Source: Rhodobacter sp. SGA-6-6
GTDB lineage: Bacteria; Pseudomonadota; Alphaproteobacteria; Rhodobacterales; Rhodobacteraceae
NCBI RefSeq assembly: GCF_011043545.1
Contig: NZ_JAAKGP010000004.1
Location: 248,001 to 312,000, forward strand
Length of the DNA: 64,000 nucleotides
Direction of reading: 5' to 3'
Position numbers and translations under genes: made by a program. Under the pieces are notes generated by a model. The model did not search any database. It had not been told where the DNA came from and was given only the letters and a program-made list of their open reading frames with translations. Shown piece by piece: positions 1 through 64,000 of the stretch; the first letter of the stretch is position 1, and the number at the start of each line of letters is the position of its first letter.

Positions 1-125
1 CCGAAGCAGGTCTGCGCCCGCAGCAGGTCGGCCAGCCAGGGCCCGAAGCTTTCCTCGTCCGGGGTTCCGGTCACGCTGGGCCGGGCCACCAGGGCCAGCG
101 CCAGATCGCGGCAAAGGGTTTCCAT
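1..125 (-). CDS. M20-family peptidase (RocB-like), 5' part only
   Basis: Only the first 41 codons are in the window; the gene runs off the left edge. The start is the ATG at 125. The N-terminus reads LVARPSVTGTPDEESFG followed by a helix, the pattern that opens M20 zinc peptidases of the RocB (arginine utilisation) type, where a helix precedes a PSVTGT-E motif. It follows the cytochrome b561 gene by 28 bp on the same strand and is probably cotranscribed with it. Zinc ligands and catalytic residues lie outside the window, so the family call rests on this short motif. Confidence 0.55.
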   Translation of the reverse strand, partial: METLCRDLALALVARPSVTGTPDEESFGPWLADLLRAQTCF

Positions 126-153
126 CGCAAGCGCCTCCCACCTGCCGCCCGGG

Positions 154-756
154 TTACTCGCTCGCGGCGCCCCGGTCCAGAGCCGCGGCCCGCCGCCGCC
201 CGGCCATCCGCGCCAGCGTGCCGTCGCGCCACATCCCCTCGTGCACCCCGACCATGACGACATGGCCGAGGATCATCACGGCCAGCAGCCAGGCCAGCTC
301 GCCATGCAGCGCTTCGGCCAGCGATTGCGTCCAGGCCATGGGCGCCTCGCGGCCCGGGAAGACCGGGATGCCGAAGGGGGCAAAGGGCCGCTCGCCGCCC
401 CAGGCCCGCAGCAGCGCCAGCGTCGGCACCGCCGCCATGACGAGGTAGAGCAGCAGATGCCCGGCCCGCGCGGCAAGGCCGAGGGGGCCGCGGCCATGCG
501 AAGGCCGGTTCCTGCGGTTGGCCAGCGCCCAGAGAAGCCGCAGCACGATCAGCCCGAACAGCACCGTCCCCACCGGCTGGTGGCTGCCGACGAAGAAGCC
601 GACGACGGGCTGGCGGCCGAGCGCCAGCTTCAGCCCCATGCCCAGGAACTGCCACAGGATCAGCGCCGCGATCGACCAGTGCAGCGCCCTGGTGACAAGG
701 CCATAGGCCAGCGGCGTGTCGCACAGCGGCAGGCGCGGGGTGGGGGTGCGAGTCAT
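154..756 (-). CDS. Cytochrome b561 family membrane protein
   Basis: A 200-residue integral membrane protein. It has four hydrophobic segments, each carrying a candidate haem-ligand histidine ([28 protein letters not shown]), the usual layout of bacterial di-haem cytochrome b561. The family moves electrons between quinol and small periplasmic acceptors. I chose the ATG at 756 ([11 protein letters not shown]); the frame stays open 22 codons further upstream, but that stretch is not membrane-like and lacks a better ribosome site. It is divergent from the siderophore synthesis genes, with 164 bp between them. A role in reductive iron release is possible but is only inferred from position. Confidence 0.85.
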
Positions 757-839
757 CGTCCGGTCCGTTTTCTGCAATCGGTTCCGGGCGGGATAGCCGG
801 GGTGCAGCGGCGTTCCAACCACCCGCAGGTGCGGCGCGC

Positions 840-875
840 GAAAAGTTGACTAAATTACCATACTATACTAGGGGC
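840..875 (+). promoter_or_regulatory. AT-rich putative promoter/operator of the siderophore synthesis genes
   Basis: The 164 bp between the divergent cytochrome b561 and entE genes are GC-rich except for an AT-rich island. It starts with TTGACT (846-851) and contains TACTATACTA (861-870). The -35/-10 spacing is too short for a textbook sigma-70 promoter if both are used together. It may instead be an iron-regulator site next to a promoter, because TTGAC half-sites recur near the other iron genes here (7480 and 20684). Strength and exact borders cannot be read from the sequence. Confidence 0.35.
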
Positions 876-920
876 AGGGCCGGCGCTTTCGCCCGCCGGG
901 CCGACCAGAGAATTTCCGTC

Positions 921-2507
921 ATGCAGAACAACGACATGCCTCGCCAGCTCTGGCCCGAAGAGCTGGCCGCGCGTTACCGCGAAAAGGGCTACTGGCAGGG
1001 CGAGACCTTCGGCCGGATGCTGCGCGACCGCGCTGCCGCCCATGGCAGCCGGCTGGCGGTGGTCGATGGCGACACCCGCTGGACCTATGCCGAGCTGCTG
1101 GACCGGGCGGAGGCGGCGGCGGGCGGCCTCCTGTCGCTCGGCCTGCAACCGGGCGACCGGGTGATCCTGCAACTCCCCAACATCGCCGCCTTCTTCCCCG
1201 CCGTCTTCGGCCTGTTCCTGGCCGGCCTGCTGCCGGTCTTCGCCCTGCCCGCGCACCGGCAGTCCGAGCTGATCCACCTTGCCCGCAAGGCGCGCGCGAA
1301 GGCGCTGGTGCAGGCCGACCGGCACGAGGGCTTCGACTACCGCCCGCTGGCGTTGGCGGTGCAGGCCGAAGCACCCGAGCTGCGGCATCTGGTGGTGGTG
1401 GGCGAGCCCGGACCGGGGATGCTGGCTTTCGGCGACCTCCGCCCCGGCCCCGCCCTGCCGCCCGATCCCGATCCGCAGTCGGTGGCCTTCCTGCAGATCT
1501 CCGGCGGCTCCACCGGCCTGCCGAAGCTGATCCCGCGCACCCATGACGACTACATCTACAGCTGCCGCGCCAGCGCCGAAATCTGCGGGCTGGGGCCGGA
1601 GTCGGTGTTCCTGGCGGCGCTGCCGGTGGCGCACAACTTCACCATGAGTTCCCCGGGCGTCTTCGGCACCCTCCATGCCGGCGGGCGGGTGGTGCTGTGC
1701 CCCAATCCCTCGCCCGAGACCGCCTTCGCCCTGATCGCACGGGAAGGCGTCACCATCACCGGGGTGGTGCCGCCGCTGGCGCTCTTGTGGATGCAGGCCG
1801 CGCCGAAGACCCGGCACGACCTGTCCAGCCTGAAGGTCCTTCAGGTCGGCGGCGCCAAGTTCATCCCGGAGGCCGCGGCGCGGGTGCGCCCGACCCTGGG
1901 CTGCACCCTGCAGCAGGTCTTCGGCATGGCCGAGGGACTGGTGAACTACACCCGCCTGGACGAACCGGAGGGGATCATCGTCTCCACCCAGGGCCGGCCG
2001 ATCAGCCCGGACGACGAAATCCTGATCCTCGACGACGCCGGCAATCCGGTGGCGGAGGGCGAGCCCGGCCACCTGCTGACCCGCGGTCCCTACACCATCC
2101 GCGCCTATCACGACGACCCCGCCGCCAATGCCCGCAGCTTCACCGAGGACGGCTTCTACCGCACCGGCGACATCGTGCGGCTTCTGCCCGGCGGCCACCT
2201 CTCGGTGCAGGGCCGGGCGGGCGACCACATCAACCGGGCGGGCGAGAAGATCTCGGCCGAGGAGATCGAGGACCACCTGCTGGCGCATCCCGCGGTTTTC
2301 GACGCCGCCGTGGTCTCGATCCCCGACCCGTTCCTGGGCGAACGCAGCTGCGCCTTCGTCCGCAGCCGCGGGCTGGCCGAGTTCAAGGTGCCCGACGAGG
2401 TGGTCTTCGTGACCGGATTCGCCACCACCGCCGTCGGCAAGGTCAGCCGCAACCAGCTGCGCGCCGACCTGCGCGCGCGCTATCTGAACGAAGGAAAACC
2501 CGCATGA
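921..2507 (+). CDS. entE: 2,3-dihydroxybenzoate-AMP ligase (EntE/DhbE-like)
   Basis: A 528-residue ANL-superfamily adenylating enzyme. The family activates an aryl acid with ATP and loads it on an aryl carrier protein for siderophore assembly. The ATP motif is SGGSTGLPK, and motifs such as YRTGD and a C-terminal GKVSRNQLR with the late catalytic lysine are present. The aryl pocket reads [10 protein letters not shown] and AEGLVN. Ser and Val at these positions are those of 2,3-dihydroxybenzoate-specific DhbE/EntE, whereas salicylate enzymes carry Cys and Leu. The ATG at 921 is preferred; an in-frame TTG at 846 lies in the putative promoter. The stop overlaps the carrier-protein start (ATGATGA), so translation is probably coupled. 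Confidence 0.92.
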
Positions 2508-2736
2508 TGACGCTCGACCGGATGCGCGCCGACGTGGCCCGGCTGATCGACCTGGAGCCGGAAGAGGTGGCCGACGACGCCAATCTTGCCGACCTGGGGC
2601 TGGATTCGATGCGGCTGATGCAGTTGGCGATGGGCTGGGAACAGGCCGGGCTGGCGGTGGATTTCGGGGTCCTGGCCGAATATTCCACCCTGGGCGACTG
2701 GTGGCGCGAGATCGTCGCGCCGCAGGTCCGGGCCTG

Positions 2737-2737
<1 letters not shown>
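2504..2737 (+). CDS. Stand-alone aryl/phosphopantetheine carrier protein
   Basis: A 77-residue acyl-carrier-like protein, too short to hold the isochorismatase half found in EntB or DhbB. The phosphopantetheine attachment site is [11 protein letters not shown], with Ser near residue 37. It should receive dihydroxybenzoate from the upstream ligase and present it to the condensation domain of the downstream synthetase. Two adjacent ATGs (2504 and 2507) are possible starts. Its stop (TGA, 2735-2737) shares one base with the next ATG. No phosphopantetheinyl transferase is encoded in the window, so activation must come from elsewhere. Confidence 0.88.
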
Positions 2738-6597
<3,860 letters not shown>

Positions 6598-6600
6598 GCC

Positions 6601-7437
6601 TCAGGCCGCGGCGAAGGGCAGCGCCAGCGGGAAAGACCCGGCCAGCGTCTCGATATGGACCAGCCCGGGCAGGACATGGACCTGCGGCCGCAGCCCCGGA
6701 TGGCGGGCCAGATCGGCGACGAAGTCCATCGTCGCCGGCGCCGGCCCGTCCGGCGGCGGCCCCCCGGTCCCCGAGCGTTTCTCGCGGTCGCCAAGCGCCA
6801 CCAGCAGCGGCGGCGGGTCCTGCACCGGGGCCGCGGCGGCGGCGACGCGGCGGATCAGCGGCTCGTCCCACCAGATCGACGGGCTGATCGCGGCATGGCG
6901 GGCAAAGGCCCCGGGCCGCGCCAGCGCGGTGTAAAGCGTGAAGAGCCCGCCGAAGGAATGGCCCCAGAGCGTCCGCCGCGCCGGATCGACCGCGATCCCT
7001 TCTTCCGCCGCTTCCCGCAGCGGCCCGGTCAGCCGGTCGAGGAACTGCGCCGCCCCGCCCGCCATCCGGCCGGGATGCACCGGATCGGGCCGGATGCCGT
7101 CGCCGGGCCCATCGGGCGGGGTGAAGTCCAGCGTCCGCCGCTCGCGCGCGAACTGGCGGTCGGTGTCGTAGCCGACGCCCGCCAGCACCAGCCCCGGCAC
7201 CATCGCCAGATGCCCGGGCGTCAGGAAGTCGAAGGCGGCGTTGCCGTCGAGCAGATAGAGAATCGGCCATCCCCCGGCCGGCGGCTTTCCCCGCGGCACG
7301 GCCAGGAACAGCCGGTGGCCGGGGCCGACGGGCACAACTTTCTGTGACAGCTCATGGCTGGCCGGCGCATGGTCGAAGATCGCCAGCGTCGCCGCCCTGC
7401 GCGCATGGTCGGACCCCGCCCGTCCGGTTCCGGTCAT
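6601..7437 (-). CDS. Siderophore esterase-like alpha/beta hydrolase (IroE/Fes type)
   Basis: 278 residues. The nucleophile elbow is GHSFGG and the oxyanion region reads ILYLLDGNAAFD, as in the COG2819 esterases that hydrolyse trilactone catecholate siderophores to release iron; a late HIETLAGSFP supplies the candidate catalytic His. There is no clear signal peptide after the chosen ATG (7437), so it is probably cytoplasmic. The frame is open further upstream, but GGGAG lies just before this ATG. It is convergent with entF (3 bp between the stops) and divergent from the YncE-like gene, sharing the palindrome at 7480-7496. Context makes cleavage of the locally made siderophore the natural role. 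Confidence 0.82.
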   Translation of the reverse strand: MTGTGRAGSDHARRAATLAIFDHAPASHELSQKVVPVGPGHRLFLAVPRGKPPAGGWPILYLLDGNAAFDFLTPGHLAMVPGLVLAGVGYDTDRQFARERRTLDFTPPDGPGDGIRPDPVHPGRMAGGAAQFLDRLTGPLREAAEEGIAVDPARRTLWGHSFGGLFTLYTALARPGAFARHAAISPSIWWDEPLIRRVAAAAAPVQDPPPLLVALGDREKRSGTGGPPPDGPAPATMDFVADLARHPGLRPQVHVLPGLVHIETLAGSFPLALPFAAA

Positions 7438-7479
7438 TCCGTCCCGCTCCCCGCCGCCGAAATTCGGCAGGCTGATTGG

Positions 7480-7496
7480 TTGACAAATCCTGTCAA
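7480..7496. promoter_or_regulatory. Perfect inverted repeat TTGACA-N5-TGTCAA, candidate iron operator
   Basis: TTGACA (7480-7485) and TGTCAA (7491-7496) are separated by five bases, in an AT-rich patch between two divergent genes. The site contains TGA-N9-TCA, the shape described for the iron-responsive operator bound by RirA in alphaproteobacteria. It sits 43 bp upstream of the esterase start and 82 bp upstream of the YncE-like start, so one repressor could control both. A similar arrangement with one arm imperfect lies before the TonB receptor (20673-20689). Confidence 0.5.
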
Positions 7497-7577
7497 CATT
7501 ATAGGACCTCGGCTGGTTGAAGCCAGACCGGATTGCCCGGCCAAGCCCCGAGACAAACCGCATTCTGGGAGATCACC

Positions 7578-8996
7578 ATGATCCATCACGCAGCTTCCCG
7601 TCTTTCCCCGATCCTCGGCGCGACCGCAATCGCATGGGCGCTGGCTGCCCTTCCGGCGGCGGCGGACACGCTGTTCACCGCGACCTCGGACGGTTTCGTC
7701 GGCTCCGTCGACGCCAGCGCCGCCGCGCAGGGCACCCCGGCCGTGGCCGGCAGCAAGGCCGTCGTCTCGGGCGAGGGTCTGGTGCCCGGGCAGGAAATCA
7801 CCCTGATGCGCGGCACCACGGTGCTGAATCCCGAGGGACCGCTGGTGGTGGACGCCGAGGGCAAGTTCAGCTTCGAGGTCGAGATCGACGCCGAGGCGCT
7901 GACCGGCCTGCAACCCATCGTGGTGATCGGCGAGAAGCCGGCGGCGGCGACGGTGGCCGAGCTGAAGATCTCGCCGGTGGTGCCGCTGTCGGGGGCCGAG
8001 ACCTATGCGATCACCAGCGAGAAGGTGACGCGCGGCCTCTACCAGGTGATCTACAGCCCGGCCAATGACGCCGTCTTCGTCACCTCTGCCGTGGGCCGCC
8101 CGCCGGTCAAGGAATCGACGGTGACCAGGATCGACCCGGCGACGCTGGCGGTGGTGGCGCAGGTCAACCCGCCCGCCGCCCCGGCGCGCGACGACGGCTC
8201 GGACGGCGGCGTCTTCGCCGCCTATGGCGTGGCGGTGGACGATACGAACGGCAACGTCTGGGTGACCAACACCCGGCAGAACACCATCGCGGTCTATGCC
8301 CAGGCCGACCTTGCGCTGGTCAAGCAGTTCGAGCCGGGCGCGGTGCAGCATTCCCGCGACGTGGTGGTGGACGAGGCCAACGGCCGCGCCTATGCCAGCG
8401 CCACCGGCACCGGCAACATCGAGGTCTTCGACACCAAGACGCTGGAGCAGCTTGAGCCGATCGTGATCAAGTCGGGCAAGCGCGGCGGCGAGTTCTCGGC
8501 GATGTCGCTGGACCTCGACCCCAAGGGCGGCAAGCTGGTGACCGTCAGCATCGCCACCGACGAGGCGGCGCTGGTCGACCTTGCCACCGGCGAGGTCAAG
8601 GTGGTGCCGCTGCCGGGCGCCAGGGCGGCCTCGGGCGTGGCCTACGACCCGGTGGAGGGGCTGATCTTCGTCACCTCGCAGGCGACCGACAACCTGCTGA
8701 TCGTCAAGGCCGAGGACGGCACCGTGCTGCATGACGTGGAAACCGGCGCCGGCGCGCTGAACGTGGCCTTCGAGCCGGTCAGCCGCACCGCCTTCGTCGC
8801 CAACCGCGGCTCGGGCACCATCACCGTGGTGGACACCTCGGGCAAGATCGTCGCCAACCTCGACTCCGGCAGCCTGCCCAACCAGCTGCGCGCCGACGGC
8901 AAGGGCAATGTCTGGGCGGTGAACAAGTCGCGGGGCGAGGACGATCCCGATGGCGACCGCATCTGGAAGATCGCGCCCGCCGCCGCCGGCAACTGA
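7578..8996 (+). CDS. Periplasmic YncE-like beta-propeller protein (copy 1)
   Basis: 472 residues with a Sec signal peptide ending near ALPAAADT. An Ig-like N-terminal part (about 30-150) is followed by a YVTN/NHL-type propeller with repeated blades such as VWVTNTRQNTIAVY and FVANRGSGTITVVDTSG. E. coli YncE is an iron-regulated periplasmic propeller of unclear function. GGGAG at 7567-7571 supports the ATG at 7578. A paralogue (17202-18575) with the same domain order lies beside the TonB receptor. It sits between synthesis and uptake genes, so a role in siderophore handling in the periplasm is inferred, not shown. Confidence 0.8.
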   Translation: MIHHAASRLSPILGATAIAWALAALPAAADTLFTATSDGFVGSVDASAAAQGTPAVAGSKAVVSGEGLVPGQEITLMRGTTVLNPEGPLVVDAEGKFSFEVEIDAEALTGLQPIVVIGEKPAAATVAELKISPVVPLSGAETYAITSEKVTRGLYQVIYSPANDAVFVTSAVGRPPVKESTVTRIDPATLAVVAQVNPPAAPARDDGSDGGVFAAYGVAVDDTNGNVWVTNTRQNTIAVYAQADLALVKQFEPGAVQHSRDVVVDEANGRAYASATGTGNIEVFDTKTLEQLEPIVIKSGKRGGEFSAMSLDLDPKGGKLVTVSIATDEAALVDLATGEVKVVPLPGARAASGVAYDPVEGLIFVTSQATDNLLIVKAEDGTVLHDVETGAGALNVAFEPVSRTAFVANRGSGTITVVDTSGKIVANLDSGSLPNQLRADGKGNVWAVNKSRGEDDPDGDRIWKIAPAAAGN

Positions 8997-9005
8997 TCCG
9001 CTGCC

Positions 9006-9030
9006 GCAGGGGGCGGTTGCCGCCCCCTGC
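9006..9030 (+). terminator. GC hairpin between the YncE-like gene and the uptake operon
   Basis: A perfect 11-bp stem (GCAGGGGGCGG, 9006-9016; CCGCCCCCTGC, 9020-9030) with a 3-base loop, 10 bp after the stop codon and 20 bp before the next ATG. The following run is CCCCTTT rather than a pure T-tract, so it may attenuate or stabilise mRNA rather than terminate fully. Confidence 0.5.
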
Positions 9031-9050
9031 CCCCTTTGCAGGCCCCTGCC

Positions 9051-10151
9051 ATGTCCTTTCCCCTCCGTTCCCTTCTCCTCGCGCTGGCGCTGGCCCTGCC
9101 GGCGCTGCCCGCGCAGGCCGAGATCCGGGTGACCGACATCACCGGCCGCGAGGTGGTGCTGGAGGCCCCGGCGCAGCGCATCATCCTGGGCGAGGCGCGG
9201 CACATGGCGGTGCTCGGCCTCCTGACCGACGATCCGGTGGCGCTGGTGGCGGGCTGGCGGCAGGACAAGGCGCTGGACCCGCCGACGCTGGAAGCCTGGC
9301 GCGCCCGCTTCCCCGCCATCGACGCCATCGCCCCGGTGGGCGCCGGCAACCGCGACATCTCGGCCGAGACCGTGATCGCCTTGCAACCCGACCTGGTGGT
9401 GCTGTCGCTGATGGACCGCGGCGACGCCGGGATGGAGCGCGCGCGGGAACAGATCGAGGCGGCGGGGATTCCGGTGGCCTATGTCGATTTCTTCTCCCAT
9501 CCGCTGGAGAACTCGATCCCCAGCCTGCGCCTCCTCGGCGCGCTGACCGGGACCGGGGACAGGGCCGAGGACTTCGCCGCCTTCTACGACGCCCGGCTGC
9601 AGCGCATCCGCGACCGGCTGGCCGATCCGGCGATCCCGCGGCCGCGGGTGTTCTTCCACGTCCATGCCGCCCCCACCGGCTGCTGCTCCACCGTGGGCGG
9701 CGGCGTCTTCGCCGATTTCATCGAGACGGCGGGCGGCACCAACATCGGCGCCGAGGCGGTGGATGCGGTGCTGGGCAACGTCAGCCTGGAATTCCTGATC
9801 GCCGCCGACCCCGATTTCTACATCGCCACCGGCGGCCGCCACATGGCCGCGCGCGGCGGGCTGGTCCTCGGCACCGGCATCGGCCCCGAGGAGGCGCAGG
9901 CCAGCTTCGACGCGCTGGTCGCCGCCCCCGGCTTCGCCTCGCTGCGGGCGGTGGAAAGCGGCCAGGCCGGCGGGGTCTGGCATCTCTTCAACGACACCCC
10001 GGCCCATATCGCGCTGATCGAGCATCTGGCGAAGACCTTCCACCCCGACCTCTTCGCCGACCTCGACCCGCAGGCGACGCTGGACGAGATCGACCGCCGC
10101 TTCCTGCCGGTCCCGGTGCCCGGAACCTGGTGGATCGGGGCAGAGCGCTGA
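9051..10151 (+). CDS. Ferri-siderophore ABC transporter substrate-binding protein (FecB/FepB type)
   Basis: 366 residues with a signal peptide ending at about ALPAQAEIRV, followed by the two-lobed cluster A-III fold typical of siderophore, haem and vitamin B12 binding proteins (VTDITGREVVLEAPAQRII at the N-terminus, a long linking helix, C-lobe). The family delivers the iron complex to the FecCD-type permease encoded 4 bp downstream. The ATG at 9051 begins directly with the signal peptide. No lipobox is seen. It probably takes up the siderophore made by the upstream genes. Confidence 0.88.
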   Translation: MSFPLRSLLLALALALPALPAQAEIRVTDITGREVVLEAPAQRIILGEARHMAVLGLLTDDPVALVAGWRQDKALDPPTLEAWRARFPAIDAIAPVGAGNRDISAETVIALQPDLVVLSLMDRGDAGMERAREQIEAAGIPVAYVDFFSHPLENSIPSLRLLGALTGTGDRAEDFAAFYDARLQRIRDRLADPAIPRPRVFFHVHAAPTGCCSTVGGGVFADFIETAGGTNIGAEAVDAVLGNVSLEFLIAADPDFYIATGGRHMAARGGLVLGTGIGPEEAQASFDALVAAPGFASLRAVESGQAGGVWHLFNDTPAHIALIEHLAKTFHPDLFADLDPQATLDEIDRRFLPVPVPGTWWIGAER

Positions 10152-10155
10152 GCCG

Positions 10156-11199
10156 ATGACCTCCGCCGAAGCCACCCTGACGCGCTATCGCAGCCGCAAC
10201 CGCCGCCGCGCCCTTCTGGTCGCGGCGCTGGCCGTGGCGGCGCTGCTGGCGGCGCTGGTCGATCTGGTCACCGGCCCCTCGGGCCTGCCGCTGGCCGAGA
10301 CGCTGCGGGCGCTGGCGGGCGGCGAGGTCGCGCGCGGGACCGCGGTCATCGTCTGGGAGGTGCGGCTGCCGGTGGCGCTGATGGCGCTGCTGGTCGGCGC
10401 GGCGCTGGCGCTGGCCGGGGCCGAGATGCAGACCGTGCTGGAAAACCCGCTAGCCGAGCCCTTCACCCTGGGCGTCTCCGCCGCCGCCGCGCTGGGGGCG
10501 GCGACCGCGATCATCCTGGGGCTGAAGCTGCCCTTCCTGCCGCCGGAATGGAGCGTCTCGGTCAATGCCTTCGCCTTCGCACTGGGGGCGCTTGGCCTGT
10601 TGCAGCTGATGTCGGGCCTCCGCGGCGGCGGGTCCGAGGTGGTGATCCTGTTCGGCATCGCGCTGAACTTCACCGCGGGGGCCTTCGTCTCGCTGCTGCA
10701 ATTCATCGCCTCGGCCGATGCGTTGCAGCAACTGGTGTTCTGGACCATGGGCAGCCTTGCCGCCGTCCGCTGGGGCGGGCTTCTGATGATGGCGCTGGTG
10801 CTGGCGGCGGTGGCGCCCTTCGCCTTCCGTGCCTCCTGGCGGCTGACCGCGCTGCGGCTGGGCGAGGAACAGGCGCGCAGCTTCGGCGTCGATGTCGAGC
10901 GGCTGCGCCGCTGGGCGCTGGTGCGGGTCAGCCTGCTGGCGGCGGCGGCGGTGTCGATGGTTGGCGTGATCGGCTTCGTCGGGCTGGCCGGGCCGCACAT
11001 GGCGCGGATGGTCGTCGGCGAGGAGCACCGCTTCTTCCTGCCCGCCAGCCTGCTGATGGGGGCGGTGCTGATGTCGCTGGCCTCGGTCGCCTCCAAGCTC
11101 CTGGTGCCGGGGGTGCTGCTGCCGGTGGGCCTTGTCACCTCGCTGATCGGGCTGCCGGTGTTCTTCTGGCTGATCCTGCGCGGAAGGCGGCGGGGATGA
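10156..11199 (+). CDS. FecCD-family ABC transporter permease
   Basis: 347 residues, multi-spanning. It has the usual family signatures, including ENPLAEPFTLGVSAAAALG after the second segment and GFVGLAGPHMARM before the last segments. It should form the membrane channel for the iron complex with the binding protein upstream and ATPase downstream. The stop overlaps the ATPase start (ATGA), so the three are translated together. Confidence 0.9.
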   Translation: MTSAEATLTRYRSRNRRRALLVAALAVAALLAALVDLVTGPSGLPLAETLRALAGGEVARGTAVIVWEVRLPVALMALLVGAALALAGAEMQTVLENPLAEPFTLGVSAAAALGAATAIILGLKLPFLPPEWSVSVNAFAFALGALGLLQLMSGLRGGGSEVVILFGIALNFTAGAFVSLLQFIASADALQQLVFWTMGSLAAVRWGGLLMMALVLAAVAPFAFRASWRLTALRLGEEQARSFGVDVERLRRWALVRVSLLAAAAVSMVGVIGFVGLAGPHMARMVVGEEHRFFLPASLLMGAVLMSLASVASKLLVPGVLLPVGLVTSLIGLPVFFWLILRGRRRG

Positions 11200-11975
11200 G
11201 CGGGCTTTCCGTCGCCTCCGTCACGGTCGCCTACGGCGCGCGGCAGGTGCTGTCCGGGCTGAGCCTGCCCGACCTTTCCCCCGGCGAGGTGACGGTGATC
11301 GCCGGGCCGAACGCCGCCGGCAAGTCCACCCTGCTGCGCGCCATCGCCCAGCTGGCGCCCTATTGCGGCCTGATCCGGCTGGGGGGCACCGATCTGGCCG
11401 CCATCGGCGCGGCGCAACGGTCGCGGCTGGTCGGCTTCATGCCGCAAAGCCTGCCGGGCGGGGCCGGGCTGATCGTGCTGGAAACCGTGATCGCCGCCCT
11501 GCGCGCCGGCGGCGGGGCCTCCCCCTCCGGGGTGGAGACCACCGCCATGGCCGTGCTGGAGCGGCTGGGGATCGGCGCGCTGGCGCTGGAGCCGCTGGAC
11601 CAGCTATCGGGCGGGCAGCGGCAGATGGTGGGGCTGGCGCAGGCCATCGTCCGCGACCCGCGGCTGCTGCTCCTGGACGAGCCGACCAGCGCGCTGGACC
11701 TTGCCCGGCAGGTCCGGCTGCTGGCCGAGTTGCGGCGGATCGCGGCCGAGGGGCGGGTGGTGCTGGCGGTGCTGCACGACCTGACGCTGGCCGCCCGCTG
11801 GGCCGACCGCATCGCCGTGCTGCACGGCCGGCGGCTGCACAGCTTCGGCGCACCTTCCGAGGTGCTGACCCCCGCGATGCTGGCCGAGGTCTATGGCGTC
11901 GACGCCCGGGTCGAGCGCGGCTCGCGCGGGGACCTGATGATCCAGATCGACGGGGAGACCGCCGATGCGCGCTGA
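11196..11975 (+). CDS. ABC transporter ATP-binding protein (FecE type)
   Basis: 259 residues. Walker A is GPNAAGKST, the signature is LSGGQRQ, and Walker B is LLLLDEPTSALD with the switch His in VLHDLTLAARWADR. It energises the siderophore permease. The last 11 bp overlap the start of the TRAP small-permease gene, which has its own GGGGAG ribosome site inside this coding sequence, so the ABC and TRAP systems lie in a single transcription unit. Confidence 0.92.
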   Translation: MSGLSVASVTVAYGARQVLSGLSLPDLSPGEVTVIAGPNAAGKSTLLRAIAQLAPYCGLIRLGGTDLAAIGAAQRSRLVGFMPQSLPGGAGLIVLETVIAALRAGGGASPSGVETTAMAVLERLGIGALALEPLDQLSGGQRQMVGLAQAIVRDPRLLLLDEPTSALDLARQVRLLAELRRIAAEGRVVLAVLHDLTLAARWADRIAVLHGRRLHSFGAPSEVLTPAMLAEVYGVDARVERGSRGDLMIQIDGETADAR

Positions 11976-12576
11976 GGGTGCCCCGGAGACCGCAGCCATG
12001 CAGGACGGCATGGTGCTGCGGCTTCCCGCCGGGCAGGGCCGCCTCGCCCGGCTGAGCCGCGGGCTGGCGCGGGTGGAAATCGCCGTCGGCGCCGCGTTGG
12101 TCGCGGCGATCTTCGCGTTGATGCTGGCCAATGCCGCTTCGCGCGGCTTCGGCCGGCCGCTGGTCTGGACCGACGAGCTGGCGGTGCATCTGATGGTCTG
12201 GCTGGCCTTCATCGGCGGCTCGGCCGCAGTCGCCGTCAAGGGCCACATGGTCATGGGCCTGCTGCCCGAGACCCTGTCGCCCCGCGCCGCCGCCCGGCTG
12301 GCGCTCGGGACCGACCTCCTGGTGCTGCTGTTCCTGATCGCCATGGCGGCGGTGGTCTGGCGCTGGCTGGACCTGCCCGGCCTGATCCGCGCCGGATCGG
12401 GCGTGGCGCTGGCGCAGGAGAGCTTCAACTTCATCTACACTGACCCGACTCTGACGCTGGGCCTGCGCAAGATCTGGTTCTGGCTGGTGATGCCGGTGAC
12501 CCTGCTGACCGCCATGATCCATGCGCTGGCCGCCATCGCCGAGGACCTGACCCGCCTGCGGGGGGATGCGCCATGA
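11965..12576 (+). CDS. TRAP transporter small permease (DctQ family)
   Basis: 203 residues with four membrane segments. It has a typical DctQ core (WTDELAVHLMVWLAFIGGS, then KGHMVMGLL). It partners the large DctM subunit, whose start overlaps its stop (ATGA). The ATG at 11965 is supported by GGGGAG at 11952-11957. It is unusual for its position directly behind, and overlapping, a ferri-siderophore ABC ATPase. The substrate cannot be read from sequence. Confidence 0.88.
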   Translation: MRAEGAPETAAMQDGMVLRLPAGQGRLARLSRGLARVEIAVGAALVAAIFALMLANAASRGFGRPLVWTDELAVHLMVWLAFIGGSAAVAVKGHMVMGLLPETLSPRAAARLALGTDLLVLLFLIAMAAVVWRWLDLPGLIRAGSGVALAQESFNFIYTDPTLTLGLRKIWFWLVMPVTLLTAMIHALAAIAEDLTRLRGDAP

Positions 12577-13838
12577 TCGCCGGCCTGTCCTTCGGCACCC
12601 TGTTGGCGGTGGGGGCGCCGATCAGCTTCATCCTGATCGCCTGCGCGCTGATCCTGATCGTCGAAAGCGGCGACACCGTGCTGTTGCAGGGCCTGCCGCA
12701 GCAGCTTTTTGCCGGGATCGAGAGCTACAGCCTGCTGGCGCTGCCGCTGTTCATCCTGCTGGGAGAGCTGATGGGCGCGGGCGGCATCGGGCGGCGGCTT
12801 CTCGGCCTCGCCATGGCGGTGATGCTGCCGGTGCGGGCGGGGCTGGCCTATGTCAACCTGACCGCCAACCTGATGATGGCCTCGATCCTCGGCTCCACCG
12901 TGGCGCAGCTGACGGTGATGTCGCGGCTGGCGGTGCCGGAGATGGAGCGCGCCGGCTATCCCCGCGACCTCTCCACCGCGGTGACGGCGGCGGGCGGGCT
13001 CTTGGCGCCGGTGCTGCCGCCGTCGATGAACCTGATCGTCTTCGCCGCGGTGGCGCAGCTGCCGGTGGCCGACATCTTCAAGGCCGCGGTGCTGCCCGGG
13101 CTGGCGCTTACGCTTGCCTTCGCCGGCGTGATCGGCTGGCTGGGCTGGCGGCACAACCTGCCGGTGGTCGCCCGGCAGGACCGGCAGGCGCGGCTTGCCG
13201 CCATGATCGACGCCCTGCCCGCGCTGCTGGTGCCGCTGGTCGCCGTGGGCACCATCCTCGGCGGCATCGCCACGCCGACCGAGGCCGCGGCGATGGCCTC
13301 CTTGGCGGCGATCCTGGTCGGGCGGTTCTGCTACCGCGAACTGACGCTGGCCGACCTGCCCGCCGCGCTGGCGCGGACGGCGCTGACCTCGGGCGCGGTG
13401 CTCTATCTGGTGGCGGGGGCGCAGCTTCTGGGCTGGGTGATGACCTTCGGCAACCTGCCCATGCAGGTCGCGCAGGCGATCGAAGGCATGGCCGGGTCGC
13501 CGCTGATGTTCCTGATCCTGCTGAACCTGCTGCTCCTGGCCCTCGGCACGGTGCTGGAGCCGATCCCGGCGATCATCCTGACCGCGCCGGTGCTGCTGCC
13601 GGTGGCCGAGGGGGTCTACGGCATCGACCCGCTGGTCTTCGGCGTGATCCTGTGCCTGAACCTCGCGCTCGGTCTGCTGACCCCTCCGGTCGGCGCCGGG
13701 CTCTACACCGCCTCGCTGATGACGGGGGTGGGCGCGGGACGGCTGTCGCGCCTGCTGATGCCGTTCTTCGCCGCGGTGATCGCCGTTCTGGCGGGCATGA
13801 CCCTGATCGAGGGCATGCGCGCAACCATGGGAGGATGA
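12573..13838 (+). CDS. TRAP transporter large permease (DctM family)
   Basis: 421 residues, about twelve membrane segments. It has DctM signatures such as ALPLFILLGELMGAGGIGRR near residue 55 and PPSMNLIVFA mid-protein. It forms the ion-coupled translocation unit of a tripartite transporter with the DctQ and DctP subunits on either side. One base separates its stop from the DctP start. Confidence 0.92.
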   Translation: MIAGLSFGTLLAVGAPISFILIACALILIVESGDTVLLQGLPQQLFAGIESYSLLALPLFILLGELMGAGGIGRRLLGLAMAVMLPVRAGLAYVNLTANLMMASILGSTVAQLTVMSRLAVPEMERAGYPRDLSTAVTAAGGLLAPVLPPSMNLIVFAAVAQLPVADIFKAAVLPGLALTLAFAGVIGWLGWRHNLPVVARQDRQARLAAMIDALPALLVPLVAVGTILGGIATPTEAAAMASLAAILVGRFCYRELTLADLPAALARTALTSGAVLYLVAGAQLLGWVMTFGNLPMQVAQAIEGMAGSPLMFLILLNLLLLALGTVLEPIPAIILTAPVLLPVAEGVYGIDPLVFGVILCLNLALGLLTPPVGAGLYTASLMTGVGAGRLSRLLMPFFAAVIAVLAGMTLIEGMRATMGG

Positions 13839-13839
13839 G

Positions 13840-14832
13840 ATGAGGAACACTTTCGCCGCGGCCCTGCGCCGCGCGGCGGCCTGCGCCGGTCTGGCGGTGC
13901 TGGCCCTGTCCGGCACGGCCCAGGCCGAGGCTTTGCGGATCGGCCTGATCACGCCGCCGCCGCACCGCTGGACCATCGGTGCCAACGACCTGGCCGGGAA
14001 GCTGGCCGAGGAAAGCGGCGGGCGGCTGACGTTGAACGTCTTCCCCTCGGGCCAGCTGGGGTCCGAGGCGCAGATGCTGCAACAGTTGCAGGCCGGGGCG
14101 CTGGACATGGCCTTCCTGACGGTCGGGGAACTGGCCAACCGCGACGCCGATTTCGGCATCCTGGTCGCGCCCTATCTGGTGCCCGACGCCGAAACCGCGG
14201 CGAAGCTGCTGGAGGGGCCGACCGCAGCCGCCCTGCAGGAGAAGCTGGGCGCCCTGGGGCTGAAGGGCCTGGGCTACGGCATGGCCGGGATGCGGATCGT
14301 CATCCTGTCGCAGCCGCTGGCCGAGGGCGGCACCGTGGCGGGCCGCAAGATCCGCACCGTGCCGCTGGCGCAGGAGCTGGACTTCTGGACCCGCGCCGGC
14401 GCTGCGCCCACGCCGCTGCCGCTGCCGGAACTGTTCGACGCCTATACCAACGGCCAGATCGACGGGATGCAGATCGATCTGGAAGGCACCTTCAACAACC
14501 GCTTCCACGACTATTCGGCGGCGGTGCTGGACAGCCGGCACATGATCTTCCCGATGGTGGCGGTGTTCTCGGCCCGCAAGTGGCAGGCGCTGTCCGAGGA
14601 GGACCGCGCCCTGATCTCCCGGCTGGTCGGGGACGAGACCGCGGCGATCCGCGCCGCCTATCCGGCGATCGACGCCGACTACCGGGCGAAACTGGTCGAG
14701 TCCGGGGCGCCGGTGGTCACCGTGGGACCCGAGGTCTTCGGCGATGCGGTGGAAAGCTGGTATGCGGAATGGCGGGTGAAGACCCCGCTGCTGCTGGAGC
14801 TGGAAAAGGAGGCCGCAGCGCTGCGGAAGTGA
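13840..14832 (+). CDS. TRAP transporter periplasmic binding protein (DctP family)
   Basis: 330 residues with a signal peptide (cut near GTAQAEA). It has DctP features: WTIGANDLAGKLAEESGGRL, FPSGQLGSEAQMLQQLQAG and the IDGMQIDLEGTF region, which takes the place of the usual IDGAE. DctP proteins often bind carboxylate ligands through a conserved Arg, here probably in AGMRIVIL or GRKIRTV. GGAGG sits just before the ATG. It is the last gene of the iron-uptake operon and converges on DUF3325. Confidence 0.9.
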   Translation: MRNTFAAALRRAAACAGLAVLALSGTAQAEALRIGLITPPPHRWTIGANDLAGKLAEESGGRLTLNVFPSGQLGSEAQMLQQLQAGALDMAFLTVGELANRDADFGILVAPYLVPDAETAAKLLEGPTAAALQEKLGALGLKGLGYGMAGMRIVILSQPLAEGGTVAGRKIRTVPLAQELDFWTRAGAAPTPLPLPELFDAYTNGQIDGMQIDLEGTFNNRFHDYSAAVLDSRHMIFPMVAVFSARKWQALSEEDRALISRLVGDETAAIRAAYPAIDADYRAKLVESGAPVVTVGPEVFGDAVESWYAEWRVKTPLLLELEKEAAALRK

Positions 14833-14841
14833 CCGGGCATC

Positions 14842-14864
14842 GCCCCCGCGCGATCCGCGGGGGC
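14842..14864. terminator. Bidirectional GC hairpin between convergent operons
   Basis: GCCCCCGCG (14842-14850) and CGCGGGGGC (14856-14864) form a 9-bp stem with a 5-base loop in the 31-bp gap between the DctP gene and the convergent DUF3325 gene. It overlaps the latter's stop codon. Without a T-tract on either strand the terminator call is moderate. Confidence 0.45.
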
Positions 14865-15208
14865 TATCCCAGGAGGAGGCCGCAGAGCAGCGCCGCTCCG
14901 GCCGGCAGGGCGGCAAGCCGGCCGCGGCTGCCCGGCCTGCCCCAGGTCAGCACCATCGCCAGGGCGAAGGCCGCCACCGTGGCGATGCCCAGCCAGGCCG
15001 AGACCGCAATGGCGGCATTCGGCCACCACCGGGCCGCCGGCCACACCGAAAGCACCAGCAGCCCCACCCCCGCCGCCTGCCACGGCCGGCGGTGTGCCGG
15101 ATCGGGCTTGCGGCCCCGCAGTTCCTCGTGATGGCGCGGCATGGCGAGGGCCAGCGCGACGAAACCGGCGTAGCAGAGCGCCAGCGAAAGCCAGGGCAGC
15201 ATGGTCAT
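14864..15208 (-). CDS. DUF3325 small membrane protein
   Basis: 114 residues with about four hydrophobic segments and a charged loop AMPRHHEELRGRK, characteristic of DUF3325. This family recurs as the last gene of a DUF3649-PepSY-DUF3325 trio beside TonB siderophore receptors. The ATG at 15208 overlaps the PepSY stop by 4 bp. The function is unknown; a role in the inner-membrane part of iron reduction or uptake is inferred from the conserved neighbourhood. Confidence 0.75.
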   Translation of the reverse strand: MTMLPWLSLALCYAGFVALALAMPRHHEELRGRKPDPAHRRPWQAAGVGLLVLSVWPAARWWPNAAIAVSAWLGIATVAAFALAMVLTWGRPGSRGRLAALPAGAALLCGLLLG

Positions 15209-16782
15209 TCCCCCGGCACGCGGCTGACCGCGGCCCGCCGCGGTGCCTTCGGCGCGGGCTGGCGGCCGGGGCGGGCCTTCCAGGCGGCATAGCCGCAGCC
15301 GATCCCGCAGAGCAGCGCCACCAGGTCCACCGAGGCCAGCACCATGTTGCCCTGCCACAGCGCCAGCAGCAGATTCGACGGCCCGGTGGCGGCATTCAGC
15401 AGCGGCAGCGCCAGCAGCAGGGCGGCCCCCAGCCCCAGCTGTTCGCTCCAGGCCCGCTGCGGCCCGCGCAGGAAGGGGTGCAGCGCCGCGGCGGCCCAGA
15501 GCAGGAAGAAGGCCGCGATCTCCAGCCCCGCCCGGTCCGGCGCCTCTGCCGGGATCAGCCGGTTGGCCCAGAAATACCCCGCCGTGGCCAGCGTCAGGCC
15601 CGCAATCCCGCCGACGTTCAGCCGGTCCACCAGCCGCAAGCCGAAGGGCTGCGCCCCGGATTTCGCGTGCTTCGCCGCCCGCTTCGACACCCAGAGCACC
15701 AGCCCGCTGCCCACCATCACCGTGCCCGCCAGCCCGGCGATGAAGAACAGCCAGCGCAACCCGGTATCGGCGAAGCGCGCCCGGTGCAGCGCGCCGAGCG
15801 CCATGTTGACCTTCGCCACCGCCGAGGCCTCGGGCCGCCCCGTCGCCTCGATCAGCGCGCCGGTCAGCCCGTCGAAGCGCATCCGCTCCACCCCGTTGGA
15901 GCCGGAGCCGCTTTGCACCGTCACCACCGATTGCCGCAACGGCACCAACAGGATCTCCGGCCGCTCCGTGTCCAGCTTCTCGATCTGGATGCGCCCGACC
16001 GGCATCGCCCAGGCGGCCTCGGCCTGCGCCATCAGCGGGGCAAGCGCGGTCAGCTGCGGCAGGTCGTGGGGCGGCGCCACCTCAACCACGGCCGCCGGCG
16101 GCTGGCCCAGGCCGCGGCCAGCGGGGCGGTCGATCACGAAGGGCATCAGCGTGGCGACGAAGAGGACCAGCCCGGAGAAGGTGATCATCACATGATAGGG
16201 CAGCGCCAGCACCGCGGTCATGTTGTGCATGTCCAGCCAGGACCGCTGGCCCTTGCCGGGGCGGAAGGTGAAGAACTCCTTGAAGATTTTCTTGTGGGTG
16301 ATCACGCCGGACAGGATCGCCACGAACATCGCCATGGTGGCGATGCCGACGATCCAGCGCGCCAGCTCGCGCGGCAGGCCGTGCAACTCGAAATGGAAGC
16401 GGTAGAGGAATTCGCCGCCCGCCGTCTCGCGCGGGTGCAGCACCTCGCCGGTGGTGGCGTCGATCACCGTGGCCGGCCCGCCGCGCCGCGCCGTCTCGCC
16501 CGGCTTGCTCCAGGACAGCGACAGCACCGGGCTGCGTTCGTCGGGCAGGGTGATGCTCCAGGCGGCGGCATCGGGGGCCAGTTCCGCCAGCCGGTCCAGC
16601 GCAAGGCCGGTGGGGTCGGCCGAGACCGCCGATCCGTGCAGCTCCGGCTTCATCCAGTAGGTCACCTCGCTGCGGAAATAGGCGATGGTGCCGGTCAGGA
16701 AGATCGCGAACAGCAGCCAGCCGAGCAGCAGCCCGGTCCAGGTGTGCAGCCAGGCCATCGACTGGCGGAAGCCGTTCTTCAT
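15205..16782 (-). CDS. PepSY-associated transmembrane protein (siderophore-iron reductase-like)
   Basis: 525 residues. It starts with a short cytoplasmic stretch and a helix (MAWLHTWTGLLLGWLLFAI), then a large periplasmic PepSY-type region (about 45-190) and three or more C-terminal helices with histidines such as LPYHVMITFSGL and HKKIFKEFF. Relatives such as FoxB/PiuB act at the inner membrane in siderophore use, possibly by haem-dependent reduction of the iron. It overlaps both neighbours by 4 bp, so the trio is translationally coupled. Confidence 0.82.
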   Translation of the reverse strand: MKNGFRQSMAWLHTWTGLLLGWLLFAIFLTGTIAYFRSEVTYWMKPELHGSAVSADPTGLALDRLAELAPDAAAWSITLPDERSPVLSLSWSKPGETARRGGPATVIDATTGEVLHPRETAGGEFLYRFHFELHGLPRELARWIVGIATMAMFVAILSGVITHKKIFKEFFTFRPGKGQRSWLDMHNMTAVLALPYHVMITFSGLVLFVATLMPFVIDRPAGRGLGQPPAAVVEVAPPHDLPQLTALAPLMAQAEAAWAMPVGRIQIEKLDTERPEILLVPLRQSVVTVQSGSGSNGVERMRFDGLTGALIEATGRPEASAVAKVNMALGALHRARFADTGLRWLFFIAGLAGTVMVGSGLVLWVSKRAAKHAKSGAQPFGLRLVDRLNVGGIAGLTLATAGYFWANRLIPAEAPDRAGLEIAAFFLLWAAAALHPFLRGPQRAWSEQLGLGAALLLALPLLNAATGPSNLLLALWQGNMVLASVDLVALLCGIGCGYAAWKARPGRQPAPKAPRRAAVSRVPGE

Positions 16783-17096
16783 GCCATGGCTCCCGGGACG
16801 AAGCAGAGGATCAGCGCGCAGAGGGCGGAAAGACCGAGGACCCAGGCCCAGGCCCTTGCCGCCGTCTTCGTCGCGAAGGCCAGGATCACGGCCAGCGCGA
16901 AGACCACGAAGGACAGCATCAGCGCAAGCTGTTCGGCGTCGCGCGGCGCCATCGGCACGATCCGGGCGAAGGCCGGGACGAACAGGTTGGCCAGCAGATA
17001 GCCGCCCGGCACTGCGGCCAGGCTGCGCGAGGCCACGTCGAGCCGGGACCGGGCCTGGTCGGAAAGGGCGAAGGAGGGGCGGGCGGGGGCTGACAT
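16779..17096 (-). CDS. DUF3649 small membrane protein
   Basis: 105 residues with about three hydrophobic helices (GGYLLANLFVPAFARI, LALMLSFVVFALAVILAF, LGLSALCALILCFV). It matches the DUF3649 proteins that precede PepSY proteins in iron-uptake operons. It overlaps the PepSY start by 4 bp. The 105-bp gap to the upstream YncE-like gene holds a GC-rich segment but no clear promoter. Confidence 0.75.
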   Translation of the reverse strand: MSAPARPSFALSDQARSRLDVASRSLAAVPGGYLLANLFVPAFARIVPMAPRDAEQLALMLSFVVFALAVILAFATKTAARAWAWVLGLSALCALILCFVPGAMA

Positions 17097-17201
17097 GGGG
17101 TGATCCGCTGCGAAGGTCCGGGAAGAAATCTCCCCGCCCCGGATGCCCGGGACGGGGGACGCCTGCGGCCTGGGGAGCAGCGGCCGCGGGCGGGTGTCGC
17201 C

Positions 17202-18575
17202 TCAGCCTTTCGGCGCGATGCGGGTCAGCCGGTCGCCTTCGGCATCCTCCTCGCCGCGGGCCTTGTTGACGGCGAAGACCACGCCCTCGGGCGTGACGGT
17301 CAGGTGGTTCGGGAAGGACCCGCCGTCCAGGTTCGCCACGATCCCGCCGCCGGCGGCATCGACCACGGTGATGGTGTCCGAGGCGCGGTTGGCGACATAG
17401 AGCCTGCCCGACACCGGATCGAAGGCGACGTTCAGCGTCTGCGCCCCGACCGGGGTGTCGAACACCACTTCGCCGGTCGCGCCGTCCATCGCCAACACGT
17501 CGTCGCTGCCCTGCGAGGCGACGAAGACCCGCCCGCCGGCCGGGTCGATGGCGACGCCCGAGGCGGTCTTCGCCCCCGGCAGCGGGACCAGCGTGGCCTC
17601 GCGCGAGGCCAGGTCGATCCGCGCCAGTTCCGGCGTGGACAGCGAGACGGTGTAGAGCTGGCCCTTCTCCGCATCCAGCGCCAGGCTCATGGCGGCGAAC
17701 TGGCCGCCGCGCTCGGCCGATTGCAGCGTGAAGCCCTCCAGCTTTTCCAGAGTCTTCAGATCGAATTCCTCGATCCGGGCGCGGTGGGTGCTGACATAGG
17801 CCCGCCCGCGCGCGGCGTCGATCACCACGTCACGCGGCTTCTCGACCGAGCCCGGGTCGAACTGCTTGACCAGCGACAGGTCGTCCTGCTTGTAGACCGC
17901 CACCGCCGAACTGCGGGTGTTGGTCACCCAGACCGTGCCGTTCTCATCGTCCACCGCGATGCCGAAGGCGCCGTAGATGCCGTTCGGCTCGTCCGCGAAG
18001 GGGGTGGCCTCGGCCAGCACCTCCAGCGTGGCGGCGTCGAGCTTCATGATCGTCGACGTGCCCTTGCCGCCCCGCCCGGTGGCCGAGGCGGTGAAGACCG
18101 CGCCGGCCTTGGCGCTGTAGGCGACCTGATAGACGCCGGGCGCCACCTTCACCGAGGCAACCTCATAGCCCTCAGCCCCCGAAAGCGGCACTTCGGGCGA
18201 GATCTTCAGGTCCACCACCGCGGCGCTGTCGGGCGCGGCGGCCTCGACCACCACCGGATGCAGGCCGACCACCGCATCCTGCGGCAGGGCGAAGCCGAAG
18301 CTGAAGCCGCCCTCGGCATCGGCCACCAGAGGCTCGGGCGACAGCGGGCTGCCGCCGCGGCGGAGCACCACCTCCTGCCCGGGGGCGAAGCCGGTGCCGG
18401 TCGCCACCACCTCGCCGCCGGGATAGGCGGGGCTGCGGTCGGGGCCGGAGAAGGCGACCCGGCCGGTAAAGGGCGCGGGGGCGTCGAACAGCGTCTCGGC
18501 GGGAAGCGCGGCGGCCGAGGCCAGCAGCGCGGCCAGCGCCAGCGCGGGGCGGGAGAAGCGAAGGGAAACGGTCAT
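17202..18575 (-). CDS. Periplasmic YncE-like beta-propeller protein (copy 2)
   Basis: 457 residues: signal peptide (cut near AALPAETL), an Ig-like domain and a propeller with blades such as VWVTNTRSSAVAVY and LYVANRASDTITVVDAAGG. It shares domain order and many segments with the copy at 7578-8996, including GRAYVS/GRAYAS, ASGVA-DP and a closing AVNKARGEEDAEGDR. It follows the TonB receptor by 53 bp and is probably cotranscribed with it. A partner role for the receptor or its ligand is inferred. Confidence 0.8.
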   Translation of the reverse strand: MTVSLRFSRPALALAALLASAAALPAETLFDAPAPFTGRVAFSGPDRSPAYPGGEVVATGTGFAPGQEVVLRRGGSPLSPEPLVADAEGGFSFGFALPQDAVVGLHPVVVEAAAPDSAAVVDLKISPEVPLSGAEGYEVASVKVAPGVYQVAYSAKAGAVFTASATGRGGKGTSTIMKLDAATLEVLAEATPFADEPNGIYGAFGIAVDDENGTVWVTNTRSSAVAVYKQDDLSLVKQFDPGSVEKPRDVVIDAARGRAYVSTHRARIEEFDLKTLEKLEGFTLQSAERGGQFAAMSLALDAEKGQLYTVSLSTPELARIDLASREATLVPLPGAKTASGVAIDPAGGRVFVASQGSDDVLAMDGATGEVVFDTPVGAQTLNVAFDPVSGRLYVANRASDTITVVDAAGGGIVANLDGGSFPNHLTVTPEGVVFAVNKARGEEDAEGDRLTRIAPKG

Positions 18576-18600
18576 TTCTGGGTCCGGTTGTCAGGGAGGA

Positions 18601-18623
18601 CCGGCCGCCGGTGGGGCGGCCGG
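18601..18623 (-). terminator. GC hairpin after the TonB receptor gene
   Basis: CCGGCCGCC (18601-18609) pairs with GGCGGCCGG (18615-18623) around a 5-base loop, directly after the receptor stop and before the YncE-like gene. There is no T-run, so partial termination or 3' mRNA stabilisation, lowering expression of the downstream operon genes, is more likely than a full stop. Confidence 0.4.
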
Positions 18624-18628
18624 AGGGA

Positions 18629-20671
18629 TCAGAAGGTCGAGGTCAGGCCGATGTAGACACGGCGGCCGTCGTTGTAATTGGTGGTGCCGAAGGTCTTGTC
18701 GCCGATGTTGTAGATGCCGACCGACCCCATCACGCTCTCGGTGAAATCGTAGTCGAGACCGATGTCGAAGATCGCATGTTCGCCGATGCGGCTGTTGCCG
18801 GCATCGAAGGTGGCGCTGCGGTATTGCGCATTGCCCCAGACCGAAAGCACATCGGTGGCCTGCCAGTCGATGCCGAGGTTGGCCACATGCAGCGGGCTGT
18901 TGTTGAACCGGCCGCCGACATTGGCGCCCTTGGTGATCTTGGTGTCGGCATAGGTGTAGTTGAAGGCGAAATCGACGTCGCCCATCGTCCAGTCCACCGT
19001 GGCCTCGACCCCGTTCAGCTCGGCCGCGTCGCGGTTGACATACTGGTTGATCCACTTGATCGGATCGGTGGGGGTGTTCATGCCGCAATCGGTGGGCAGG
19101 CCCGGGACTGGAGTGTCATGGGCGCAGATCTGCTCGGTGGTGATCTTGTCCTTGAACCGGGTGTGATAGGCGGTCAGGCCGACCTGCACGCCGCCCTCGC
19201 TTTCCCAGATCATGCCAATCTCGAAGTTGGTGCTCTCCTCGGGCTTCAGGTTGGTGTTGCCCTGGTCGCGCGCCCGGCCGTCGCCGCCCGAGGGCTCGAA
19301 GATGTTGCTGTCGGCCTGTTTCAGCGTCGGCGTCTTGTAGCCGCCGCTGATGCCGCCCTTCACCGTCAGCGCATCGGTGGCGTGCCAGACCGCATAGAGC
19401 CGCGGGGTGACATGCGAACCGTAGCGCTCGTTCTCGTCGTAGCGCAGGCCGAAGGTCAGGGTCAGGTCCTCGGTGACGTGGAAGTTGTCCTCGCCGAAGA
19501 CCGCCCAGTTCCAGCGGGTCATCTTCGGATCGACGTTCACCCGGTTGGGCGAATGCTTCGTCGTCTCGTCGCGGTAGTCGAAGCCCAGCGTCAGGTCGTG
19601 GCGGCCGAAGGTGAGGCTGGTCTTCGAGTTCAGGTTCAGCAGTTCGTAGCCCGAGACGTTGGAACCGTTGACGAAGGACACGTCCTCGTAGGTGAGGAAG
19701 GTGTTCGTCTCGTAGTCCTGGCCCCAGGTCAGCTTGTGATTCAGCGCGTAGTTCTTCCGCTCCACCTCGATGCCGCCCGGGGTGCTGCCCGGGGCCGAGC
19801 TGAGGTTCACCGTGTCGCTGTCGCTGAACACCGTCTCGAAATCCAGCGTCTGGTTGGCGTCGATCGACCAGGTGAGCCGGGCGCCCAGCGTCTTGCGCTC
19901 GGTGTCCTGCGATTGCGTGGAAACCGCGCCGCCGCGGCCCGCCACCAGCATCCCGGGCTTCGAGCGGTCGTGCAGCGATCCGAAGAAGGCCAGGCCCAGC
20001 TTGCCCTCGACGATGGGGCCGCTCAGGTAGAACCGCCCCTCGTGCGAGTTGCCGGCACCGCTTTCCTCGAAGTTGGTGTAGCCCAGCGTCACCGACCCCG
20101 ACCAGACATCGGCCACCGGCTTGGTGATGATGTTGATCACCCCGCCCGAGGCGGCGGTGCCGTAGAGCGAGGACATCGGGCCGCGGATCACCTCGATCCG
20201 CTCGATGGCCGAGGGCGGCGGCAGGTAGGACATGGCGAGGCCCGAGCCGAAGCCGTTGTAGGTCGCCTCCTGCGAATTGCCGATGGGCTTGCCGTCCACC
20301 AGCGTCAGCACATAGCTTTCGCCCAGGCCGCGGATCGAGATCGTCTCCGAGCCCGAGCGCGACGAGGGCGAGGAGACGATGACGCCGGGCACGTCCTTCA
20401 ACACGTCGGCGATGGTGGCATAGGGCTTCGAGGCGATCTCCTCGCCGTCGATCACCGTCATGGTGGCGGGCGCATCCGGCAGCGCCTGCGCCTGGCCGGT
20501 CGCGGTCAGCACGATGGTGCCCAGCTTCTGCGCCTTCTTCTGCTCTTCCTCGGTCAGCTCCTGCGCCGCGACCGCGCCGGCGGCCAGCAGCGGCAGGACC
20601 GAGCCCAGCGCCACCGCCCGCACCGGCAGGCACGCCAGCATGTCCGCGACGGAATTCTTCATGTCTTTCAT
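18629..20671 (-). CDS. TonB-dependent catecholate siderophore receptor (FepA/CfrA-like)
   Basis: 680 residues: signal peptide (cut near GAVAAQEL), TonB box-like GTIVLTATG, plug domain (about 55-165) with ISIRGLGESYVLTLVDGKP and IEVIRGPMSSLYGTAASGGVINI, then a 22-strand barrel ending in the outer-membrane C-terminal Phe (LTSTF). No N-terminal signalling domain precedes the TonB box. The start at 20671 follows AAGGGG at a good distance; an upstream in-frame start lacks this. The plug resembles enterobactin-type receptors, which fits the EntE/EntF genes. It heads the minus-strand operon down to 14864. Confidence 0.93.
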   Translation of the reverse strand: MKDMKNSVADMLACLPVRAVALGSVLPLLAAGAVAAQELTEEEQKKAQKLGTIVLTATGQAQALPDAPATMTVIDGEEIASKPYATIADVLKDVPGVIVSSPSSRSGSETISIRGLGESYVLTLVDGKPIGNSQEATYNGFGSGLAMSYLPPPSAIERIEVIRGPMSSLYGTAASGGVINIITKPVADVWSGSVTLGYTNFEESGAGNSHEGRFYLSGPIVEGKLGLAFFGSLHDRSKPGMLVAGRGGAVSTQSQDTERKTLGARLTWSIDANQTLDFETVFSDSDTVNLSSAPGSTPGGIEVERKNYALNHKLTWGQDYETNTFLTYEDVSFVNGSNVSGYELLNLNSKTSLTFGRHDLTLGFDYRDETTKHSPNRVNVDPKMTRWNWAVFGEDNFHVTEDLTLTFGLRYDENERYGSHVTPRLYAVWHATDALTVKGGISGGYKTPTLKQADSNIFEPSGGDGRARDQGNTNLKPEESTNFEIGMIWESEGGVQVGLTAYHTRFKDKITTEQICAHDTPVPGLPTDCGMNTPTDPIKWINQYVNRDAAELNGVEATVDWTMGDVDFAFNYTYADTKITKGANVGGRFNNSPLHVANLGIDWQATDVLSVWGNAQYRSATFDAGNSRIGEHAIFDIGLDYDFTESVMGSVGIYNIGDKTFGTTNYNDGRRVYIGLTSTF

Positions 20672-20976
20672 ATGGACACCCCTTGTCAAAAGCGCGGATC
20701 ACCCTGACCGGAGGTGGGTTCGCGGCATTTCCACAAGGCTCCACGCGCGAGGGCGGCCCTCACTGAACCGAATTCATGAATTTTTTTGTCGGATTTAATT
20801 CCGTTGCTCCGGCGGGGCCGTTTCCCGGAGGCGTCGCCATTATGCAACAGCGGCCGACAGCGACCGCGGGGCCGGTGGACACTTCTGTCTCGCGGGAATA
20901 ATTTTTTCCCAGCCAGTCCCGCGCCGCATCGGCAGACCCGCGAATCCCCCGAAAATCAGGATTTGCAGCGCGCGCC
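20672..20976. promoter_or_regulatory. Divergent control region between TonB receptor and ECF sigma gene
   Basis: This 305-bp gap is AT-rich by local standards. It holds the palindrome AATTCATGAATT (20771-20782) followed by a T-run, and a second AT island near 20897-20909. On the minus strand, TTGACA (20689-20684) and a partial TGTCC arm spaced like the 7480 palindrome lie against the receptor's ribosome site. I see no gene in it. The elements suggest iron-dependent control, but no exact promoter can be fixed. Confidence 0.4.
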
Positions 20977-21483
20977 ATGGCCCCATGCACCCGCACCGAA
21001 CTCGCCCGTCTCTACGATGACGAAGGCGACCGCCTCGAACGGCAGATCGCCCGGCGCATCGGCAACCGCAGCATCGCCCGCGACCTGGTCCACGACATCT
21101 TCCTGCGGCTCTGGGAGCGGTCGGGCGAACTGCACGGCAATCCGGCGGCCTTCGTCACCCGGGCGGCGCAGAACGTCTCCATCGACCATTTGCGGCGCGA
21201 GCGGGTGCGCAACACCCACAGCGCCGGCCTCGCCGCCAACGATCCCGCGCCCGACCCAGCCTTCGCCACCCTGGCCGCCCGGCAATCCGGGCGGGCGGTG
21301 CGCGAGGCGATCCGCGACCTGCCCGAGACGACGCAGCGCCTGTTCCTGATGAACCGCGTCCAGGGGCTGAGCTTCCGCGAGATCGCCAGCCGCTACGGCA
21401 TGTCGGAACGCAACGTGGCCAAGCACATGGCAAAGGCCGTGGCCAGCTGCGCCCGGGCGCTGGAACTCCCGCGCGGCGGATGA
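20977..21483 (+). CDS. ECF-family RNA polymerase sigma factor (FecI-like)
   Basis: 168 residues. Region 2 contains ARDLVHDIFLRLWERSG and region 4 contains LSFREIASRYGMSERNVAKHM, the helix-turn-helix. This is the size and pattern of iron-starvation sigma factors such as FecI. No FecR-type anti-sigma gene is adjacent: the next gene is on the opposite strand, and the neighbouring receptor lacks the signalling domain that normally works through FecR. It probably drives iron-uptake genes nearby, but how it is itself controlled is not evident. Confidence 0.87.
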   Translation: MAPCTRTELARLYDDEGDRLERQIARRIGNRSIARDLVHDIFLRLWERSGELHGNPAAFVTRAAQNVSIDHLRRERVRNTHSAGLAANDPAPDPAFATLAARQSGRAVREAIRDLPETTQRLFLMNRVQGLSFREIASRYGMSERNVAKHMAKAVASCARALELPRGG

Positions 21484-21498
21484 GGCCGCGCGGCCCCG

Positions 21499-21987
21499 CT
21501 ACTCGGCCAGCCCGAATTCCACCATCTTGTCGGCCAGCTGCTCGATCCCGTCGATGGTGCGCATCGAGGGGTTCATCGCCTCGGCGCGCATGACGAAGTA
21601 ATGGCCCGCCGCCACGGCCGGAATCCGGCTGGCGACCGGGTCGGTGGTCAGGAACTCCACCTTCCGGGCCGGATCGTCGCCCTCGTTGAAGCGGCGGTCC
21701 ATCCCGGCCAGCACGATCACCGCCGGCTCGGCCCGGGCGATGGTCTCCCAGCCGACCCAGGGCCATTCGTCGTCCGAGGCGATCACGTTGCGGGCGCCTA
21801 GGCTGGCCAGCATGTAGGCGGGCGCGCCGTTGCTGCCGGCGACCGAGGCGTCCATCTCCATCTCGGGGCTGGTGAACCAGAACAGCACCGGCACGTCGCG
21901 GGCCTTCGCCGCGCGGGCCACCGCCCCGGCGGCGGGCGCCAGAAGCGGCGCAAGCAGCAGGGCGGCGAGGATCGGGCGAAGCCTCAT
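21499..21987 (-). CDS. Truncated binding protein: signal peptide plus C-lobe only
   Basis: 162 residues: a signal peptide (cut near APAAGAVARA) joined directly to a sequence that aligns throughout with the C-terminal lobe (about residues 208-336) of the binding protein encoded at 24984-25994 in the same operon. Shared segments include FWF-S-EM, SDDEWPWVGWETIARA/SDEEWPTVSWETIARA and FLTTDPVAS/FLKTDPVAS. The N-lobe and connecting helix are absent. The frame is intact and its ATG overlaps the methyltransferase stop (4 bp), so it appears to be expressed. It could be a degraded duplicate or a new single-lobe periplasmic protein. Confidence 0.75.
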   Translation of the reverse strand: MRLRPILAALLLAPLLAPAAGAVARAAKARDVPVLFWFTSPEMEMDASVAGSNGAPAYMLASLGARNVIASDDEWPWVGWETIARAEPAVIVLAGMDRRFNEGDDPARKVEFLTTDPVASRIPAVAAGHYFVMRAEAMNPSMRTIDGIEQLADKMVEFGLAE

Positions 21988-22766
21988 GGCATGTCCTTTC
22001 GGGCGGGTTTCCAGGCGATCAGGATGAAGCGGCGGTAGACCCGGGTGCGCAGCCGGTTGCGCAAGCCTTGCGTCGCCCGCTGCGCCCGGGCGATGGGGCC
22101 ATGCGGCAGTTCGCGGATGCCGGTAAAGCCCGCGGCTGCCAGCAGCGGCGCGAGGCGGTCGAAGGTCAGCCCTTCCGAGAAGGGCAGCCGCCGCATGATC
22201 CCGGCGTGGCGGTCGCTCAGCGCGCCGTCGTAATAGGCGTCCGGGGCGATCCGCTTCCACCGGGCGAGCACCCATGCCGCCCAACGGCCCCAAGGCGCGG
22301 GCCTGGTCCAGTCGCCGTCGTAGACCAGCAGCCGCCCGCCCGGGCGCAGGATGCGGAACCAGTCGGCGAAGGCGGCTTCCGGCTCGGTCAGGGTCCAGAC
22401 CAGATGGCGGCAGAGGATGGCGTCGTAGCTGGCGTCCGGCTCCATCGTGCGCTGCGCATCGGCGTGGAGGAAGCGCAGCCGCGGCTTGCCTTCGTGCTTG
22501 GCCCGGGCCACCGCCAGCATCGGCTCGGCGAAGTCCAGCGCGGTGACGTCGTGGCCGAGGTCGTGGACCAGCCGCGTCACCTCGCCGGTGCCGCAGGCCA
22601 GTTCCAGCACCTTGAGCGGCGCCGGGCCGAGGAGCCGCATGGGTTCGGCCCAGGCGGCGGCCTCCGGCCCCGGGGCGATGTGGTGGCCGAAGGCGAGGTC
22701 GAAGGTTTCGGACCGCTTCGACCAATAGGCGCGGATTTCCTCGGCCAGATCGTGGTTGGCGGTCAT
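21984..22766 (-). CDS. SAM-dependent class I methyltransferase
   Basis: 260 residues with a methyltransferase-11 type core: motif I VLELACGTGEVTRL, an acidic second motif in VTALDFAEPML and LHADAQR, and LRPGGRLLVYDGDW. The C-terminal third is basic (RNRLRTRVYRRF). Close relatives act on small molecules or lipids; the substrate here is not evident. It overlaps pseudoazurin upstream and the half binding protein downstream by 4 bp each, so it belongs to the cobalamin-riboswitch operon. Confidence 0.8.
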   Translation of the reverse strand: MTANHDLAEEIRAYWSKRSETFDLAFGHHIAPGPEAAAWAEPMRLLGPAPLKVLELACGTGEVTRLVHDLGHDVTALDFAEPMLAVARAKHEGKPRLRFLHADAQRTMEPDASYDAILCRHLVWTLTEPEAAFADWFRILRPGGRLLVYDGDWTRPAPWGRWAAWVLARWKRIAPDAYYDGALSDRHAGIMRRLPFSEGLTFDRLAPLLAAAGFTGIRELPHGPIARAQRATQGLRNRLRTRVYRRFILIAWKPARKDMP

Positions 22767-23179
22767 TGCGGGTTGGCGGCCAGGATCGCCTCGAACCTTT
22801 CGCGGGCGCGGGCCGGCAGGTCCTCGGGCAGCGCCGGCGCAGGCGCATCGCCGACCTCGATCAGCATCACCATGCCCATGGCGAAATGGGGGGAACACTT
22901 GATGCCGTAGCTGCCCGGCACCGTCAGGGTGACGAAGAAATCCTCGTTGATCTTCGACTTGAACGGCTCCGCCCCCTCCGGGATCATGCCGTCGATGGCG
23001 GCGGCGTTGTGGCTGGGCTGGGTGGGCACGAAGCGCACGGTATCGCCGGGGGCGATGCTCAGGAACGAGGGTTCGTAGATCATCGGGCCGTTGTCGCTGC
23101 GGTTGAACATCTGCACCTCATGCGTCTCGGCAAGGGCGGGAGCGGCAAGCAGCATGAGGACAAGGGCGGCGGATTTCAT
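22763..23179 (-). CDS. Pseudoazurin-type blue copper protein
   Basis: 138 residues with a signal peptide (cut near APALAETH). The type 1 copper ligands are His57 (PSHNAA), Cys95 and His98 (KCSPHFAMGM) and Met103, the order and spacing of pseudoazurin. It should carry electrons in the periplasm, classically to nitrite or nitrous-oxide reductases. No denitrification gene is near; instead it sits 3 bp downstream of a corrinoid-uptake ATPase gene, which is unusual. Confidence 0.88.
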   Translation of the reverse strand: MKSAALVLMLLAAPALAETHEVQMFNRSDNGPMIYEPSFLSIAPGDTVRFVPTQPSHNAAAIDGMIPEGAEPFKSKINEDFFVTLTVPGSYGIKCSPHFAMGMVMLIEVGDAPAPALPEDLPARARERFEAILAANPQ

Positions 23180-23182
23180 CGG

Positions 23183-23950
23183 TCACTCCTGAAGGCAGTG
23201 GAAGCGGAACTGGGTGGCGTCGTCGGCGGGGTCGCGCAGCGGTGTGGCGCCGACGCGGAAGATCGCGGCAAGGCGGGCGGGGGTCAGCACCTCGGCCGGC
23301 GGGCCGCAGGCGGCAAGGCGGCCACCCTCCATCACCGCCAGCCGGTCGCAGCCCATGGCCTGGTTGAGGTCGTGCAGCGCCACGATCACCGTCACCGGCA
23401 GCCGGCTGACCAGCCGCAGCAGCGACAGCTGATGGTGGATGTCCAGATGGTTGGTCGGCTCGTCCAAGAGCAGCAGCCGCGGCCGCTGCGCCAGCGCGCG
23501 GGCGATATGGGTGCGCTGCCGCTCGCCGCCCGAAAGCGTGGCCCAGGGACGGCCGGCGAAGGCCGAAATGCCGATGGCGGCCATCGCCTCCTCGACGATG
23601 GCGGCATCTGCCGCGCCGAAGGGCGCCAACGCCGACAGCCAGGGGGTGCGCCCCAATTCCACCGCGTCGCGCACGCTCAGCGCCTCGGCGGTGTCGGCCT
23701 GCTGTTCCACCAGCGCGATGCGGCGGGCGATCTCGCGCCGGGACAGCGCGGCCAGCGGCACCCCGTCCAGCCGCACCTCGCCCGTCGCCCGCGGCAGCAG
23801 CCCGGCGACCAGCCGCAACAGCGTGGACTTGCCCGAGCCGTTGGGGCCGACCACGCCCAGGGTCTCGCCCGGGGCGACCTCCAGCGTTACCCCCTGCACG
23901 ATGGCGCGGGGGCCGGCCGTCCAGCCGAGGGCATCGGCGGAGACCCTCAC
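23183..23950 (-). CDS. ABC transporter ATP-binding protein (BtuD/FecE type)
   Basis: 255 residues. Walker A GPNGSGKST, signature LSGGERQRTHIARAL, Walker B LLLLDEPTNHLD and switch His in IVALHDLNQAM. It is the third gene of the riboswitch-led operon and energises the permease, whose stop overlaps its start by 4 bp. The cobalamin riboswitch suggests a corrinoid or cobalt-chelate substrate; sequence alone cannot separate this from siderophore ATPases. Confidence 0.9.
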   Translation of the reverse strand: MRVSADALGWTAGPRAIVQGVTLEVAPGETLGVVGPNGSGKSTLLRLVAGLLPRATGEVRLDGVPLAALSRREIARRIALVEQQADTAEALSVRDAVELGRTPWLSALAPFGAADAAIVEEAMAAIGISAFAGRPWATLSGGERQRTHIARALAQRPRLLLLDEPTNHLDIHHQLSLLRLVSRLPVTVIVALHDLNQAMGCDRLAVMEGGRLAACGPPAEVLTPARLAAIFRVGATPLRDPADDATQFRFHCLQE

Positions 23951-24987
23951 AGCCGCCTCCGGTTGCGGATCAGGATTAGGGCGAAGCCCGGCGCGCCGAC
24001 CAGCGCGGTGACGACGCCGATCGGCACCACCTGCCCCGGGATCAACACGCGCGAGACGACATCGGCGGCGATCAGGAACACCGGCCCGGCCAGGGCGACA
24101 GCGGGCACCAGCGCCCCGTGGCGCGGCCCGGTCAGGAAGCGGGTGGCGTGCGGGATCACCAGCCCGACGAAGCCGATGGAGCCGACGAGGCTGACCATGC
24201 TGGCCGTCATCAGCGTGGTGGCGCCGATCAGCACCGCCTGCACCCGCCGCACCGGGATGCCCAAAGCGGCAGCGGAATCGGCGCCGAAGGAGAAGGCATC
24301 CATCGACCGCATGTGCCAGAGGCAGACGATGAACCCGGCCAGCGCCACCGGCACCGCCAGCGACACGTCGGGCCAGCGCACGCCGGACAGGTTGCCCAGA
24401 AGCCAGAACATGATCCCGCGCGCCTGTTCGGCATTGGCGGTCTTGGCGATGAAGAACGAGGTCAGCGCGTTGAACAGCTGCGACCCGGCGATGCCCGCCA
24501 GCACCAGCTGCGCCGGCCCGCCCCCCGCCGCCCGCGCCAGCGCCACCACCAGCAGGAAGGCCAGCGTCGCGCCGCCGAAGGCCCCGGCCGAGATGCCGAC
24601 CAGCCCGCCGCCGACGCCCATGATCGTCACCGCCACCGCGCCGGTGGAGGCCCCGGCCGAGACGCCCAGCAGGTAGGGATCAGCCAGCGCGTTGCGGATC
24701 AGCGCCTGCAGCACCACGCCCGACAGCGCCAGCCCCGCGCCGCAGGCCGCCGCCACCAAAGTGCGCGGCAGGCGGTAGTTCCAGATGATCCCGGCCTCGA
24801 TCGGGTCGACCGGATGTCCGGCATTCCACAGGTTGTTGGCGAAGACCGCCGCCACCGTCGAAAACGGCAGCGGCGTCTCGCCGATGACGACGCCCGCAAG
24901 GACCGCCACCAGCAGCACGGCAACCCCGGCCGCCCCGCGCCCGACGAGGGACCGGGCGCGAAGGCCGTGGGTTGCCGCGATGCTCAT
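23947..24987 (-). CDS. ABC transporter permease (BtuC/FecCD family)
   Basis: 346 residues, about ten membrane segments. Family signatures are LIRNALADPYLLGVSAGASTG and GSIGFVGLVIPHATRFL. It is flanked by and overlapping (4 bp each side) the binding-protein and ATPase genes. With the upstream cobalamin riboswitch, the system is most likely a vitamin B12/corrinoid importer. Confidence 0.9.
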   Translation of the reverse strand: MSIAATHGLRARSLVGRGAAGVAVLLVAVLAGVVIGETPLPFSTVAAVFANNLWNAGHPVDPIEAGIIWNYRLPRTLVAAACGAGLALSGVVLQALIRNALADPYLLGVSAGASTGAVAVTIMGVGGGLVGISAGAFGGATLAFLLVVALARAAGGGPAQLVLAGIAGSQLFNALTSFFIAKTANAEQARGIMFWLLGNLSGVRWPDVSLAVPVALAGFIVCLWHMRSMDAFSFGADSAAALGIPVRRVQAVLIGATTLMTASMVSLVGSIGFVGLVIPHATRFLTGPRHGALVPAVALAGPVFLIAADVVSRVLIPGQVVPIGVVTALVGAPGFALILIRNRRRL

Positions 24988-25994
24988 TTCAGGCCGAAGG
25001 CCGGCAGCGCCTCGGCCAGCACCTCCAGCGCCGCGACGTTGCGGATCGAGGGGTCCATCGAATGGGCGTCGAGAATGACGATGCGGCCGTTCTTCACCGC
25101 ATCCATCTGGCTGGCCACCGGATCGGTCTTCAGGAACTCCAGCTTCTTCTCGACGTCATCCGCGTCGAAGCGGCGGCGCTCCATCCGGGCCACCACGATC
25201 ACCGAAGGGTTGGCGCGGGCGATGGTCTCCCAGCTGACGGTCGGCCATTCCTCGTCGCTTTCCACCACGTTGCGCAGGCCCAGCTTCTCCATCATGTAGC
25301 CGGGCGGTCCCATGCGGCCGGCGACATAGGGGTCCACGTCCATCTCGGCCGAGGAGAACCAGAACACCGCCGAGGCATCGGTCAGGTCCAGCGCCTGCGC
25401 CTTCTCGATGGCGGCGGCCTCGCGCGCCTTCAGGCCGGCGACCAGTTCCTCGCCCTTCTCGGGGACATCGAAGATCTGGCTCAGTTCGGTCACGCCGGCA
25501 TAGATGCTGTCCATCTCGAACATCGCCAGCCGGGTGCCGTCCGAGCCGGCGGTGTTGTCCTTCTTCCAGCAGTCGGCCGGCAGGATGTAGGTCGGAATGC
25601 CGACATCGGCGAACTGCTCGCGGGTGGCGACGATGCCCTGCGGGCCGATGTGCCATTCATACTGGATGGCGACGAGACCGGGCTTCTTCGCCAACACGGA
25701 TTCGAAGCTGGGGTCGTTGTCGGCCAGCCGTTCGACCTGCGCGTTGACCTCGGCGAATTCGGGCAGAACTTCGGTGAACCAGACCGAGGTGCCCAGCACC
25801 TTGTCGCCGAGGCCCAGCGAATAGAGGATCTCGGTCGCGGCCTGGCCCACGGTCACGGCGCTTTCGGGCGCCTTGTCGAAGGTCAGGTCGACGCCGCAGT
25901 TCTTCAGGCTCAGCGGATAGGCGGTCTCGGCCGCGGCGGGCAGCGCGAGACAGGCCGCACCCAGCAGGGCGGCCGTCAGGGAACGGGCGAACAT
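24984..25994 (-). CDS. ABC transporter substrate-binding protein (BtuF-like)
   Basis: 336 residues with a signal peptide (cut near PAAAETAY). The N-lobe (about 30-180), a long helix (GEELVAGLKAREAAAIEKA) and the C-lobe (about 208-336) form a cluster A-III periplasmic binding fold. Cys33 and Cys142 could form a disulphide. The ATG at 25994 directly begins the signal peptide; upstream in-frame codons lie in the leader. About 165 nt of leader separate it from the cobalamin riboswitch. Corrinoid binding is inferred from that control. Its C-lobe is duplicated at 21499-21987. Confidence 0.85.
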   Translation of the reverse strand: MFARSLTAALLGAACLALPAAAETAYPLSLKNCGVDLTFDKAPESAVTVGQAATEILYSLGLGDKVLGTSVWFTEVLPEFAEVNAQVERLADNDPSFESVLAKKPGLVAIQYEWHIGPQGIVATREQFADVGIPTYILPADCWKKDNTAGSDGTRLAMFEMDSIYAGVTELSQIFDVPEKGEELVAGLKAREAAAIEKAQALDLTDASAVFWFSSAEMDVDPYVAGRMGPPGYMMEKLGLRNVVESDEEWPTVSWETIARANPSVIVVARMERRRFDADDVEKKLEFLKTDPVASQMDAVKNGRIVILDAHSMDPSIRNVAALEVLAEALPAFGLK

Positions 25995-26159
25995 GGATCG
26001 TCTCCGGTGTGTGATGCGACCGGAGACGGGAAGGGGACGCCGGCCCGGAAGCTGGCCCGCGCAAGGCTGCGCGCGCTGGCGGTCTGCGGTGCCGTGGGGC
26101 ACCTTGGGGCAAAGATCATCCGACACCTCCCCGGACACCCCGCCCGGGCCGCGTTGAAG

Positions 26160-26332
26160 TTACGTCGGCAGGTCTCCTGACTGGCGGGTCGTCGGGCTTT
26201 GCGGCCTTCCCATGGTTTGCACCACAGTGGCGTGTTCGCAAAAACCCTCACCGCCTACAGTTGCGGGGGCAGTTCCGGTTCACCGGACAGGTCCGGCGAC
26301 GGATTCCCTTTCAATTCCTTGCGGAAACCGAC
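26160..26332 (-). promoter_or_regulatory. Cobalamin riboswitch upstream of the BtuFCD-like operon
   Basis: Read on the minus strand the segment has the conserved order of AdoCbl riboswitches: AAAGGGAA (near 26310), CCGGTGAACCGGAACTGCCC with CCCGCAACTG just after it (near 26260-26285), GCCACTG, GGGAAGG, and the B12 box CCAGTCAGGAGACCTGCC near 26167-26184. It lies in the leader of the minus-strand uptake operon, and adenosylcobalamin should repress it. Confidence 0.93.
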
Positions 26333-26473
26333 AGCGATCCGACTACCCCGCCCTGCCCCTCCGGGCAAGGGAAATGTTCGGGGAGGCGAGTCCGGACCCG
26401 GCCCGTCGGCGGCACCGCGGGCGTGCCCGGCGCAGGAAAGGGGGCGCTACCCTCTCGCCGCTACGCGCCCCAC

Positions 26474-26498
26474 TCCCGGGATTTTTGGCGAGATGAAA
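26474..26498 (-). repeat. Dispersed repeat, copy A
   Basis: The minus strand reads TTTCATCTCGCCAAAAAT followed by CCCGGGAGT. It matches copies at 26603, 31052 and 34804 (core TTCATCTTGGC-AAATA-CC-GGGG). It is inverted relative to copy B about 105 bp away, so the pair flanks a short GC-rich block with no gene. The remaining 26333-26659 stretch contains nothing else I recognise. Confidence 0.55.
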
Positions 26499-26602
26499 CA
26501 ACCGAATCGCTTCAGGTTGACCCCACGGTGCAGAGTGAAAGCGCCGCGCCTCCCCTGTGCAGGCGGCCCGAGGCGCGGCGCCCCTCTTCGCTCCGGCGTG
26601 GC

Positions 26603-26650
26603 TTTCATCTTGGCAAAAATACTCCGGGGGTGCGGGGGCTGGCCCCCGCC
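26603..26650 (+). repeat. Dispersed repeat, copy B, with hairpin after cobO
   Basis: The plus strand begins TTTCATCTTGGCAAAAATAC, then CCGGGGGTG, and ends in a strong hairpin (GCGGGGGC 26632-26639, GCCCCCGC 26642-26649). In the minus-strand direction the hairpin comes 10 bp after the cobO stop and is followed by TATTTTTG, so this copy may double as the cobO terminator. Confidence 0.6.
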
Positions 26651-26659
26651 TGCGACGGC

Positions 26660-27283
26660 TCAGAACTCCACCCCCGGCTGCGCCTTGATTCCGGCGCGGA
26701 ACGGGTGCTTCACCACCTGCATCTCGGTCACCAGGTCGGCCAGTTCGATCAGTTCGGGCTTCGCGTTGCGCCCGGTCAGCACCACATGGGTCATCGGCGG
26801 CTTTTCATCGCGCAGGAAGGCCGCCACCTCGGCCGCGTCGAGATAATCGTAGCGCAGCGCGATGTTGATCTCGTCCAGCAGCACCATGCGGTTCGCGGGA
26901 TCGCGGATCAGCTCCTTCGCCTTCTCCCAGCCCGCCCGCGCCGCCGCCTTGTCGCGGGCCAGGTCCTGGGTCTCCCAGGTGAAGCCCTCGCCCATGGTGT
27001 GGAACTTGCACAGATCGCCGAAATGGCCGGTCAGCAGCTCGCGCTCGCCCGTGGCCATGGCGCCCTTGATGAACTGCACCACCGCGCAGGGCATCCCGTG
27101 GGCGACGCAGCGCAGGATCATGCCGAAGGCCGAGGAGGACTTGCCCTTGCCCGGCCCGGTATGGACGATGACCAGCCCCTTCTCGCCGGTCTTTTCCTCC
27201 ATCATCCGGTCGCGCGCGGCCTTGATCCTGGCCTTCTTGGCGGCATGGGCGGCTTCTTCCGCGGTCATGCTGTCGTCGGTCAT
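26660..27283 (-). CDS. cobO: Cob(I)yrinic acid a,c-diamide adenosyltransferase (CobO)
   Basis: 207 residues. The P-loop is HTGPGKGKSSSAFG and the protein contains FIKGAMATGERELL and LLDEINIALRYDYLD, all standard for the CobA/CobO adenosyltransferase family, which adds the 5'-deoxyadenosyl group to the cobalt. The ATG at 27283 follows AAGGAGAGGG closely; a second in-frame ATG lies 15 bp on. It is divergent from the cob operon and about 50 bp from the plus-strand riboswitch, which cannot control it. Confidence 0.95.
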   Translation of the reverse strand: MTDDSMTAEEAAHAAKKARIKAARDRMMEEKTGEKGLVIVHTGPGKGKSSSAFGMILRCVAHGMPCAVVQFIKGAMATGERELLTGHFGDLCKFHTMGEGFTWETQDLARDKAAARAGWEKAKELIRDPANRMVLLDEINIALRYDYLDAAEVAAFLRDEKPPMTHVVLTGRNAKPELIELADLVTEMQVVKHPFRAGIKAQPGVEF

Positions 27284-27329
27284 CTGCCCTCTCCTTGACT
27301 TTCGCGCCGCAAAGTGGCTTGGCTCCTGC

Positions 27330-27530
27330 CATCGCTGGTTCCTGCTTATGGCAGGCGAAGAGGGAATGCGACAGCCCGACGCCGAAAGGCCGGGGTGAAG
27401 CGCAGCCGCCCCCGCGACCGTGACCGGAGAGGTCGCCCGACCGCCACTGGGGAATACCCCGGGAAGGCAGGGCGCCCGCCGGGGGTTCCGCCCCCGACAT
27501 CCGCAAGCCGGGAGACCTGCCAGCGCCGGC
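27330..27530 (+). promoter_or_regulatory. Cobalamin riboswitch leading the cob operon
   Basis: The plus strand contains GAGGGAATGCGAC, GGTGAAGCGCAG then CCGCCCCCGCGACCGTGA (near 27394-27423), GCCACTGGGG, GGGAAGGCAGGG and a B12-box variant AGCCGGGAGACCTGCCAGC (27505-27523), in the canonical order. It ends about 120 nt before the first gene (27651) and should repress the whole cobW-cobC run when adenosylcobalamin is plentiful. Confidence 0.93.
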
Positions 27531-27650
27531 CCCTGTCCAGGGGGCTGTCCGTAGCCGCGGCCGGGGTGTGCCGCAGACCGGAGTTGCCCGCGCGGCATCC
27601 CCGAGTCTTCGCGACCCCGTCCGCCCCCGATCGTCTGGCCGGAGGGGCCG

Positions 27651-28013
27651 ATGCGCGATGTGATGGAACTGGTGGTCTGCACCACCTGCCGCCTGCCCGG
27701 CGCCGACCCGGCAGCGCCCCGCGACGGCGCGCGGCTCTCCGCCGCGCTGGCCGCGGCCGGCATCCCCCACCGCCGGCAGGAATGCCTCTCGGCCTGCGAC
27801 AACGGCTGCGCCGTGGTCTTCCGCGGCCCCGGCCGCTGGACCTATGTCCAGGGCGCGCTGGACCCCGACCGCCACCTGCCCGACCTGCTGGAGATGATCC
27901 GCGCCTATGCCGCAGCGCCCGACGGCGTGGTGCCCTGGCGCCAGCGCCCCGAGGTCATCCGCAAGAACACCATCGTCCGCATCCCGCCACCGGAGGCCCC
28001 CCATGTCGCTTGA
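27651..28013 (+). CDS. DUF1636 family metal-binding protein
   Basis: 120 residues. It begins LVVCTTCRLPGA and has LSACDNGCAVVF mid-protein; the CxxC-like and C-x3-C cysteines suggest a thioredoxin-fold 2Fe-2S ferredoxin or metal-binding domain. DUF1636 genes recur at the head of cobalamin operons in alphaproteobacteria. GGAGGGG lies just before the ATG. Its end overlaps cobW by 11 bp. A role in cobalt handling or electron supply is plausible but unproven. Confidence 0.78.
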   Translation: MRDVMELVVCTTCRLPGADPAAPRDGARLSAALAAAGIPHRRQECLSACDNGCAVVFRGPGRWTYVQGALDPDRHLPDLLEMIRAYAAAPDGVVPWRQRPEVIRKNTIVRIPPPEAPHVA

Positions 28014-29025
28014 AAAGACCCCCGTCACCATCGTCACCGGCTTCCTCGGCGCCGGCAAGACCACGCTGATCCGCCACCTGCTGCAGAACCCCGGTGGGCG
28101 GCGGCTGGCCGTGCTGGTCAACGAATTCGGCGACGTCGGCGTGGACGGCGATCTGATCCGCGCCTGCGCCGACGCCATGTGCCCCGAGGCCAACATCGTC
28201 GAGCTGACCAACGGCTGCATCTGCTGCACCGTGGCCGACGAGTTCATCCCCTCGATCGAGCGGCTGATGGCGCTTAGCCCTCGCCCCGACCATATCGTGA
28301 TCGAGACCTCGGGGCTGGCGCTGCCGAAGCCGCTCCTCAAGGCCTTCGACTGGCCCGACCTGCGCTCGAAGATCACCATCGACGGCGTGGTCGCCGTGGC
28401 CGATGCCGAGGCGGTGGCCGCGGGCCTCTTCACCCCCGACCCCGCCCGCCCCGGCAGCGTGGCCGAGGCCGGCGCCGACCATGAAACCCCGCTCTCCGAG
28501 GTGTTCGAGGACCAGATCGCCTGCGCCGACCTGGTGCTTCTGTCCAAGGCCGACCTCGCCGGCGAATCCGGGCTGGAGGCCGCGAAGGCGGTGATCGCCG
28601 CCGAGGCGCCGCGCCCGCTGCCGATGCTGCCGCTGACCGAGGGCGTGATCGACGCCCGCGTCGTCCTCGGCATCGGCGCCGCTGCCGAGGACGGCATCGA
28701 CGCCCGCCCCTCGCACCACGACGGCGAGGCGGAGCACGACCACGACGATTTCGACACCCTCGTGGTAGACCTGCCCGAGGTGGACGACCCCGAGGCTTTG
28801 GCCGCGAAGGTGGCGGCGCTGGCCGGGGCGCAAGGCATCCTGCGGGTGAAGGGCCATGTCGCGGTGGCGGGCAAGCCGATGCGCCTTCTGGTGCAGGCCG
28901 TGGGCGCCCGCGTCCGCCACCAGTTCGACCGCCCCTGGGGCGCGCAGCCCCGGCAGGGCCGGCTGGTGGTGATCGCCGAGAAGGGCGACCTCGACGCTGC
29001 GGCGGTGCGGGCGGCGCTGGCCTGA
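28003..29025 (+). CDS. cobW: CobW-type metallochaperone GTPase
   Basis: 340 residues of the COG0523 family. Walker A GFLGAGKTTL, the metal-binding motif GCICC, the base-recognition segment LLSKADLAG and a histidine/acid-rich linker (PSHHDGEAEHDHDD, about 237-250) before the C-terminal CobW domain. The family hands a divalent metal to a client; here the client is presumably the cobaltochelatase, whose large subunit CobN is encoded with a 1-bp overlap downstream. Confidence 0.95.
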   Translation: MSLEKTPVTIVTGFLGAGKTTLIRHLLQNPGGRRLAVLVNEFGDVGVDGDLIRACADAMCPEANIVELTNGCICCTVADEFIPSIERLMALSPRPDHIVIETSGLALPKPLLKAFDWPDLRSKITIDGVVAVADAEAVAAGLFTPDPARPGSVAEAGADHETPLSEVFEDQIACADLVLLSKADLAGESGLEAAKAVIAAEAPRPLPMLPLTEGVIDARVVLGIGAAAEDGIDARPSHHDGEAEHDHDDFDTLVVDLPEVDDPEALAAKVAALAGAQGILRVKGHVAVAGKPMRLLVQAVGARVRHQFDRPWGAQPRQGRLVVIAEKGDLDAAAVRAALA

Positions 29026-32000
29026 TGCACGTCCTTTTCCGCGAAAGCCACGGGCTGGAGGAGACGGCCGCGCCGCAGGATCTCGGGCAGGCGCCCGCGG
29101 ACCTCGTGGTGCTGTCCTTCTCCGACAGCGACCTCGGCGCTTTCGCGGCGGGCTGGCGGCGCGGGCGCGAGGGGCTGCCCGGGCTGCGGCTGGCGAACCT
29201 TTCCGCCCTGACCCATCCGCTGTCGGTGGACACCTACATCGACCGCACTCTTTGTCATGCGAAAGGCATCCTGATCCGCCTGATCGGCGGCGCCTCCTGG
29301 TGGGCCTATGGCGTGGAGCAGGTCGCACGGCTGGCCCGCGCGCATGGCATCGCGCTGGCGATCCTGCCCGCCGACGGCCGCCCCGACCCCGCGCTGGACG
29401 CGGCCTCCACCCTGCCGGTCTCCACCCTGCGCCGGTTGCAAGGCCTCTGCGAAGCCGGGGGCGAAATCGCCGCCCAGGGAGCCTTGGCGCAGCTGGCGCT
29501 GGCCGCCGGCCTCTACGCCGGCCCCGTCCCCGGCCCAAAGACCCTGCCGCCCTTCGGCCTCTGGCACCCCGACACCGGCCTCCTGCCCGAGGCCCCCGCG
29601 GGGGATGCGCCGCTGATCGCAATCCCCTTCTACCGAGCCTGGGCCGCCGCCGCCGACACCGCCGGCATCGCCGCCCTGATCCGCGGCTTCGAGACGGCGG
29701 GCTTCCGCGCCCTCGGCCTGTTCGTCCCGAGCCTGAAGGATGACGCCGCTGCCGACTGGCTGCGCGGGGCCCTTGCCGTTCTGGCCCCGACAGCCGTGGT
29801 CAACACCACCGCCTTCTCCGCCCGCGCCAAGGAAGGCTCGCCCCTCGACGCCGCAGGGGTGCCGGTGTTCCAGGCGATCCACGCCACCTCCACCCGCGCC
29901 GCATGGCAGGCCTCCGACCGCGGCCTCTCCCCCGCCGATCTCGCCATGCACGTCGCCTTGCCCGAGGTCGACGGCCGCCTCGGCGCCGGGGTGATCTCGT
30001 TCAAGGACACCGCCCCGCCCGACCCCGACCTGCAATTCGCCCGCGCCGCCCATGCGCCCGATGCCGAGCGCATCGCCGCCACCGTCACCCGCGTTGCCGC
30101 ATGGCACCGCCTCGCCACGCTGCCGCCGCGGGAGAAGCGGGTGGCGCTGGTGCTGTCCACTTACCCCGGCAAGGCGCATCGGATGGCCCATGCCGTCGGC
30201 CTCGACGCGCTGGCCTCCGCCGAGGCCATGCTCGAAGACCTTGCCGCCGCAGGCTACGCCATCGCCCCCGGCGCGCCGCTGGAACAGGCGCTGACCCAGA
30301 CGATCCTCTGGCCCCTGCCTGCCTACCGCGCGGCATTGGCAACCCTGCCTCAGCCCCTGCGCGACCGCGTCCTCACCACCCATGGCGCGCCCGAGGACGA
30401 CCCCGCCGTCACCCAAGGCGCCTTCGCCTTCGCCGCCACCCGCCGCGGCCGCGCCCTCGTCGTCCTGCAACCCGAACGCAGCCGCGGCCCGGACCGGGAG
30501 GGGGAATACCACGACACCACCCGCATCCCCTGCCACGCCTATGTCGCCTTCTACCTCTGGCTGCGGCAACAGGCCGACGCCTTGGTCCATATCGGCGCCC
30601 ATGGCACGCTGGAATGGCTGCCCGGCAAATCCGCCGCCCTTTCCGGCGCCTGCTGGCCCGAGGCGCTGGCCGGCCCGCTGCCCGTCCTCTACCCCTTCAT
30701 CGTCAACGACCCGGGCGAGGCCGCGCAGGCCCGCCGCCGCCTCGGCGCCGTCACCCTCGGCCACCTGCCGCCGCCTCTGGCCGACGCCGATCTCCCTCCG
30801 GCGCTCCACCGCCTCGAACGGCTGCTGGACGAGTATTCCACCGCCGACGGGCTCGACCCCGCCCGCCGCACCCGCCTGATCGCCGCCATCCGCTCCGAGG
30901 CGCAATCGGCCGGGGTGGAGGACGACCTCGGCATCCCCGCCAGCGCCAGCCCCGCCGAAGCCATCCCCCGGATCGACCGCTTCGTCTGCGACCTGAAGGA
31001 AAGCCAGTTCGGCGAGGGCCTGCACATCTGGGGCCGCGGCACCCCCCTGCCATTTCATCTTGCCCCAAATATCCCGGGGTCCGGGGCAGCGCCCCGGGGG
31101 CCGGCCACAGGCGACCCCGCTTCCATAGAAGCCGAGAAGGCCGCCCTCCTCGCCGCCCTCGCCGGCCGACCCGTCGCCCCCGGCCCCTCCGGCTCGCCCT
31201 TCCGCGGCCGCGGGGATGTGCTGCCCACGGGCCGCAACCTCTACGGCATCGACCCGCGCGCGGTGCCGTCGCGGGCGGCCCATGCCCAGGGGGTGAAGCT
31301 GGCCGAGGAGCTGGTCCGCCGCCACCTGCAGGACCAAGGCGACTACCCGCGCGGGCTGGTGGTCAACCTCTGGGGCAGCGCCACCATGCGCACCGCCGGC
31401 GAGGAATTCGCCATGGCGTTGCACCTCGCCGGGCTGGCGCCGGTCTGGGACGAAGGCTCCGACCGGGTGACCGGGTTCGAGGTGATCCCGCTGGCGCTGA
31501 TGGACCGGCCGCGGGTGGAGGTCACCTTGCGGGTCTCCGGCCTCTTCCGCGATGTCTTCCCCTACCTCGCCGCCCTGTTCGAGGCCGGGGCCGAGGCGTT
31601 GCGCCGCCGCGACGAGGCCGCCGACATGAACCCCTATACCGCCGCGCCGGAAGGCCCCCGCGTCTTCGCCCCCGCGCCGGGCAGCTATGGCCTCGGCCTT
31701 TCCACCGACAACCTGACCGAGGAGGCCCGCCGCGCCGCGGGCGATGCCTGGCTGGCCGCCTCCTCCCATTCCGCCGCCGGGGAACCGGCCCGCGCGGCGC
31801 TGGAAGCCCGCCTGCGCGGGGCGGAGGCCTTCATTCACGCCCAGGACCTGCCCGAGACCGACCTGCTGCTGGCCGAGGACTACGCCGCCCACGAGGCCGG
31901 CTTCGCCGCCGCCATGGCCCGGCTCGGGGCACCTGTCCCCGCACTCTACCACCTCGACGCCACCCGCCCCGACGCGCCGAAGGCCCGGCCGCTGGCCGAG

Positions 32001-32318
32001 GAGATCGCCCGCGTCACCCGCGCCCGCGCCGCCAACCCGCGCTGGATCGCGGGGATGATGCGCCACGGCTTCCGCGGTGCGGCCGAGATCGCGGCGACGC
32101 TGGACCACCTCGCCGCCTTCGCCCATCTCGCCGGTGTGGTCCCGGCGCATCTCTTCGACCTCTACCACGAGGCCACGCTGGGCACGCCCGAGGTGCGCAC
32201 CTTCCTGGCCGAGGCCAACCCGGGCGCGCTGGCCGCGATGGAGGCCCGCTTCGCCGCCTTGGCCGAGGCGGGGCTCTGGCAGTCGCGGTCGAACAGCCGC
32301 GCGATGGGGGTGGCATGA
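29025..32318 (+). CDS. cobN: Cobaltochelatase large subunit CobN
   Basis: 1097 residues, shorter than the roughly 1275 of Pseudomonas denitrificans CobN. It has the family core: HIGAHGTLEWLPGKSAALS, SGACWPEALAG, PSGSPFRGRGDVLPTGRN and NLWGSATMRTAGEE. It inserts Co2+ into hydrogenobyrinate a,c-diamide with CobS and CobT, which are not in the window. Residues about 676-693 (PFHLAPNIPGSGAAPRG) come from a dispersed DNA repeat inserted in frame between conserved blocks; reading stays open across it. The ATG shares one base with the cobW stop. Confidence 0.95.
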   Translation: MHVLFRESHGLEETAAPQDLGQAPADLVVLSFSDSDLGAFAAGWRRGREGLPGLRLANLSALTHPLSVDTYIDRTLCHAKGILIRLIGGASWWAYGVEQVARLARAHGIALAILPADGRPDPALDAASTLPVSTLRRLQGLCEAGGEIAAQGALAQLALAAGLYAGPVPGPKTLPPFGLWHPDTGLLPEAPAGDAPLIAIPFYRAWAAAADTAGIAALIRGFETAGFRALGLFVPSLKDDAAADWLRGALAVLAPTAVVNTTAFSARAKEGSPLDAAGVPVFQAIHATSTRAAWQASDRGLSPADLAMHVALPEVDGRLGAGVISFKDTAPPDPDLQFARAAHAPDAERIAATVTRVAAWHRLATLPPREKRVALVLSTYPGKAHRMAHAVGLDALASAEAMLEDLAAAGYAIAPGAPLEQALTQTILWPLPAYRAALATLPQPLRDRVLTTHGAPEDDPAVTQGAFAFAATRRGRALVVLQPERSRGPDREGEYHDTTRIPCHAYVAFYLWLRQQADALVHIGAHGTLEWLPGKSAALSGACWPEALAGPLPVLYPFIVNDPGEAAQARRRLGAVTLGHLPPPLADADLPPALHRLERLLDEYSTADGLDPARRTRLIAAIRSEAQSAGVEDDLGIPASASPAEAIPRIDRFVCDLKESQFGEGLHIWGRGTPLPFHLAPNIPGSGAAPRGPATGDPASIEAEKAALLAALAGRPVAPGPSGSPFRGRGDVLPTGRNLYGIDPRAVPSRAAHAQGVKLAEELVRRHLQDQGDYPRGLVVNLWGSATMRTAGEEFAMALHLAGLAPVWDEGSDRVTGFEVIPLALMDRPRVEVTLRVSGLFRDVFPYLAALFEAGAEALRRRDEAADMNPYTAAPEGPRVFAPAPGSYGLGLSTDNLTEEARRAAGDAWLAASSHSAAGEPARAALEARLRGAEAFIHAQDLPETDLLLAEDYAAHEAGFAAAMARLGAPVPALYHLDATRPDAPKARPLAEEIARVTRARAANPRWIAGMMRHGFRGAAEIAATLDHLAAFAHLAGVVPAHLFDLYHEATLGTPEVRTFLAEANPGALAAMEARFAALAEAGLWQSRSNSRAMGVA
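31052..31102 (+). repeat. Dispersed repeat, copy C, inside cobN
   Basis: The plus strand begins ATTTCATCTTGCCCCAAATA, then TCCCGGGG and a hairpin (CCGGGGC 31081-31087, GCCCCGG 31091-31097). It matches copies A, B and D. It lies wholly within the cobN reading frame, adding about 17 residues with no frameshift. Confidence 0.7.
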
Positions 32319-33457
32319 GCGGTCGGGTTCAGGGCCAGATTCGGGGCTGGTGCCCCGGCGCGCTGCGGCCGATGCCCTCGGGCGACGGGCTGGTGGTGCG
32401 GGTGCGGCCGCAAGGCTCGCGCCTGACCGTGGAACAGGCCCTCGCGCTGGCCGGGCTGGCCGAGGCGCAGGGCAACGGCCTGATCGACCTCGGCACCCGC
32501 GCCCATGTGCAGTTGCGCGGGGTGCGGGAGGAGAGCCTGCCGCAGGTCCACGCTGCGCTGTCCGGTCTCGGCCTGCTCGACCCCGACGCCGGGACCGAGG
32601 CGCGGCGGAACATTCTGACCACGCCCTGCTGGGACGGGCCGGAGACGCCCGCGCTGGTCGCCGCCTTGGAATCGGCGCTGGCCGATGGACCGACGCTGCC
32701 GCCGAAGTTCGGCTTCGCGGTGGACAGCGGGGCGGAGGCGGTGCTGGGGGCCGCTTCCGCCGATATCCGCATCGAGCGCAGCCGGCAGGGCCTGATCCTC
32801 CGCGCCGATGGCATGGCCTCGGGCGAATCCGTCTCGCCGGCCGAAGCCCCGGAGCGTGCGGTGGCGCTGGCCCGCTGGTTCGCCGCCCACCGCGGCGAAC
32901 ACACCCGCATGGCCCGGCTGATCGCCTCCGGCCTCCTGCCGCCGCTCGGCGCCGCCGAACACCCATTGCAAGGCCCGCCCTTGCCCCCCGGCGACACCCC
33001 GTTCGGCGCCTGTTTCGCCCTGCCCTTCGGCCAGATGACCGCCGCCACCCTGCGGGCGCTGGCGGTGGCGCCGCTGCGGCTGACCCCTTGGCGCTCGGTG
33101 GTGGTCGAAGGCATCCACGGCCTGCCCTGCCCGCCCGGCCTGATCGCCGATTCCGCCGACCCGCTCCTCCGCGTCGCCGCCTGCACCGGCGCGCCGGGCT
33201 GCGCCTCGGCCAGCGTCGAGACCCGGGCCCTGGCCCGCCGCCTCGCGCCCCTCGTGCCGCCGGGCTGCACCCTGCATGTCAGCGGCTGCGCCAAGGGCTG
33301 CGCGCATCCCGGCCCGGCCGAGGCCACCCTGACGGGGCGCGACGGCCGCTTCGACCTGATCCTGAACGGTCCCGCCAACGGCACTCCGCTGGCGCGCGGC
33401 CTGACCGAAGACCAACTCACCGAACGCTTGCGAGGTCCTCTTGCCCCACGCCTATGA
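32315..33457 (+). CDS. cobG: Precorrin-3B synthase CobG
   Basis: 380 residues of the sirohaem/4Fe-4S reductase superfamily. The C-terminal half has ACTGAPGCASASVETR and HVSGCAKGCAHPG, the cysteine pairs that hold the 4Fe-4S cluster. CobG uses O2 to hydroxylate C20 of precorrin-3A and form the lactone, so it marks the aerobic pathway. The ATG overlaps the cobN stop (ATGA), and its end overlaps the cobH start by 17 bp. Confidence 0.93.
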   Translation: MSGRVQGQIRGWCPGALRPMPSGDGLVVRVRPQGSRLTVEQALALAGLAEAQGNGLIDLGTRAHVQLRGVREESLPQVHAALSGLGLLDPDAGTEARRNILTTPCWDGPETPALVAALESALADGPTLPPKFGFAVDSGAEAVLGAASADIRIERSRQGLILRADGMASGESVSPAEAPERAVALARWFAAHRGEHTRMARLIASGLLPPLGAAEHPLQGPPLPPGDTPFGACFALPFGQMTAATLRALAVAPLRLTPWRSVVVEGIHGLPCPPGLIADSADPLLRVAACTGAPGCASASVETRALARRLAPLVPPGCTLHVSGCAKGCAHPGPAEATLTGRDGRFDLILNGPANGTPLARGLTEDQLTERLRGPLAPRL

Positions 33458-34070
33458 AACCGACGGCGCCGCGATCTACCGCGCCAGCTTCGCCACCATC
33501 CGCGCCGAGGCCGACCTCGCCCGCTTCACCGCCGAGGAGGAAGTGGTCGCCGTCCGCATGATCCACGCCAGCGGCATGGTGGAGCTTGCCCCCCATATCC
33601 GCTTCGCCCCCGGCTTCGCCACCGCCGCCCGCGCGGCGCTGGAAGGGGGGGCGCCGGTCCTCTGCGATGCGCGGATGGTCTCCGAGGGCATCACCCGCGC
33701 CCGCCTGCCGGCCGGGAACCGGGTGATCTGCACCCTGCAGGACCCGCAGGTTCCCGCCCTCGCCGCCCGCATCGGCAACACCCGCTCGGCGGCGGCGGTA
33801 GAGCTGTGGCGGCCGCATCTGGCCGGCGCGGTGGTCGCCATCGGCAATGCCCCGACCGCGCTGTTCCATCTGCTGAACCTGCTGGAAGACCCGGCCTTCC
33901 CCCGCCCCGCGGCGATCATCGGCTGCCCGGTCGGCTTCATCGGCGCCGCCGAGTCGAAGGCCGCGCTGGTGCAGGACGATCCGCTGCCCTGGTGCGTGGT
34001 CGACGGAAGGCTCGGCGGCTCGGCGATCACCGTCGCCGCGGTCAACGCCCTGGCCAGCCGGAGGGAATGA
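33441..34070 (+). CDS. cobH: Precorrin-8X methylmutase CobH
   Basis: 209 residues, the usual length. Conserved segments are MIHASGMVELAPHIRF, with the catalytic His, and VGFIGAAESKAAL. It moves a methyl group from C11 to C12 to give hydrogenobyrinate. The start is a TTG at 33441 preceded by GAGG inside the cobG end; no ATG or GTG fits better because conserved sequence begins at once. Confidence 0.93.
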   Translation: MPHAYETDGAAIYRASFATIRAEADLARFTAEEEVVAVRMIHASGMVELAPHIRFAPGFATAARAALEGGAPVLCDARMVSEGITRARLPAGNRVICTLQDPQVPALAARIGNTRSAAAVELWRPHLAGAVVAIGNAPTALFHLLNLLEDPAFPRPAAIIGCPVGFIGAAESKAALVQDDPLPWCVVDGRLGGSAITVAAVNALASRRE

Positions 34071-34777
34071 TGGCAAAGATCATCTGCATCGGCCTCGGCC
34101 CCGGCGACCCGGAGCTGATGAGCGTCAAGGCCCGCCGGCTGCTGTCCGAGGCGAAGGTGGTGGCCTATTTCCGCAAGGCCGGGCGGGCGGGCCAGGCCCG
34201 GCGGATGGTCGAGGGGCTGATCCCGGCGGGCGCCGAGGAATGGCCGATGGAATACCCGGTGACCACCGAGATCGCCTTCGACGATCCGGCCTACAACGCC
34301 GCGCTGGCCCCGTTCTACGACGCCTGGGCGGCGCGGCTGGCAGCGGCACCGGACGGGGCGGTGGTGCTCTGCGAGGGCGATCCCTTCCTCTACGGCAGCT
34401 TCATGCACCTGCATTCGCGGCTGCCCGCGGGGTCGGTCGAGGTGGTGCCCGGCATCCCCGGCATGGCCGGATGCTGGACGGCGACGGGGATGCCGATCAC
34501 TTGGGGCGACGACGTGCTGACCGTGCTGCCCGCCACCCTGCCGCAGGCGGAACTGGCGCGCCGCGCCGCCGATACCGATGCGCTGGTGGTGATGAAGATC
34601 GGCCGCAACCTGCCCCGCCTGCGCGCCGCACTGAAGGCGGCCGGGCGGCTGGAGGACGCCTGGCTGGTCGAGCACGGCACCATGCCGGGAGAGCGGGTGC
34701 GGCGGCTGGCGGAGGTGGAGGAGGAGGCGCCCTATTTCTCCATCGCGCTGGTGCATGGGCGGGGGAGGCGGCCGTGA
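34070..34777 (+). CDS. cobI: Precorrin-2 C20-methyltransferase CobI
   Basis: 235 residues of the tetrapyrrole methylase fold: IICIGLGPGDPELMSVKA at the N-terminus, CEGDPFLYGSF mid-protein and VVPGIPGMAG. It adds the C20 methyl from SAM. Two ATGs in tandem (34067 and 34070); the second has the better distance from GAGGG and overlaps the cobH stop. Its stop overlaps the GTG start of cobJ. Confidence 0.93.
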   Translation: MAKIICIGLGPGDPELMSVKARRLLSEAKVVAYFRKAGRAGQARRMVEGLIPAGAEEWPMEYPVTTEIAFDDPAYNAALAPFYDAWAARLAAAPDGAVVLCEGDPFLYGSFMHLHSRLPAGSVEVVPGIPGMAGCWTATGMPITWGDDVLTVLPATLPQAELARRAADTDALVVMKIGRNLPRLRAALKAAGRLEDAWLVEHGTMPGERVRRLAEVEEEAPYFSIALVHGRGRRP

Positions 34778-35565
34778 CATCTGCTGCGCAGCCGGAGGTT
34801 TCACCCCCGGACCCCCAGAGTATTTCGGCCAAGATGAAGGGCTGGGTCGTTGTCGCCGGTCTCGGGCCGGGAAGCGAAGCCTTGGTGACGCCCGAGGTCT
34901 CGGCCGCGCTGGCCGAGGCGACGGATGTGGTGGGCTACATTCCCTACGTCGCCCGGGTGGCGCCGCGGCCGGGGCTGGCGCTGCATCCCTCCGACAACCG
35001 GGTGGAGCTGGAGCGGGCGGCGCTGGCGCTGCGGTTGGCGGCGGAAGGGCGGCGGGTGGTCGTGGTTTCCTCCGGCGATCCCGGCGTCTTCGCCATGGCC
35101 TCGGCGCTGTTCGAGGCGATGGAGGCGCGCGCGGACTGGCAGCGGCTGGAGGTGCGGGTGCTGCCCGGGATCACCGCCATGCTGGCCGCGGCGGCGGCAG
35201 CGGGGGCGCCGCTGGGGCACGACTTCTGCGCGATCAACCTCAGCGACAACCTCAAGCCCTTCGATCTGGTGCTGAAGCGGGTGCGGCTGGCGGCGGAGGG
35301 CGATTTCGCCATGGCCTTCTACAATCCCCGTTCCAAGGCCCGGCCGGGGCAGTTCGCGCAGGTGCTAAAGGTGCTGCGCGAGGTCTGCGGGCCGGAGCGG
35401 CTGGTGATCTTCGCCCGCGCCGTCTCCACCCCCGAGCAGCAGATCCGGGTGGCGACGCTGGCCGAGGCGGAGCCCGGAATGGCCGACATGCGGACAGTGG
35501 TGCTGGTGGGGTCCTCGCTGACCAGGGCTGTCGGGCGCTTCGTCTATACCCCGAGGTCGGCATGA
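34774..35565 (+). CDS. cobJ: Precorrin-3B C17-methyltransferase CobJ
   Basis: 263 residues from a GTG at 34774 that overlaps the cobI stop and follows GGGGGAGG. The conserved part begins at GWVVVAGLGPGSE, with SSGDPGVFAMA and FYNPRSKARP. CobJ methylates C17 and contracts the ring. The first 20 codons (TSAAQPEVSPPDPQSISAK) have no counterpart in the family and are largely encoded by repeat copy D. An internal ATG at 34834 would give a normal-length 243-residue protein but has a poor ribosome site. Confidence 0.92.
   Translation: MTSAAQPEVSPPDPQSISAKMKGWVVVAGLGPGSEALVTPEVSAALAEATDVVGYIPYVARVAPRPGLALHPSDNRVELERAALALRLAAEGRRVVVVSSGDPGVFAMASALFEAMEARADWQRLEVRVLPGITAMLAAAAAAGAPLGHDFCAINLSDNLKPFDLVLKRVRLAAEGDFAMAFYNPRSKARPGQFAQVLKVLREVCGPERLVIFARAVSTPEQQIRVATLAEAEPGMADMRTVVLVGSSLTRAVGRFVYTPRSA
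34804..34838 (-). repeat. Dispersed repeat, copy D, in the cobI-cobJ junction
   Basis: The minus strand reads TTCATCTTGGCCGAAATACT, then CTGGGGGTCCGGGGG, differing from copy B at only 4 of 35 positions. It lies between the GTG start of cobJ and its conserved N-terminus. Confidence 0.7.
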
Positions 35566-36281
35566 CACCAGCGCAACGCCTCTTCCACCGTCGCCGCCAC
35601 CGGCCGGGGCGGCAGGGCTGGCCGGTCGATCAGGATCACCGGCAGAGACAGGTCGCGGGCGGCCGTCAGCTTGGCCTCCGCCCCCGCGCCGCCGGCGTTC
35701 TTGGCGACGATCAGGGTGATGCCGTGGCGCAGCATCAGCGCGCGGTCCTGCGCCGCATCGAAGGGCCCGCGGGCGAGTTCCAACGTGCAATCGGGCAGCG
35801 GCAGCGCCCCGGGCGGATCGACGAGGCGCAGCAGGTAATGGTGCTGCGGCTGGCCGGCGAAGGCAGACAGATGCTGGCGGCCGATGGCGAGGAACACCCG
35901 CTGCCTCGGGCCGTCCAGCAGGGCGGCGGCGGCCTGAAGGTCGGGGACCATGGTCCAGCGGTCGCCCGGGCCGGGCTGCCATGCCGGGCGCTCCAGCGCC
36001 AGCAGCGGCGTGCCGGTGGCGGCGCAGGCGGCCACCGCGTTGCGGCTCATCTGCGCCGCGAAGGGATGCGTCGCGTCGATCACCCGGCCGATGCCTTCGG
36101 CCTTCAGGTAGCGCGCCAGCCCCTCGGCCCCGCCGAAGCCGCCGATGCGGGTGGGCACCGGCTGCGCCCGCGGGCTTTCGGTGCGCCCGGCATAGGACAG
36201 GACAGCAGGCAGGCCCGCGGCGGCCAAAAGCTCGGCCAAGCGGCTGGCCTCGGTGGTGCCGCCGAGGATGAGGGTGGTCAT
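35544..36281 (-). CDS. cobK: Precorrin-6A reductase CobK
   Basis: 245 residues. It opens LILGGTTEASRLAELLA, followed by RIGGFGGAEGL and DATHPFAAQMSRNA, and ends with VAKNAGGAGAEAKLTAARDL, all typical of CobK/CbiJ NADPH-dependent reductases. It is inverted within the operon: its 3' end overlaps cobJ by 22 bp, and its ATG overlaps the cobL ATG on the other strand (CATG, 36279-36282). The ribosome site before it is weak, and any promoter must lie within cobL. Confidence 0.93.
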   Translation of the reverse strand: MTTLILGGTTEASRLAELLAAAGLPAVLSYAGRTESPRAQPVPTRIGGFGGAEGLARYLKAEGIGRVIDATHPFAAQMSRNAVAACAATGTPLLALERPAWQPGPGDRWTMVPDLQAAAALLDGPRQRVFLAIGRQHLSAFAGQPQHHYLLRLVDPPGALPLPDCTLELARGPFDAAQDRALMLRHGITLIVAKNAGGAGAEAKLTAARDLSLPVILIDRPALPPRPVAATVEEALRWCHADLGV

Positions 36282-37461
36282 GGCTGAATGGCTTTCGATC
36301 ATCGGCATCGGCGAGGATGGCGTGGAGGGCCTGGGAAAGTCCAGCCTCGCCGCATTGGCCTCGGCCGAGGTGGTCTTCGGCGCGCCGCGGCATCTGGCGA
36401 TGGTGGCGCATCCCGACCGGCGGGACTGGCCGGTGCCCTTCTCCATCGCCCCGGTGCTTGGCTTACGCGGGCGCAGGGTGGCGGTGCTGGCCTCGGGCGA
36501 TCCGTTCTGGCACGGCGCCGGCGGCACGCTGGCGGCGGCGCTGTCCCCGGGCGAGTGGCGGGCCTATCCGGCGGTCTCCTGCCTCTCGCTGGCCGCCGCA
36601 AGGCTGGGCTGGCGGCTGGAGGAGGTGACGGCGCTCGGCCTCCACGCCGCACCGATGACGCGGCTGCGGCCGCATCTGGCGCCCGGTGCGCGGACGATCG
36701 TCACCCTGCGCGACGGGGCGGCGGTGGCGGAACTGGCGGGCTGGCTGGCGGCGGAAGGGTTCGGGGAAACCCGGCTCGCGGTGATGGAACGGCTGGGCGG
36801 CCCGGCGGAACGGCTGCGCGAGACGCAGGCGGCAGGCTTCGCCCTGGACGATATCGACCCGCTGGTGACGGTGGCGCTTGAGATTGCCGGCACCGGCCGG
36901 GTGATCCCCCGCGCCTCCGGCCTGCCCGACGACCTGTTCGGCCACGACGGCCAGATCACCAAGCGCCCCGTCCGGGCGCTGGCGCTCTCGGCCCTCGCAC
37001 CGCGGCCGGGGGAGCTGCTGTGGGACATCGGCGCCGGATCGGGCTCGGTCGGCATCGAATGGCTGCTGGCGCATCCCTCCACCCGCGCCATCGGCATCGA
37101 GCGCGATCCCGCCCGCGCCGCCCGGGCGCGCGCGAACGCCGCAAGGCTGGGCGCCGACCGGCTGGACCTGCGCGAGGGCGCGGCGCTGGAGCTGCTGGCC
37201 GGCCTGCCCGACCCGCAGGCCGTCTTCGTCGGCGGCGGCGCCGACGAGGCGCTGCTGGTCGCGCTGTGGCAGAGACTGCCGGAAACCTGCCGCCTGGCCG
37301 TCCATGCGGTGACGCTGGAGACCGAGGCGCTGCTGGCCCGATGGCACGGCGCCAAAGGCGGCAGCCTTCTTCGCATCGAGCTTTCCGAAACCGCGCCCCT
37401 CGGCCGCAAACGCGGCTGGAAGGCGCATTATCCCGTTGTGCAATGGAGCGTGACACGATGA
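36280..37461 (+). CDS. cobL: Precorrin-6B methyltransferase/decarboxylase CobL
   Basis: 393 residues. The N-terminal CbiE-like tetrapyrrole methylase (about 1-200; [22 protein letters not shown]) is fused to a C-terminal CbiT-like Rossmann methyltransferase (about 215-393; [14 protein letters not shown]). It methylates C5 and C15 and removes the C12 acetate carboxyl. GAGGGTGG precedes the ATG, which overlaps the divergent cobK ATG; the stop overlaps the cobE start by 4 bp. Confidence 0.94.
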
Positions 37462-37820
37462 TCGCAGGCTTGGGATTCCGCGACGAGGCGCAGCTTGCCT
37501 CGCTGCTCGACGCGCTGGACCGGGCCAAGGCCCGCGACGCGCGCCGCTTGGCCCTGCCTGCGCGCAAGGCCGGGCATCCGCTGGCGGCGGAGCTGCAACG
37601 GCTGGGCTACGACCTGATCTGGATCAAGGATGCCGCGCTGGCCGCCATCTCGACGCCGACGCAAAGCGCCATCGCACTGGCGGTCTACGGCACCGGCAGC
37701 GTGGCCGAGGCCTGCGCGCTGGCCGCCGCCGGGCCGCGGGCCTGGCTGGCCGCGCCCCGTGCGCTTTCCGAAGACCGCCTTGCCGCCGCCGCCCTGGCCC
37801 TGACCGGAGACACCCCATGA
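37458..37820 (+). CDS. cobE: CobE/CbiG C-terminal-like protein
   Basis: 120 residues, matching the CbiG C-terminal fold also known as Cob[43 protein letters not shown]. Its precise role in the aerobic pathway is not settled in the literature; ring-contraction-related acetaldehyde release belongs to anaerobic CbiG. It is coupled by 4-bp overlaps to cobL and cobM. Confidence 0.85.
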
Positions 37821-38590
37821 CCGTGCATTTCATCGGCGCCGGCCCCGGCGCGCCCGACCTCTTGACGCTGCGCGGCCGCGACCTGATCGCCGTCTGCCCG
37901 GTCTGCCTTTACGCCGGATCGCTGATCCCCGAGGCGGTGCTGGCGCATTGCCCGCCCGGCGCGCGGATCGTCAACACCGCGCCGATGGATCTGGACGCCA
38001 TCGTCGCCGAGATCATGGCCGCCCATGCCGAGGGCCTCGACGTGGCGCGGCTGCATTCCGGCGACCTGTCGGTCTGGTCGGCGATGGGAGAACAGGTGCG
38101 GCGGCTGCGGGCGCTGGACATCCCCTATACGGTGACGCCCGGCGTGCCCTCCTTCGCCGCCGCCGCCGCCACGCTGGGGATGGAGCTGACGCTGCCGGGG
38201 CTGGCGCAGAGCCTGGTGCTGACCCGCACCGGCGGCCGCGCCTCGCCGATGCCGGGGGGCGAGACGCTGGCGAACTTCGCCGCCACCGGGGCGACGCTGG
38301 CGATCCACCTGTCGATCCACCGGCTGGGGGAGGTGGCTGCGGAACTGGCGGCCTACTACGGCGCCGATTGCCCGGTGGCGGTGGTCTGGCGCGCGACATG
38401 GCCCGACGAGCGGGTGGTGCGCGGCACCTTGGCGACCATCGCCGCGGAGGTGGGCGAGACGATGGAGCGCACGGCGCTGATCCTGGTCGGCCGGACGCTG
38501 GCGCAGGAGGGCTTCGCCGAAAGCCGGCTCTACGCCGCCGACTACGACCGCCGCTTCCGCGCCGGCCGGGCGGACATGGTGCGCGAATGA
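37817..38590 (+). CDS. cobM: Precorrin-4 C11-methyltransferase CobM
   Basis: 257 residues. [46 protein letters not shown] and the C-terminal [14 protein letters not shown] match CobM/CbiF. It methylates C11 of precorrin-4. Overlaps with cobE and cobB are 4 bp each. Confidence 0.95.
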
Positions 38591-39876
38591 CGCCGGGCTT
38601 GATCGTCTCGGCCCCCGCCTCGGGCACCGGCAAGACCACGGTCATGCTGGGCCTGCTGCGCTGCCTGGCCGAGGACGGCGTGGCGGTGCAGCCCTACAAA
38701 TGCGGGCCGGATTACATCGACCCGGCCTTCCACCGCGCCGCCTGCGGGCGGGAGAGCTTCAACCTCGACTCATGGGCGATGCCCCGCGGCCTGCTGGCCA
38801 CGCAGCTGGCGCGGGGCAGCGATGTCGCGCTGGCCGAGGGCTCGATGGGCCTCTTCGACGGCGTGGCCTTCCCGGGCGAGGCCGGCACCGGCGCCAGCGC
38901 CGATATCGCCGCGCTGACCGGCTGGCCGGTGGTGGTGGTGCTGGATGTCTCGGGCCAGGCGCAGACCGCCGCGGCGCTGGCCTTGGGGATGGCGCGGTTC
39001 CGCATGGATGTGCCGGTGGCCGGGGTGATCCTGAACCGCGTCGCCTCGCCCCGGCACGAGCGGCTGTGCCGGCTGGGGATGCAGGCGGCGGGGCTGCGGG
39101 TCTTCGGCGCCCTGCCCCGGCGCGGCGACCTGACCCTCCCCGAGCGGCACCTGGGGCTGGTGCAGGCGGTGGAGCATCCCGATCTGGAAACCGCCGTCGC
39201 CCGCTACGCCGCCTTCCTGCGCGAGCATGTCGACCTGACGGCGATCAGGGCCGCAGCGGCGGGCGGGGCCGACCTTGGCGCGACCACCCTGCCGCCGCCG
39301 CCCGGCCAGCGCATCGCCCTGGCCCGCGATGCGGCGTTTTCCTTCACCTATCCGCATCTCCTCGACGCCTGGCGCCGGCAGGGGGCCGAGGTGCTGCCCT
39401 TCTCGCCGCTGGCCGACGAGCCGCCACCGGCGGCAGATGTCTGCTGGCTGCCGGGCGGCTACCCCGAACTGCACGCCGGACGGATCGCCGCCGCCGGCCG
39501 CTTCCTTGCCGGGTTGCGCGCCTTCCCGGGGCCGGTCCATGGCGAATGCGGCGGCTACATGGTGCTGGGGGAGGCGCTGGTCGACGCCTCCGGCACCCGC
39601 CACGCGATGGCCGGGCTGCTCGGCCTGGTCACCAGCTACGAGAAGCGGAAGATGCACCTCGGCTACCGGCTGGCCGAGCTGGCCGCGCCGATCCCCGGCC
39701 ACGGCCCCGGCAGCCGCCTGCGCGGGCACGAGTTCCACTATTCCACCATCCTGTCGCAGCCCGACGCGCCGCTGGCCCGCGTCACCGATGCCGAAGGCGC
39801 CGAGGTGGCCGAGACCGGATCGCGCCGGGGCCGCGTCACCGGCACCTTCTTCCACCTGATCTCGGGGGTCGCATGA
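38587..39876 (+). CDS. cobB: Hydrogenobyrinate a,c-diamide synthase CobB
   Basis: 429 residues. The N-terminal ATP-binding domain has [11 protein letters not shown] and [12 protein letters not shown]; the C-terminal class I glutaminase domain has the nucleophile Cys in [11 protein letters not shown] and the final HEFHYST. It amidates the a and c side chains with glutamine and ATP. Overlaps cobM and cobA by 4 bp each. Confidence 0.95.
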
Positions 39877-40592
39877 GCGGGTTCGTCAGCTTCGTCTCCT
39901 CCGGCCCCGGCGACCCGGAGCTGCTGACGCTGAAGGCGGCAGACCGGCTGCGGCGGGCCGATGTGGTGCTCTATGACGACCTCTCCGCCGGGCCGATCCT
40001 CAATCTGGCCGCCGTCGGGGCCGACCTGATCTCGGTCGGCAAAAGGGCGGGCCGCGCCTCGCCGCGGCAGGATCACGTCAGCCGGCTGCTCGTGGACCAT
40101 GCCCGCACCGGCGCGCGGGTGGTGCGGTTGAAGTCCGGCGATTCCGGGCTGTTCGGGCGGCTGGAGGAGGAGATCGCGGCGCTGAAGGAAGCGGGCGTGC
40201 CGTTCGAGATCGTGCCCGGCGTCACCGCACCCTCCGCTGCCGCCGCTGCCGCCGGCATCCCGCTGACCCGGCGGGGGACGGCGCGGCGGGTGCAGTTCGT
40301 CACCGGCCACGACGTGACCGGCCGCCTGCCCGAGGGGCTGAACTGGACCGCGCTCGCCGACCCGCAGGCGGTGACCGCGGTGTTCATGGCGCGGGCGACC
40401 TTCCCGCAGCTGGCCGCCTGGCTGATCGCCCACGGCCTGCCGCCCGACACGCCCGCGCTGCTGGCGCAGGGCGTCTCCACCCCGGCCCAGGCGCTGCAGC
40501 GCGACACCGTGGCCGGGCTGGCGGCGCATCTGGCCGGGGCCGCCCCCGACCCGGCGCCGACGCTGATCCTTTACGGGGCCTTGGCGGGGTGA
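39873..40592 (+). CDS. cobA: Uroporphyrinogen-III C-methyltransferase CobA
   Basis: 239 residues with the SUMT motifs VSSGPGDPELLTLKA, LKSGDSGLFGRL (in place of the usual LKGGDPFVFGRG), VPGVTAPSAAAA and FVTGHDV. It makes precorrin-2, the first committed corrin intermediate. The GGDP-type motif is altered to SGDS, which is unusual, though close neighbours in the active site are kept. The end overlaps the inverted cobF by 22 bp. Confidence 0.92.
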   Translation: MSGFVSFVSSGPGDPELLTLKAADRLRRADVVLYDDLSAGPILNLAAVGADLISVGKRAGRASPRQDHVSRLLVDHARTGARVVRLKSGDSGLFGRLEEEIAALKEAGVPFEIVPGVTAPSAAAAAAGIPLTRRGTARRVQFVTGHDVTGRLPEGLNWTALADPQAVTAVFMARATFPQLAAWLIAHGLPPDTPALLAQGVSTPAQALQRDTVAGLAAHLAGAAPDPAPTLILYGALAG

Positions 40593-41320
40593 CGGCGCAG
40601 CAGGTAGATGTCCATGATCCAGCCATGCGCCGCCCGCGCGGCCTCGCGCGCCGCAACGATGCGCGGCCCCGCCTCGGCCAGCGGCCCGCGGTCGGTGATC
40701 TGGTTCGCCATCCCGACATAGGCGCCCCACCAGATCTGGACCCCCTCGGGCGGCAGGGTCCGGAACGAGGCCTCGCCGTCCAGCATGACGACCAGCGTGT
40801 CCACCCCCTCGGGCCAGCCGCCCTCGCGCAGCCGGCGGCCGGTGGTGACGAGGAAGGGCGCGCCGAGGTCGTTCAGGGGCACGCCATGCGCCGCGGCCAG
40901 CACCTGCGGCGACATCAGGCCGGGGATCACCGTCACCTCCGCCCCCGGCAGCCGCGCGGCGATGCGCAGCGTGCTGTCGTAGAGCGAAGGGTCGCCCCAG
41001 ACCAGCAGCGCCACCACCTTCGCGCCCGGATGGGCGGCGATGGCCTCGGCCCAGCGGGCGGCGATGGCGTCGTGCCAGTCGTTCACCCGGGAGAGATAGG
41101 ACGGGTTGGCCGGATCGCGCACCGGCATGTCGAATTCGGCCAGCACGGCGGGATTCTCCAGCACCTCGGCGCAGATCGCCCGGCGCAGCTCGGCCAGATC
41201 GGCCTTGTCCTTTCCCTTGCGCGGGATCAGAACCAGATCGGCCCGGTTCAGCGCCCGGATGGCCTGAAGGGTCAGGTGCTCCGGGTTGCCCGTGCCGATA
41301 CCGATGAGCAGAAGTTCCAT
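40571..41320 (-). CDS. cobF: Precorrin-6A synthase (deacetylating) CobF
   Basis: 249 residues: LLIGIGTGNPEHLTLQAI, LIPRKGKDKADLAELRR, LVWGDPSLYDSTLRI and WWGAYVGMANQITDRG match CobF, which methylates C1 and releases acetate. It is inverted: the 3' end overlaps cobA by 22 bp and its ATG overlaps the proposed bluE ATG (CATG), exactly the geometry of cobK. There is no space for an intergenic promoter. Confidence 0.94.
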   Translation of the reverse strand: MELLLIGIGTGNPEHLTLQAIRALNRADLVLIPRKGKDKADLAELRRAICAEVLENPAVLAEFDMPVRDPANPSYLSRVNDWHDAIAARWAEAIAAHPGAKVVALLVWGDPSLYDSTLRIAARLPGAEVTVIPGLMSPQVLAAAHGVPLNDLGAPFLVTTGRRLREGGWPEGVDTLVVMLDGEASFRTLPPEGVQIWWGAYVGMANQITDRGPLAEAGPRIVAAREAARAAHGWIMDIYLLRRHPAKAP

Positions 41321-42176
41321 GCCTGACCCCGCTTGCCTTTCGCCCCAGAAACCACTCCCGCCCCGGGAAGGGAAGCCCCCCCTGCGGGTGGCGGGGCATA
41401 TGGGAGAGCTGATCCAGGGCCGCCTCGGGCCCCAGGGGCCGGTGGCGCTGGTCACCCTGCCCTGCCCGGTGCTGGCGGTGACGGCGCGGCGGGAGCCGGG
41501 GGCCTTCGCGCTGCACCTCGAAGGCGAGGTGGCGCTGGACGCCGACCGCGCGGCGGCGCTGCTGCGGGCGCTGGAGCTGCCGGTCGCGGGGCGGTTCACC
41601 TTGCGGGGCGACCTGCCGCCCGGCGGCGGCGCGGGGGCCTCCACCGCCGCGCTGGTGGCGCTGGCGCGGGCGGCGGGGGCGGAGGAGGCGCGGATCGCTA
41701 CGGCCTGCCGCGTGGTGGAGGGGGCCACCGACCCGCTGATGTTCGCCGAACCGGGGCGGCTCCTCTGGGCCTCTCGGCAGGCCCGGGTGCTGGCGCATCT
41801 GCCCCCGCTGCCGCGGCTGGAGATGTTGGCGGGCTTCCACGGCCCCGCCCGGCGCACCGATCCCGAGGATCAGGATTTCCCCGACATCGCCGACCTCGCC
41901 GCCGCCTGGCCCGACGCCTGCCGCTCGGCCGAAGGCGTGGCGGCACTGGCCAGCACCTCGGCCCGCCGGACGCTCGGCTCGCGCGGCCCGACAGGGGACC
42001 CGACCGAGCGGCTGGCGGAGCGGCTGGGGGCTGCCGGTTTTGCCATCGGCCACACCGGCCCGGCGCGGGCGCTGCTGTTCCTGCCGGGAAAGGTGCCGGA
42101 AGAGGCGGAGGCGGCGCTGCGCGCGGCGGGCTTCCGCGGCATCCTGCGCTACGGCATCGGAGACGGACATGCGTGA
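41319..42176 (+). CDS. bluE: L-threonine kinase (BluE/PduX-like GHMP kinase)
   Basis: 285 residues from the ATG at 41319; a GTG at 41388, just before conserved AGHMGELIQG, is an alternative. The GHMP ATP motif is PPGGGAGASTAALVAL. PduX/BluE phosphorylates L-threonine, providing the substrate of the adjacent decarboxylase for the aminopropanol arm of cobalamin. The pairing with cobC (8-bp overlap) strongly supports this call. The C-terminal part has GFAIGHTGPARALLF, a family-like motif. Confidence 0.83.
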   Translation: MPDPACLSPQKPLPPREGKPPLRVAGHMGELIQGRLGPQGPVALVTLPCPVLAVTARREPGAFALHLEGEVALDADRAAALLRALELPVAGRFTLRGDLPPGGGAGASTAALVALARAAGAEEARIATACRVVEGATDPLMFAEPGRLLWASRQARVLAHLPPLPRLEMLAGFHGPARRTDPEDQDFPDIADLAAAWPDACRSAEGVAALASTSARRTLGSRGPTGDPTERLAERLGAAGFAIGHTGPARALLFLPGKVPEEAEAALRAAGFRGILRYGIGDGHA

Positions 42177-43122
42177 CCACGGCGGCAACCTCGACGCGGC
42201 GAGGACCCGCTACGGAGCGGGTGACTGGATCGACCTGTCGACCGGGATCAACCGCGTCCCCTGGCCGGTCCCCGTCCTGCCCGCCCGCGCCTGGACCGAC
42301 CTGCCGACCCGGGCCGACATGGACCGTCTGGCAGAGGCAGCCCGCAGGGCCTGGGGTGTCACCGGCGCGGTGGTGCCGCTGGCCGGGGCCAGCCAGGCGA
42401 TCCAGCTTGTGCCGCATCTCGCGCCGCCCGGCCTCGCCCGGGTGCTGTCGCCGACCTACAACGAACATGCCGCCGCCTTGGCGCAGGCCGGCTGGCGGGT
42501 GGAGGAGGTGGCGGAGCCGCGGGCGCTGGAAGGCGCGGACATGGCGGTGGTGGTGAACCCCAACAACCCCGACGGCCGCGATCTGCCGCCCTCCGCCCTT
42601 CTGGACCTGCTGCAGAAGGTCGGCACGCTGGTGGTGGACGAAAGCTTCGCCGACCCGACGCCGGAGTTGTCGCTGGCCGGGGAAACGGGGCGCGGGAACC
42701 TCTGGGTGCTGCGCTCCTTCGGCAAGTTCTACGGGCTGGCGGGGCTGCGGCTCGGCTTCGCCCTCGGGGCCCCGGAGGCAGCGGAACGGCTGGCCGCGCT
42801 GGCCGGCCCTTGGCCCGTCTGCGGCGCGGCGGTGGAGATCGGCGCCCGCGCGCTGGCCGATACCGGCTGGCAGGCCGCCACCGCCGCCCGGCTGGCCGAG
42901 GATGCACACCGGATGGACCGCCTGTCGCCCTGGCCGCTGGCCGGCGGCACCACGCTCTTCCGCCTCTACGACACCCCCGATGCCGCTGCGGCGCAGGACG
43001 CCCTCGCCCGTCACCGCATCTGGAGCCGCATCTTCCCCTGGTCGCGGCGGCTGATCCGCCTGGGCCTGCCCGCACCGCAGGAATGGGGCCGGGTGGACCG
43101 CGCCCTGGCAACCGCGAATTGA
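42169..43122 (+). CDS. cobC: L-threonine-O-3-phosphate decarboxylase CobC
   Basis: 317 residues, PLP-dependent fold type I. DLSTGINRVPWPVP at the N-terminus, VVNPNNPDGRD, and the PLP lysine in LRSFGKFYGLAGLRLGF. It yields (R)-1-amino-2-propanol phosphate. It is the last gene of the riboswitch-led cob run; its stop overlaps the TTGACA of the next promoter. Confidence 0.93.
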   Translation: MRDHGGNLDAARTRYGAGDWIDLSTGINRVPWPVPVLPARAWTDLPTRADMDRLAEAARRAWGVTGAVVPLAGASQAIQLVPHLAPPGLARVLSPTYNEHAAALAQAGWRVEEVAEPRALEGADMAVVVNPNNPDGRDLPPSALLDLLQKVGTLVVDESFADPTPELSLAGETGRGNLWVLRSFGKFYGLAGLRLGFALGAPEAAERLAALAGPWPVCGAAVEIGARALADTGWQAATAARLAEDAHRMDRLSPWPLAGGTTLFRLYDTPDAAAAQDALARHRIWSRIFPWSRRLIRLGLPAPQEWGRVDRALATAN

Positions 43123-43147
43123 CAGGCCGTCCGCGGGGGCGTAACCC
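43119..43147 (+). promoter_or_regulatory. Putative sigma-70 promoter of cbtBA
   Basis: TTGACA (43119-43124), a 17-bp spacer and TAACCC (43142-43147), immediately upstream of the cbtB riboswitch. The -35 hexamer overlaps the cobC stop codon. Spacing is ideal but the -10 is weak. Confidence 0.45.
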
Positions 43148-43242
43148 TGTCCCCGCAGCCTCGATGGGAGAAGCCGGTGAGATACCGGCACGGTCGCGCC
43201 ACTGTGACCGGGGTTTACCCCCGGAAGTCAGACCTCCGATCC
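43140..43242 (+). promoter_or_regulatory. Cobalamin riboswitch (short form) upstream of cbtB
   Basis: The plus strand has GGGAGAAGCCGGTGAGATAC, CCGGCACGGTCGCGCCACTG, TGACCGGGG, and a B12-box variant GAAGTCAGACCTCC (43223-43236), the compact AdoCbl-riboswitch layout commonly found before cbtAB. It ends about 45 nt before cbtB. Confidence 0.9.
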
Positions 43243-43285
43243 GGCTCATAACTTCAACGGGACGCGCAATCCCAAGGAGACCTCG

Positions 43286-43495
43286 ATGTCGGACATCGCC
43301 TTCGCCCCCGCCTACCCCATTTCCATCCCCACCCGGGAAATCCTGCCCTGGGCGGTCTTCGCCGGGCTGATCCTGATCCTCGCCGTCTATTTCGTCGGCG
43401 CCGAGGAAGGCGCGCTGGCGCTGGTCGATACCGGCGGCGTCATCCACGAATTCGTGCATGACGGCCGGCACCTCCTCGGCTTCCCCTGCCACTGA
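43286..43495 (+). CDS. cbtB: Cobalt transporter small subunit CbtB
   Basis: 69 residues with one transmembrane helix (about 22-40) and a C-terminal His-rich tail (IHEFVHDGRHLLGFPCH) typical of CbtB, probably binding cobalt. AAGGAG precedes the ATG well. It is cotranscribed with cbtA 11 bp downstream under the riboswitch. Confidence 0.92.
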   Translation: MSDIAFAPAYPISIPTREILPWAVFAGLILILAVYFVGAEEGALALVDTGGVIHEFVHDGRHLLGFPCH

Positions 43496-43506
43496 CGGAG
43501 GCCGAG

Positions 43507-44244
43507 ATGATGGGAAATCTTCTTCTGCGCGGCATGATCGCCGGGCTGATCGCGGGTGTGCTGGCCTTTGCCGTCGCCTATACCCTCGGCGAACCCGAGG
43601 TGAACTATGCCATCGGGCTGGAGGAACAGAAGGCCATCGCCGCCGGCGAGGACCCTTCGGCAGAACCCGAGATCGTCAGCCGCGAGGTGCAGTCGACCAT
43701 CGGCCTGGCCACCGGCATCCTGGCCTTCGGCGCGGCGGCAGGCGGCATCTTCGCGCTGGTCTTCGCCTATGCCTACGGCCGCGCCACCACTTTGGGCGCC
43801 CGGGGCACCTCGGCGCTGCTGGCGGTGGCGGCCTATGTCGCGGTGGTGATCGTGCCGCAGGTGAAATACGCGCCGAACCCGCCCGCGGTGGGCAGCGGCG
43901 AGACCATCGGGGCGCGCACCTCGCTGTTCTTCGGGCTGCTGGTGGTGTCGATCGCGCTGATGGTGCTGGCGGTGCTGCTGGCGCGGCGGCTGTGGGCGCA
44001 GGGCGCCTGGCGGGCCGGGATCACCGCCGGGCTGGCCTGGCTGGCGGCGGTGGTCGTGGTGCTGCTGGCGCTGCCTTCGGTGAAAGAGGTGCCGGCGGAT
44101 TTCTCGGCGGATTCGCTCTACCGCTTCCGCATGGTCTCGCTGGCCATCCACGCCGTCCTCTGGGCCGGGATCGGGCTGATCTTCGGCGCGCTGGCCGAGC
44201 GGCTGATCGCCGCCTCGCCCCGGCTGCGGCCCGCGGCGGCCTGA
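43507..44244 (+). CDS. cbtA: Cobalt transporter subunit CbtA
   Basis: 245 residues, about six membrane helices. It begins LLLRGMIAGLIAGVLAFAVA and has PQVKYAPNPPAVGSGETIG in the conserved mid-loop, both typical of CbtA. Together with CbtB it is predicted to import Co2+ for corrin synthesis. GGAGG precedes ATGATG, so the start could be 43507 or 43510. Confidence 0.92.
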   Translation: MMGNLLLRGMIAGLIAGVLAFAVAYTLGEPEVNYAIGLEEQKAIAAGEDPSAEPEIVSREVQSTIGLATGILAFGAAAGGIFALVFAYAYGRATTLGARGTSALLAVAAYVAVVIVPQVKYAPNPPAVGSGETIGARTSLFFGLLVVSIALMVLAVLLARRLWAQGAWRAGITAGLAWLAAVVVVLLALPSVKEVPADFSADSLYRFRMVSLAIHAVLWAGIGLIFGALAERLIAASPRLRPAAA

Positions 44245-44282
44245 GCCTGCGGCCGCCCGCCCAATGCAGGCGGCCATGACCG

Positions 44283-44873
44283 ATGCGGTTCCCCGCCTTC
44301 CTCCTCGCCGGCCTGCTGGCGCTGGCGCCCGCACCGGCCCCGGCCCATTCCGGTAAGGTCGTCGCGCCCGGCGACGGCATTGCCATCGCCAGCCTGAGCC
44401 ATGGCCAGATGGCGGTGATCGCCCGCCACCGCGGCGAAATCCTTGCCCTTGCCGCGCGGCACTACCCGCCGGACGACGGGCTGCGGCGGCTGACCAACTA
44501 TGCCGCGCTGCAACATGCCTGGTGCCTCTGGGGGCTGATGCCCGGCACCATCAGGGACGAGGCCAGCCCCTTCAACCTCTGCGCCCATGCCGCGCTGGCG
44601 GCGACGCGCGACACGCTGCTGCGGCTGGAAGAATTGCGGCCGGGCGACCCGGAGGTCGCCGGGCTGGTGCGCCGGGTGGAGGTGGACATGATGGCGGAAG
44701 GCTCGGCGCTGGCGCTGTGCCAATACAGCGGCACCGCCTTCGACACCGCCACCCTGATCCGCCCGGACTGGTCCGCCCTTCCCCGCCATTGGCCGAGCGT
44801 TGCCGCCCTGCTGGCGGTGGCGGCGCTGGCGGCGGCAGGGCTGGCCGCGCTGCGGATGCCGCGCCGTGGATGA
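44283..44873 (+). CDS. Unrecognised exported protein with C-terminal helix
   Basis: 196 residues, not recognised. It has a signal peptide (cut near APAHSGK), a periplasmic domain of about 130 residues unusually rich in His and Cys (AHSGK, SHGQM, LQHAWCLWG, NLCAHAAL, LCQYSG), one C-terminal helix (about 168-190) and a basic tail. This layout suits a membrane-anchored metal-binding or redox domain, but that is inference. It lies 38 bp after cbtA and overlaps the next gene by 8 bp, so it is probably under the same riboswitch. Confidence 0.65.
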   Translation: MRFPAFLLAGLLALAPAPAPAHSGKVVAPGDGIAIASLSHGQMAVIARHRGEILALAARHYPPDDGLRRLTNYAALQHAWCLWGLMPGTIRDEASPFNLCAHAALAATRDTLLRLEELRPGDPEVAGLVRRVEVDMMAEGSALALCQYSGTAFDTATLIRPDWSALPRHWPSVAALLAVAALAAAGLAALRMPRRG

Positions 44874-45774
44874 GCCGCTGGAAACCGGGGCGCTGCTGGC
44901 GTCGATGTTCGGCGCCGAGGGGCATCTGTGGAGCGTCGGCACCCTGTCGGCCTTCATGGCGCTGGAGGGCTGCGGCACCCCGGAGCAGACGCCCTCGGGC
45001 CTGATCCTTGCGGCAGGCGGCAGCCGCGCCCGGCTGCGCCCCGGCGCGCAGCTGCTGGCCTTCGAGACGCTGAGCAGCGATCCGCGCGGCTGGAACCACG
45101 GCATCGCGCTCTGCCTGCCGGGAACGCCCGGCAAGCCCTCGGGCCGCATCACCCGCGTATCGGACGATGATCCGATAATCCCCGCCGACCGCGGCCACCC
45201 GGTGCTGGACCTCGGCCTCGGCCAGGGGCCGGTGCGGGCGCTGTTCCGGCCCGCCTCGGAGGACGCCTTCGCCGCCGCGGGGCTGGCCTGGAGCGAGGCG
45301 GCGGCGATCCTTGCCCCGCTGCCGGGAGAGTGGATCGTCGACACGCCGGTGCTGCGGGTGGAACGGGCAGGCGCCGTGCTGCATTCCGTCCCGCAGGCGC
45401 TGGAGACCGGCCGCAGCCATGCCGAGACCACGCCGGTGCCGCCCGGGCTGATCCCGCTGGCGCATGTCTTCCCGCCGCATCCGGCGCGGCACCGGCCGGG
45501 AGAGCCGATGGCCTTCGATCCCGCCCGCCATGCCCGGTTCCAGGCGATCCTGTCCCGCCACGGCCGCCCCGACCTCTGGGCGCTGAAGCAGGAGGTGATG
45601 GCGCAACTGGCCGAGGGCCGCTTCGCCCCGCCCGAGACCGACCGCCACGGCGCTACGGTGGTGCGGGTGGCGCTGCGCCAGCACCTGCACCTGCAAGGGC
45701 CGCCGCCGCGGGAGTGGCTGGACCGCTTCGACCGCCCGCTGCTGCGCGCGCTGGAAGAGGGGCCCGGGCGGTAG
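44866..45774 (+). CDS. Unrecognised cytoplasmic protein
   Basis: 302 residues from a GTG at 44866 overlapping the previous stop. I do not recognise the family. There is no signal peptide or membrane segment. Features are a glycine-rich early part (LASMFGAEGHLWSVGTLSAF), WNHGIALCLPGTPGKPSGRI, and a His-bearing C-terminal helix (VRVALRQHLHLQGPPPREW). It is probably the last gene of the cbtBA run; a cobalt- or cobalamin-related job is only suggested by that position. Confidence 0.6.
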   Translation: MDEPLETGALLASMFGAEGHLWSVGTLSAFMALEGCGTPEQTPSGLILAAGGSRARLRPGAQLLAFETLSSDPRGWNHGIALCLPGTPGKPSGRITRVSDDDPIIPADRGHPVLDLGLGQGPVRALFRPASEDAFAAAGLAWSEAAAILAPLPGEWIVDTPVLRVERAGAVLHSVPQALETGRSHAETTPVPPGLIPLAHVFPPHPARHRPGEPMAFDPARHARFQAILSRHGRPDLWALKQEVMAQLAEGRFAPPETDRHGATVVRVALRQHLHLQGPPPREWLDRFDRPLLRALEEGPGR

Positions 45775-45798
45775 GAGTGCCGGAACCTCGCGCCTGTT

Positions 45799-46010
45799 CG
45801 GGCGGGACAAGGCGAGGCACTGCCTCGCCCCCGCCCGTGCGCAACGGTGCACCCGGATACGATGGCGGCACGAGACCCGGAGAGGCCAGCGCCCGACCCG
45901 GCGGGCGAGAAGCGCCCGCCGAGGGCGGGGCGGGCGCTGGCCGGGCCTTTGAGGCCCGGCCGGGACAAGGGGAACCGTTGCGCTTTGGCGAAGGCACGCG
46001 CCTTCGCCAA
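45799..46010. repeat. Array of four perfect hairpins in an intergenic region
   Basis: The 269-bp gap between the convergent unknown gene and gbcB has no convincing gene. It holds: GGCGAGGCA/TGCCTCGCC (45811-45829) within 8-bp outer arms (45799-45806, 45830-45837); GGCCAGCGCCCG (45884-45895)/CGGGCGCTGGCC (45931-45942) enclosing GGCGGGCG/CGCCCGCC; GCCGGGCC/GGCCCGGC (45940-45960); and TTGGCGAAGGC/GCCTTCGCCAA (45985-46010). GGGACAAGG occurs after the third and before the first hairpin. It may be a REP-type mosaic element that also ends both transcripts. Confidence 0.65.
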
Positions 46011-46043
46011 GGAAGCCCGGCAAGAAGTGCCTGAATCCGCCCC

Positions 46044-47114
46044 CTACACCTCCACCGCCACCTTGCCCATCGGGTGCGAGCAGCAGGCCAGGATCCAGCC
46101 CTCGGCCACGTCTTCCTCGGAGATGCCGCCGTTGTGGACCATGTGGACCTCGCCCTCGGTCTTGCGCACCCTGCAGGTGCCGCAGAGGCCGAAGGTGCAG
46201 CCGGAGGGGATGTTCAGCCCTGCCCGCTTCGCCACCGCCAGCACGGTGTCGGTCTCGCCGCAGGGCACGGTCCGGCCCGACAGGGTGAAGGCGATCTCCG
46301 CCGCCGCCCCCTCGGCCGGGGTCACATCGGCCAGCACCGGCGCCTCGGCCTCGGTCTTCACCGGCGCGCCGAAGCTTTCCTGGTGGTAGCGCGCCATGTC
46401 GTAGCCGAGCGCGTTCAGCATGTCGCGCACGCCCTGCATGAAGGGCTCGGGCCCGCAGCAGAACACCTCGCGCTCCAGGTAGTCGGGCGCCATCAGCCCC
46501 AGCATGATCTGGTTCAGCCGGCCGAGATAGCCGGGCCAGGCGCGGAACGGGTCCGGCTCCTCGACCGTGAAACGCAGTTGCAACCCGGGCACGCGGTTGG
46601 CAAACTGCTCCAGCCTTTCGCGGAAGATGATGTCCGAGGGGCGGCGGGCGGCATGGACGAAGGTGATGTCCGGCATCTCGCCGGAATCCCAGGCCCAGGT
46701 GGTCATCGACATCATCGGGGTGATGCCGGAGCCGGCTGAGATGAACAGGTATTTCCGCGCCGGATGGCGGTGGAAGCTGAAGATGCCCGAAGGCCCATAG
46801 GCCTTCAGTCGCATCCCCGGGCGCAGATGGTCCAGCATCCAGCGGGTGCCGACCGAATCCCGCTGCGCCTTTACTGTGACCGAGATCGACAGCGGTCGGG
46901 AAGGGGACGAGGAAATCGTATAGGTCCGCTGCACGTTCCCCCCGGGGACCGGCAGGTCCAGGGTGACGAACTGCCCCGGCTGGTAGTCGAACCACGCCCC
47001 CGAGGGGGCGCGGAAGGTGAAGGTGGCGGTGTCGGCCACGTCGGGCACCACCATGGCGCATTCCAGCGGCTCGGCGTCGGTCCAGGGCTCGGCCGCCCAG
47101 TTCAGGCGGGCCAT
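46044..47114 (-). CDS. gbcB: Glycine betaine demethylase reductase subunit (GbcB-like)
   Basis: 356 residues. FAD-binding region with RTYTISSSPSRPL, NAD domain with FISAGSGITPMMSM and FCCGPEPFMQGVRD, and a C-terminal plant-type 2Fe-2S domain (SGCTFGLCGTC, then ACCSHP), the order of hybrid-cluster-type oxidoreductases and GbcB. It passes electrons from NAD(P)H to the Rieske oxygenase encoded directly upstream; its ATG follows the oxygenase stop with no gap. Confidence 0.87.
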   Translation of the reverse strand: MARLNWAAEPWTDAEPLECAMVVPDVADTATFTFRAPSGAWFDYQPGQFVTLDLPVPGGNVQRTYTISSSPSRPLSISVTVKAQRDSVGTRWMLDHLRPGMRLKAYGPSGIFSFHRHPARKYLFISAGSGITPMMSMTTWAWDSGEMPDITFVHAARRPSDIIFRERLEQFANRVPGLQLRFTVEEPDPFRAWPGYLGRLNQIMLGLMAPDYLEREVFCCGPEPFMQGVRDMLNALGYDMARYHQESFGAPVKTEAEAPVLADVTPAEGAAAEIAFTLSGRTVPCGETDTVLAVAKRAGLNIPSGCTFGLCGTCRVRKTEGEVHMVHNGGISEEDVAEGWILACCSHPMGKVAVEV

Positions 47115-48347
47115 CTATTCCGCCGCCATCGCCGGGACGGGCGCCAGCCGGCGGGTCATCGCGGCGCAATACCAGTCGATGAACTGCGCCACGCCGCTTT
47201 CCTGCGCCGGAGAGTAAGGCCCGGGCTCGTAGGCGGGCGAGAGGATGCCCTTCTGGTTCTCCTCCACCACCCGGCGGTCTTCGTCGTTGGTGGCGATCCA
47301 GACCTCGGTCAGCCGGGTCAGGTCGTAGTCGCGGCCCTCCACCGCATCCTTGCGGACCAGCCAGGTGGTGACGACCTCGGTCTCGGTCGGGCTGATCGGC
47401 AACATGCGGAAGTTCAGCACCGTATCGGACAGGAAATGGTTCCAGGTGTTGGGGTAGTGGAAGAACAGCAGGCTGCCCGCATTGTCGAAGGGCATCCCCG
47501 GCAGGCGCGGCGCGGCGGCCTTGCCGTCCATGGTGTAGCTGACCGCATCGCCGACGAAGGGAATCCGCACCAGCCGCCATTGCTCGTCCGGCGCGATCAG
47601 GTAGCGCGAGGGCAGGCCGGCGGCCTCGCAGCGTTCCACGTGGGCCTTGCCCACGGGCGAGGACAGGCTGTCGTCGCCGCCGACCAGGTTGGGGTCGTCG
47701 TTGAAGGTGCGGCACAGCGCCGGATGGGTGCCGGCACAGTGATAGCACTCGCGGTTGTTCTCCATCACCAGCTTCCAGTTGCCGTTCTCGACGATGCGGG
47801 ACTGGTGGGCGACCTTCAGCTCGGTCAGGGAATGCGGCGCGGCATAGCGGTCGGCGGCGGCCTTGACGGCCGAGAAATCGGGCGCGGTTTCGGCGACGCA
47901 GACGAAGACCATCCCGGCGGCCACCGCGCAATGCACCGGCTTCAGCCCGTGGTCGGCGGGCCTGAACTCCGGCCCCATCTCGCGCGCCCAGACCAGCCTG
48001 CCGTCCAGGTCGTAGGTCCATTGGTGATAGGGGCAGACCAGCCTGGCCGTGGTGCCCGAGGGTTTCGGGCAGAGGCGCTGGCCGCGGTGGCGGCAGACGT
48101 TGTGGAAGGCGCGGATCGCGCCGTCCGCCCCGCGCACCACCACCAGCGGATAGGCGCCCAGTTGCAGGGCAGCATAGGCGCCGGTCTTCGGCAGCTCCGC
48201 CGCCGGGACGGCGAAGATCCAGTCGCGATACCAGATCGCCTCCAGATCGGCCTGGAACACGCCCGGGTCGCAGTAAAGGTCGCGGGTCAGCGAATGCCAG
48301 GGGCGGCGGTGCGCGATCTGCGCGGAAATCTCGGAATGGCTCAGCAT
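47115..48347 (-). CDS. gbcA: Rieske oxygenase, glycine betaine demethylase-like (GbcA)
   Basis: 410 residues. The Rieske 2Fe-2S ligands are C85-x-H87 and C105-x2-H108 (CRHRGQ, CPYHQW); the mononuclear iron site is in ENNRECYHCAGTHP (His203, His208). The latter motif is typical of betaine and stachydrine demethylases. GbcA converts glycine betaine to dimethylglycine plus formaldehyde. A ProXWV betaine importer at 60.7-63.8 kb supports the substrate; carnitine- or proline-betaine-type substrates remain possible. About 120 nt upstream is a cobalamin riboswitch on the same strand. Confidence 0.82.
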   Translation of the reverse strand: MLSHSEISAQIAHRRPWHSLTRDLYCDPGVFQADLEAIWYRDWIFAVPAAELPKTGAYAALQLGAYPLVVVRGADGAIRAFHNVCRHRGQRLCPKPSGTTARLVCPYHQWTYDLDGRLVWAREMGPEFRPADHGLKPVHCAVAAGMVFVCVAETAPDFSAVKAAADRYAAPHSLTELKVAHQSRIVENGNWKLVMENNRECYHCAGTHPALCRTFNDDPNLVGGDDSLSSPVGKAHVERCEAAGLPSRYLIAPDEQWRLVRIPFVGDAVSYTMDGKAAAPRLPGMPFDNAGSLLFFHYPNTWNHFLSDTVLNFRMLPISPTETEVVTTWLVRKDAVEGRDYDLTRLTEVWIATNDEDRRVVEENQKGILSPAYEPGPYSPAQESGVAQFIDWYCAAMTRRLAPVPAMAAE

Positions 48348-48469
48348 GGTCGGCCTCGCTTGGCCCATGCATCCCCGCATGGGTCCGGTTGCTGGAATGC
48401 GGGGAGATGCAGGGCCGAGGGCGGGCCTGCGGCGGCGCGCCATCGTCCCGCCGCCCGCCGCGGTTGACG

Positions 48470-48642
48470 TCTTGCAAGGCTGGTTTCCGGGCTGGGGGAG
48501 CGGACCCTGCGGTCCTTGCGCGGCGCCTTCCCGGGGGTTTCCCCCCAGTGGCCTTCGCCGCGCTCTCCCGTCACCGTTGCGGGGGCAGCGCCGGTCTTTC
48601 ACCGGCTTCCCAATTCTCCGCTACAGGTAGCGGCACCTTGCG
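48470..48642 (-). promoter_or_regulatory. Cobalamin riboswitch upstream of gbcAB
   Basis: The minus strand shows GGTGCCG (near 48635), TTGGGAAGCCGGTGAAAGAC, GCTGCCCCCGCAACGGTGA (near 48572-48590), GCCACTGG, CCCGGGAAGGCG and a B12-box variant AGCCCGGAAACCAGCC (near 48478-48493). Order and spacing are canonical. On the minus strand the first gene downstream is gbcA, with no intervening gene. The rest of the 48348-49120 gap holds only the GntR-type palindromes. Confidence 0.88.
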
Positions 48643-48837
48643 GAACGGACGATACGCCTCCGCCTGCGGCGGCATATCGCAGGCACGACCTGAACGGCAT
48701 GGATTCCGACAGGGCGGGGTTGCGGACAGGCGAAGGGCGGCAGCGCGCAATAGCGGAAGCTGGCGTCAGGCGAATCCGCCTGAGGGCACCTTCGGAGGAG
48801 AAGGTGTCGTGCACCATCGCCCGGCGTGAGGGTTGGC

Positions 48838-48851
48838 ATACAACAATGTAT
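48838..48851. promoter_or_regulatory. Candidate GntR operator (upstream copy)
   Basis: ATACA-ACAA-TGTAT, a 5+4+5 inverted repeat in an AT-rich patch, related in sequence to the palindromes at 49080 and 50610. It lies about 270 bp before the racemase gene. Confidence 0.35.
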
Positions 48852-49079
48852 CCAATACTTATCCATCCTTGACGTTTTTTCCGGCTGCCGCGACCTCTCG
48901 CAGATACTCCGCCGCCGCAGGGGAAAAACGGCGAAACGGCTATTCCGTATGGAAAAATCTGCGGAAATATCGGGTTTCCTCCGGCTTTCCGGCGTCTCGC
49001 CCCAAGCCGGGACCCTCAGATCGAAGACAGACCGCCCCCAACAACGGCGTTGACAGACCGCCTCGGGGCTGCAAGGCTG

Positions 49080-49091
49080 ATTGTATACAAT
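49080..49091. promoter_or_regulatory. Palindrome ATTGTATACAAT before the racemase gene
   Basis: A perfect 12-bp palindrome containing TATACA, 29 bp before the start codon; a repressor here would cover a -10 element. It resembles the TTGT-ACAA operators of FadR/FCD-type GntR regulators, and such a regulator is encoded at 49847-50563. Confidence 0.55.
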
Positions 49092-49120
49092 GAAGGCGGC
49101 CGGAGTCGCCCCGCAGGGAC

Positions 49121-49900
49121 ATGATGCGCATCAAGCTGATCAATCCGAACACCTCTTCCGCCATGACCGAGGCCATGGCCCGCGCCGCCCGCGAGGTGGC
49201 CTCGCCCGGCACCCGGATCGACGCGGTGACCGCGGCCTCCGGCCCCGCCTCGATCGAGGGGCATTACGACGAGGCGATCAGCGTCATCGGGCTGATCGAC
49301 CAGATGCGCGCCGATCCCGATGCCGACGCCTATGTCATCGCCTGCTTCGGCGACCCCGGCCTGCTGGCCGCGCGGGAACTGACCGAGGCGCCGGTCCTCG
49401 GCATCGCCGAGGCGGCGATGCACACCGCAACCTTCCTTGCCACCTCCTTCTCGGTGGTGACCACGCTGGACCGGACCCGGATCATCTCGGAGGCACTGGT
49501 GCGCAACTACGGGATGCAGGCCGCCTGCCGCCGGGTGCGCGCCACCGACCTGCCGGTGCTGGAGCTGGAGGAGCCCGGCGACCGGGTGAACGAGATCGTC
49601 TTCGCCGAATGCCTGCGCGCGCTGGACCAGGACCGCTGCGGCGCCATCGTCCTGGGCTGCGCCGGCATGGCCGGGCTGGTCGACTACCTGCGCGCCCGCC
49701 TGCCGGTGCCGGTGATCGACGGGGTGACCGCGGCGGTGAAGATCGCCGAGGCGCTGGTCGGCGGCGGATTGCGCACCTCGAAGCACGGCGATCTGGCCTA
49801 TCCGCTGCCGAAGGCCTACTCGGGCAGCCTGGCCGCCTATGCGCCGTCAGTCCGGGAGGGCCTGGGCGAACAGCGACCTGAAATCCACGCCGCCCGTTGA
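49121..49900 (+). CDS. Asp/Glu racemase family protein (hydantoin racemase-like)
   Basis: 259 residues. IKLINPNTSSAMTEAMA at the N-terminus is typical of HyuE-type hydantoin racemases, and the two catalytic cysteines appear in IACFGDPG and LGCAGMAGL. The superfamily racemises amino acids, hydantoins or related cofactor-independent substrates. Its 3' end overlaps the convergent regulator gene by 54 bp. The neighbouring amidohydrolase and transporter suggest use of a cyclic amide, but the substrate is not known. Confidence 0.85.
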   Translation: MMRIKLINPNTSSAMTEAMARAAREVASPGTRIDAVTAASGPASIEGHYDEAISVIGLIDQMRADPDADAYVIACFGDPGLLAARELTEAPVLGIAEAAMHTATFLATSFSVVTTLDRTRIISEALVRNYGMQAACRRVRATDLPVLELEEPGDRVNEIVFAECLRALDQDRCGAIVLGCAGMAGLVDYLRARLPVPVIDGVTAAVKIAEALVGGGLRTSKHGDLAYPLPKAYSGSLAAYAPSVREGLGEQRPEIHAAR

Positions 49901-50563
49901 CTGCGACAGATCCACCTGGGACTCGATATGCCTGAGATGATGGTCCATCCGCTCGATCGCCGCCGCCTCGTCCCCCGCGGCCAGCGCGTCGATGATCTCG
50001 CTGTGCTCGTCGCAGGAACAGGGCACCGCGCCCGGCACCTCGTAAAGCGCGATGATCAGCGAGGTGCGCGAGACCAGCTCCTGCACCACGTCGGCCAGCA
50101 CCGCATTGTCGGCCAGTTCGGCCAGCGCCTGGTGGAAATCGCCGGACAGCTGGACCCGGCGGCGCTTGTCGTCGGCCAGCTGGGCCTTGCGTTCCTCGGC
50201 GACGATGCCGCGCAGCCGGTCCAGCCCGCGGTCGTCGCGCTTGCGGGCGACCTTGCGGACCAGCTCGCTTTCGATGATGTGGCGCGCCTCGAAGACCTGC
50301 CGACCCTCCTCGGTGGTCGGGCGGGCGACGCGGGCGCCCTTGTTGGGGGTGATCACCACCAGCTTCTCGTGCGCCAGCCGCTGCAGGACCTTGCGGATGA
50401 TGGTGCGGCTGACCCCGAAGGCGCCGGCCAGCGCATCCTCCTGCAAGGGCGTGGCGGGGCGCAGCTGGTGGTTGATGATGGCGGCATAGATCGCGCCGTG
50501 GATCCGTTCGTCGGTCCGCTGTCCGCGGCCGGGTCTGCGGCTGGCTTCACTTGCAAAATTCAC
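49847..50563 (-). CDS. GntR family regulator (FadR/FCD subfamily)
   Basis: 238 residues. The N-terminal winged helix (about 18-85) has ALAGAFGVSRTIIRKVLQRL; the C-terminal FCD domain (about 95-225) is all-helical and keeps the metal/ligand His residues in GDFHQALAE, DEHSEII and HHLRHIE. It is divergent from the ABC transporter genes, and the palindromes at 50610-50631 lie in the shared gap. It probably represses the catabolic operon and is released by a carboxylate-type ligand. Confidence 0.88.
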   Translation of the reverse strand: MNFASEASRRPGRGQRTDERIHGAIYAAIINHQLRPATPLQEDALAGAFGVSRTIIRKVLQRLAHEKLVVITPNKGARVARPTTEEGRQVFEARHIIESELVRKVARKRDDRGLDRLRGIVAEERKAQLADDKRRRVQLSGDFHQALAELADNAVLADVVQELVSRTSLIIALYEVPGAVPCSCDEHSEIIDALAAGDEAAAIERMDHHLRHIESQVDLSQSTGGVDFRSLFAQALPD

Positions 50564-50609
50564 GTCCGGTCCCGCCCGTTCCCGGCCCGCCGCAGCGGCG
50601 GCCGCAATA

Positions 50610-50631
50610 TGTATACAATGTTGTTCAACAA
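50610..50631. promoter_or_regulatory. Paired palindromes between gntR and the ABC operon
   Basis: TGTATACA (50610-50617) is a perfect palindrome, and TTGTT-C-AACAA (50621-50631) follows at once; the latter fits TNGTNNNACNA, the general FCD-GntR operator form. Both lie between the divergent starts at 50563 and 50689. Confidence 0.55.
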
Positions 50632-50688
50632 TCTTGCGCGCCCGCCGTCAAGAGGCAGATTGCCGCGACAGGAGCGGAGGGCAGCACC

Positions 50689-51678
50689 ATGACCGCACCC
50701 GCGCTGGAGGTCCGCGACCTGGGCATCGTCTTCGACACGCGGCGAGGGCCGGTCCCGGCCATCGAGGGCGTCAGCTTCGCCATGGCGCGGGGCGAGGTGC
50801 TGGGGATCGTCGGCGAATCCGGCGCGGGCAAGTCGCTGACCGGCAATGCGCTGATCGGCCTGTTGCAGGCGCCGGGGCGCATCTCCGCCGGGTCGATCCA
50901 CCTGGACGGGGCCCGCATCGACGATCTCCCGCGCGAGGCGCAGCGCCGGCTGCGCGGCAAGCGGATCGGCGCCATCTTCCAGGACCCGCTGACCAGCCTG
51001 GACCCGCTGATGACCATCGGCGACCAGCTGGTCGAGACGATCCGCGCCCATCTGCCGATGACCGCGGCGGCGGCGAAGCAGCGGGCGCTGGACCTGCTGG
51101 CCGAGGTCGGCATCGCCGATCCCGCCAGCCGCTTCGGCCAGTATCCGCACCAGTTCTCGGGCGGGATGCGGCAGCGCATCGTCATCGCGCTGGCCATCGC
51201 CGCCGAGCCCGAGGTGATCGTGGCCGACGAGCCGACCACCGCGCTGGACGTCTCGGTGCAGGCGCAGATCCTGGCGCTGCTGCGGCGGCTGGCGCGCGAC
51301 CACGGCACCGCGATCATGCTGGTGACGCACGACATGGGCGTGATCGCCGAGATCGCCGACCGGGTGGCGGTGATCTATGCCGGCCGGCTGGTCGAGATCG
51401 GGCCGGTGGCCGAGGTGCTGCACGCCGCCCGCCACCCCTATACCACCGGGCTGATGAGCCTGATCCCCTCGCTGTCGCGGCGCGAGGAGCGGCTGCCGCA
51501 GATCGCCGGCGCGATGCCGCGGCCCGGGCAATGGCCCGGCGGCTGCAGCTTCCATCCGCGCTGCCCGAAGGCCGGCCCGCGCTGCGCGCTCGAAACGCCC
51601 CGGCCCGTCGCCACCGATGCGGTGCGGGTCGCCTGCCACCTGTTTTCCGGCGGCACCGCCGCCGCGCCTGCCATCTGA
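50689..51678 (+). CDS. Oligopeptide-type ABC transporter ATP-binding protein (DppD/OppD)
   Basis: 329 residues. Walker A GESGAGKS, signature FSGGMRQRI, Walker B IVADEPTTALD, and the C-terminal oligopeptide-family extension with HPYTTGLMSLIPSL and cysteines CSFHPRCPKAGPRC. GGAGGG precedes the ATG. It is the first gene of the transport operon; its partner ATPase is at 56473-57426. Confidence 0.92.
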   Translation: MTAPALEVRDLGIVFDTRRGPVPAIEGVSFAMARGEVLGIVGESGAGKSLTGNALIGLLQAPGRISAGSIHLDGARIDDLPREAQRRLRGKRIGAIFQDPLTSLDPLMTIGDQLVETIRAHLPMTAAAAKQRALDLLAEVGIADPASRFGQYPHQFSGGMRQRIVIALAIAAEPEVIVADEPTTALDVSVQAQILALLRRLARDHGTAIMLVTHDMGVIAEIADRVAVIYAGRLVEIGPVAEVLHAARHPYTTGLMSLIPSLSRREERLPQIAGAMPRPGQWPGGCSFHPRCPKAGPRCALETPRPVATDAVRVACHLFSGGTAAAPAI

Positions 51679-51728
51679 AGACCAAGCCTGAAGAAACCAA
51701 GAAACGACCCCAACACGGAGAAACCACC

Positions 51729-53300
51729 ATGCGCCTTCACGTCAAACCCCTGATCCTGGCGGCCGGGCTGGCCGCCTTCGCCGCCGCGGCCGACGCCAAT
51801 ACCCTGCGCTTCGCCGAAGGGCAGGACATCAATTCGATGGACCCGCACGCCGCCCGCGACGACTTCGCGCTCAGCCTCCTGTGCAACGTCTACGAAGGGC
51901 TGGTGCGCTGGAACGCCGACCTGGAGATCGAGCCGGCGCTGGCCGAAAGCTGGGAGGCGATCTCGGACACCGAATGGCGCTTCCACCTGCGCAAGGACGT
52001 GACCTTCCACAACGGCAACCCCTTCACCGCCGACGACGTGATCTTCTCCTACCACCGCGCCGGGGATGCCGGGTCGCCCTTCGCCGGCCTGCTGGAACCC
52101 ATCGCCGAGGTGGTGAAGGTCGACGACCATACCGTCGACTTCAAGCTGAAGCGCAAATACGCGCTGGTGCTGAACGACTTCGCCGGCTGGTATATCATGG
52201 ACAAGGAGTTCCAGGAGGAGATCGGTTCCACCACGCCGCTGGACCTCAGCTCCAACGCCGGCGGGGCGATGCAGACCATGGCCAACGGCACCGGCCCGTT
52301 CAAGCTGGTCGAGCGCCAGCCCGACGTGAAGACGGTGCTGGCCGCCAACGCCGACTGGTGGGACGAGAAGAAGCACAACCTGGACGAGATCGTCTATACG
52401 CCGATCAGCAACAACGCCACCCGGGTGGCGGCGCTTCTGTCGGGCGAGGTGGACTTCATCCGCAACGCCCCGCCGCAGGACATCGACCGGATCGAGGCGA
52501 CGCCGGGGATGAAGGTGATGCGCGGCCCGCACCTGCGCACGATCTTCTTCGGCATGGACCAGCAGAGCGACAGCCTGCCCGGCAGCGGGGTCGAGGGCAA
52601 TCCGCTGAAGGATGTCCGCGTCCGCAAGGCCATCGCCATGGCGATGGATGTCGAGGGGATCAAGCGGTCGATCATGCGCGGCAACTCCAGCCCGGTGGCG
52701 ACCCAGCTGGCGCCGCAGATGCCGTTCTACGACCCCGCGCTGGAAGAGCCGATCCCCTTCGATCCCGAAGGCGCCAAGGCGCTGCTGGCCGAGGCCGGCT
52801 ATCCCGACGGCTTCACCCTGACGCTGGACTGCCCGGCCGGGTCCTTCATCAACGACGAGCAGATCTGCCAGGCGGCGGTGGGGATGCTGGCGCGGATCGG
52901 CATCACCGTGCAGCTGTCGATGCATCCGCCCGTCCAGTATGACACCGAGCTGCCGGCGGGCCAGTATTCCTTCTACATGCTCGGCTGGGCCGGCCTGCCG
53001 ACGATCGACCCCTACAACGTGTTCAACGCCACCGTCCACACGCCCTCGGGCGAGCTGGGGGCCTGGAACCCGAAGGGCTATTCCAACGCCCGGGTGGACG
53101 AGCTGATCATCCAGATCGGCGAGGAATACGATCCGGCGAAGCGGCAGGAGATGATCTCGGAAGTGCTGAAGACGCAGCGCGACGAGGTGGGCAAGATCAT
53201 GCTGCACCAGCAATTCCTCACCTGGGGCATGACCGACAAGGTGACCGCCATCGTCCCGGGCGATGAATACACCCGCTTCTGGTATTACACCATGAACTGA
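51729..53300 (+). CDS. ABC transporter substrate-binding protein (SBP_bac_5 family)
   Basis: 523 residues with a signal peptide (cut near AAADANTL). Family segments: GQDINSMDPHAARDD, NVYEGLVRWNADLEIEPAL, EWRFHLRKDVTFHNGNPF. Cluster C binding proteins bind peptides, nickel chelates or other small solutes; the pocket residues do not reveal which. It follows the ATPase by 50 bp and precedes the two permeases. Confidence 0.92.
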   Translation: MRLHVKPLILAAGLAAFAAAADANTLRFAEGQDINSMDPHAARDDFALSLLCNVYEGLVRWNADLEIEPALAESWEAISDTEWRFHLRKDVTFHNGNPFTADDVIFSYHRAGDAGSPFAGLLEPIAEVVKVDDHTVDFKLKRKYALVLNDFAGWYIMDKEFQEEIGSTTPLDLSSNAGGAMQTMANGTGPFKLVERQPDVKTVLAANADWWDEKKHNLDEIVYTPISNNATRVAALLSGEVDFIRNAPPQDIDRIEATPGMKVMRGPHLRTIFFGMDQQSDSLPGSGVEGNPLKDVRVRKAIAMAMDVEGIKRSIMRGNSSPVATQLAPQMPFYDPALEEPIPFDPEGAKALLAEAGYPDGFTLTLDCPAGSFINDEQICQAAVGMLARIGITVQLSMHPPVQYDTELPAGQYSFYMLGWAGLPTIDPYNVFNATVHTPSGELGAWNPKGYSNARVDELIIQIGEEYDPAKRQEMISEVLKTQRDEVGKIMLHQQFLTWGMTDKVTAIVPGDEYTRFWYYTMN

Positions 53301-53377
53301 GGCGGGCCGCGCGCGCCGGGCCTCCCGCTCCCGGAGGGCCGGCGCGTGCAACCTCTTCTCCAGCCGAAAGCCAGCCG

Positions 53378-54343
53378 ATGATCGCCATCGTCCTCCGCCG
53401 TCTGGGCAGCGTCCTTCTGGTGATGCTGGTCGTGGCCGCCCTGTCGTTCCTGATCTTCAACTTCCTGGGCGACCCGGTGAACAACATCCTCGGCGTCAAC
53501 GCGACGCTGGAGGAGCGCGAGGCCCTGCGCCGCGCCCTGGGGCTGGACCAGCCGACCTGGGTGCAGTTCTGGCATTTCCTCGAACGCGCCGTGGTGGGCG
53601 ATTTCGGCATCTCCTACCGCAACCGCCAGCCGGTGATGGACCTGATCCTGTCGCGGATGCCCGCCACGGTGGAGCTGGTGCTTTGCGCCACCGTCCTTGC
53701 GCTGGCCGTCGGCGTTCCCATGGGCGTCTATTGCGCCCTGCGCCCCCGGGGGGTGCTGTCGCGGGTGTTGCAGATGGTCTCGCTGATCGGCATCTCGATC
53801 CCGCAGTTCCTGCTGGGGATGCTGTTGATCCTGGTCTTCTCGGTCGAGCTGCGCTGGCTGTCGGCCTTCGGCCGCGGCGAGGTGGTCGAGATCGGCTGGT
53901 GGTCCACCGGCCTTCTGACCGACAGCGGGCGCAAGGCGCTGATCATGCCGGTGCTGACGCTGGCGGTGTTCCAGATCTCGATGATCATGCGGCTGGTGCA
54001 GGGCGAGATGCAGGAGGTGCTGCGCGCCGATTTCATCAAGTTCGCCCGCGCCCGCGGCCTGCCCGACCGCGCCGTCAACCTGCGCCATGCCCTGCGCAAC
54101 TCGCTGTTGCCGGTGGTGACGGTGGTGGGCCTGCAGATCGGCGCGCTGATCGCCTTCGCCATCGTCTGCGAGGCCGTGTTCCAGTGGCCGGGCCTGGGCC
54201 TCCTGATCCTGCAGGCCATCGAATATGCCGACTTCCCGGTAATGGCGGCCTATCTGGCGCTGGTCGGCTTCGGCTTCGCCATGATCAACCTGACGGTGGA
54301 CATGATCTATCTCTTCATCGACCCGAGGATGCGCCGCAAATGA
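53378..54343 (+). CDS. ABC transporter permease (DppB type)
   Basis: 321 residues, six membrane helices. It has the N-terminal FLIFNFLGDPVNNILG segment and the EAA-type loop DFIKFARARGLPDRAV. It pairs with the DppC-type permease overlapping its stop (ATGA). Confidence 0.93.
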   Translation: MIAIVLRRLGSVLLVMLVVAALSFLIFNFLGDPVNNILGVNATLEEREALRRALGLDQPTWVQFWHFLERAVVGDFGISYRNRQPVMDLILSRMPATVELVLCATVLALAVGVPMGVYCALRPRGVLSRVLQMVSLIGISIPQFLLGMLLILVFSVELRWLSAFGRGEVVEIGWWSTGLLTDSGRKALIMPVLTLAVFQISMIMRLVQGEMQEVLRADFIKFARARGLPDRAVNLRHALRNSLLPVVTVVGLQIGALIAFAIVCEAVFQWPGLGLLILQAIEYADFPVMAAYLALVGFGFAMINLTVDMIYLFIDPRMRRK

Positions 54344-55263
54344 GCCGAACCCTCGCCTCTCTCCGCGCCGCGATGGACAGCGACCTGGCTTGGCGCTTCC
54401 GCCAGTCGCCGCCCGCCATGGTCGCCGCCACGCTGCTCTTGGTCATGGTGGTCTGCGCGGTCGCCGCGCCGCTGATCGCGCCGCATACCCCCTTCGACCC
54501 GGGCACGCTGAACCTGATGGATTCGCGCCTGCCGCCCGCCTGGGTCGACGGCGGGATGCTGACCTACCCCCTCGGCACCGACGAGCAGGGCCGCGACGTG
54601 CTGTCGACCATCTTCTACGGGATGCGTATCTCCATCGCCGTCGGCGTCGCCGCCGTGCTGCTGTCGGTGGTGATCGGGGTGACGCTGGGGCTGGTCGCCG
54701 GCTGGTGCGGCGGCTGGGTCGATGCCGCGATCATGCGGCTCGGCGATGTGCAGTTGTCCTTCCCCACCATCATGATCGCCTTCTTCATCGACGGCGTGGC
54801 CAAGGCGGTGATGCCGCCCGACCTGCGCGAGATGACGCGGTTCTACGTGGTGATCTTCGCCATCGGCATCGCCGACTGGGTGCAGTTCGCCCGCACCGTC
54901 CGCGCCGCCACGATGATCGAGAAGAACAAGGATTACGCCGCCGCCGCCCGGCTGTCGCGGGTGCCGGGGCTGAAGATCCTGTTCGCCCATGTGCTGCCCA
55001 ACACCCTGGGCCCGGTGATCATCCTTGCCACGCTCGGCCTCGGCGTCGCCATCCTGACCGAGGCGATCCTGTCCTTCCTCGGCCTGGGGATGCCGCCGAC
55101 CCAGCCCTCGCTCGGCGCGCTGATCCGGGTCGGCAACGACCTGCTCTTGTCCGGCGAGTGGTGGATTTCCATGTTCCCCGGCCTTGCGCTGGTTCTTCTG
55201 GTCCTCTCCGTCAACATCTTCGGCGACTGGCTTCGGGATGCCCTGAACCCGCGCCTGAAATGA
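54340..55263 (+). CDS. ABC transporter permease (DppC type)
   Basis: 307 residues. It has an OppC N-terminal helix followed by YPLGTDEQGRDVLSTIFYGMR, and the EAA loop DYAAAARLSRVPGLKILFAHV. It is the second membrane subunit of the importer; 10 bp separate it from the amidohydrolase gene. Confidence 0.93.
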   Translation: MSRTLASLRAAMDSDLAWRFRQSPPAMVAATLLLVMVVCAVAAPLIAPHTPFDPGTLNLMDSRLPPAWVDGGMLTYPLGTDEQGRDVLSTIFYGMRISIAVGVAAVLLSVVIGVTLGLVAGWCGGWVDAAIMRLGDVQLSFPTIMIAFFIDGVAKAVMPPDLREMTRFYVVIFAIGIADWVQFARTVRAATMIEKNKDYAAAARLSRVPGLKILFAHVLPNTLGPVIILATLGLGVAILTEAILSFLGLGMPPTQPSLGALIRVGNDLLLSGEWWISMFPGLALVLLVLSVNIFGDWLRDALNPRLK

Positions 55264-55273
55264 AAGTGCAATC

Positions 55274-56472
55274 ATGTCCGACCTGCTGATCACCAATGTC
55301 CGCCCCGAAGACGGCGCCCCCGCCGACATCCTGATCACCGGAGGCCGCATCGCCGAGGTAGGCCCCGGCCTGACCGCCCCAGCGGACACCCCGGTGCACG
55401 ACGGCAAGGGCGCCATCGCCATGGCCCCCTTCGTCGAGCCGCATGTCCATCTGGACAAGATTCTCTGGGGCCTGCCCTGGCACCCGATCGAGGTGCCTGC
55501 CGGCCTGCGCGCCATGATCGACAACGAGGTGGAGATCCGCCGCAACCTGCCATGGAGCGTCGAGGACCGCGCCGGGCGGCTGATGCGGCAATGCGTGGCC
55601 ATGGGGTCCACCCACATCCGCAGCCACATCGACATCTCCACCTTCTACAAGCTGGACAACGTGCAGGGCGTGCTGGCGGCTTGGGAGAAGATGAAGGAGG
55701 CCGTGGGGCTGGAACTGGTGGCCTTCCCGCAGACCGGGATGATGATCGACCCGGGCTGCGCCGCGCTGATGGAGGCCGCGATGGACGAGGGCTGCTCGGT
55801 CGTCGGCGGCATCGACCCCGGCACCATCGACGGCGATCCGAAGGGGCATCTGGACACCATCTTCGGCATCGCCGACCGCAAGGGCGCGAAGATCGACATC
55901 CACCTGCACGAGCCGGGGGAACTCGGCCTCTACGAGATGGGGCTGATCTGCGACCGGACCGAGGCTTTGGGAATGGAAGGCCGCGTCGTCGTCAGCCATG
56001 CCTTCTGCCTGGGCGACGGGCCGGCGGAGAAGGTCTCGGCGATGATCGAGCGGCTGGCGAAGCTGCGGATCGGCATCATCTCGGCGGTGCCGGGCGAGAT
56101 CGCCTTCCCGCCGATGTTCGACCTGGCGGCCAAGGGCATTCCCTGCGCGCTGGCCTCGGATTCGATCCGCGACACCTGGAACCCGCACGGCAACGGCGAC
56201 ATGCTGGACCGCTGCTGGCTCTTCGCCTTCCGCAGCTGGAGCCGCACCGACGCCGAGCTGCTGGCCTGCCTGGAGATGGGCCGGTCGCGCGGGGCCGACC
56301 TGCTGGAACTGGAGGGCCACGGCCTGGCCCCCGGCTGCGAGGGCAGCCTGCTGCTGGTCGAGGGCGAGAACCGCGCGCAGGTGCTGGTGGACCGCCCCGC
56401 CCGCGCGCTTGTGGTCAAGGCCGGACGCATCGTCGCCGAGGCCGGGCGCTACACCGGCCCGGGGGCGCCGTG

Positions 56473-56473
<1 letters not shown>
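55274..56473 (+). CDS. CodA-like metal-dependent amidohydrolase/deaminase
   Basis: 399 residues of the cytosine deaminase/amidohydrolase-3 superfamily. Metal ligands: PHVHLDK (HxH near 60), HLHEPG, VSHAFCLG and ASDSIRD. A Trp-rich loop (ILWGLPWHPIEV) follows the first His pair. Related enzymes deaminate or hydrolyse cytosine, isoguanine, creatinine-like or N-isopropylammelide-type rings. Being inside a transport operon it probably opens or deaminates the imported ring. Its stop shares one base with the next ATG. Confidence 0.82.
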
Positions 56474-57426
<953 letters not shown>

Positions 57427-57427
57427 C

Positions 57428-58045
57428 ATGGACTACGACTTCACCCGCCTGCCCGACGCCGACCGCTACCGCCTCTTGACCAACTTCGTCGGGCCGCGCC
57501 CCATCGCGCTGGTCTCCACCGTCGATGCCGCGGGCAATGCAAATGCCGCGCCGATGAGCTTCTTCAACGTCTTCTCGCACGAGCCGCCGATCCTGATCCT
57601 CGGCATCCAGCCGCGCATGGACGGCAGCCCGAAGGACACGGTGGCCAACCTGCGCCGCTCGGGCGAGTTCGTGGTGCATATGGTGGACATGGCGACGGCC
57701 GGGGCGATGCTGGTGACGGGGCGCGACTACCCGCCCGGCACCGACGAGATCGCCATGGCCGGGCTGACCGCGGTGCCCGCGCGCCAGGTCGCCGCCCCCC
57801 GCATCGCCGAGGCGCCCTGCGCCATGGAATGCCGGGTCGAGCAGATCATCGACTACCCCCGCCGCGCCATCGTCCTGGGCCGGGTGGTGCAGATGTTCGT
57901 GCAGGACCGCTGCCTGGACGCCCGCGGCCGCTATGTGAACCCCGCCACCTACCAGCCGATCGCGCGGCTGCACGCCGACAACTACGTCACCAGCGACCGC
58001 CAGATCGTGCTGGAAGACGCGCCGGAATGGCAAGACCCCGCCTAA
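57428..58045 (+). CDS. Flavin reductase-like FMN-binding protein
   Basis: 205 residues with the split-barrel flavin reductase fold: GPRPIALVSTVDAAGNANAA, APMSFFNVFSHEPPILILG, RSGEFVVHMVD. The family supplies reduced flavin to a monooxygenase or acts as a small flavoenzyme. No partner monooxygenase is encoded in the window. It starts 1 bp after the ATPase stop and ends the operon. Confidence 0.85.
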   Translation: MDYDFTRLPDADRYRLLTNFVGPRPIALVSTVDAAGNANAAPMSFFNVFSHEPPILILGIQPRMDGSPKDTVANLRRSGEFVVHMVDMATAGAMLVTGRDYPPGTDEIAMAGLTAVPARQVAAPRIAEAPCAMECRVEQIIDYPRRAIVLGRVVQMFVQDRCLDARGRYVNPATYQPIARLHADNYVTSDRQIVLEDAPEWQDPA

Positions 58046-58171
58046 GCACGGCAGGACTCCCCATCGGCAACTGTCTGGCGGCATGGTCGGGGAACGTGGT
58101 ATCGCTGCCCGGGTGGAGCGGCCGCCGGGCGATGCGCCGGCAGCCATGTCTTTCAACGGCGGGAACCGACG

Positions 58172-59578
58172 ATGACCGGGCAGACGATCCGAAACCACAC
58201 TTTCGCGGCGCTGAAGATCGGCGACGAGGCCTCGCTGACCCGCACCGTCGGGGTCAACGACATCTCGCTGTTCGCGGCGGTCTCGGGCGACGTGAACCCG
58301 GCCCATCTGGACCCGCTGTTCATCGGCGACGGCACCGCCTGCGGCCAGATCGCCGCGCATGGGATGTGGACGGCGGCGATGGTCTCGGCCGTGCTGGGCA
58401 CCCGGCTGCCCGGCCCCGGCACGATCTACCTGGACCAGACCGCCCATTTCCGCTGCCCGGTGGTGCCGGGCGACACCATCACCGCCACCGTGCGGGTGGC
58501 GGAAAAGCGCGATCCCGGCCGGATCGTGGTGCTGGACACCTTCTGCACCAACCAGCGCGGCGAGCGGGTGCTGGAAGGAGCCGCCACGGTGGTGGCCCCG
58601 GCGAACGAGATGACGCTGCCCGCCACGCCCGCGCCCAAGGCGGTGCTGCTGCCCGCCAGCCGCTACACCCCCTTCATCGACGAGGCCCGCGCCGCCCCGC
58701 CGATCCGCGCCGCCATCGTGCATCCCTGCTCGCGCGCCGCCATCCTCGGCGCGGTCGAGGTGCGGGACGAGGGCCTGCTGGACCCGCTGCTGATCGGCCC
58801 CGAGGCGAAGATCCGCGCCGTGGCCGAGGAGGCCGGCGTCTCGCTGGAGGGGATGGAGATCGAAAGCACCGAGCACAGCCACGCCGCCGCCGCCCGGGCG
58901 GTGGAACTGGCCGTGGCCCGCAAGGTCGCGGTGCTGGTCAAGGGCAGCCTGCACACCGACGAACTGCTGGGCGCGGTGGTGGCGCGCGAGTCCGGCCTGC
59001 GGACCGAGCGGCGGATCAGCCATGCCTATGCGATGGACGTGCCCGCCTACGGCAAGCCGGTGATCGTCACCGATGCCGCCATCAACATCGCGCCGACGCT
59101 GGAGCACAAGCGCGACATCTGCCAGAACGCCATCGACCTGATGCGGCTGATGGGGGCCGACCAGCCCCGGGTCGCCGTGCTGGCGGCGGCCGAGATGGTC
59201 AACCCGGCCATGCCCGCCACGCTGGACGCCGCCGCGCTGACGGTGATGGCGGCGCGCGGCCAGATCACCGGCGGGCTGGTGGACGGGCCGCTGGCCTTCG
59301 ACAACGCCATCAGCCCCGAGGCGGCGCGGACCAAGGGCATCGCCTCGGCCGTGGCCGGGCAGGCCGACATCCTGCTGGTCCCGGATCTGGAGGCCGGCAA
59401 CATGCTGGCCAAGCAGCTGATCTATTTCGCCGGCGCCACCGCCGCCGGGCTGGTGCTGGGTGCGCGGGTGCCGATCGTGCTGACCAGCCGGGCCGATCCG
59501 CTGTCGGCCCGCATCGCCTCGGCCGCGCTGGCCAAGCTCTGCGTGCTGCGCAAGGCGGTGCCGGGGGTGCCGGCATGA
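58172..59578 (+). CDS. MaoC dehydratase-phosphate acyltransferase fusion
   Basis: 468 residues. The N-terminal MaoC-like hotdog domain (about 1-140) has the hydratase motif AAVSGDVNPAHLDP. The C-terminal phosphate acetyl/butyryl-transferase domain (about 155-468) has VLVKGSLHTDELL and SHAYAMDVPAYGKP. Such fusions are known in alphaproteobacteria, paired with acetate kinase as here (4-bp overlap). It would interconvert acyl-CoA and acyl phosphate. The 126 bp upstream show no clear regulatory element. Confidence 0.9.
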   Translation: MTGQTIRNHTFAALKIGDEASLTRTVGVNDISLFAAVSGDVNPAHLDPLFIGDGTACGQIAAHGMWTAAMVSAVLGTRLPGPGTIYLDQTAHFRCPVVPGDTITATVRVAEKRDPGRIVVLDTFCTNQRGERVLEGAATVVAPANEMTLPATPAPKAVLLPASRYTPFIDEARAAPPIRAAIVHPCSRAAILGAVEVRDEGLLDPLLIGPEAKIRAVAEEAGVSLEGMEIESTEHSHAAAARAVELAVARKVAVLVKGSLHTDELLGAVVARESGLRTERRISHAYAMDVPAYGKPVIVTDAAINIAPTLEHKRDICQNAIDLMRLMGADQPRVAVLAAAEMVNPAMPATLDAAALTVMAARGQITGGLVDGPLAFDNAISPEAARTKGIASAVAGQADILLVPDLEAGNMLAKQLIYFAGATAAGLVLGARVPIVLTSRADPLSARIASAALAKLCVLRKAVPGVPA

Positions 59579-60741
59579 GCGGCACGATCCTGACCTTCAA
59601 CGCCGGCTCCTCCACGGTGAAGCTGGGGGCCTATGCCATCGAGCGCGGCGGGCTGCGGCATCTGGCCCGCGCCGGGATCGACTTCCGCGACGACCCGCTG
59701 GAGGTGCGGCTGACCCTGGGCGAGGACCGGCTGGCGCATCCGCTGGCGGGGGCGGACATGACCTCGGTCCTGCACGCCGCGCTGGACTGGCTGGGCCGGC
59801 ACATCGACCTGCAGGAGATCGCGGCCATCGGCCACCGCGTGGTGCATGGCGGCGACCTGTTCTCCGGCCCGGCGGTGATCGACGATGACAGCTTGCAGCG
59901 GATGGCCAGCCTGTCCCGGCTGGCCCCGCTGCACCAGCCGCAGAACCTGCGGCTGATCGAGGCGATGCGGGCGCTGCGGCCCGAGGTGCTGCAGACCGCC
60001 TCCTTCGACACCGCCTTCCACGCCACCCAGGACCCGCTGGCCCGCCGCTTCGCGCTGCCGCGGGCGCTGCACGACCAGGGCATCCGCCGTTACGGCTTCC
60101 ACGGCCTGTCCTACCGTTACATCGCCGGGGCGCTGCGCGACACCGACCTGCCGGTGGATGCGAAGGTGGTGGTGGCGCATCTGGGCAGCGGCGCCAGCCT
60201 CTGCGCCATGCAAGGCGGCATCAGCCGCGACAGTTCGATGGGCTTCTCCACGCTGGACGGCATCCCGATGGCCACCCGCTGCGGCGCGCTGGACCCGGGG
60301 GTGCTGCTGCATCTGCTGGGCCCGATGAGCTGGAGCCTGGACCGGGTGGAGCGGATGCTCTACCACGAAAGCGGATTGCTGGGGGTCTCGGGCCTGAACG
60401 CCGACAGCCGCGACCTGCTGGAAAGCCCCGCGCCGGAGGCGGCCGAGGCCATCGCCCTCTTCTGCCTGCGCATCGCCGGCGAGACGGCGCGGCTGGCCGC
60501 CACCCTGGGCGGGCTGGACGCGCTGGTCTTCACCGCCGGCATCGGCGAGAACCAGCCCCGCATCCGCACCATGATGGCCGAACGGCTGGGCTGGCTGGGG
60601 CTGGCGCTGGACGATGCCGCCAATGCGGCGAACGCGCGCCGCATCAGCCGCCCGGACAGCCGCGTCGCCGCCTTCGTCATCCCGACCGACGAGGAACGCA
60701 TCATCGCCGAAGAGGCGCTGAGCCTGCGCAGGCGGGCCTAG
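59575..60741 (+). CDS. ackA: Acetate/propionate-type kinase
   Basis: 388 residues with the ASKHA acetate kinase motifs LTFNAGSSTVKLG, AIGHRVVHGGDLF, VAHLGSGASLCA and FTAGIGENQPRIR. It makes ATP from the acyl phosphate produced by the upstream enzyme, or the reverse. Acetate is the default substrate; propionate or butyrate cannot be excluded. It converges on proV with a 12-bp gap. Confidence 0.93.
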   Translation: MSGTILTFNAGSSTVKLGAYAIERGGLRHLARAGIDFRDDPLEVRLTLGEDRLAHPLAGADMTSVLHAALDWLGRHIDLQEIAAIGHRVVHGGDLFSGPAVIDDDSLQRMASLSRLAPLHQPQNLRLIEAMRALRPEVLQTASFDTAFHATQDPLARRFALPRALHDQGIRRYGFHGLSYRYIAGALRDTDLPVDAKVVVAHLGSGASLCAMQGGISRDSSMGFSTLDGIPMATRCGALDPGVLLHLLGPMSWSLDRVERMLYHESGLLGVSGLNADSRDLLESPAPEAAEAIALFCLRIAGETARLAATLGGLDALVFTAGIGENQPRIRTMMAERLGWLGLALDDAANAANARRISRPDSRVAAFVIPTDEERIIAEEALSLRRRA

Positions 60742-60753
60742 CTTCGGCCCGAC

Positions 60754-61797
60754 CTAAGCGGCGTCGGAGGCGAACATGCCGCGGTTGATCGTCGCCATGT
60801 CGATGGTGCCCAGCGGGCGGCCCTCGCCGTCCACCACCGCGAACCGCTCCTGCCCCGAGGCGATGATGCGCCGCGCCGCCTCGTCCAGCAGCGTGCCGGC
60901 GGGCAGCTGCGGCAGGGCGGCGTCCGCCGGGCCCTTCGCCATCAGCGTCTCGACCCGGATCACCTTGCCGCGGTTCACATGCTCCACGAAGCTGGAGATG
61001 TAGTCGTCGGCCGGGCGCATCACGATGTCCTGTCCGGTGCCCTGCTGCACCATCTCGCCGTCGCGCAGGATGGCGATCTGGTCGCCGAGGCGCAGGGCCT
61101 CGTCCAGGTCGTGGGTGATGAAGACGATGGTCTTGCGGATGTCCTTCTGCAGGTCCAGCAGGATCGTCTGCATGTCCATGCGGATCAGCGGGTCCAGCGC
61201 CGAGAAGGCCTCGTCCATCAACAGGATCGGCGCGTCGTTGGTCAGCGCACGGGCAAGGCCCACCCGCTGCTGCATCCCGCCCGACAGCTGGTTGGGGTAT
61301 TTCTGCTCGAAGCCCTTCAGCCCCACCCGCTCCAGCCAGTGGGCCGCGGTCTCGACCTGCTTCGCCCGCGGCACGCCCTGGACCTCCAGTCCGTAGACGG
61401 TGTTCTCCAGCACGTTGCGGTGCGGCAGCAGCGCGAACTTCTGGAACACCATCGCCGTCTTGTGGCGGCGGAATTCGCGCAACTGGTCGGGGGTCATCTT
61501 CACCACATCCTCGCCGCCGACCACCACCTCGCCCGAGGTCGGGTCGATCAGCCGGTTGATGTGGCGGATCAGCGTGGACTTGCCGGACCCGGACAGCCCC
61601 ATGATCACCTGGATGCAGCCCGCCGGCATCGAGATGTTGATGTCGCGCAGGCCCAGGACATGGCCGTGCTTCTCGTTCAGCTCGGTCTTGGACATGCCGC
61701 CTTCGACCAGCGGCACCAGCTCGGCCGCCTTCGGGCCGAAGACCTTGTAGAGGCGGCGGATCTCGATGCCGTATTCGTTAATTGCCGGATCAGCCAT
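60754..61797 (-). CDS. proV: Glycine betaine/proline ABC transporter ATP-binding protein (ProV)
   Basis: 347 residues. Walker A GLSGSGKST, signature LSGGMQQRV, Walker B ILLMDEAFSALDPLIR (the DEAFSALD form typical of quaternary-amine transporters), plus a C-terminal CBS-like part (about 285-345) that in this family senses ionic strength. It overlaps proW by 8 bp. Confidence 0.93.
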   Translation of the reverse strand: MADPAINEYGIEIRRLYKVFGPKAAELVPLVEGGMSKTELNEKHGHVLGLRDINISMPAGCIQVIMGLSGSGKSTLIRHINRLIDPTSGEVVVGGEDVVKMTPDQLREFRRHKTAMVFQKFALLPHRNVLENTVYGLEVQGVPRAKQVETAAHWLERVGLKGFEQKYPNQLSGGMQQRVGLARALTNDAPILLMDEAFSALDPLIRMDMQTILLDLQKDIRKTIVFITHDLDEALRLGDQIAILRDGEMVQQGTGQDIVMRPADDYISSFVEHVNRGKVIRVETLMAKGPADAALPQLPAGTLLDEAARRIIASGQERFAVVDGEGRPLGTIDMATINRGMFASDAA

Positions 61798-62677
61798 GGA
61801 CGATCTCCAGATGCTTTTGCAGGCGGCGGCCGTAGGCCTGGCTCACCCGGTCGAAGATGATGGCGATGCCCACGATGGCGAGGCCGTTGAACATGCCCAT
61901 GGTAAAATACTGGTTGTTGATCGCGCGCAGCACCGGCTGGCCCAGGCCCTGCACCCCGATCATCGAGGCGATCACCACCATCGCCAGCGCCATCATGATG
62001 GTCTGGTTGATCCCGGCCATGATCGTCGGCAGCGCCAGCGGCATCTGCACGTTCTTCAGCTTCTGCCAAGAGGAGGAGCCGAAGGCATCCGCCGCCTCCA
62101 GCACGTCCTTGTCCACCAACCGGATGCCGAGGTTGGTCAGCCGGATCATCGGCGGGATGGCGTAGATCACCACCGCGATCACCCCGGGCACCCGGCCGAT
62201 GCCCAGAAGCATCACCACCGGGATCAGGTAGACGAAGGAGGGCATCGTCTGCATCACGTCGAGGATCGGGTTCATCACGCTCTGCATCCGGTTCGACCGC
62301 GCCATCAGGATGCCGATCGGGATGCCGAGCGCGATGGCCACCACCGTGCAGACGAAGATCATCGACACGGTGCGCATCGTGTCTTCCCACATGTCGAAAT
62401 AGCCGATGATCAGCAGCGTCAGGATCGAGCCGATGACGATCTTCCAGCTGCGGCTGGCGAACCAGGCGATGGCGCCGACAACGGCCAGCATCACCGGCCA
62501 GGGCGTGGCCAGCATCAGCCGCTCGGACTGGATCAGGAACTGCCGCAGCGGCTCGAACATCGTCTCGAAGGTGCCGCCCCAGGCCCGGGTGAACTCGCGG
62601 AAGCCGTCGTCGATGACCTTGCGAAGGTCGCGCAACGCCTCGTCGCTCATATGCGGAAATTCTGTGAACCAACTCAT
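61790..62677 (-). CDS. proW: Glycine betaine/proline ABC transporter permease (ProW)
   Basis: 295 residues: a hydrophilic N-terminus (MSWFTEFPHMSDEALRDL), then six to seven helices with PILDVMQTMPSFVYLIPVVM and the EAA loop EAADAFGSSSWQKLKNVQMP. The ATG at 62677 is preferred over a longer frame with no membrane or ribosome-site support. Two hairpins separate it from proX. Confidence 0.92.
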   Translation of the reverse strand: MSWFTEFPHMSDEALRDLRKVIDDGFREFTRAWGGTFETMFEPLRQFLIQSERLMLATPWPVMLAVVGAIAWFASRSWKIVIGSILTLLIIGYFDMWEDTMRTVSMIFVCTVVAIALGIPIGILMARSNRMQSVMNPILDVMQTMPSFVYLIPVVMLLGIGRVPGVIAVVIYAIPPMIRLTNLGIRLVDKDVLEAADAFGSSSWQKLKNVQMPLALPTIMAGINQTIMMALAMVVIASMIGVQGLGQPVLRAINNQYFTMGMFNGLAIVGIAIIFDRVSQAYGRRLQKHLEIVHG

Positions 62678-62760
62678 CTTGCGCCCCCCAGCTGTGCTTG
62701 CCTGTGCCCCGCCCCGGCCGCAAAGGCACCCCCCGCTGCGGCATGGCACAGAAACCGTGT

Positions 62761-62825
62761 CCGGGCCGCCTGCATCGCCGGCGGCCCGGGAAAAAGAATG
62801 TCCGGCGGCTTGCGGGCCGCCGGAC
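62761..62825 (-). terminator. Tandem hairpins in the proX-proW gap
   Basis: Minus strand: GTCCGGCGGC/GCCGCCGGAC (62825-62800, 6-base loop), followed by ATTCTTTTTC, a good intrinsic terminator form. A second 10-bp stem CCGGGCCGCC/GGCGGCCCGG (62789-62761) follows at once. They lie after the binding-protein gene and should leave it more abundant than the downstream permease and ATPase. Confidence 0.75.
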
Positions 62826-62836
62826 GGATTATCGGA

Positions 62837-63838
62837 TCAAAGCGCCGACTTGATCTTCTCGGCGGCTTCGGGCGTCACCCACTGGGTCCAGATTTCCTCG
62901 TTGTTCTGCAGGAAATAGCGCGCGCCATCCTCGCCAGCGGCCTGGTTGTCGGTCATCCAGGCCATCAGCGCGTTGACGGTGGCGTTCGACCAGGACCGGG
63001 TGTCGAGATAGGCCTTCACCTCGGCCGGCGCCCGCTCGGCGAAGGCCGAGGTCATCAGCGTCTGCACGGTGTCGCCCGGCCAGTCGTTCTTCTGCGGATC
63101 GGGGCATTCGGCCACCGAGTTGCAGCGCTTCCACTCTTCCTCGTTGAACTCGACGCCATGGCCCAGCTTGACCATCTCGTATTTGCCCAGAAGCGCGGTC
63201 GGCGCCCAATAGTAGCCGACCCAGCCCTGCTGGTTCTCATAGGCGCGGGCGATCGAGCCGTCCAGACCGGCGGCCGAGCCGGTGTCGATCAGCTTGAAGC
63301 CCGCTTCCTCGGCGCCATAGGCCTTGAACAGCTGCGCGGTCACCACGGTGCCGCCCCAGCCGGCCGGGCCGTTGTGCACCGCGCCCTTCGACGGGTCCTC
63401 GGCATCCGGGAACAGGTCCGGGCGCTTCAGCACGTCGTCGATGGTCTTCAGGTCGGGGTTGGCGTCGGCGAGGTATTTCGGAATCCACCAGCCCTGCACC
63501 GCGCCGTCCGACAGCGCCGTGGCGCCGACGACCAGCCGGCCTTCGGAGGTCCCGCGCGAGATCACCTCGGGCACCAGGTCGACCCAGCCTTCCGGCGCGA
63601 CATCGGGGGCGCCGGTTTCCACCATCGAGGTGATGGTCGGCACGGTGTCGCCGGTGATCACGTTGGTGTTGCAGCCATAGCCTTCCTTCAGGATGAAGGC
63701 GTCCAGCGCGGCCAGCACCTCGGCACTTTGCCAGTTCATGCTGGCGATGGTGACATCGCCGCAGTCCTGCGCCATCGCGGCGGTGGCGCCGAAGCCGAAG
63801 CCCAGCGACAGAAGAACGGTAACAGCAGATTTTTTCAT
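62837..63838 (-). CDS. proX: Glycine betaine/proline ABC transporter substrate-binding protein (ProX)
   Basis: 333 residues with a signal peptide (cut near AAMAQDCG). OpuAC family: DVTIASMNWQSAEVLAALD, Trp-bearing APEGWVDL, GWWIPKYL and QQGWVGYYWAP, aromatic residues that usually form the cation cage for quaternary amines, and a Cys pair. GGGAGATATCC precedes the ATG. It is the first gene of the minus-strand operon. Confidence 0.92.
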   Translation of the reverse strand: MKKSAVTVLLSLGFGFGATAAMAQDCGDVTIASMNWQSAEVLAALDAFILKEGYGCNTNVITGDTVPTITSMVETGAPDVAPEGWVDLVPEVISRGTSEGRLVVGATALSDGAVQGWWIPKYLADANPDLKTIDDVLKRPDLFPDAEDPSKGAVHNGPAGWGGTVVTAQLFKAYGAEEAGFKLIDTGSAAGLDGSIARAYENQQGWVGYYWAPTALLGKYEMVKLGHGVEFNEEEWKRCNSVAECPDPQKNDWPGDTVQTLMTSAFAERAPAEVKAYLDTRSWSNATVNALMAWMTDNQAAGEDGARYFLQNNEEIWTQWVTPEAAEKIKSAL

Positions 63839-64000
63839 GGATATCTCCCGATTACGGTTTGTAGGTGAACCCGGCGGCGACACCGCTTCTGCCGGCGGGC
63901 TGTGGCGGACAAGGATCTGGCAGGCCATTCCGCCCCGGGGCCGCAAGGACAGGAAGCGAAGGGAAAGCCGCTGTTGCGGGCACGGCGCACGCCTGCGGAT
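63839..64000 (-). other. Upstream region of proX, no gene seen
   Basis: This terminal stretch holds the proX ribosome site and GC-rich leader. I find no coding potential or clear promoter before the window ends. Confidence 0.5.

Follow-up and report, generated by a model that had tools for sequence, protein, structure and literature searches.

A single-lobe gene at the end of a cobalamin riboswitch-headed importer operon as a probable N-lobe-deleted allele of a second class III binding protein

RESULTS AND DISCUSSION

A half-length binding protein gene ends an importer operon

The window (the whole stretch of 64,000 nucleotides of Rhodobacter sp. SGA-6-6 DNA that was analysed) carries on its minus strand a cobalamin riboswitch followed, in order, by genes for a full-length substrate-binding protein (SBP1), a permease, an ATPase, a pseudoazurin and a methyltransferase, and lastly by a gene that encodes only half of a binding protein. 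The features are given below, where L011 denotes the locus in a relative that carries a full-length version of this last gene, SBP2.

26150..26347, minus strand: cobalamin riboswitch upstream of the operon (RF00174, 110.4 bits)
24984..25994, minus strand: SBP1, full-length class III binding protein of 336 aa, the operon's first gene (profile matches)
23947..24987, minus strand: FecCD-type permease (profile match), whose R72, R75 and R313 align with BtuC R56, R59 and R295
23183..23950, minus strand: ABC ATPase of the importer (profile match)
22763..23179, minus strand: pseudoazurin (TIGR02375, 131.3 bits, cut-off 109.85)
21984..22766, minus strand: SAM-dependent methyltransferase of 260 aa, overlapping the half gene at ATGA; the codon that is a stop in L011 is CGA here
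21994..21999, minus strand: AAAGGA, ribosome-binding-site-like, 6 nt before the half-gene ATG; same hexamer in L011
21499..21987, minus strand: the half gene, SBP2-deltaN, putative N-lobe-deleted second substrate-binding protein gene of 162 aa, signal peptide plus C-lobe (translation; second half of PF01497 only; full-length parent at L011:88-1098)
21922..21987, minus strand: signal peptide, residues 1-22, ending A-G-A, the same as that of the full-length parent and derived from it (cleavage site by eye)
21922..21926, minus strand: putative deletion junction, 522 nt gone (174 codons, parent residues 23-196), GGC microhomology, four equivalent placements (459/489 nt identical, k = 62-65)
21502..21921, minus strand: C-lobe, residues 23-162, with E81 kept as the equivalent of BtuF precursor E202 (alignment; AlphaFold2 mean pLDDT 90.6)

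The gene at 21499-21987 is real. Translation gives an intact frame of 162 aa with no frameshift or stop, and the conserved C-lobe positions are retained, so the gene lacks the marks of decay expected of a pseudogene. Its product opens with a hydrophobic signal-type segment, recognized by eye, whose last residues are PAAGA, and what follows matches only the second half of the PF01497 profile (positions 124-234 of 235; 49.8 bits against a cut-off of 27.5). By this profile the half protein belongs to the class III substrate-binding proteins, over half the profile only, and it lacks the two lobes, rigid helix and ligand cleft that characterize the class. The earlier note had described a signal peptide joined to a C-lobe only, in an intact reading frame, and both points are confirmed. 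It had also proposed an alignment with SBP1, which does reveal a C-lobe match far beyond chance (49% over 152 aa; E = 1e-46 for a single comparison), but SBP1 is not the source protein, as described below.

Control of the operon by the cobalamin riboswitch would follow from its position, and the riboswitch suggests a corrinoid as the ligand of the transporter. SBP1 itself, however, scores below the cut-offs of the models for BtuF (NF002894; 18.6 bits against an equivalog cut-off of 234), EitA (NF052484; 308.1 bits against an equivalog cut-off of 640) and a putative F420-0 binding protein (TIGR03868; 179.4 bits against 392.4). The half gene likewise remains below the curated cut-offs of NF052484 (114.5 bits) and TIGR03868 (58.1 bits).

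Six of eight congener regions carry the complete order SBP1, permease, ATPase, pseudoazurin and methyltransferase, and of the remaining two, one is without a pseudoazurin match and the other without a methyltransferase match within the stretch. Pseudoazurin and methyltransferase, both present in 6/8 congener regions, are therefore recurrent partners of this importer type. Relatives of the methyltransferase (66%) and of the pseudoazurin (80%) also occur in a Shinella plasmid and a Paracoccus yeei plasmid, respectively. Genome G227 harbours a second cassette of binding protein, pseudoazurin and methyltransferase (L046:6809-9004) that is convergent with its own SBP1, permease and ATPase genes, and this represents another extra binding protein beside a methyltransferase.

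Several other features of the window were recorded. An ECF sigma factor gene (20977-21483) is convergent with the half gene and ends 15 nt from it. Judged by eye, window positions 2701-20689 look like a siderophore region, with NRPS-like and esterase-like frames, a separate binding protein, permease and ATPase, and TRAP-type genes; two similar beta-propeller-like proteins (7533-8996 and 17202-18575, also by eye) lie within it. The best NCBIfam models for the TonB receptor of this region are PRK13513 and also CirA, below cut-offs. Three cobalamin riboswitches are present in the 64 kb (26150-26347, 27319-27538 and 48461-48655).

A full-length parent in a relative

When genome contigs were scanned with the half protein, a single locus was returned, L011, on a 7082-base contig (CALMEG010000219.1) of the uncultured Rhodobacteraceae MAG SRR2107182_bin.32, the same MAG as G126. 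Only 87 nt precede the SBP2 start codon on this contig, which opens inside the 3ʹ part of the same methyltransferase gene and so covers just that end of the operon; the full-length SBP2 encoded next has 336 aa. Compared with this parent, exactly 522 nt are absent from the half gene in one gap, and 459 of the 489 remaining nt are identical (93.9%). The absent segment runs from the presumed first residue after signal peptide cleavage almost as far as the inter-lobe helix extends. In the parent, AlphaFold2 places this helix at residues 179-199 (mean pLDDT of the model 92.4), and the deletion boundary lies at 196/197. The two proteins are 96% identical over residues 31-162 (91% if the misaligned signal peptide is included), and both carry the same signal peptide (window MRLRPILAALLLAPLLAPAAGA, L011 MTLRPILAALLLAPWLAPAAGA).

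Because a full-length parent occupies the corresponding place after the same methyltransferase end, and because 522 nt are absent at a single clean junction whereas the retained nucleotides are 93.9% identical, the comparison, made with a parent known from a single 7-kb MAG contig, strongly supports the half gene as an allele of SBP2, a second and deeply diverged binding protein, that has lost its N-lobe. Its signal peptide is then the parent's own and was never re-equipped. The earlier observation thus had the anatomy right and the origin wrong: the C-lobe does not come from the operon's first binding protein, the parent being only 51% identical to SBP1, and the signal peptide regarded as newly supplied is already there in the parent.

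The methyltransferase end differs between the two genomes. In L011 a TGA stop lies 11 nt before the SBP2 ATG; the window has CGA at this place and reads on until its stop overlaps the half-gene ATG (ATGA). Among seven congener methyltransferase ends compared, six stop near the L011 stop point and the seventh is too diverged to compare. The overlap therefore looks derived, since L011 and 6/7 congeners stop earlier, where the window has CGA. As for the translational coupling to the methyltransferase that the earlier note had claimed, the overlap is real and the AAAGGA hexamer is in place 6 nt upstream, but the arrangement does not look ancestral.

SBP2 lineage and distribution

Two trees place SBP2 on its own long branch, apart from SBP1 and its orthologues. 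The first comprises 41 rows, namely the half gene and loci with at least 230 aa matched, exclusive of the order-wide search; its end branch for the half row is inflated, with the signal peptide aligned against the helix region of the parent. The second, made by a quick method, has 39 rows, with the half gene, L037 and L038 left out and L098 added. Alignment A1 (41 rows) is without L008, L027, L037, L038, L066 and other loci of the order-wide search, and alignment A2 (27 rows) is without L037 and L038. Full-length SBP2 is at best 58% identical to any full-length row other than SBP1. A plasmid collection yielded 1273 records with a relative, all below 60% identity, with 58.0% as the best SBP2 match, and the C-lobe encoded in G706, a genome of another family, shares 60% identity with the half protein. 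On these comparisons SBP2 reads as a deep lineage and not as a copy of SBP1.

Matches were found in 27 of 394 family genomes (drawn from a larger group), where SBP2 appears in the window genome and G126 only and the other 25 are at no more than 55%. In the genus, 9 of 13 genomes match the half protein, the window's own included, and the matches other than the half gene are 49-52% identical. No second binding protein was seen in the eight congener operon regions read. The genomes of L011 and of the window belong to different genus groups, and the genus of G126 is represented by one genome in the collection, which supplied no nearer relative. The SBP2 C-lobe region shows 93% DNA identity between L011 and the window genome, whereas an ABC-F-like gene from the opposite end of L011 shows 87% and the methionine-synthase-like L011 genes in between have only a 62-base match there (both gene names by eye). 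As the congener regions carry no second binding protein, we infer that SBP2 was an added, laterally acquired gene. The DNA identities between the two genus groups are in keeping with this, although one contig is thin evidence and the L011 contig may be misbinned.

Directly after SBP2, L011:1100-2560 holds remnants that by eye resemble IS transposase and serine recombinase genes. Part of this stretch, bases 1381-1689, matches contig C17 of the window's genome (its bases 371-679) at 75% identity.

Searches for other stand-alone C-lobes

A search for stand-alone C-lobe homologues, as the earlier note had advised, covered 13 genomes of the genus, 390 of the order and 385 of the class, three overlapping sets that all contain the window's own genome, and disclosed no second short C-lobe gene. 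The order genomes gave 61 matches, two of them the window genome's own, and the other 59 lie in stop-to-stop frames of at least 336 aa; the class genomes gave seven matches from other genomes, all of at least 347 aa. Such a frame alone proves little for full length, as that around the half gene itself is given as 453 aa. Upstream sequence was therefore read at 27 loci (8 congeners and 19 from the order search), and at least 183 aa in frame precede the match in all 27, with the N-lobe [NR]CG motif upstream of the match in 26. The evidence of full length from upstream reading covers those 27 loci, and the remaining order and class matches are judged by their stop-to-stop frames. A family of stand-alone C-lobes was rejected on the basis of these long frames and the N-lobe-length upstream sequence in 27/27 loci.

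Constraint and deletion breakpoints

Over the C-lobe part, the half gene and L011 differ by 19 synonymous and 5 replacement codons, which corresponds to a pairwise dN/dS of 0.073 over 140 codons. When the five replacements are assigned by family majority, two fall to the window lineage and two to the L011 lineage, and one is ambiguous. Wherever a C-lobe residue is conserved in at least 85% of the family and present in the parent, the half protein has it too. Neutral drift was simulated with 400 runs per setting. On a branch with 9-10 synonymous changes it produced a mean of about 22-34 replacements, against the 2-3 assigned, and therefore most of the window branch has been under constraint; neutral drift over the whole of this branch is excluded. 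Over 4 synonymous changes, three or fewer replacements arose in 4-10% of runs, and over 2 such changes in 34-46%. The low pairwise dN/dS may consequently reflect a recent deletion with free drift since or a lobe that is still constrained, and both fit.

The breakpoints coincide with domain borders (set as residues 20-30 and 176-207), a result attained by 14 of 3417 possible in-frame deletions of at least 90 nt with at least 3 nt of microhomology, and by 39 of 7562 in any frame. This figure is post hoc, as the target was set after the gene had been seen and the finding was chosen for its neat look. The domain-precise breakpoints are the main hint of a possible kept function. Alternatively, they may reflect survivorship, because a clean, foldable and exportable remnant is likelier to persist.

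Fold and docking of the product

The AlphaFold2 model of the half protein is a single lobe, and a fold search with it retrieves class III binding proteins, with 4n01 and 4mlz as the best and E. coli BtuF (1n2z) at rank 18. AlphaFold2 gives a confident prediction for almost any excised domain that has homologues, and a confident model of this kind says nothing on whether the protein is actually present.

In the BtuCD-F complex, as passages of PMC3741162 describe it, BtuF docks through two glutamates that form salt bridges with arginines of the BtuC dimer; the glutamates are written there as Glu74/Glu202, of which the first number differs from the precursor count E72 used here. Alignment with E. 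coli BtuF equates SBP2 E99 with precursor E72 and E255 with precursor E202, and both columns are Glu in 41/41 rows, BtuF included. The half protein has lost the N-lobe E99 equivalent and keeps that of E255 as E81, and so is left without the glutamate pair. Because only E81 is kept and the permease arginines are present, a one-sided, weaker docking on the permease would be conceivable, whereas delivery of a ligand in the normal way would not.

Proposed history and rival explanations

These observations can be assembled into the following history. In an ancestor, the riboswitch-headed ABC importer operon would have included, after its methyltransferase, a gene for a second class III binding protein of full length, SBP2. 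Later, 522 nt were lost in one event at a direct repeat of 3 nt; the N-lobe and almost the whole inter-lobe helix went with them, the frame was kept, and the signal peptide came to precede the C-lobe directly, an origin shown by the comparison with the one relative, L011. The half gene is probably still translated, and its product exported and folded as a single C-lobe. This product presumably cannot carry ligand normally, since it lacks half of the cleft and has one docking glutamate where two are usual, and SBP1 alone would serve the permease. The half gene would persist as a recent, nearly harmless relic that at most competes weakly with SBP1 for docking. We consider it likely that the gene is such a deletion allele, most probably the recent relic of a redundant binding-protein gene, and this is the best reading, though others remain.

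The earlier note had left the choice between a relic and a new partner. The relic fits best, by way of the in-frame SBP2 deletion, and the case for a new partner has no positive support beyond facts that are equally compatible with a recent deletion, namely the intact frame, the conserved residues, the low dN/dS and the border breakpoints. A functional stand-alone C-lobe, which is exported and uses the glutamate it has kept to dock on one half of the FecCD-type permease, in competition with SBP1 or to tune it, or else dimerises into a two-lobed binder, would be in keeping with the gene's own signal peptide and ribosome-binding hexamer, with one docking glutamate kept, with the presence of the permease arginines, with the predicted single-lobe fold, and with breakpoints shared by so few in-frame options. 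However, the half gene is known from one genome, no further short C-lobe gene was seen in the genus, order and class sets, both glutamates are normally present, and the confident fold is what any excised domain would give; since a recent deletion explains the same facts, we regard this function as unlikely. Its more specific form, in which an exported single-lobe protein sits on half of a corrinoid-type importer and modulates SBP1 loading as a natural regulator or competitor of a class III importer, seems distinctly doubtful.

That the source strain has a full-length SBP2 and the half gene is an assembly or sequencing artefact is very improbable. The allele does come from one assembly only, and the missing segment is exactly in frame, but the junction is internal to a contig of 349,641 bases in a 4.29-Mb assembly of 67 contigs (rated 100% complete, 0.16% contaminated), just 3 nt of repeat are available to mislead an assembler, and the flanking methyltransferase and C-lobe read normally. 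A copy of the SBP1 C-lobe fused to a new signal peptide could account for the resemblance to SBP1, yet it is refuted by the full-length L011 parent, with its closely matching C-lobe, signal peptide and methyltransferase end, and by the separate branches of SBP1 and SBP2; we give it almost no credence. Nor is there more than the slightest chance of a split binding protein that takes its N-lobe from another gene, as a search of the window's own genome with full-length SBP2 returned only SBP1 and the half gene, and a split gene with an N-lobe elsewhere was rejected on that ground.

Comparison with known systems

The locus offers a clear case in which the gene for a two-lobed binding protein appears to have been reduced in one step to a gene for one lobe, with frame, export signal and operon position retained. 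It also carries a warning that a gene composed of a signal peptide plus half a domain need not be a new fusion; here, an intact gene in a relative settles the case. If the half protein does act on the permease, it would provide a natural test of whether a single lobe suffices for docking.

The nearest counterpart is the full-length SBP2 of MAG SRR2107182_bin.32, which is like the half gene in position, signal peptide and C-lobe (96%), and differs in possessing the N-lobe and the complete inter-lobe helix, 174 residues more. With class III (FecB/BtuF-type) PF01497 proteins in general, the half protein shares the C-lobe fold and the C-lobe docking glutamate, whereas it is without the N-lobe, complete helix, ligand cleft and N-lobe docking glutamate. 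Among named NCBIfam models, NF052484 (EitA) and TIGR03868 score best for both SBP1 and the half gene, with scores below the curated cut-offs. In literature on single-lobe, half or pseudogene binding proteins, the sole near case found was that of ribose-binding-protein lobes, and we make no claim that others are absent from print. Passages of PMC9815098 report a 21-kDa truncation and permuted lobes of the Thermotoga maritima ribose-binding protein, in which a lone lobe or part is made by itself and is stable. The truncation is credited there to Cuneo et al. 2008, and an M142A change was used to prevent it. The lone lobes of this other class exist in a monomer-dimer equilibrium, with the C-terminal lobe forming no reliable dimer, according to the same passages. 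That case differs from ours in that the fold is of type I, the full-length gene itself gives rise to the truncated product, and the lobes were obtained as engineered permutants, whereas the half gene described here would owe its single lobe to a deletion in the gene itself.
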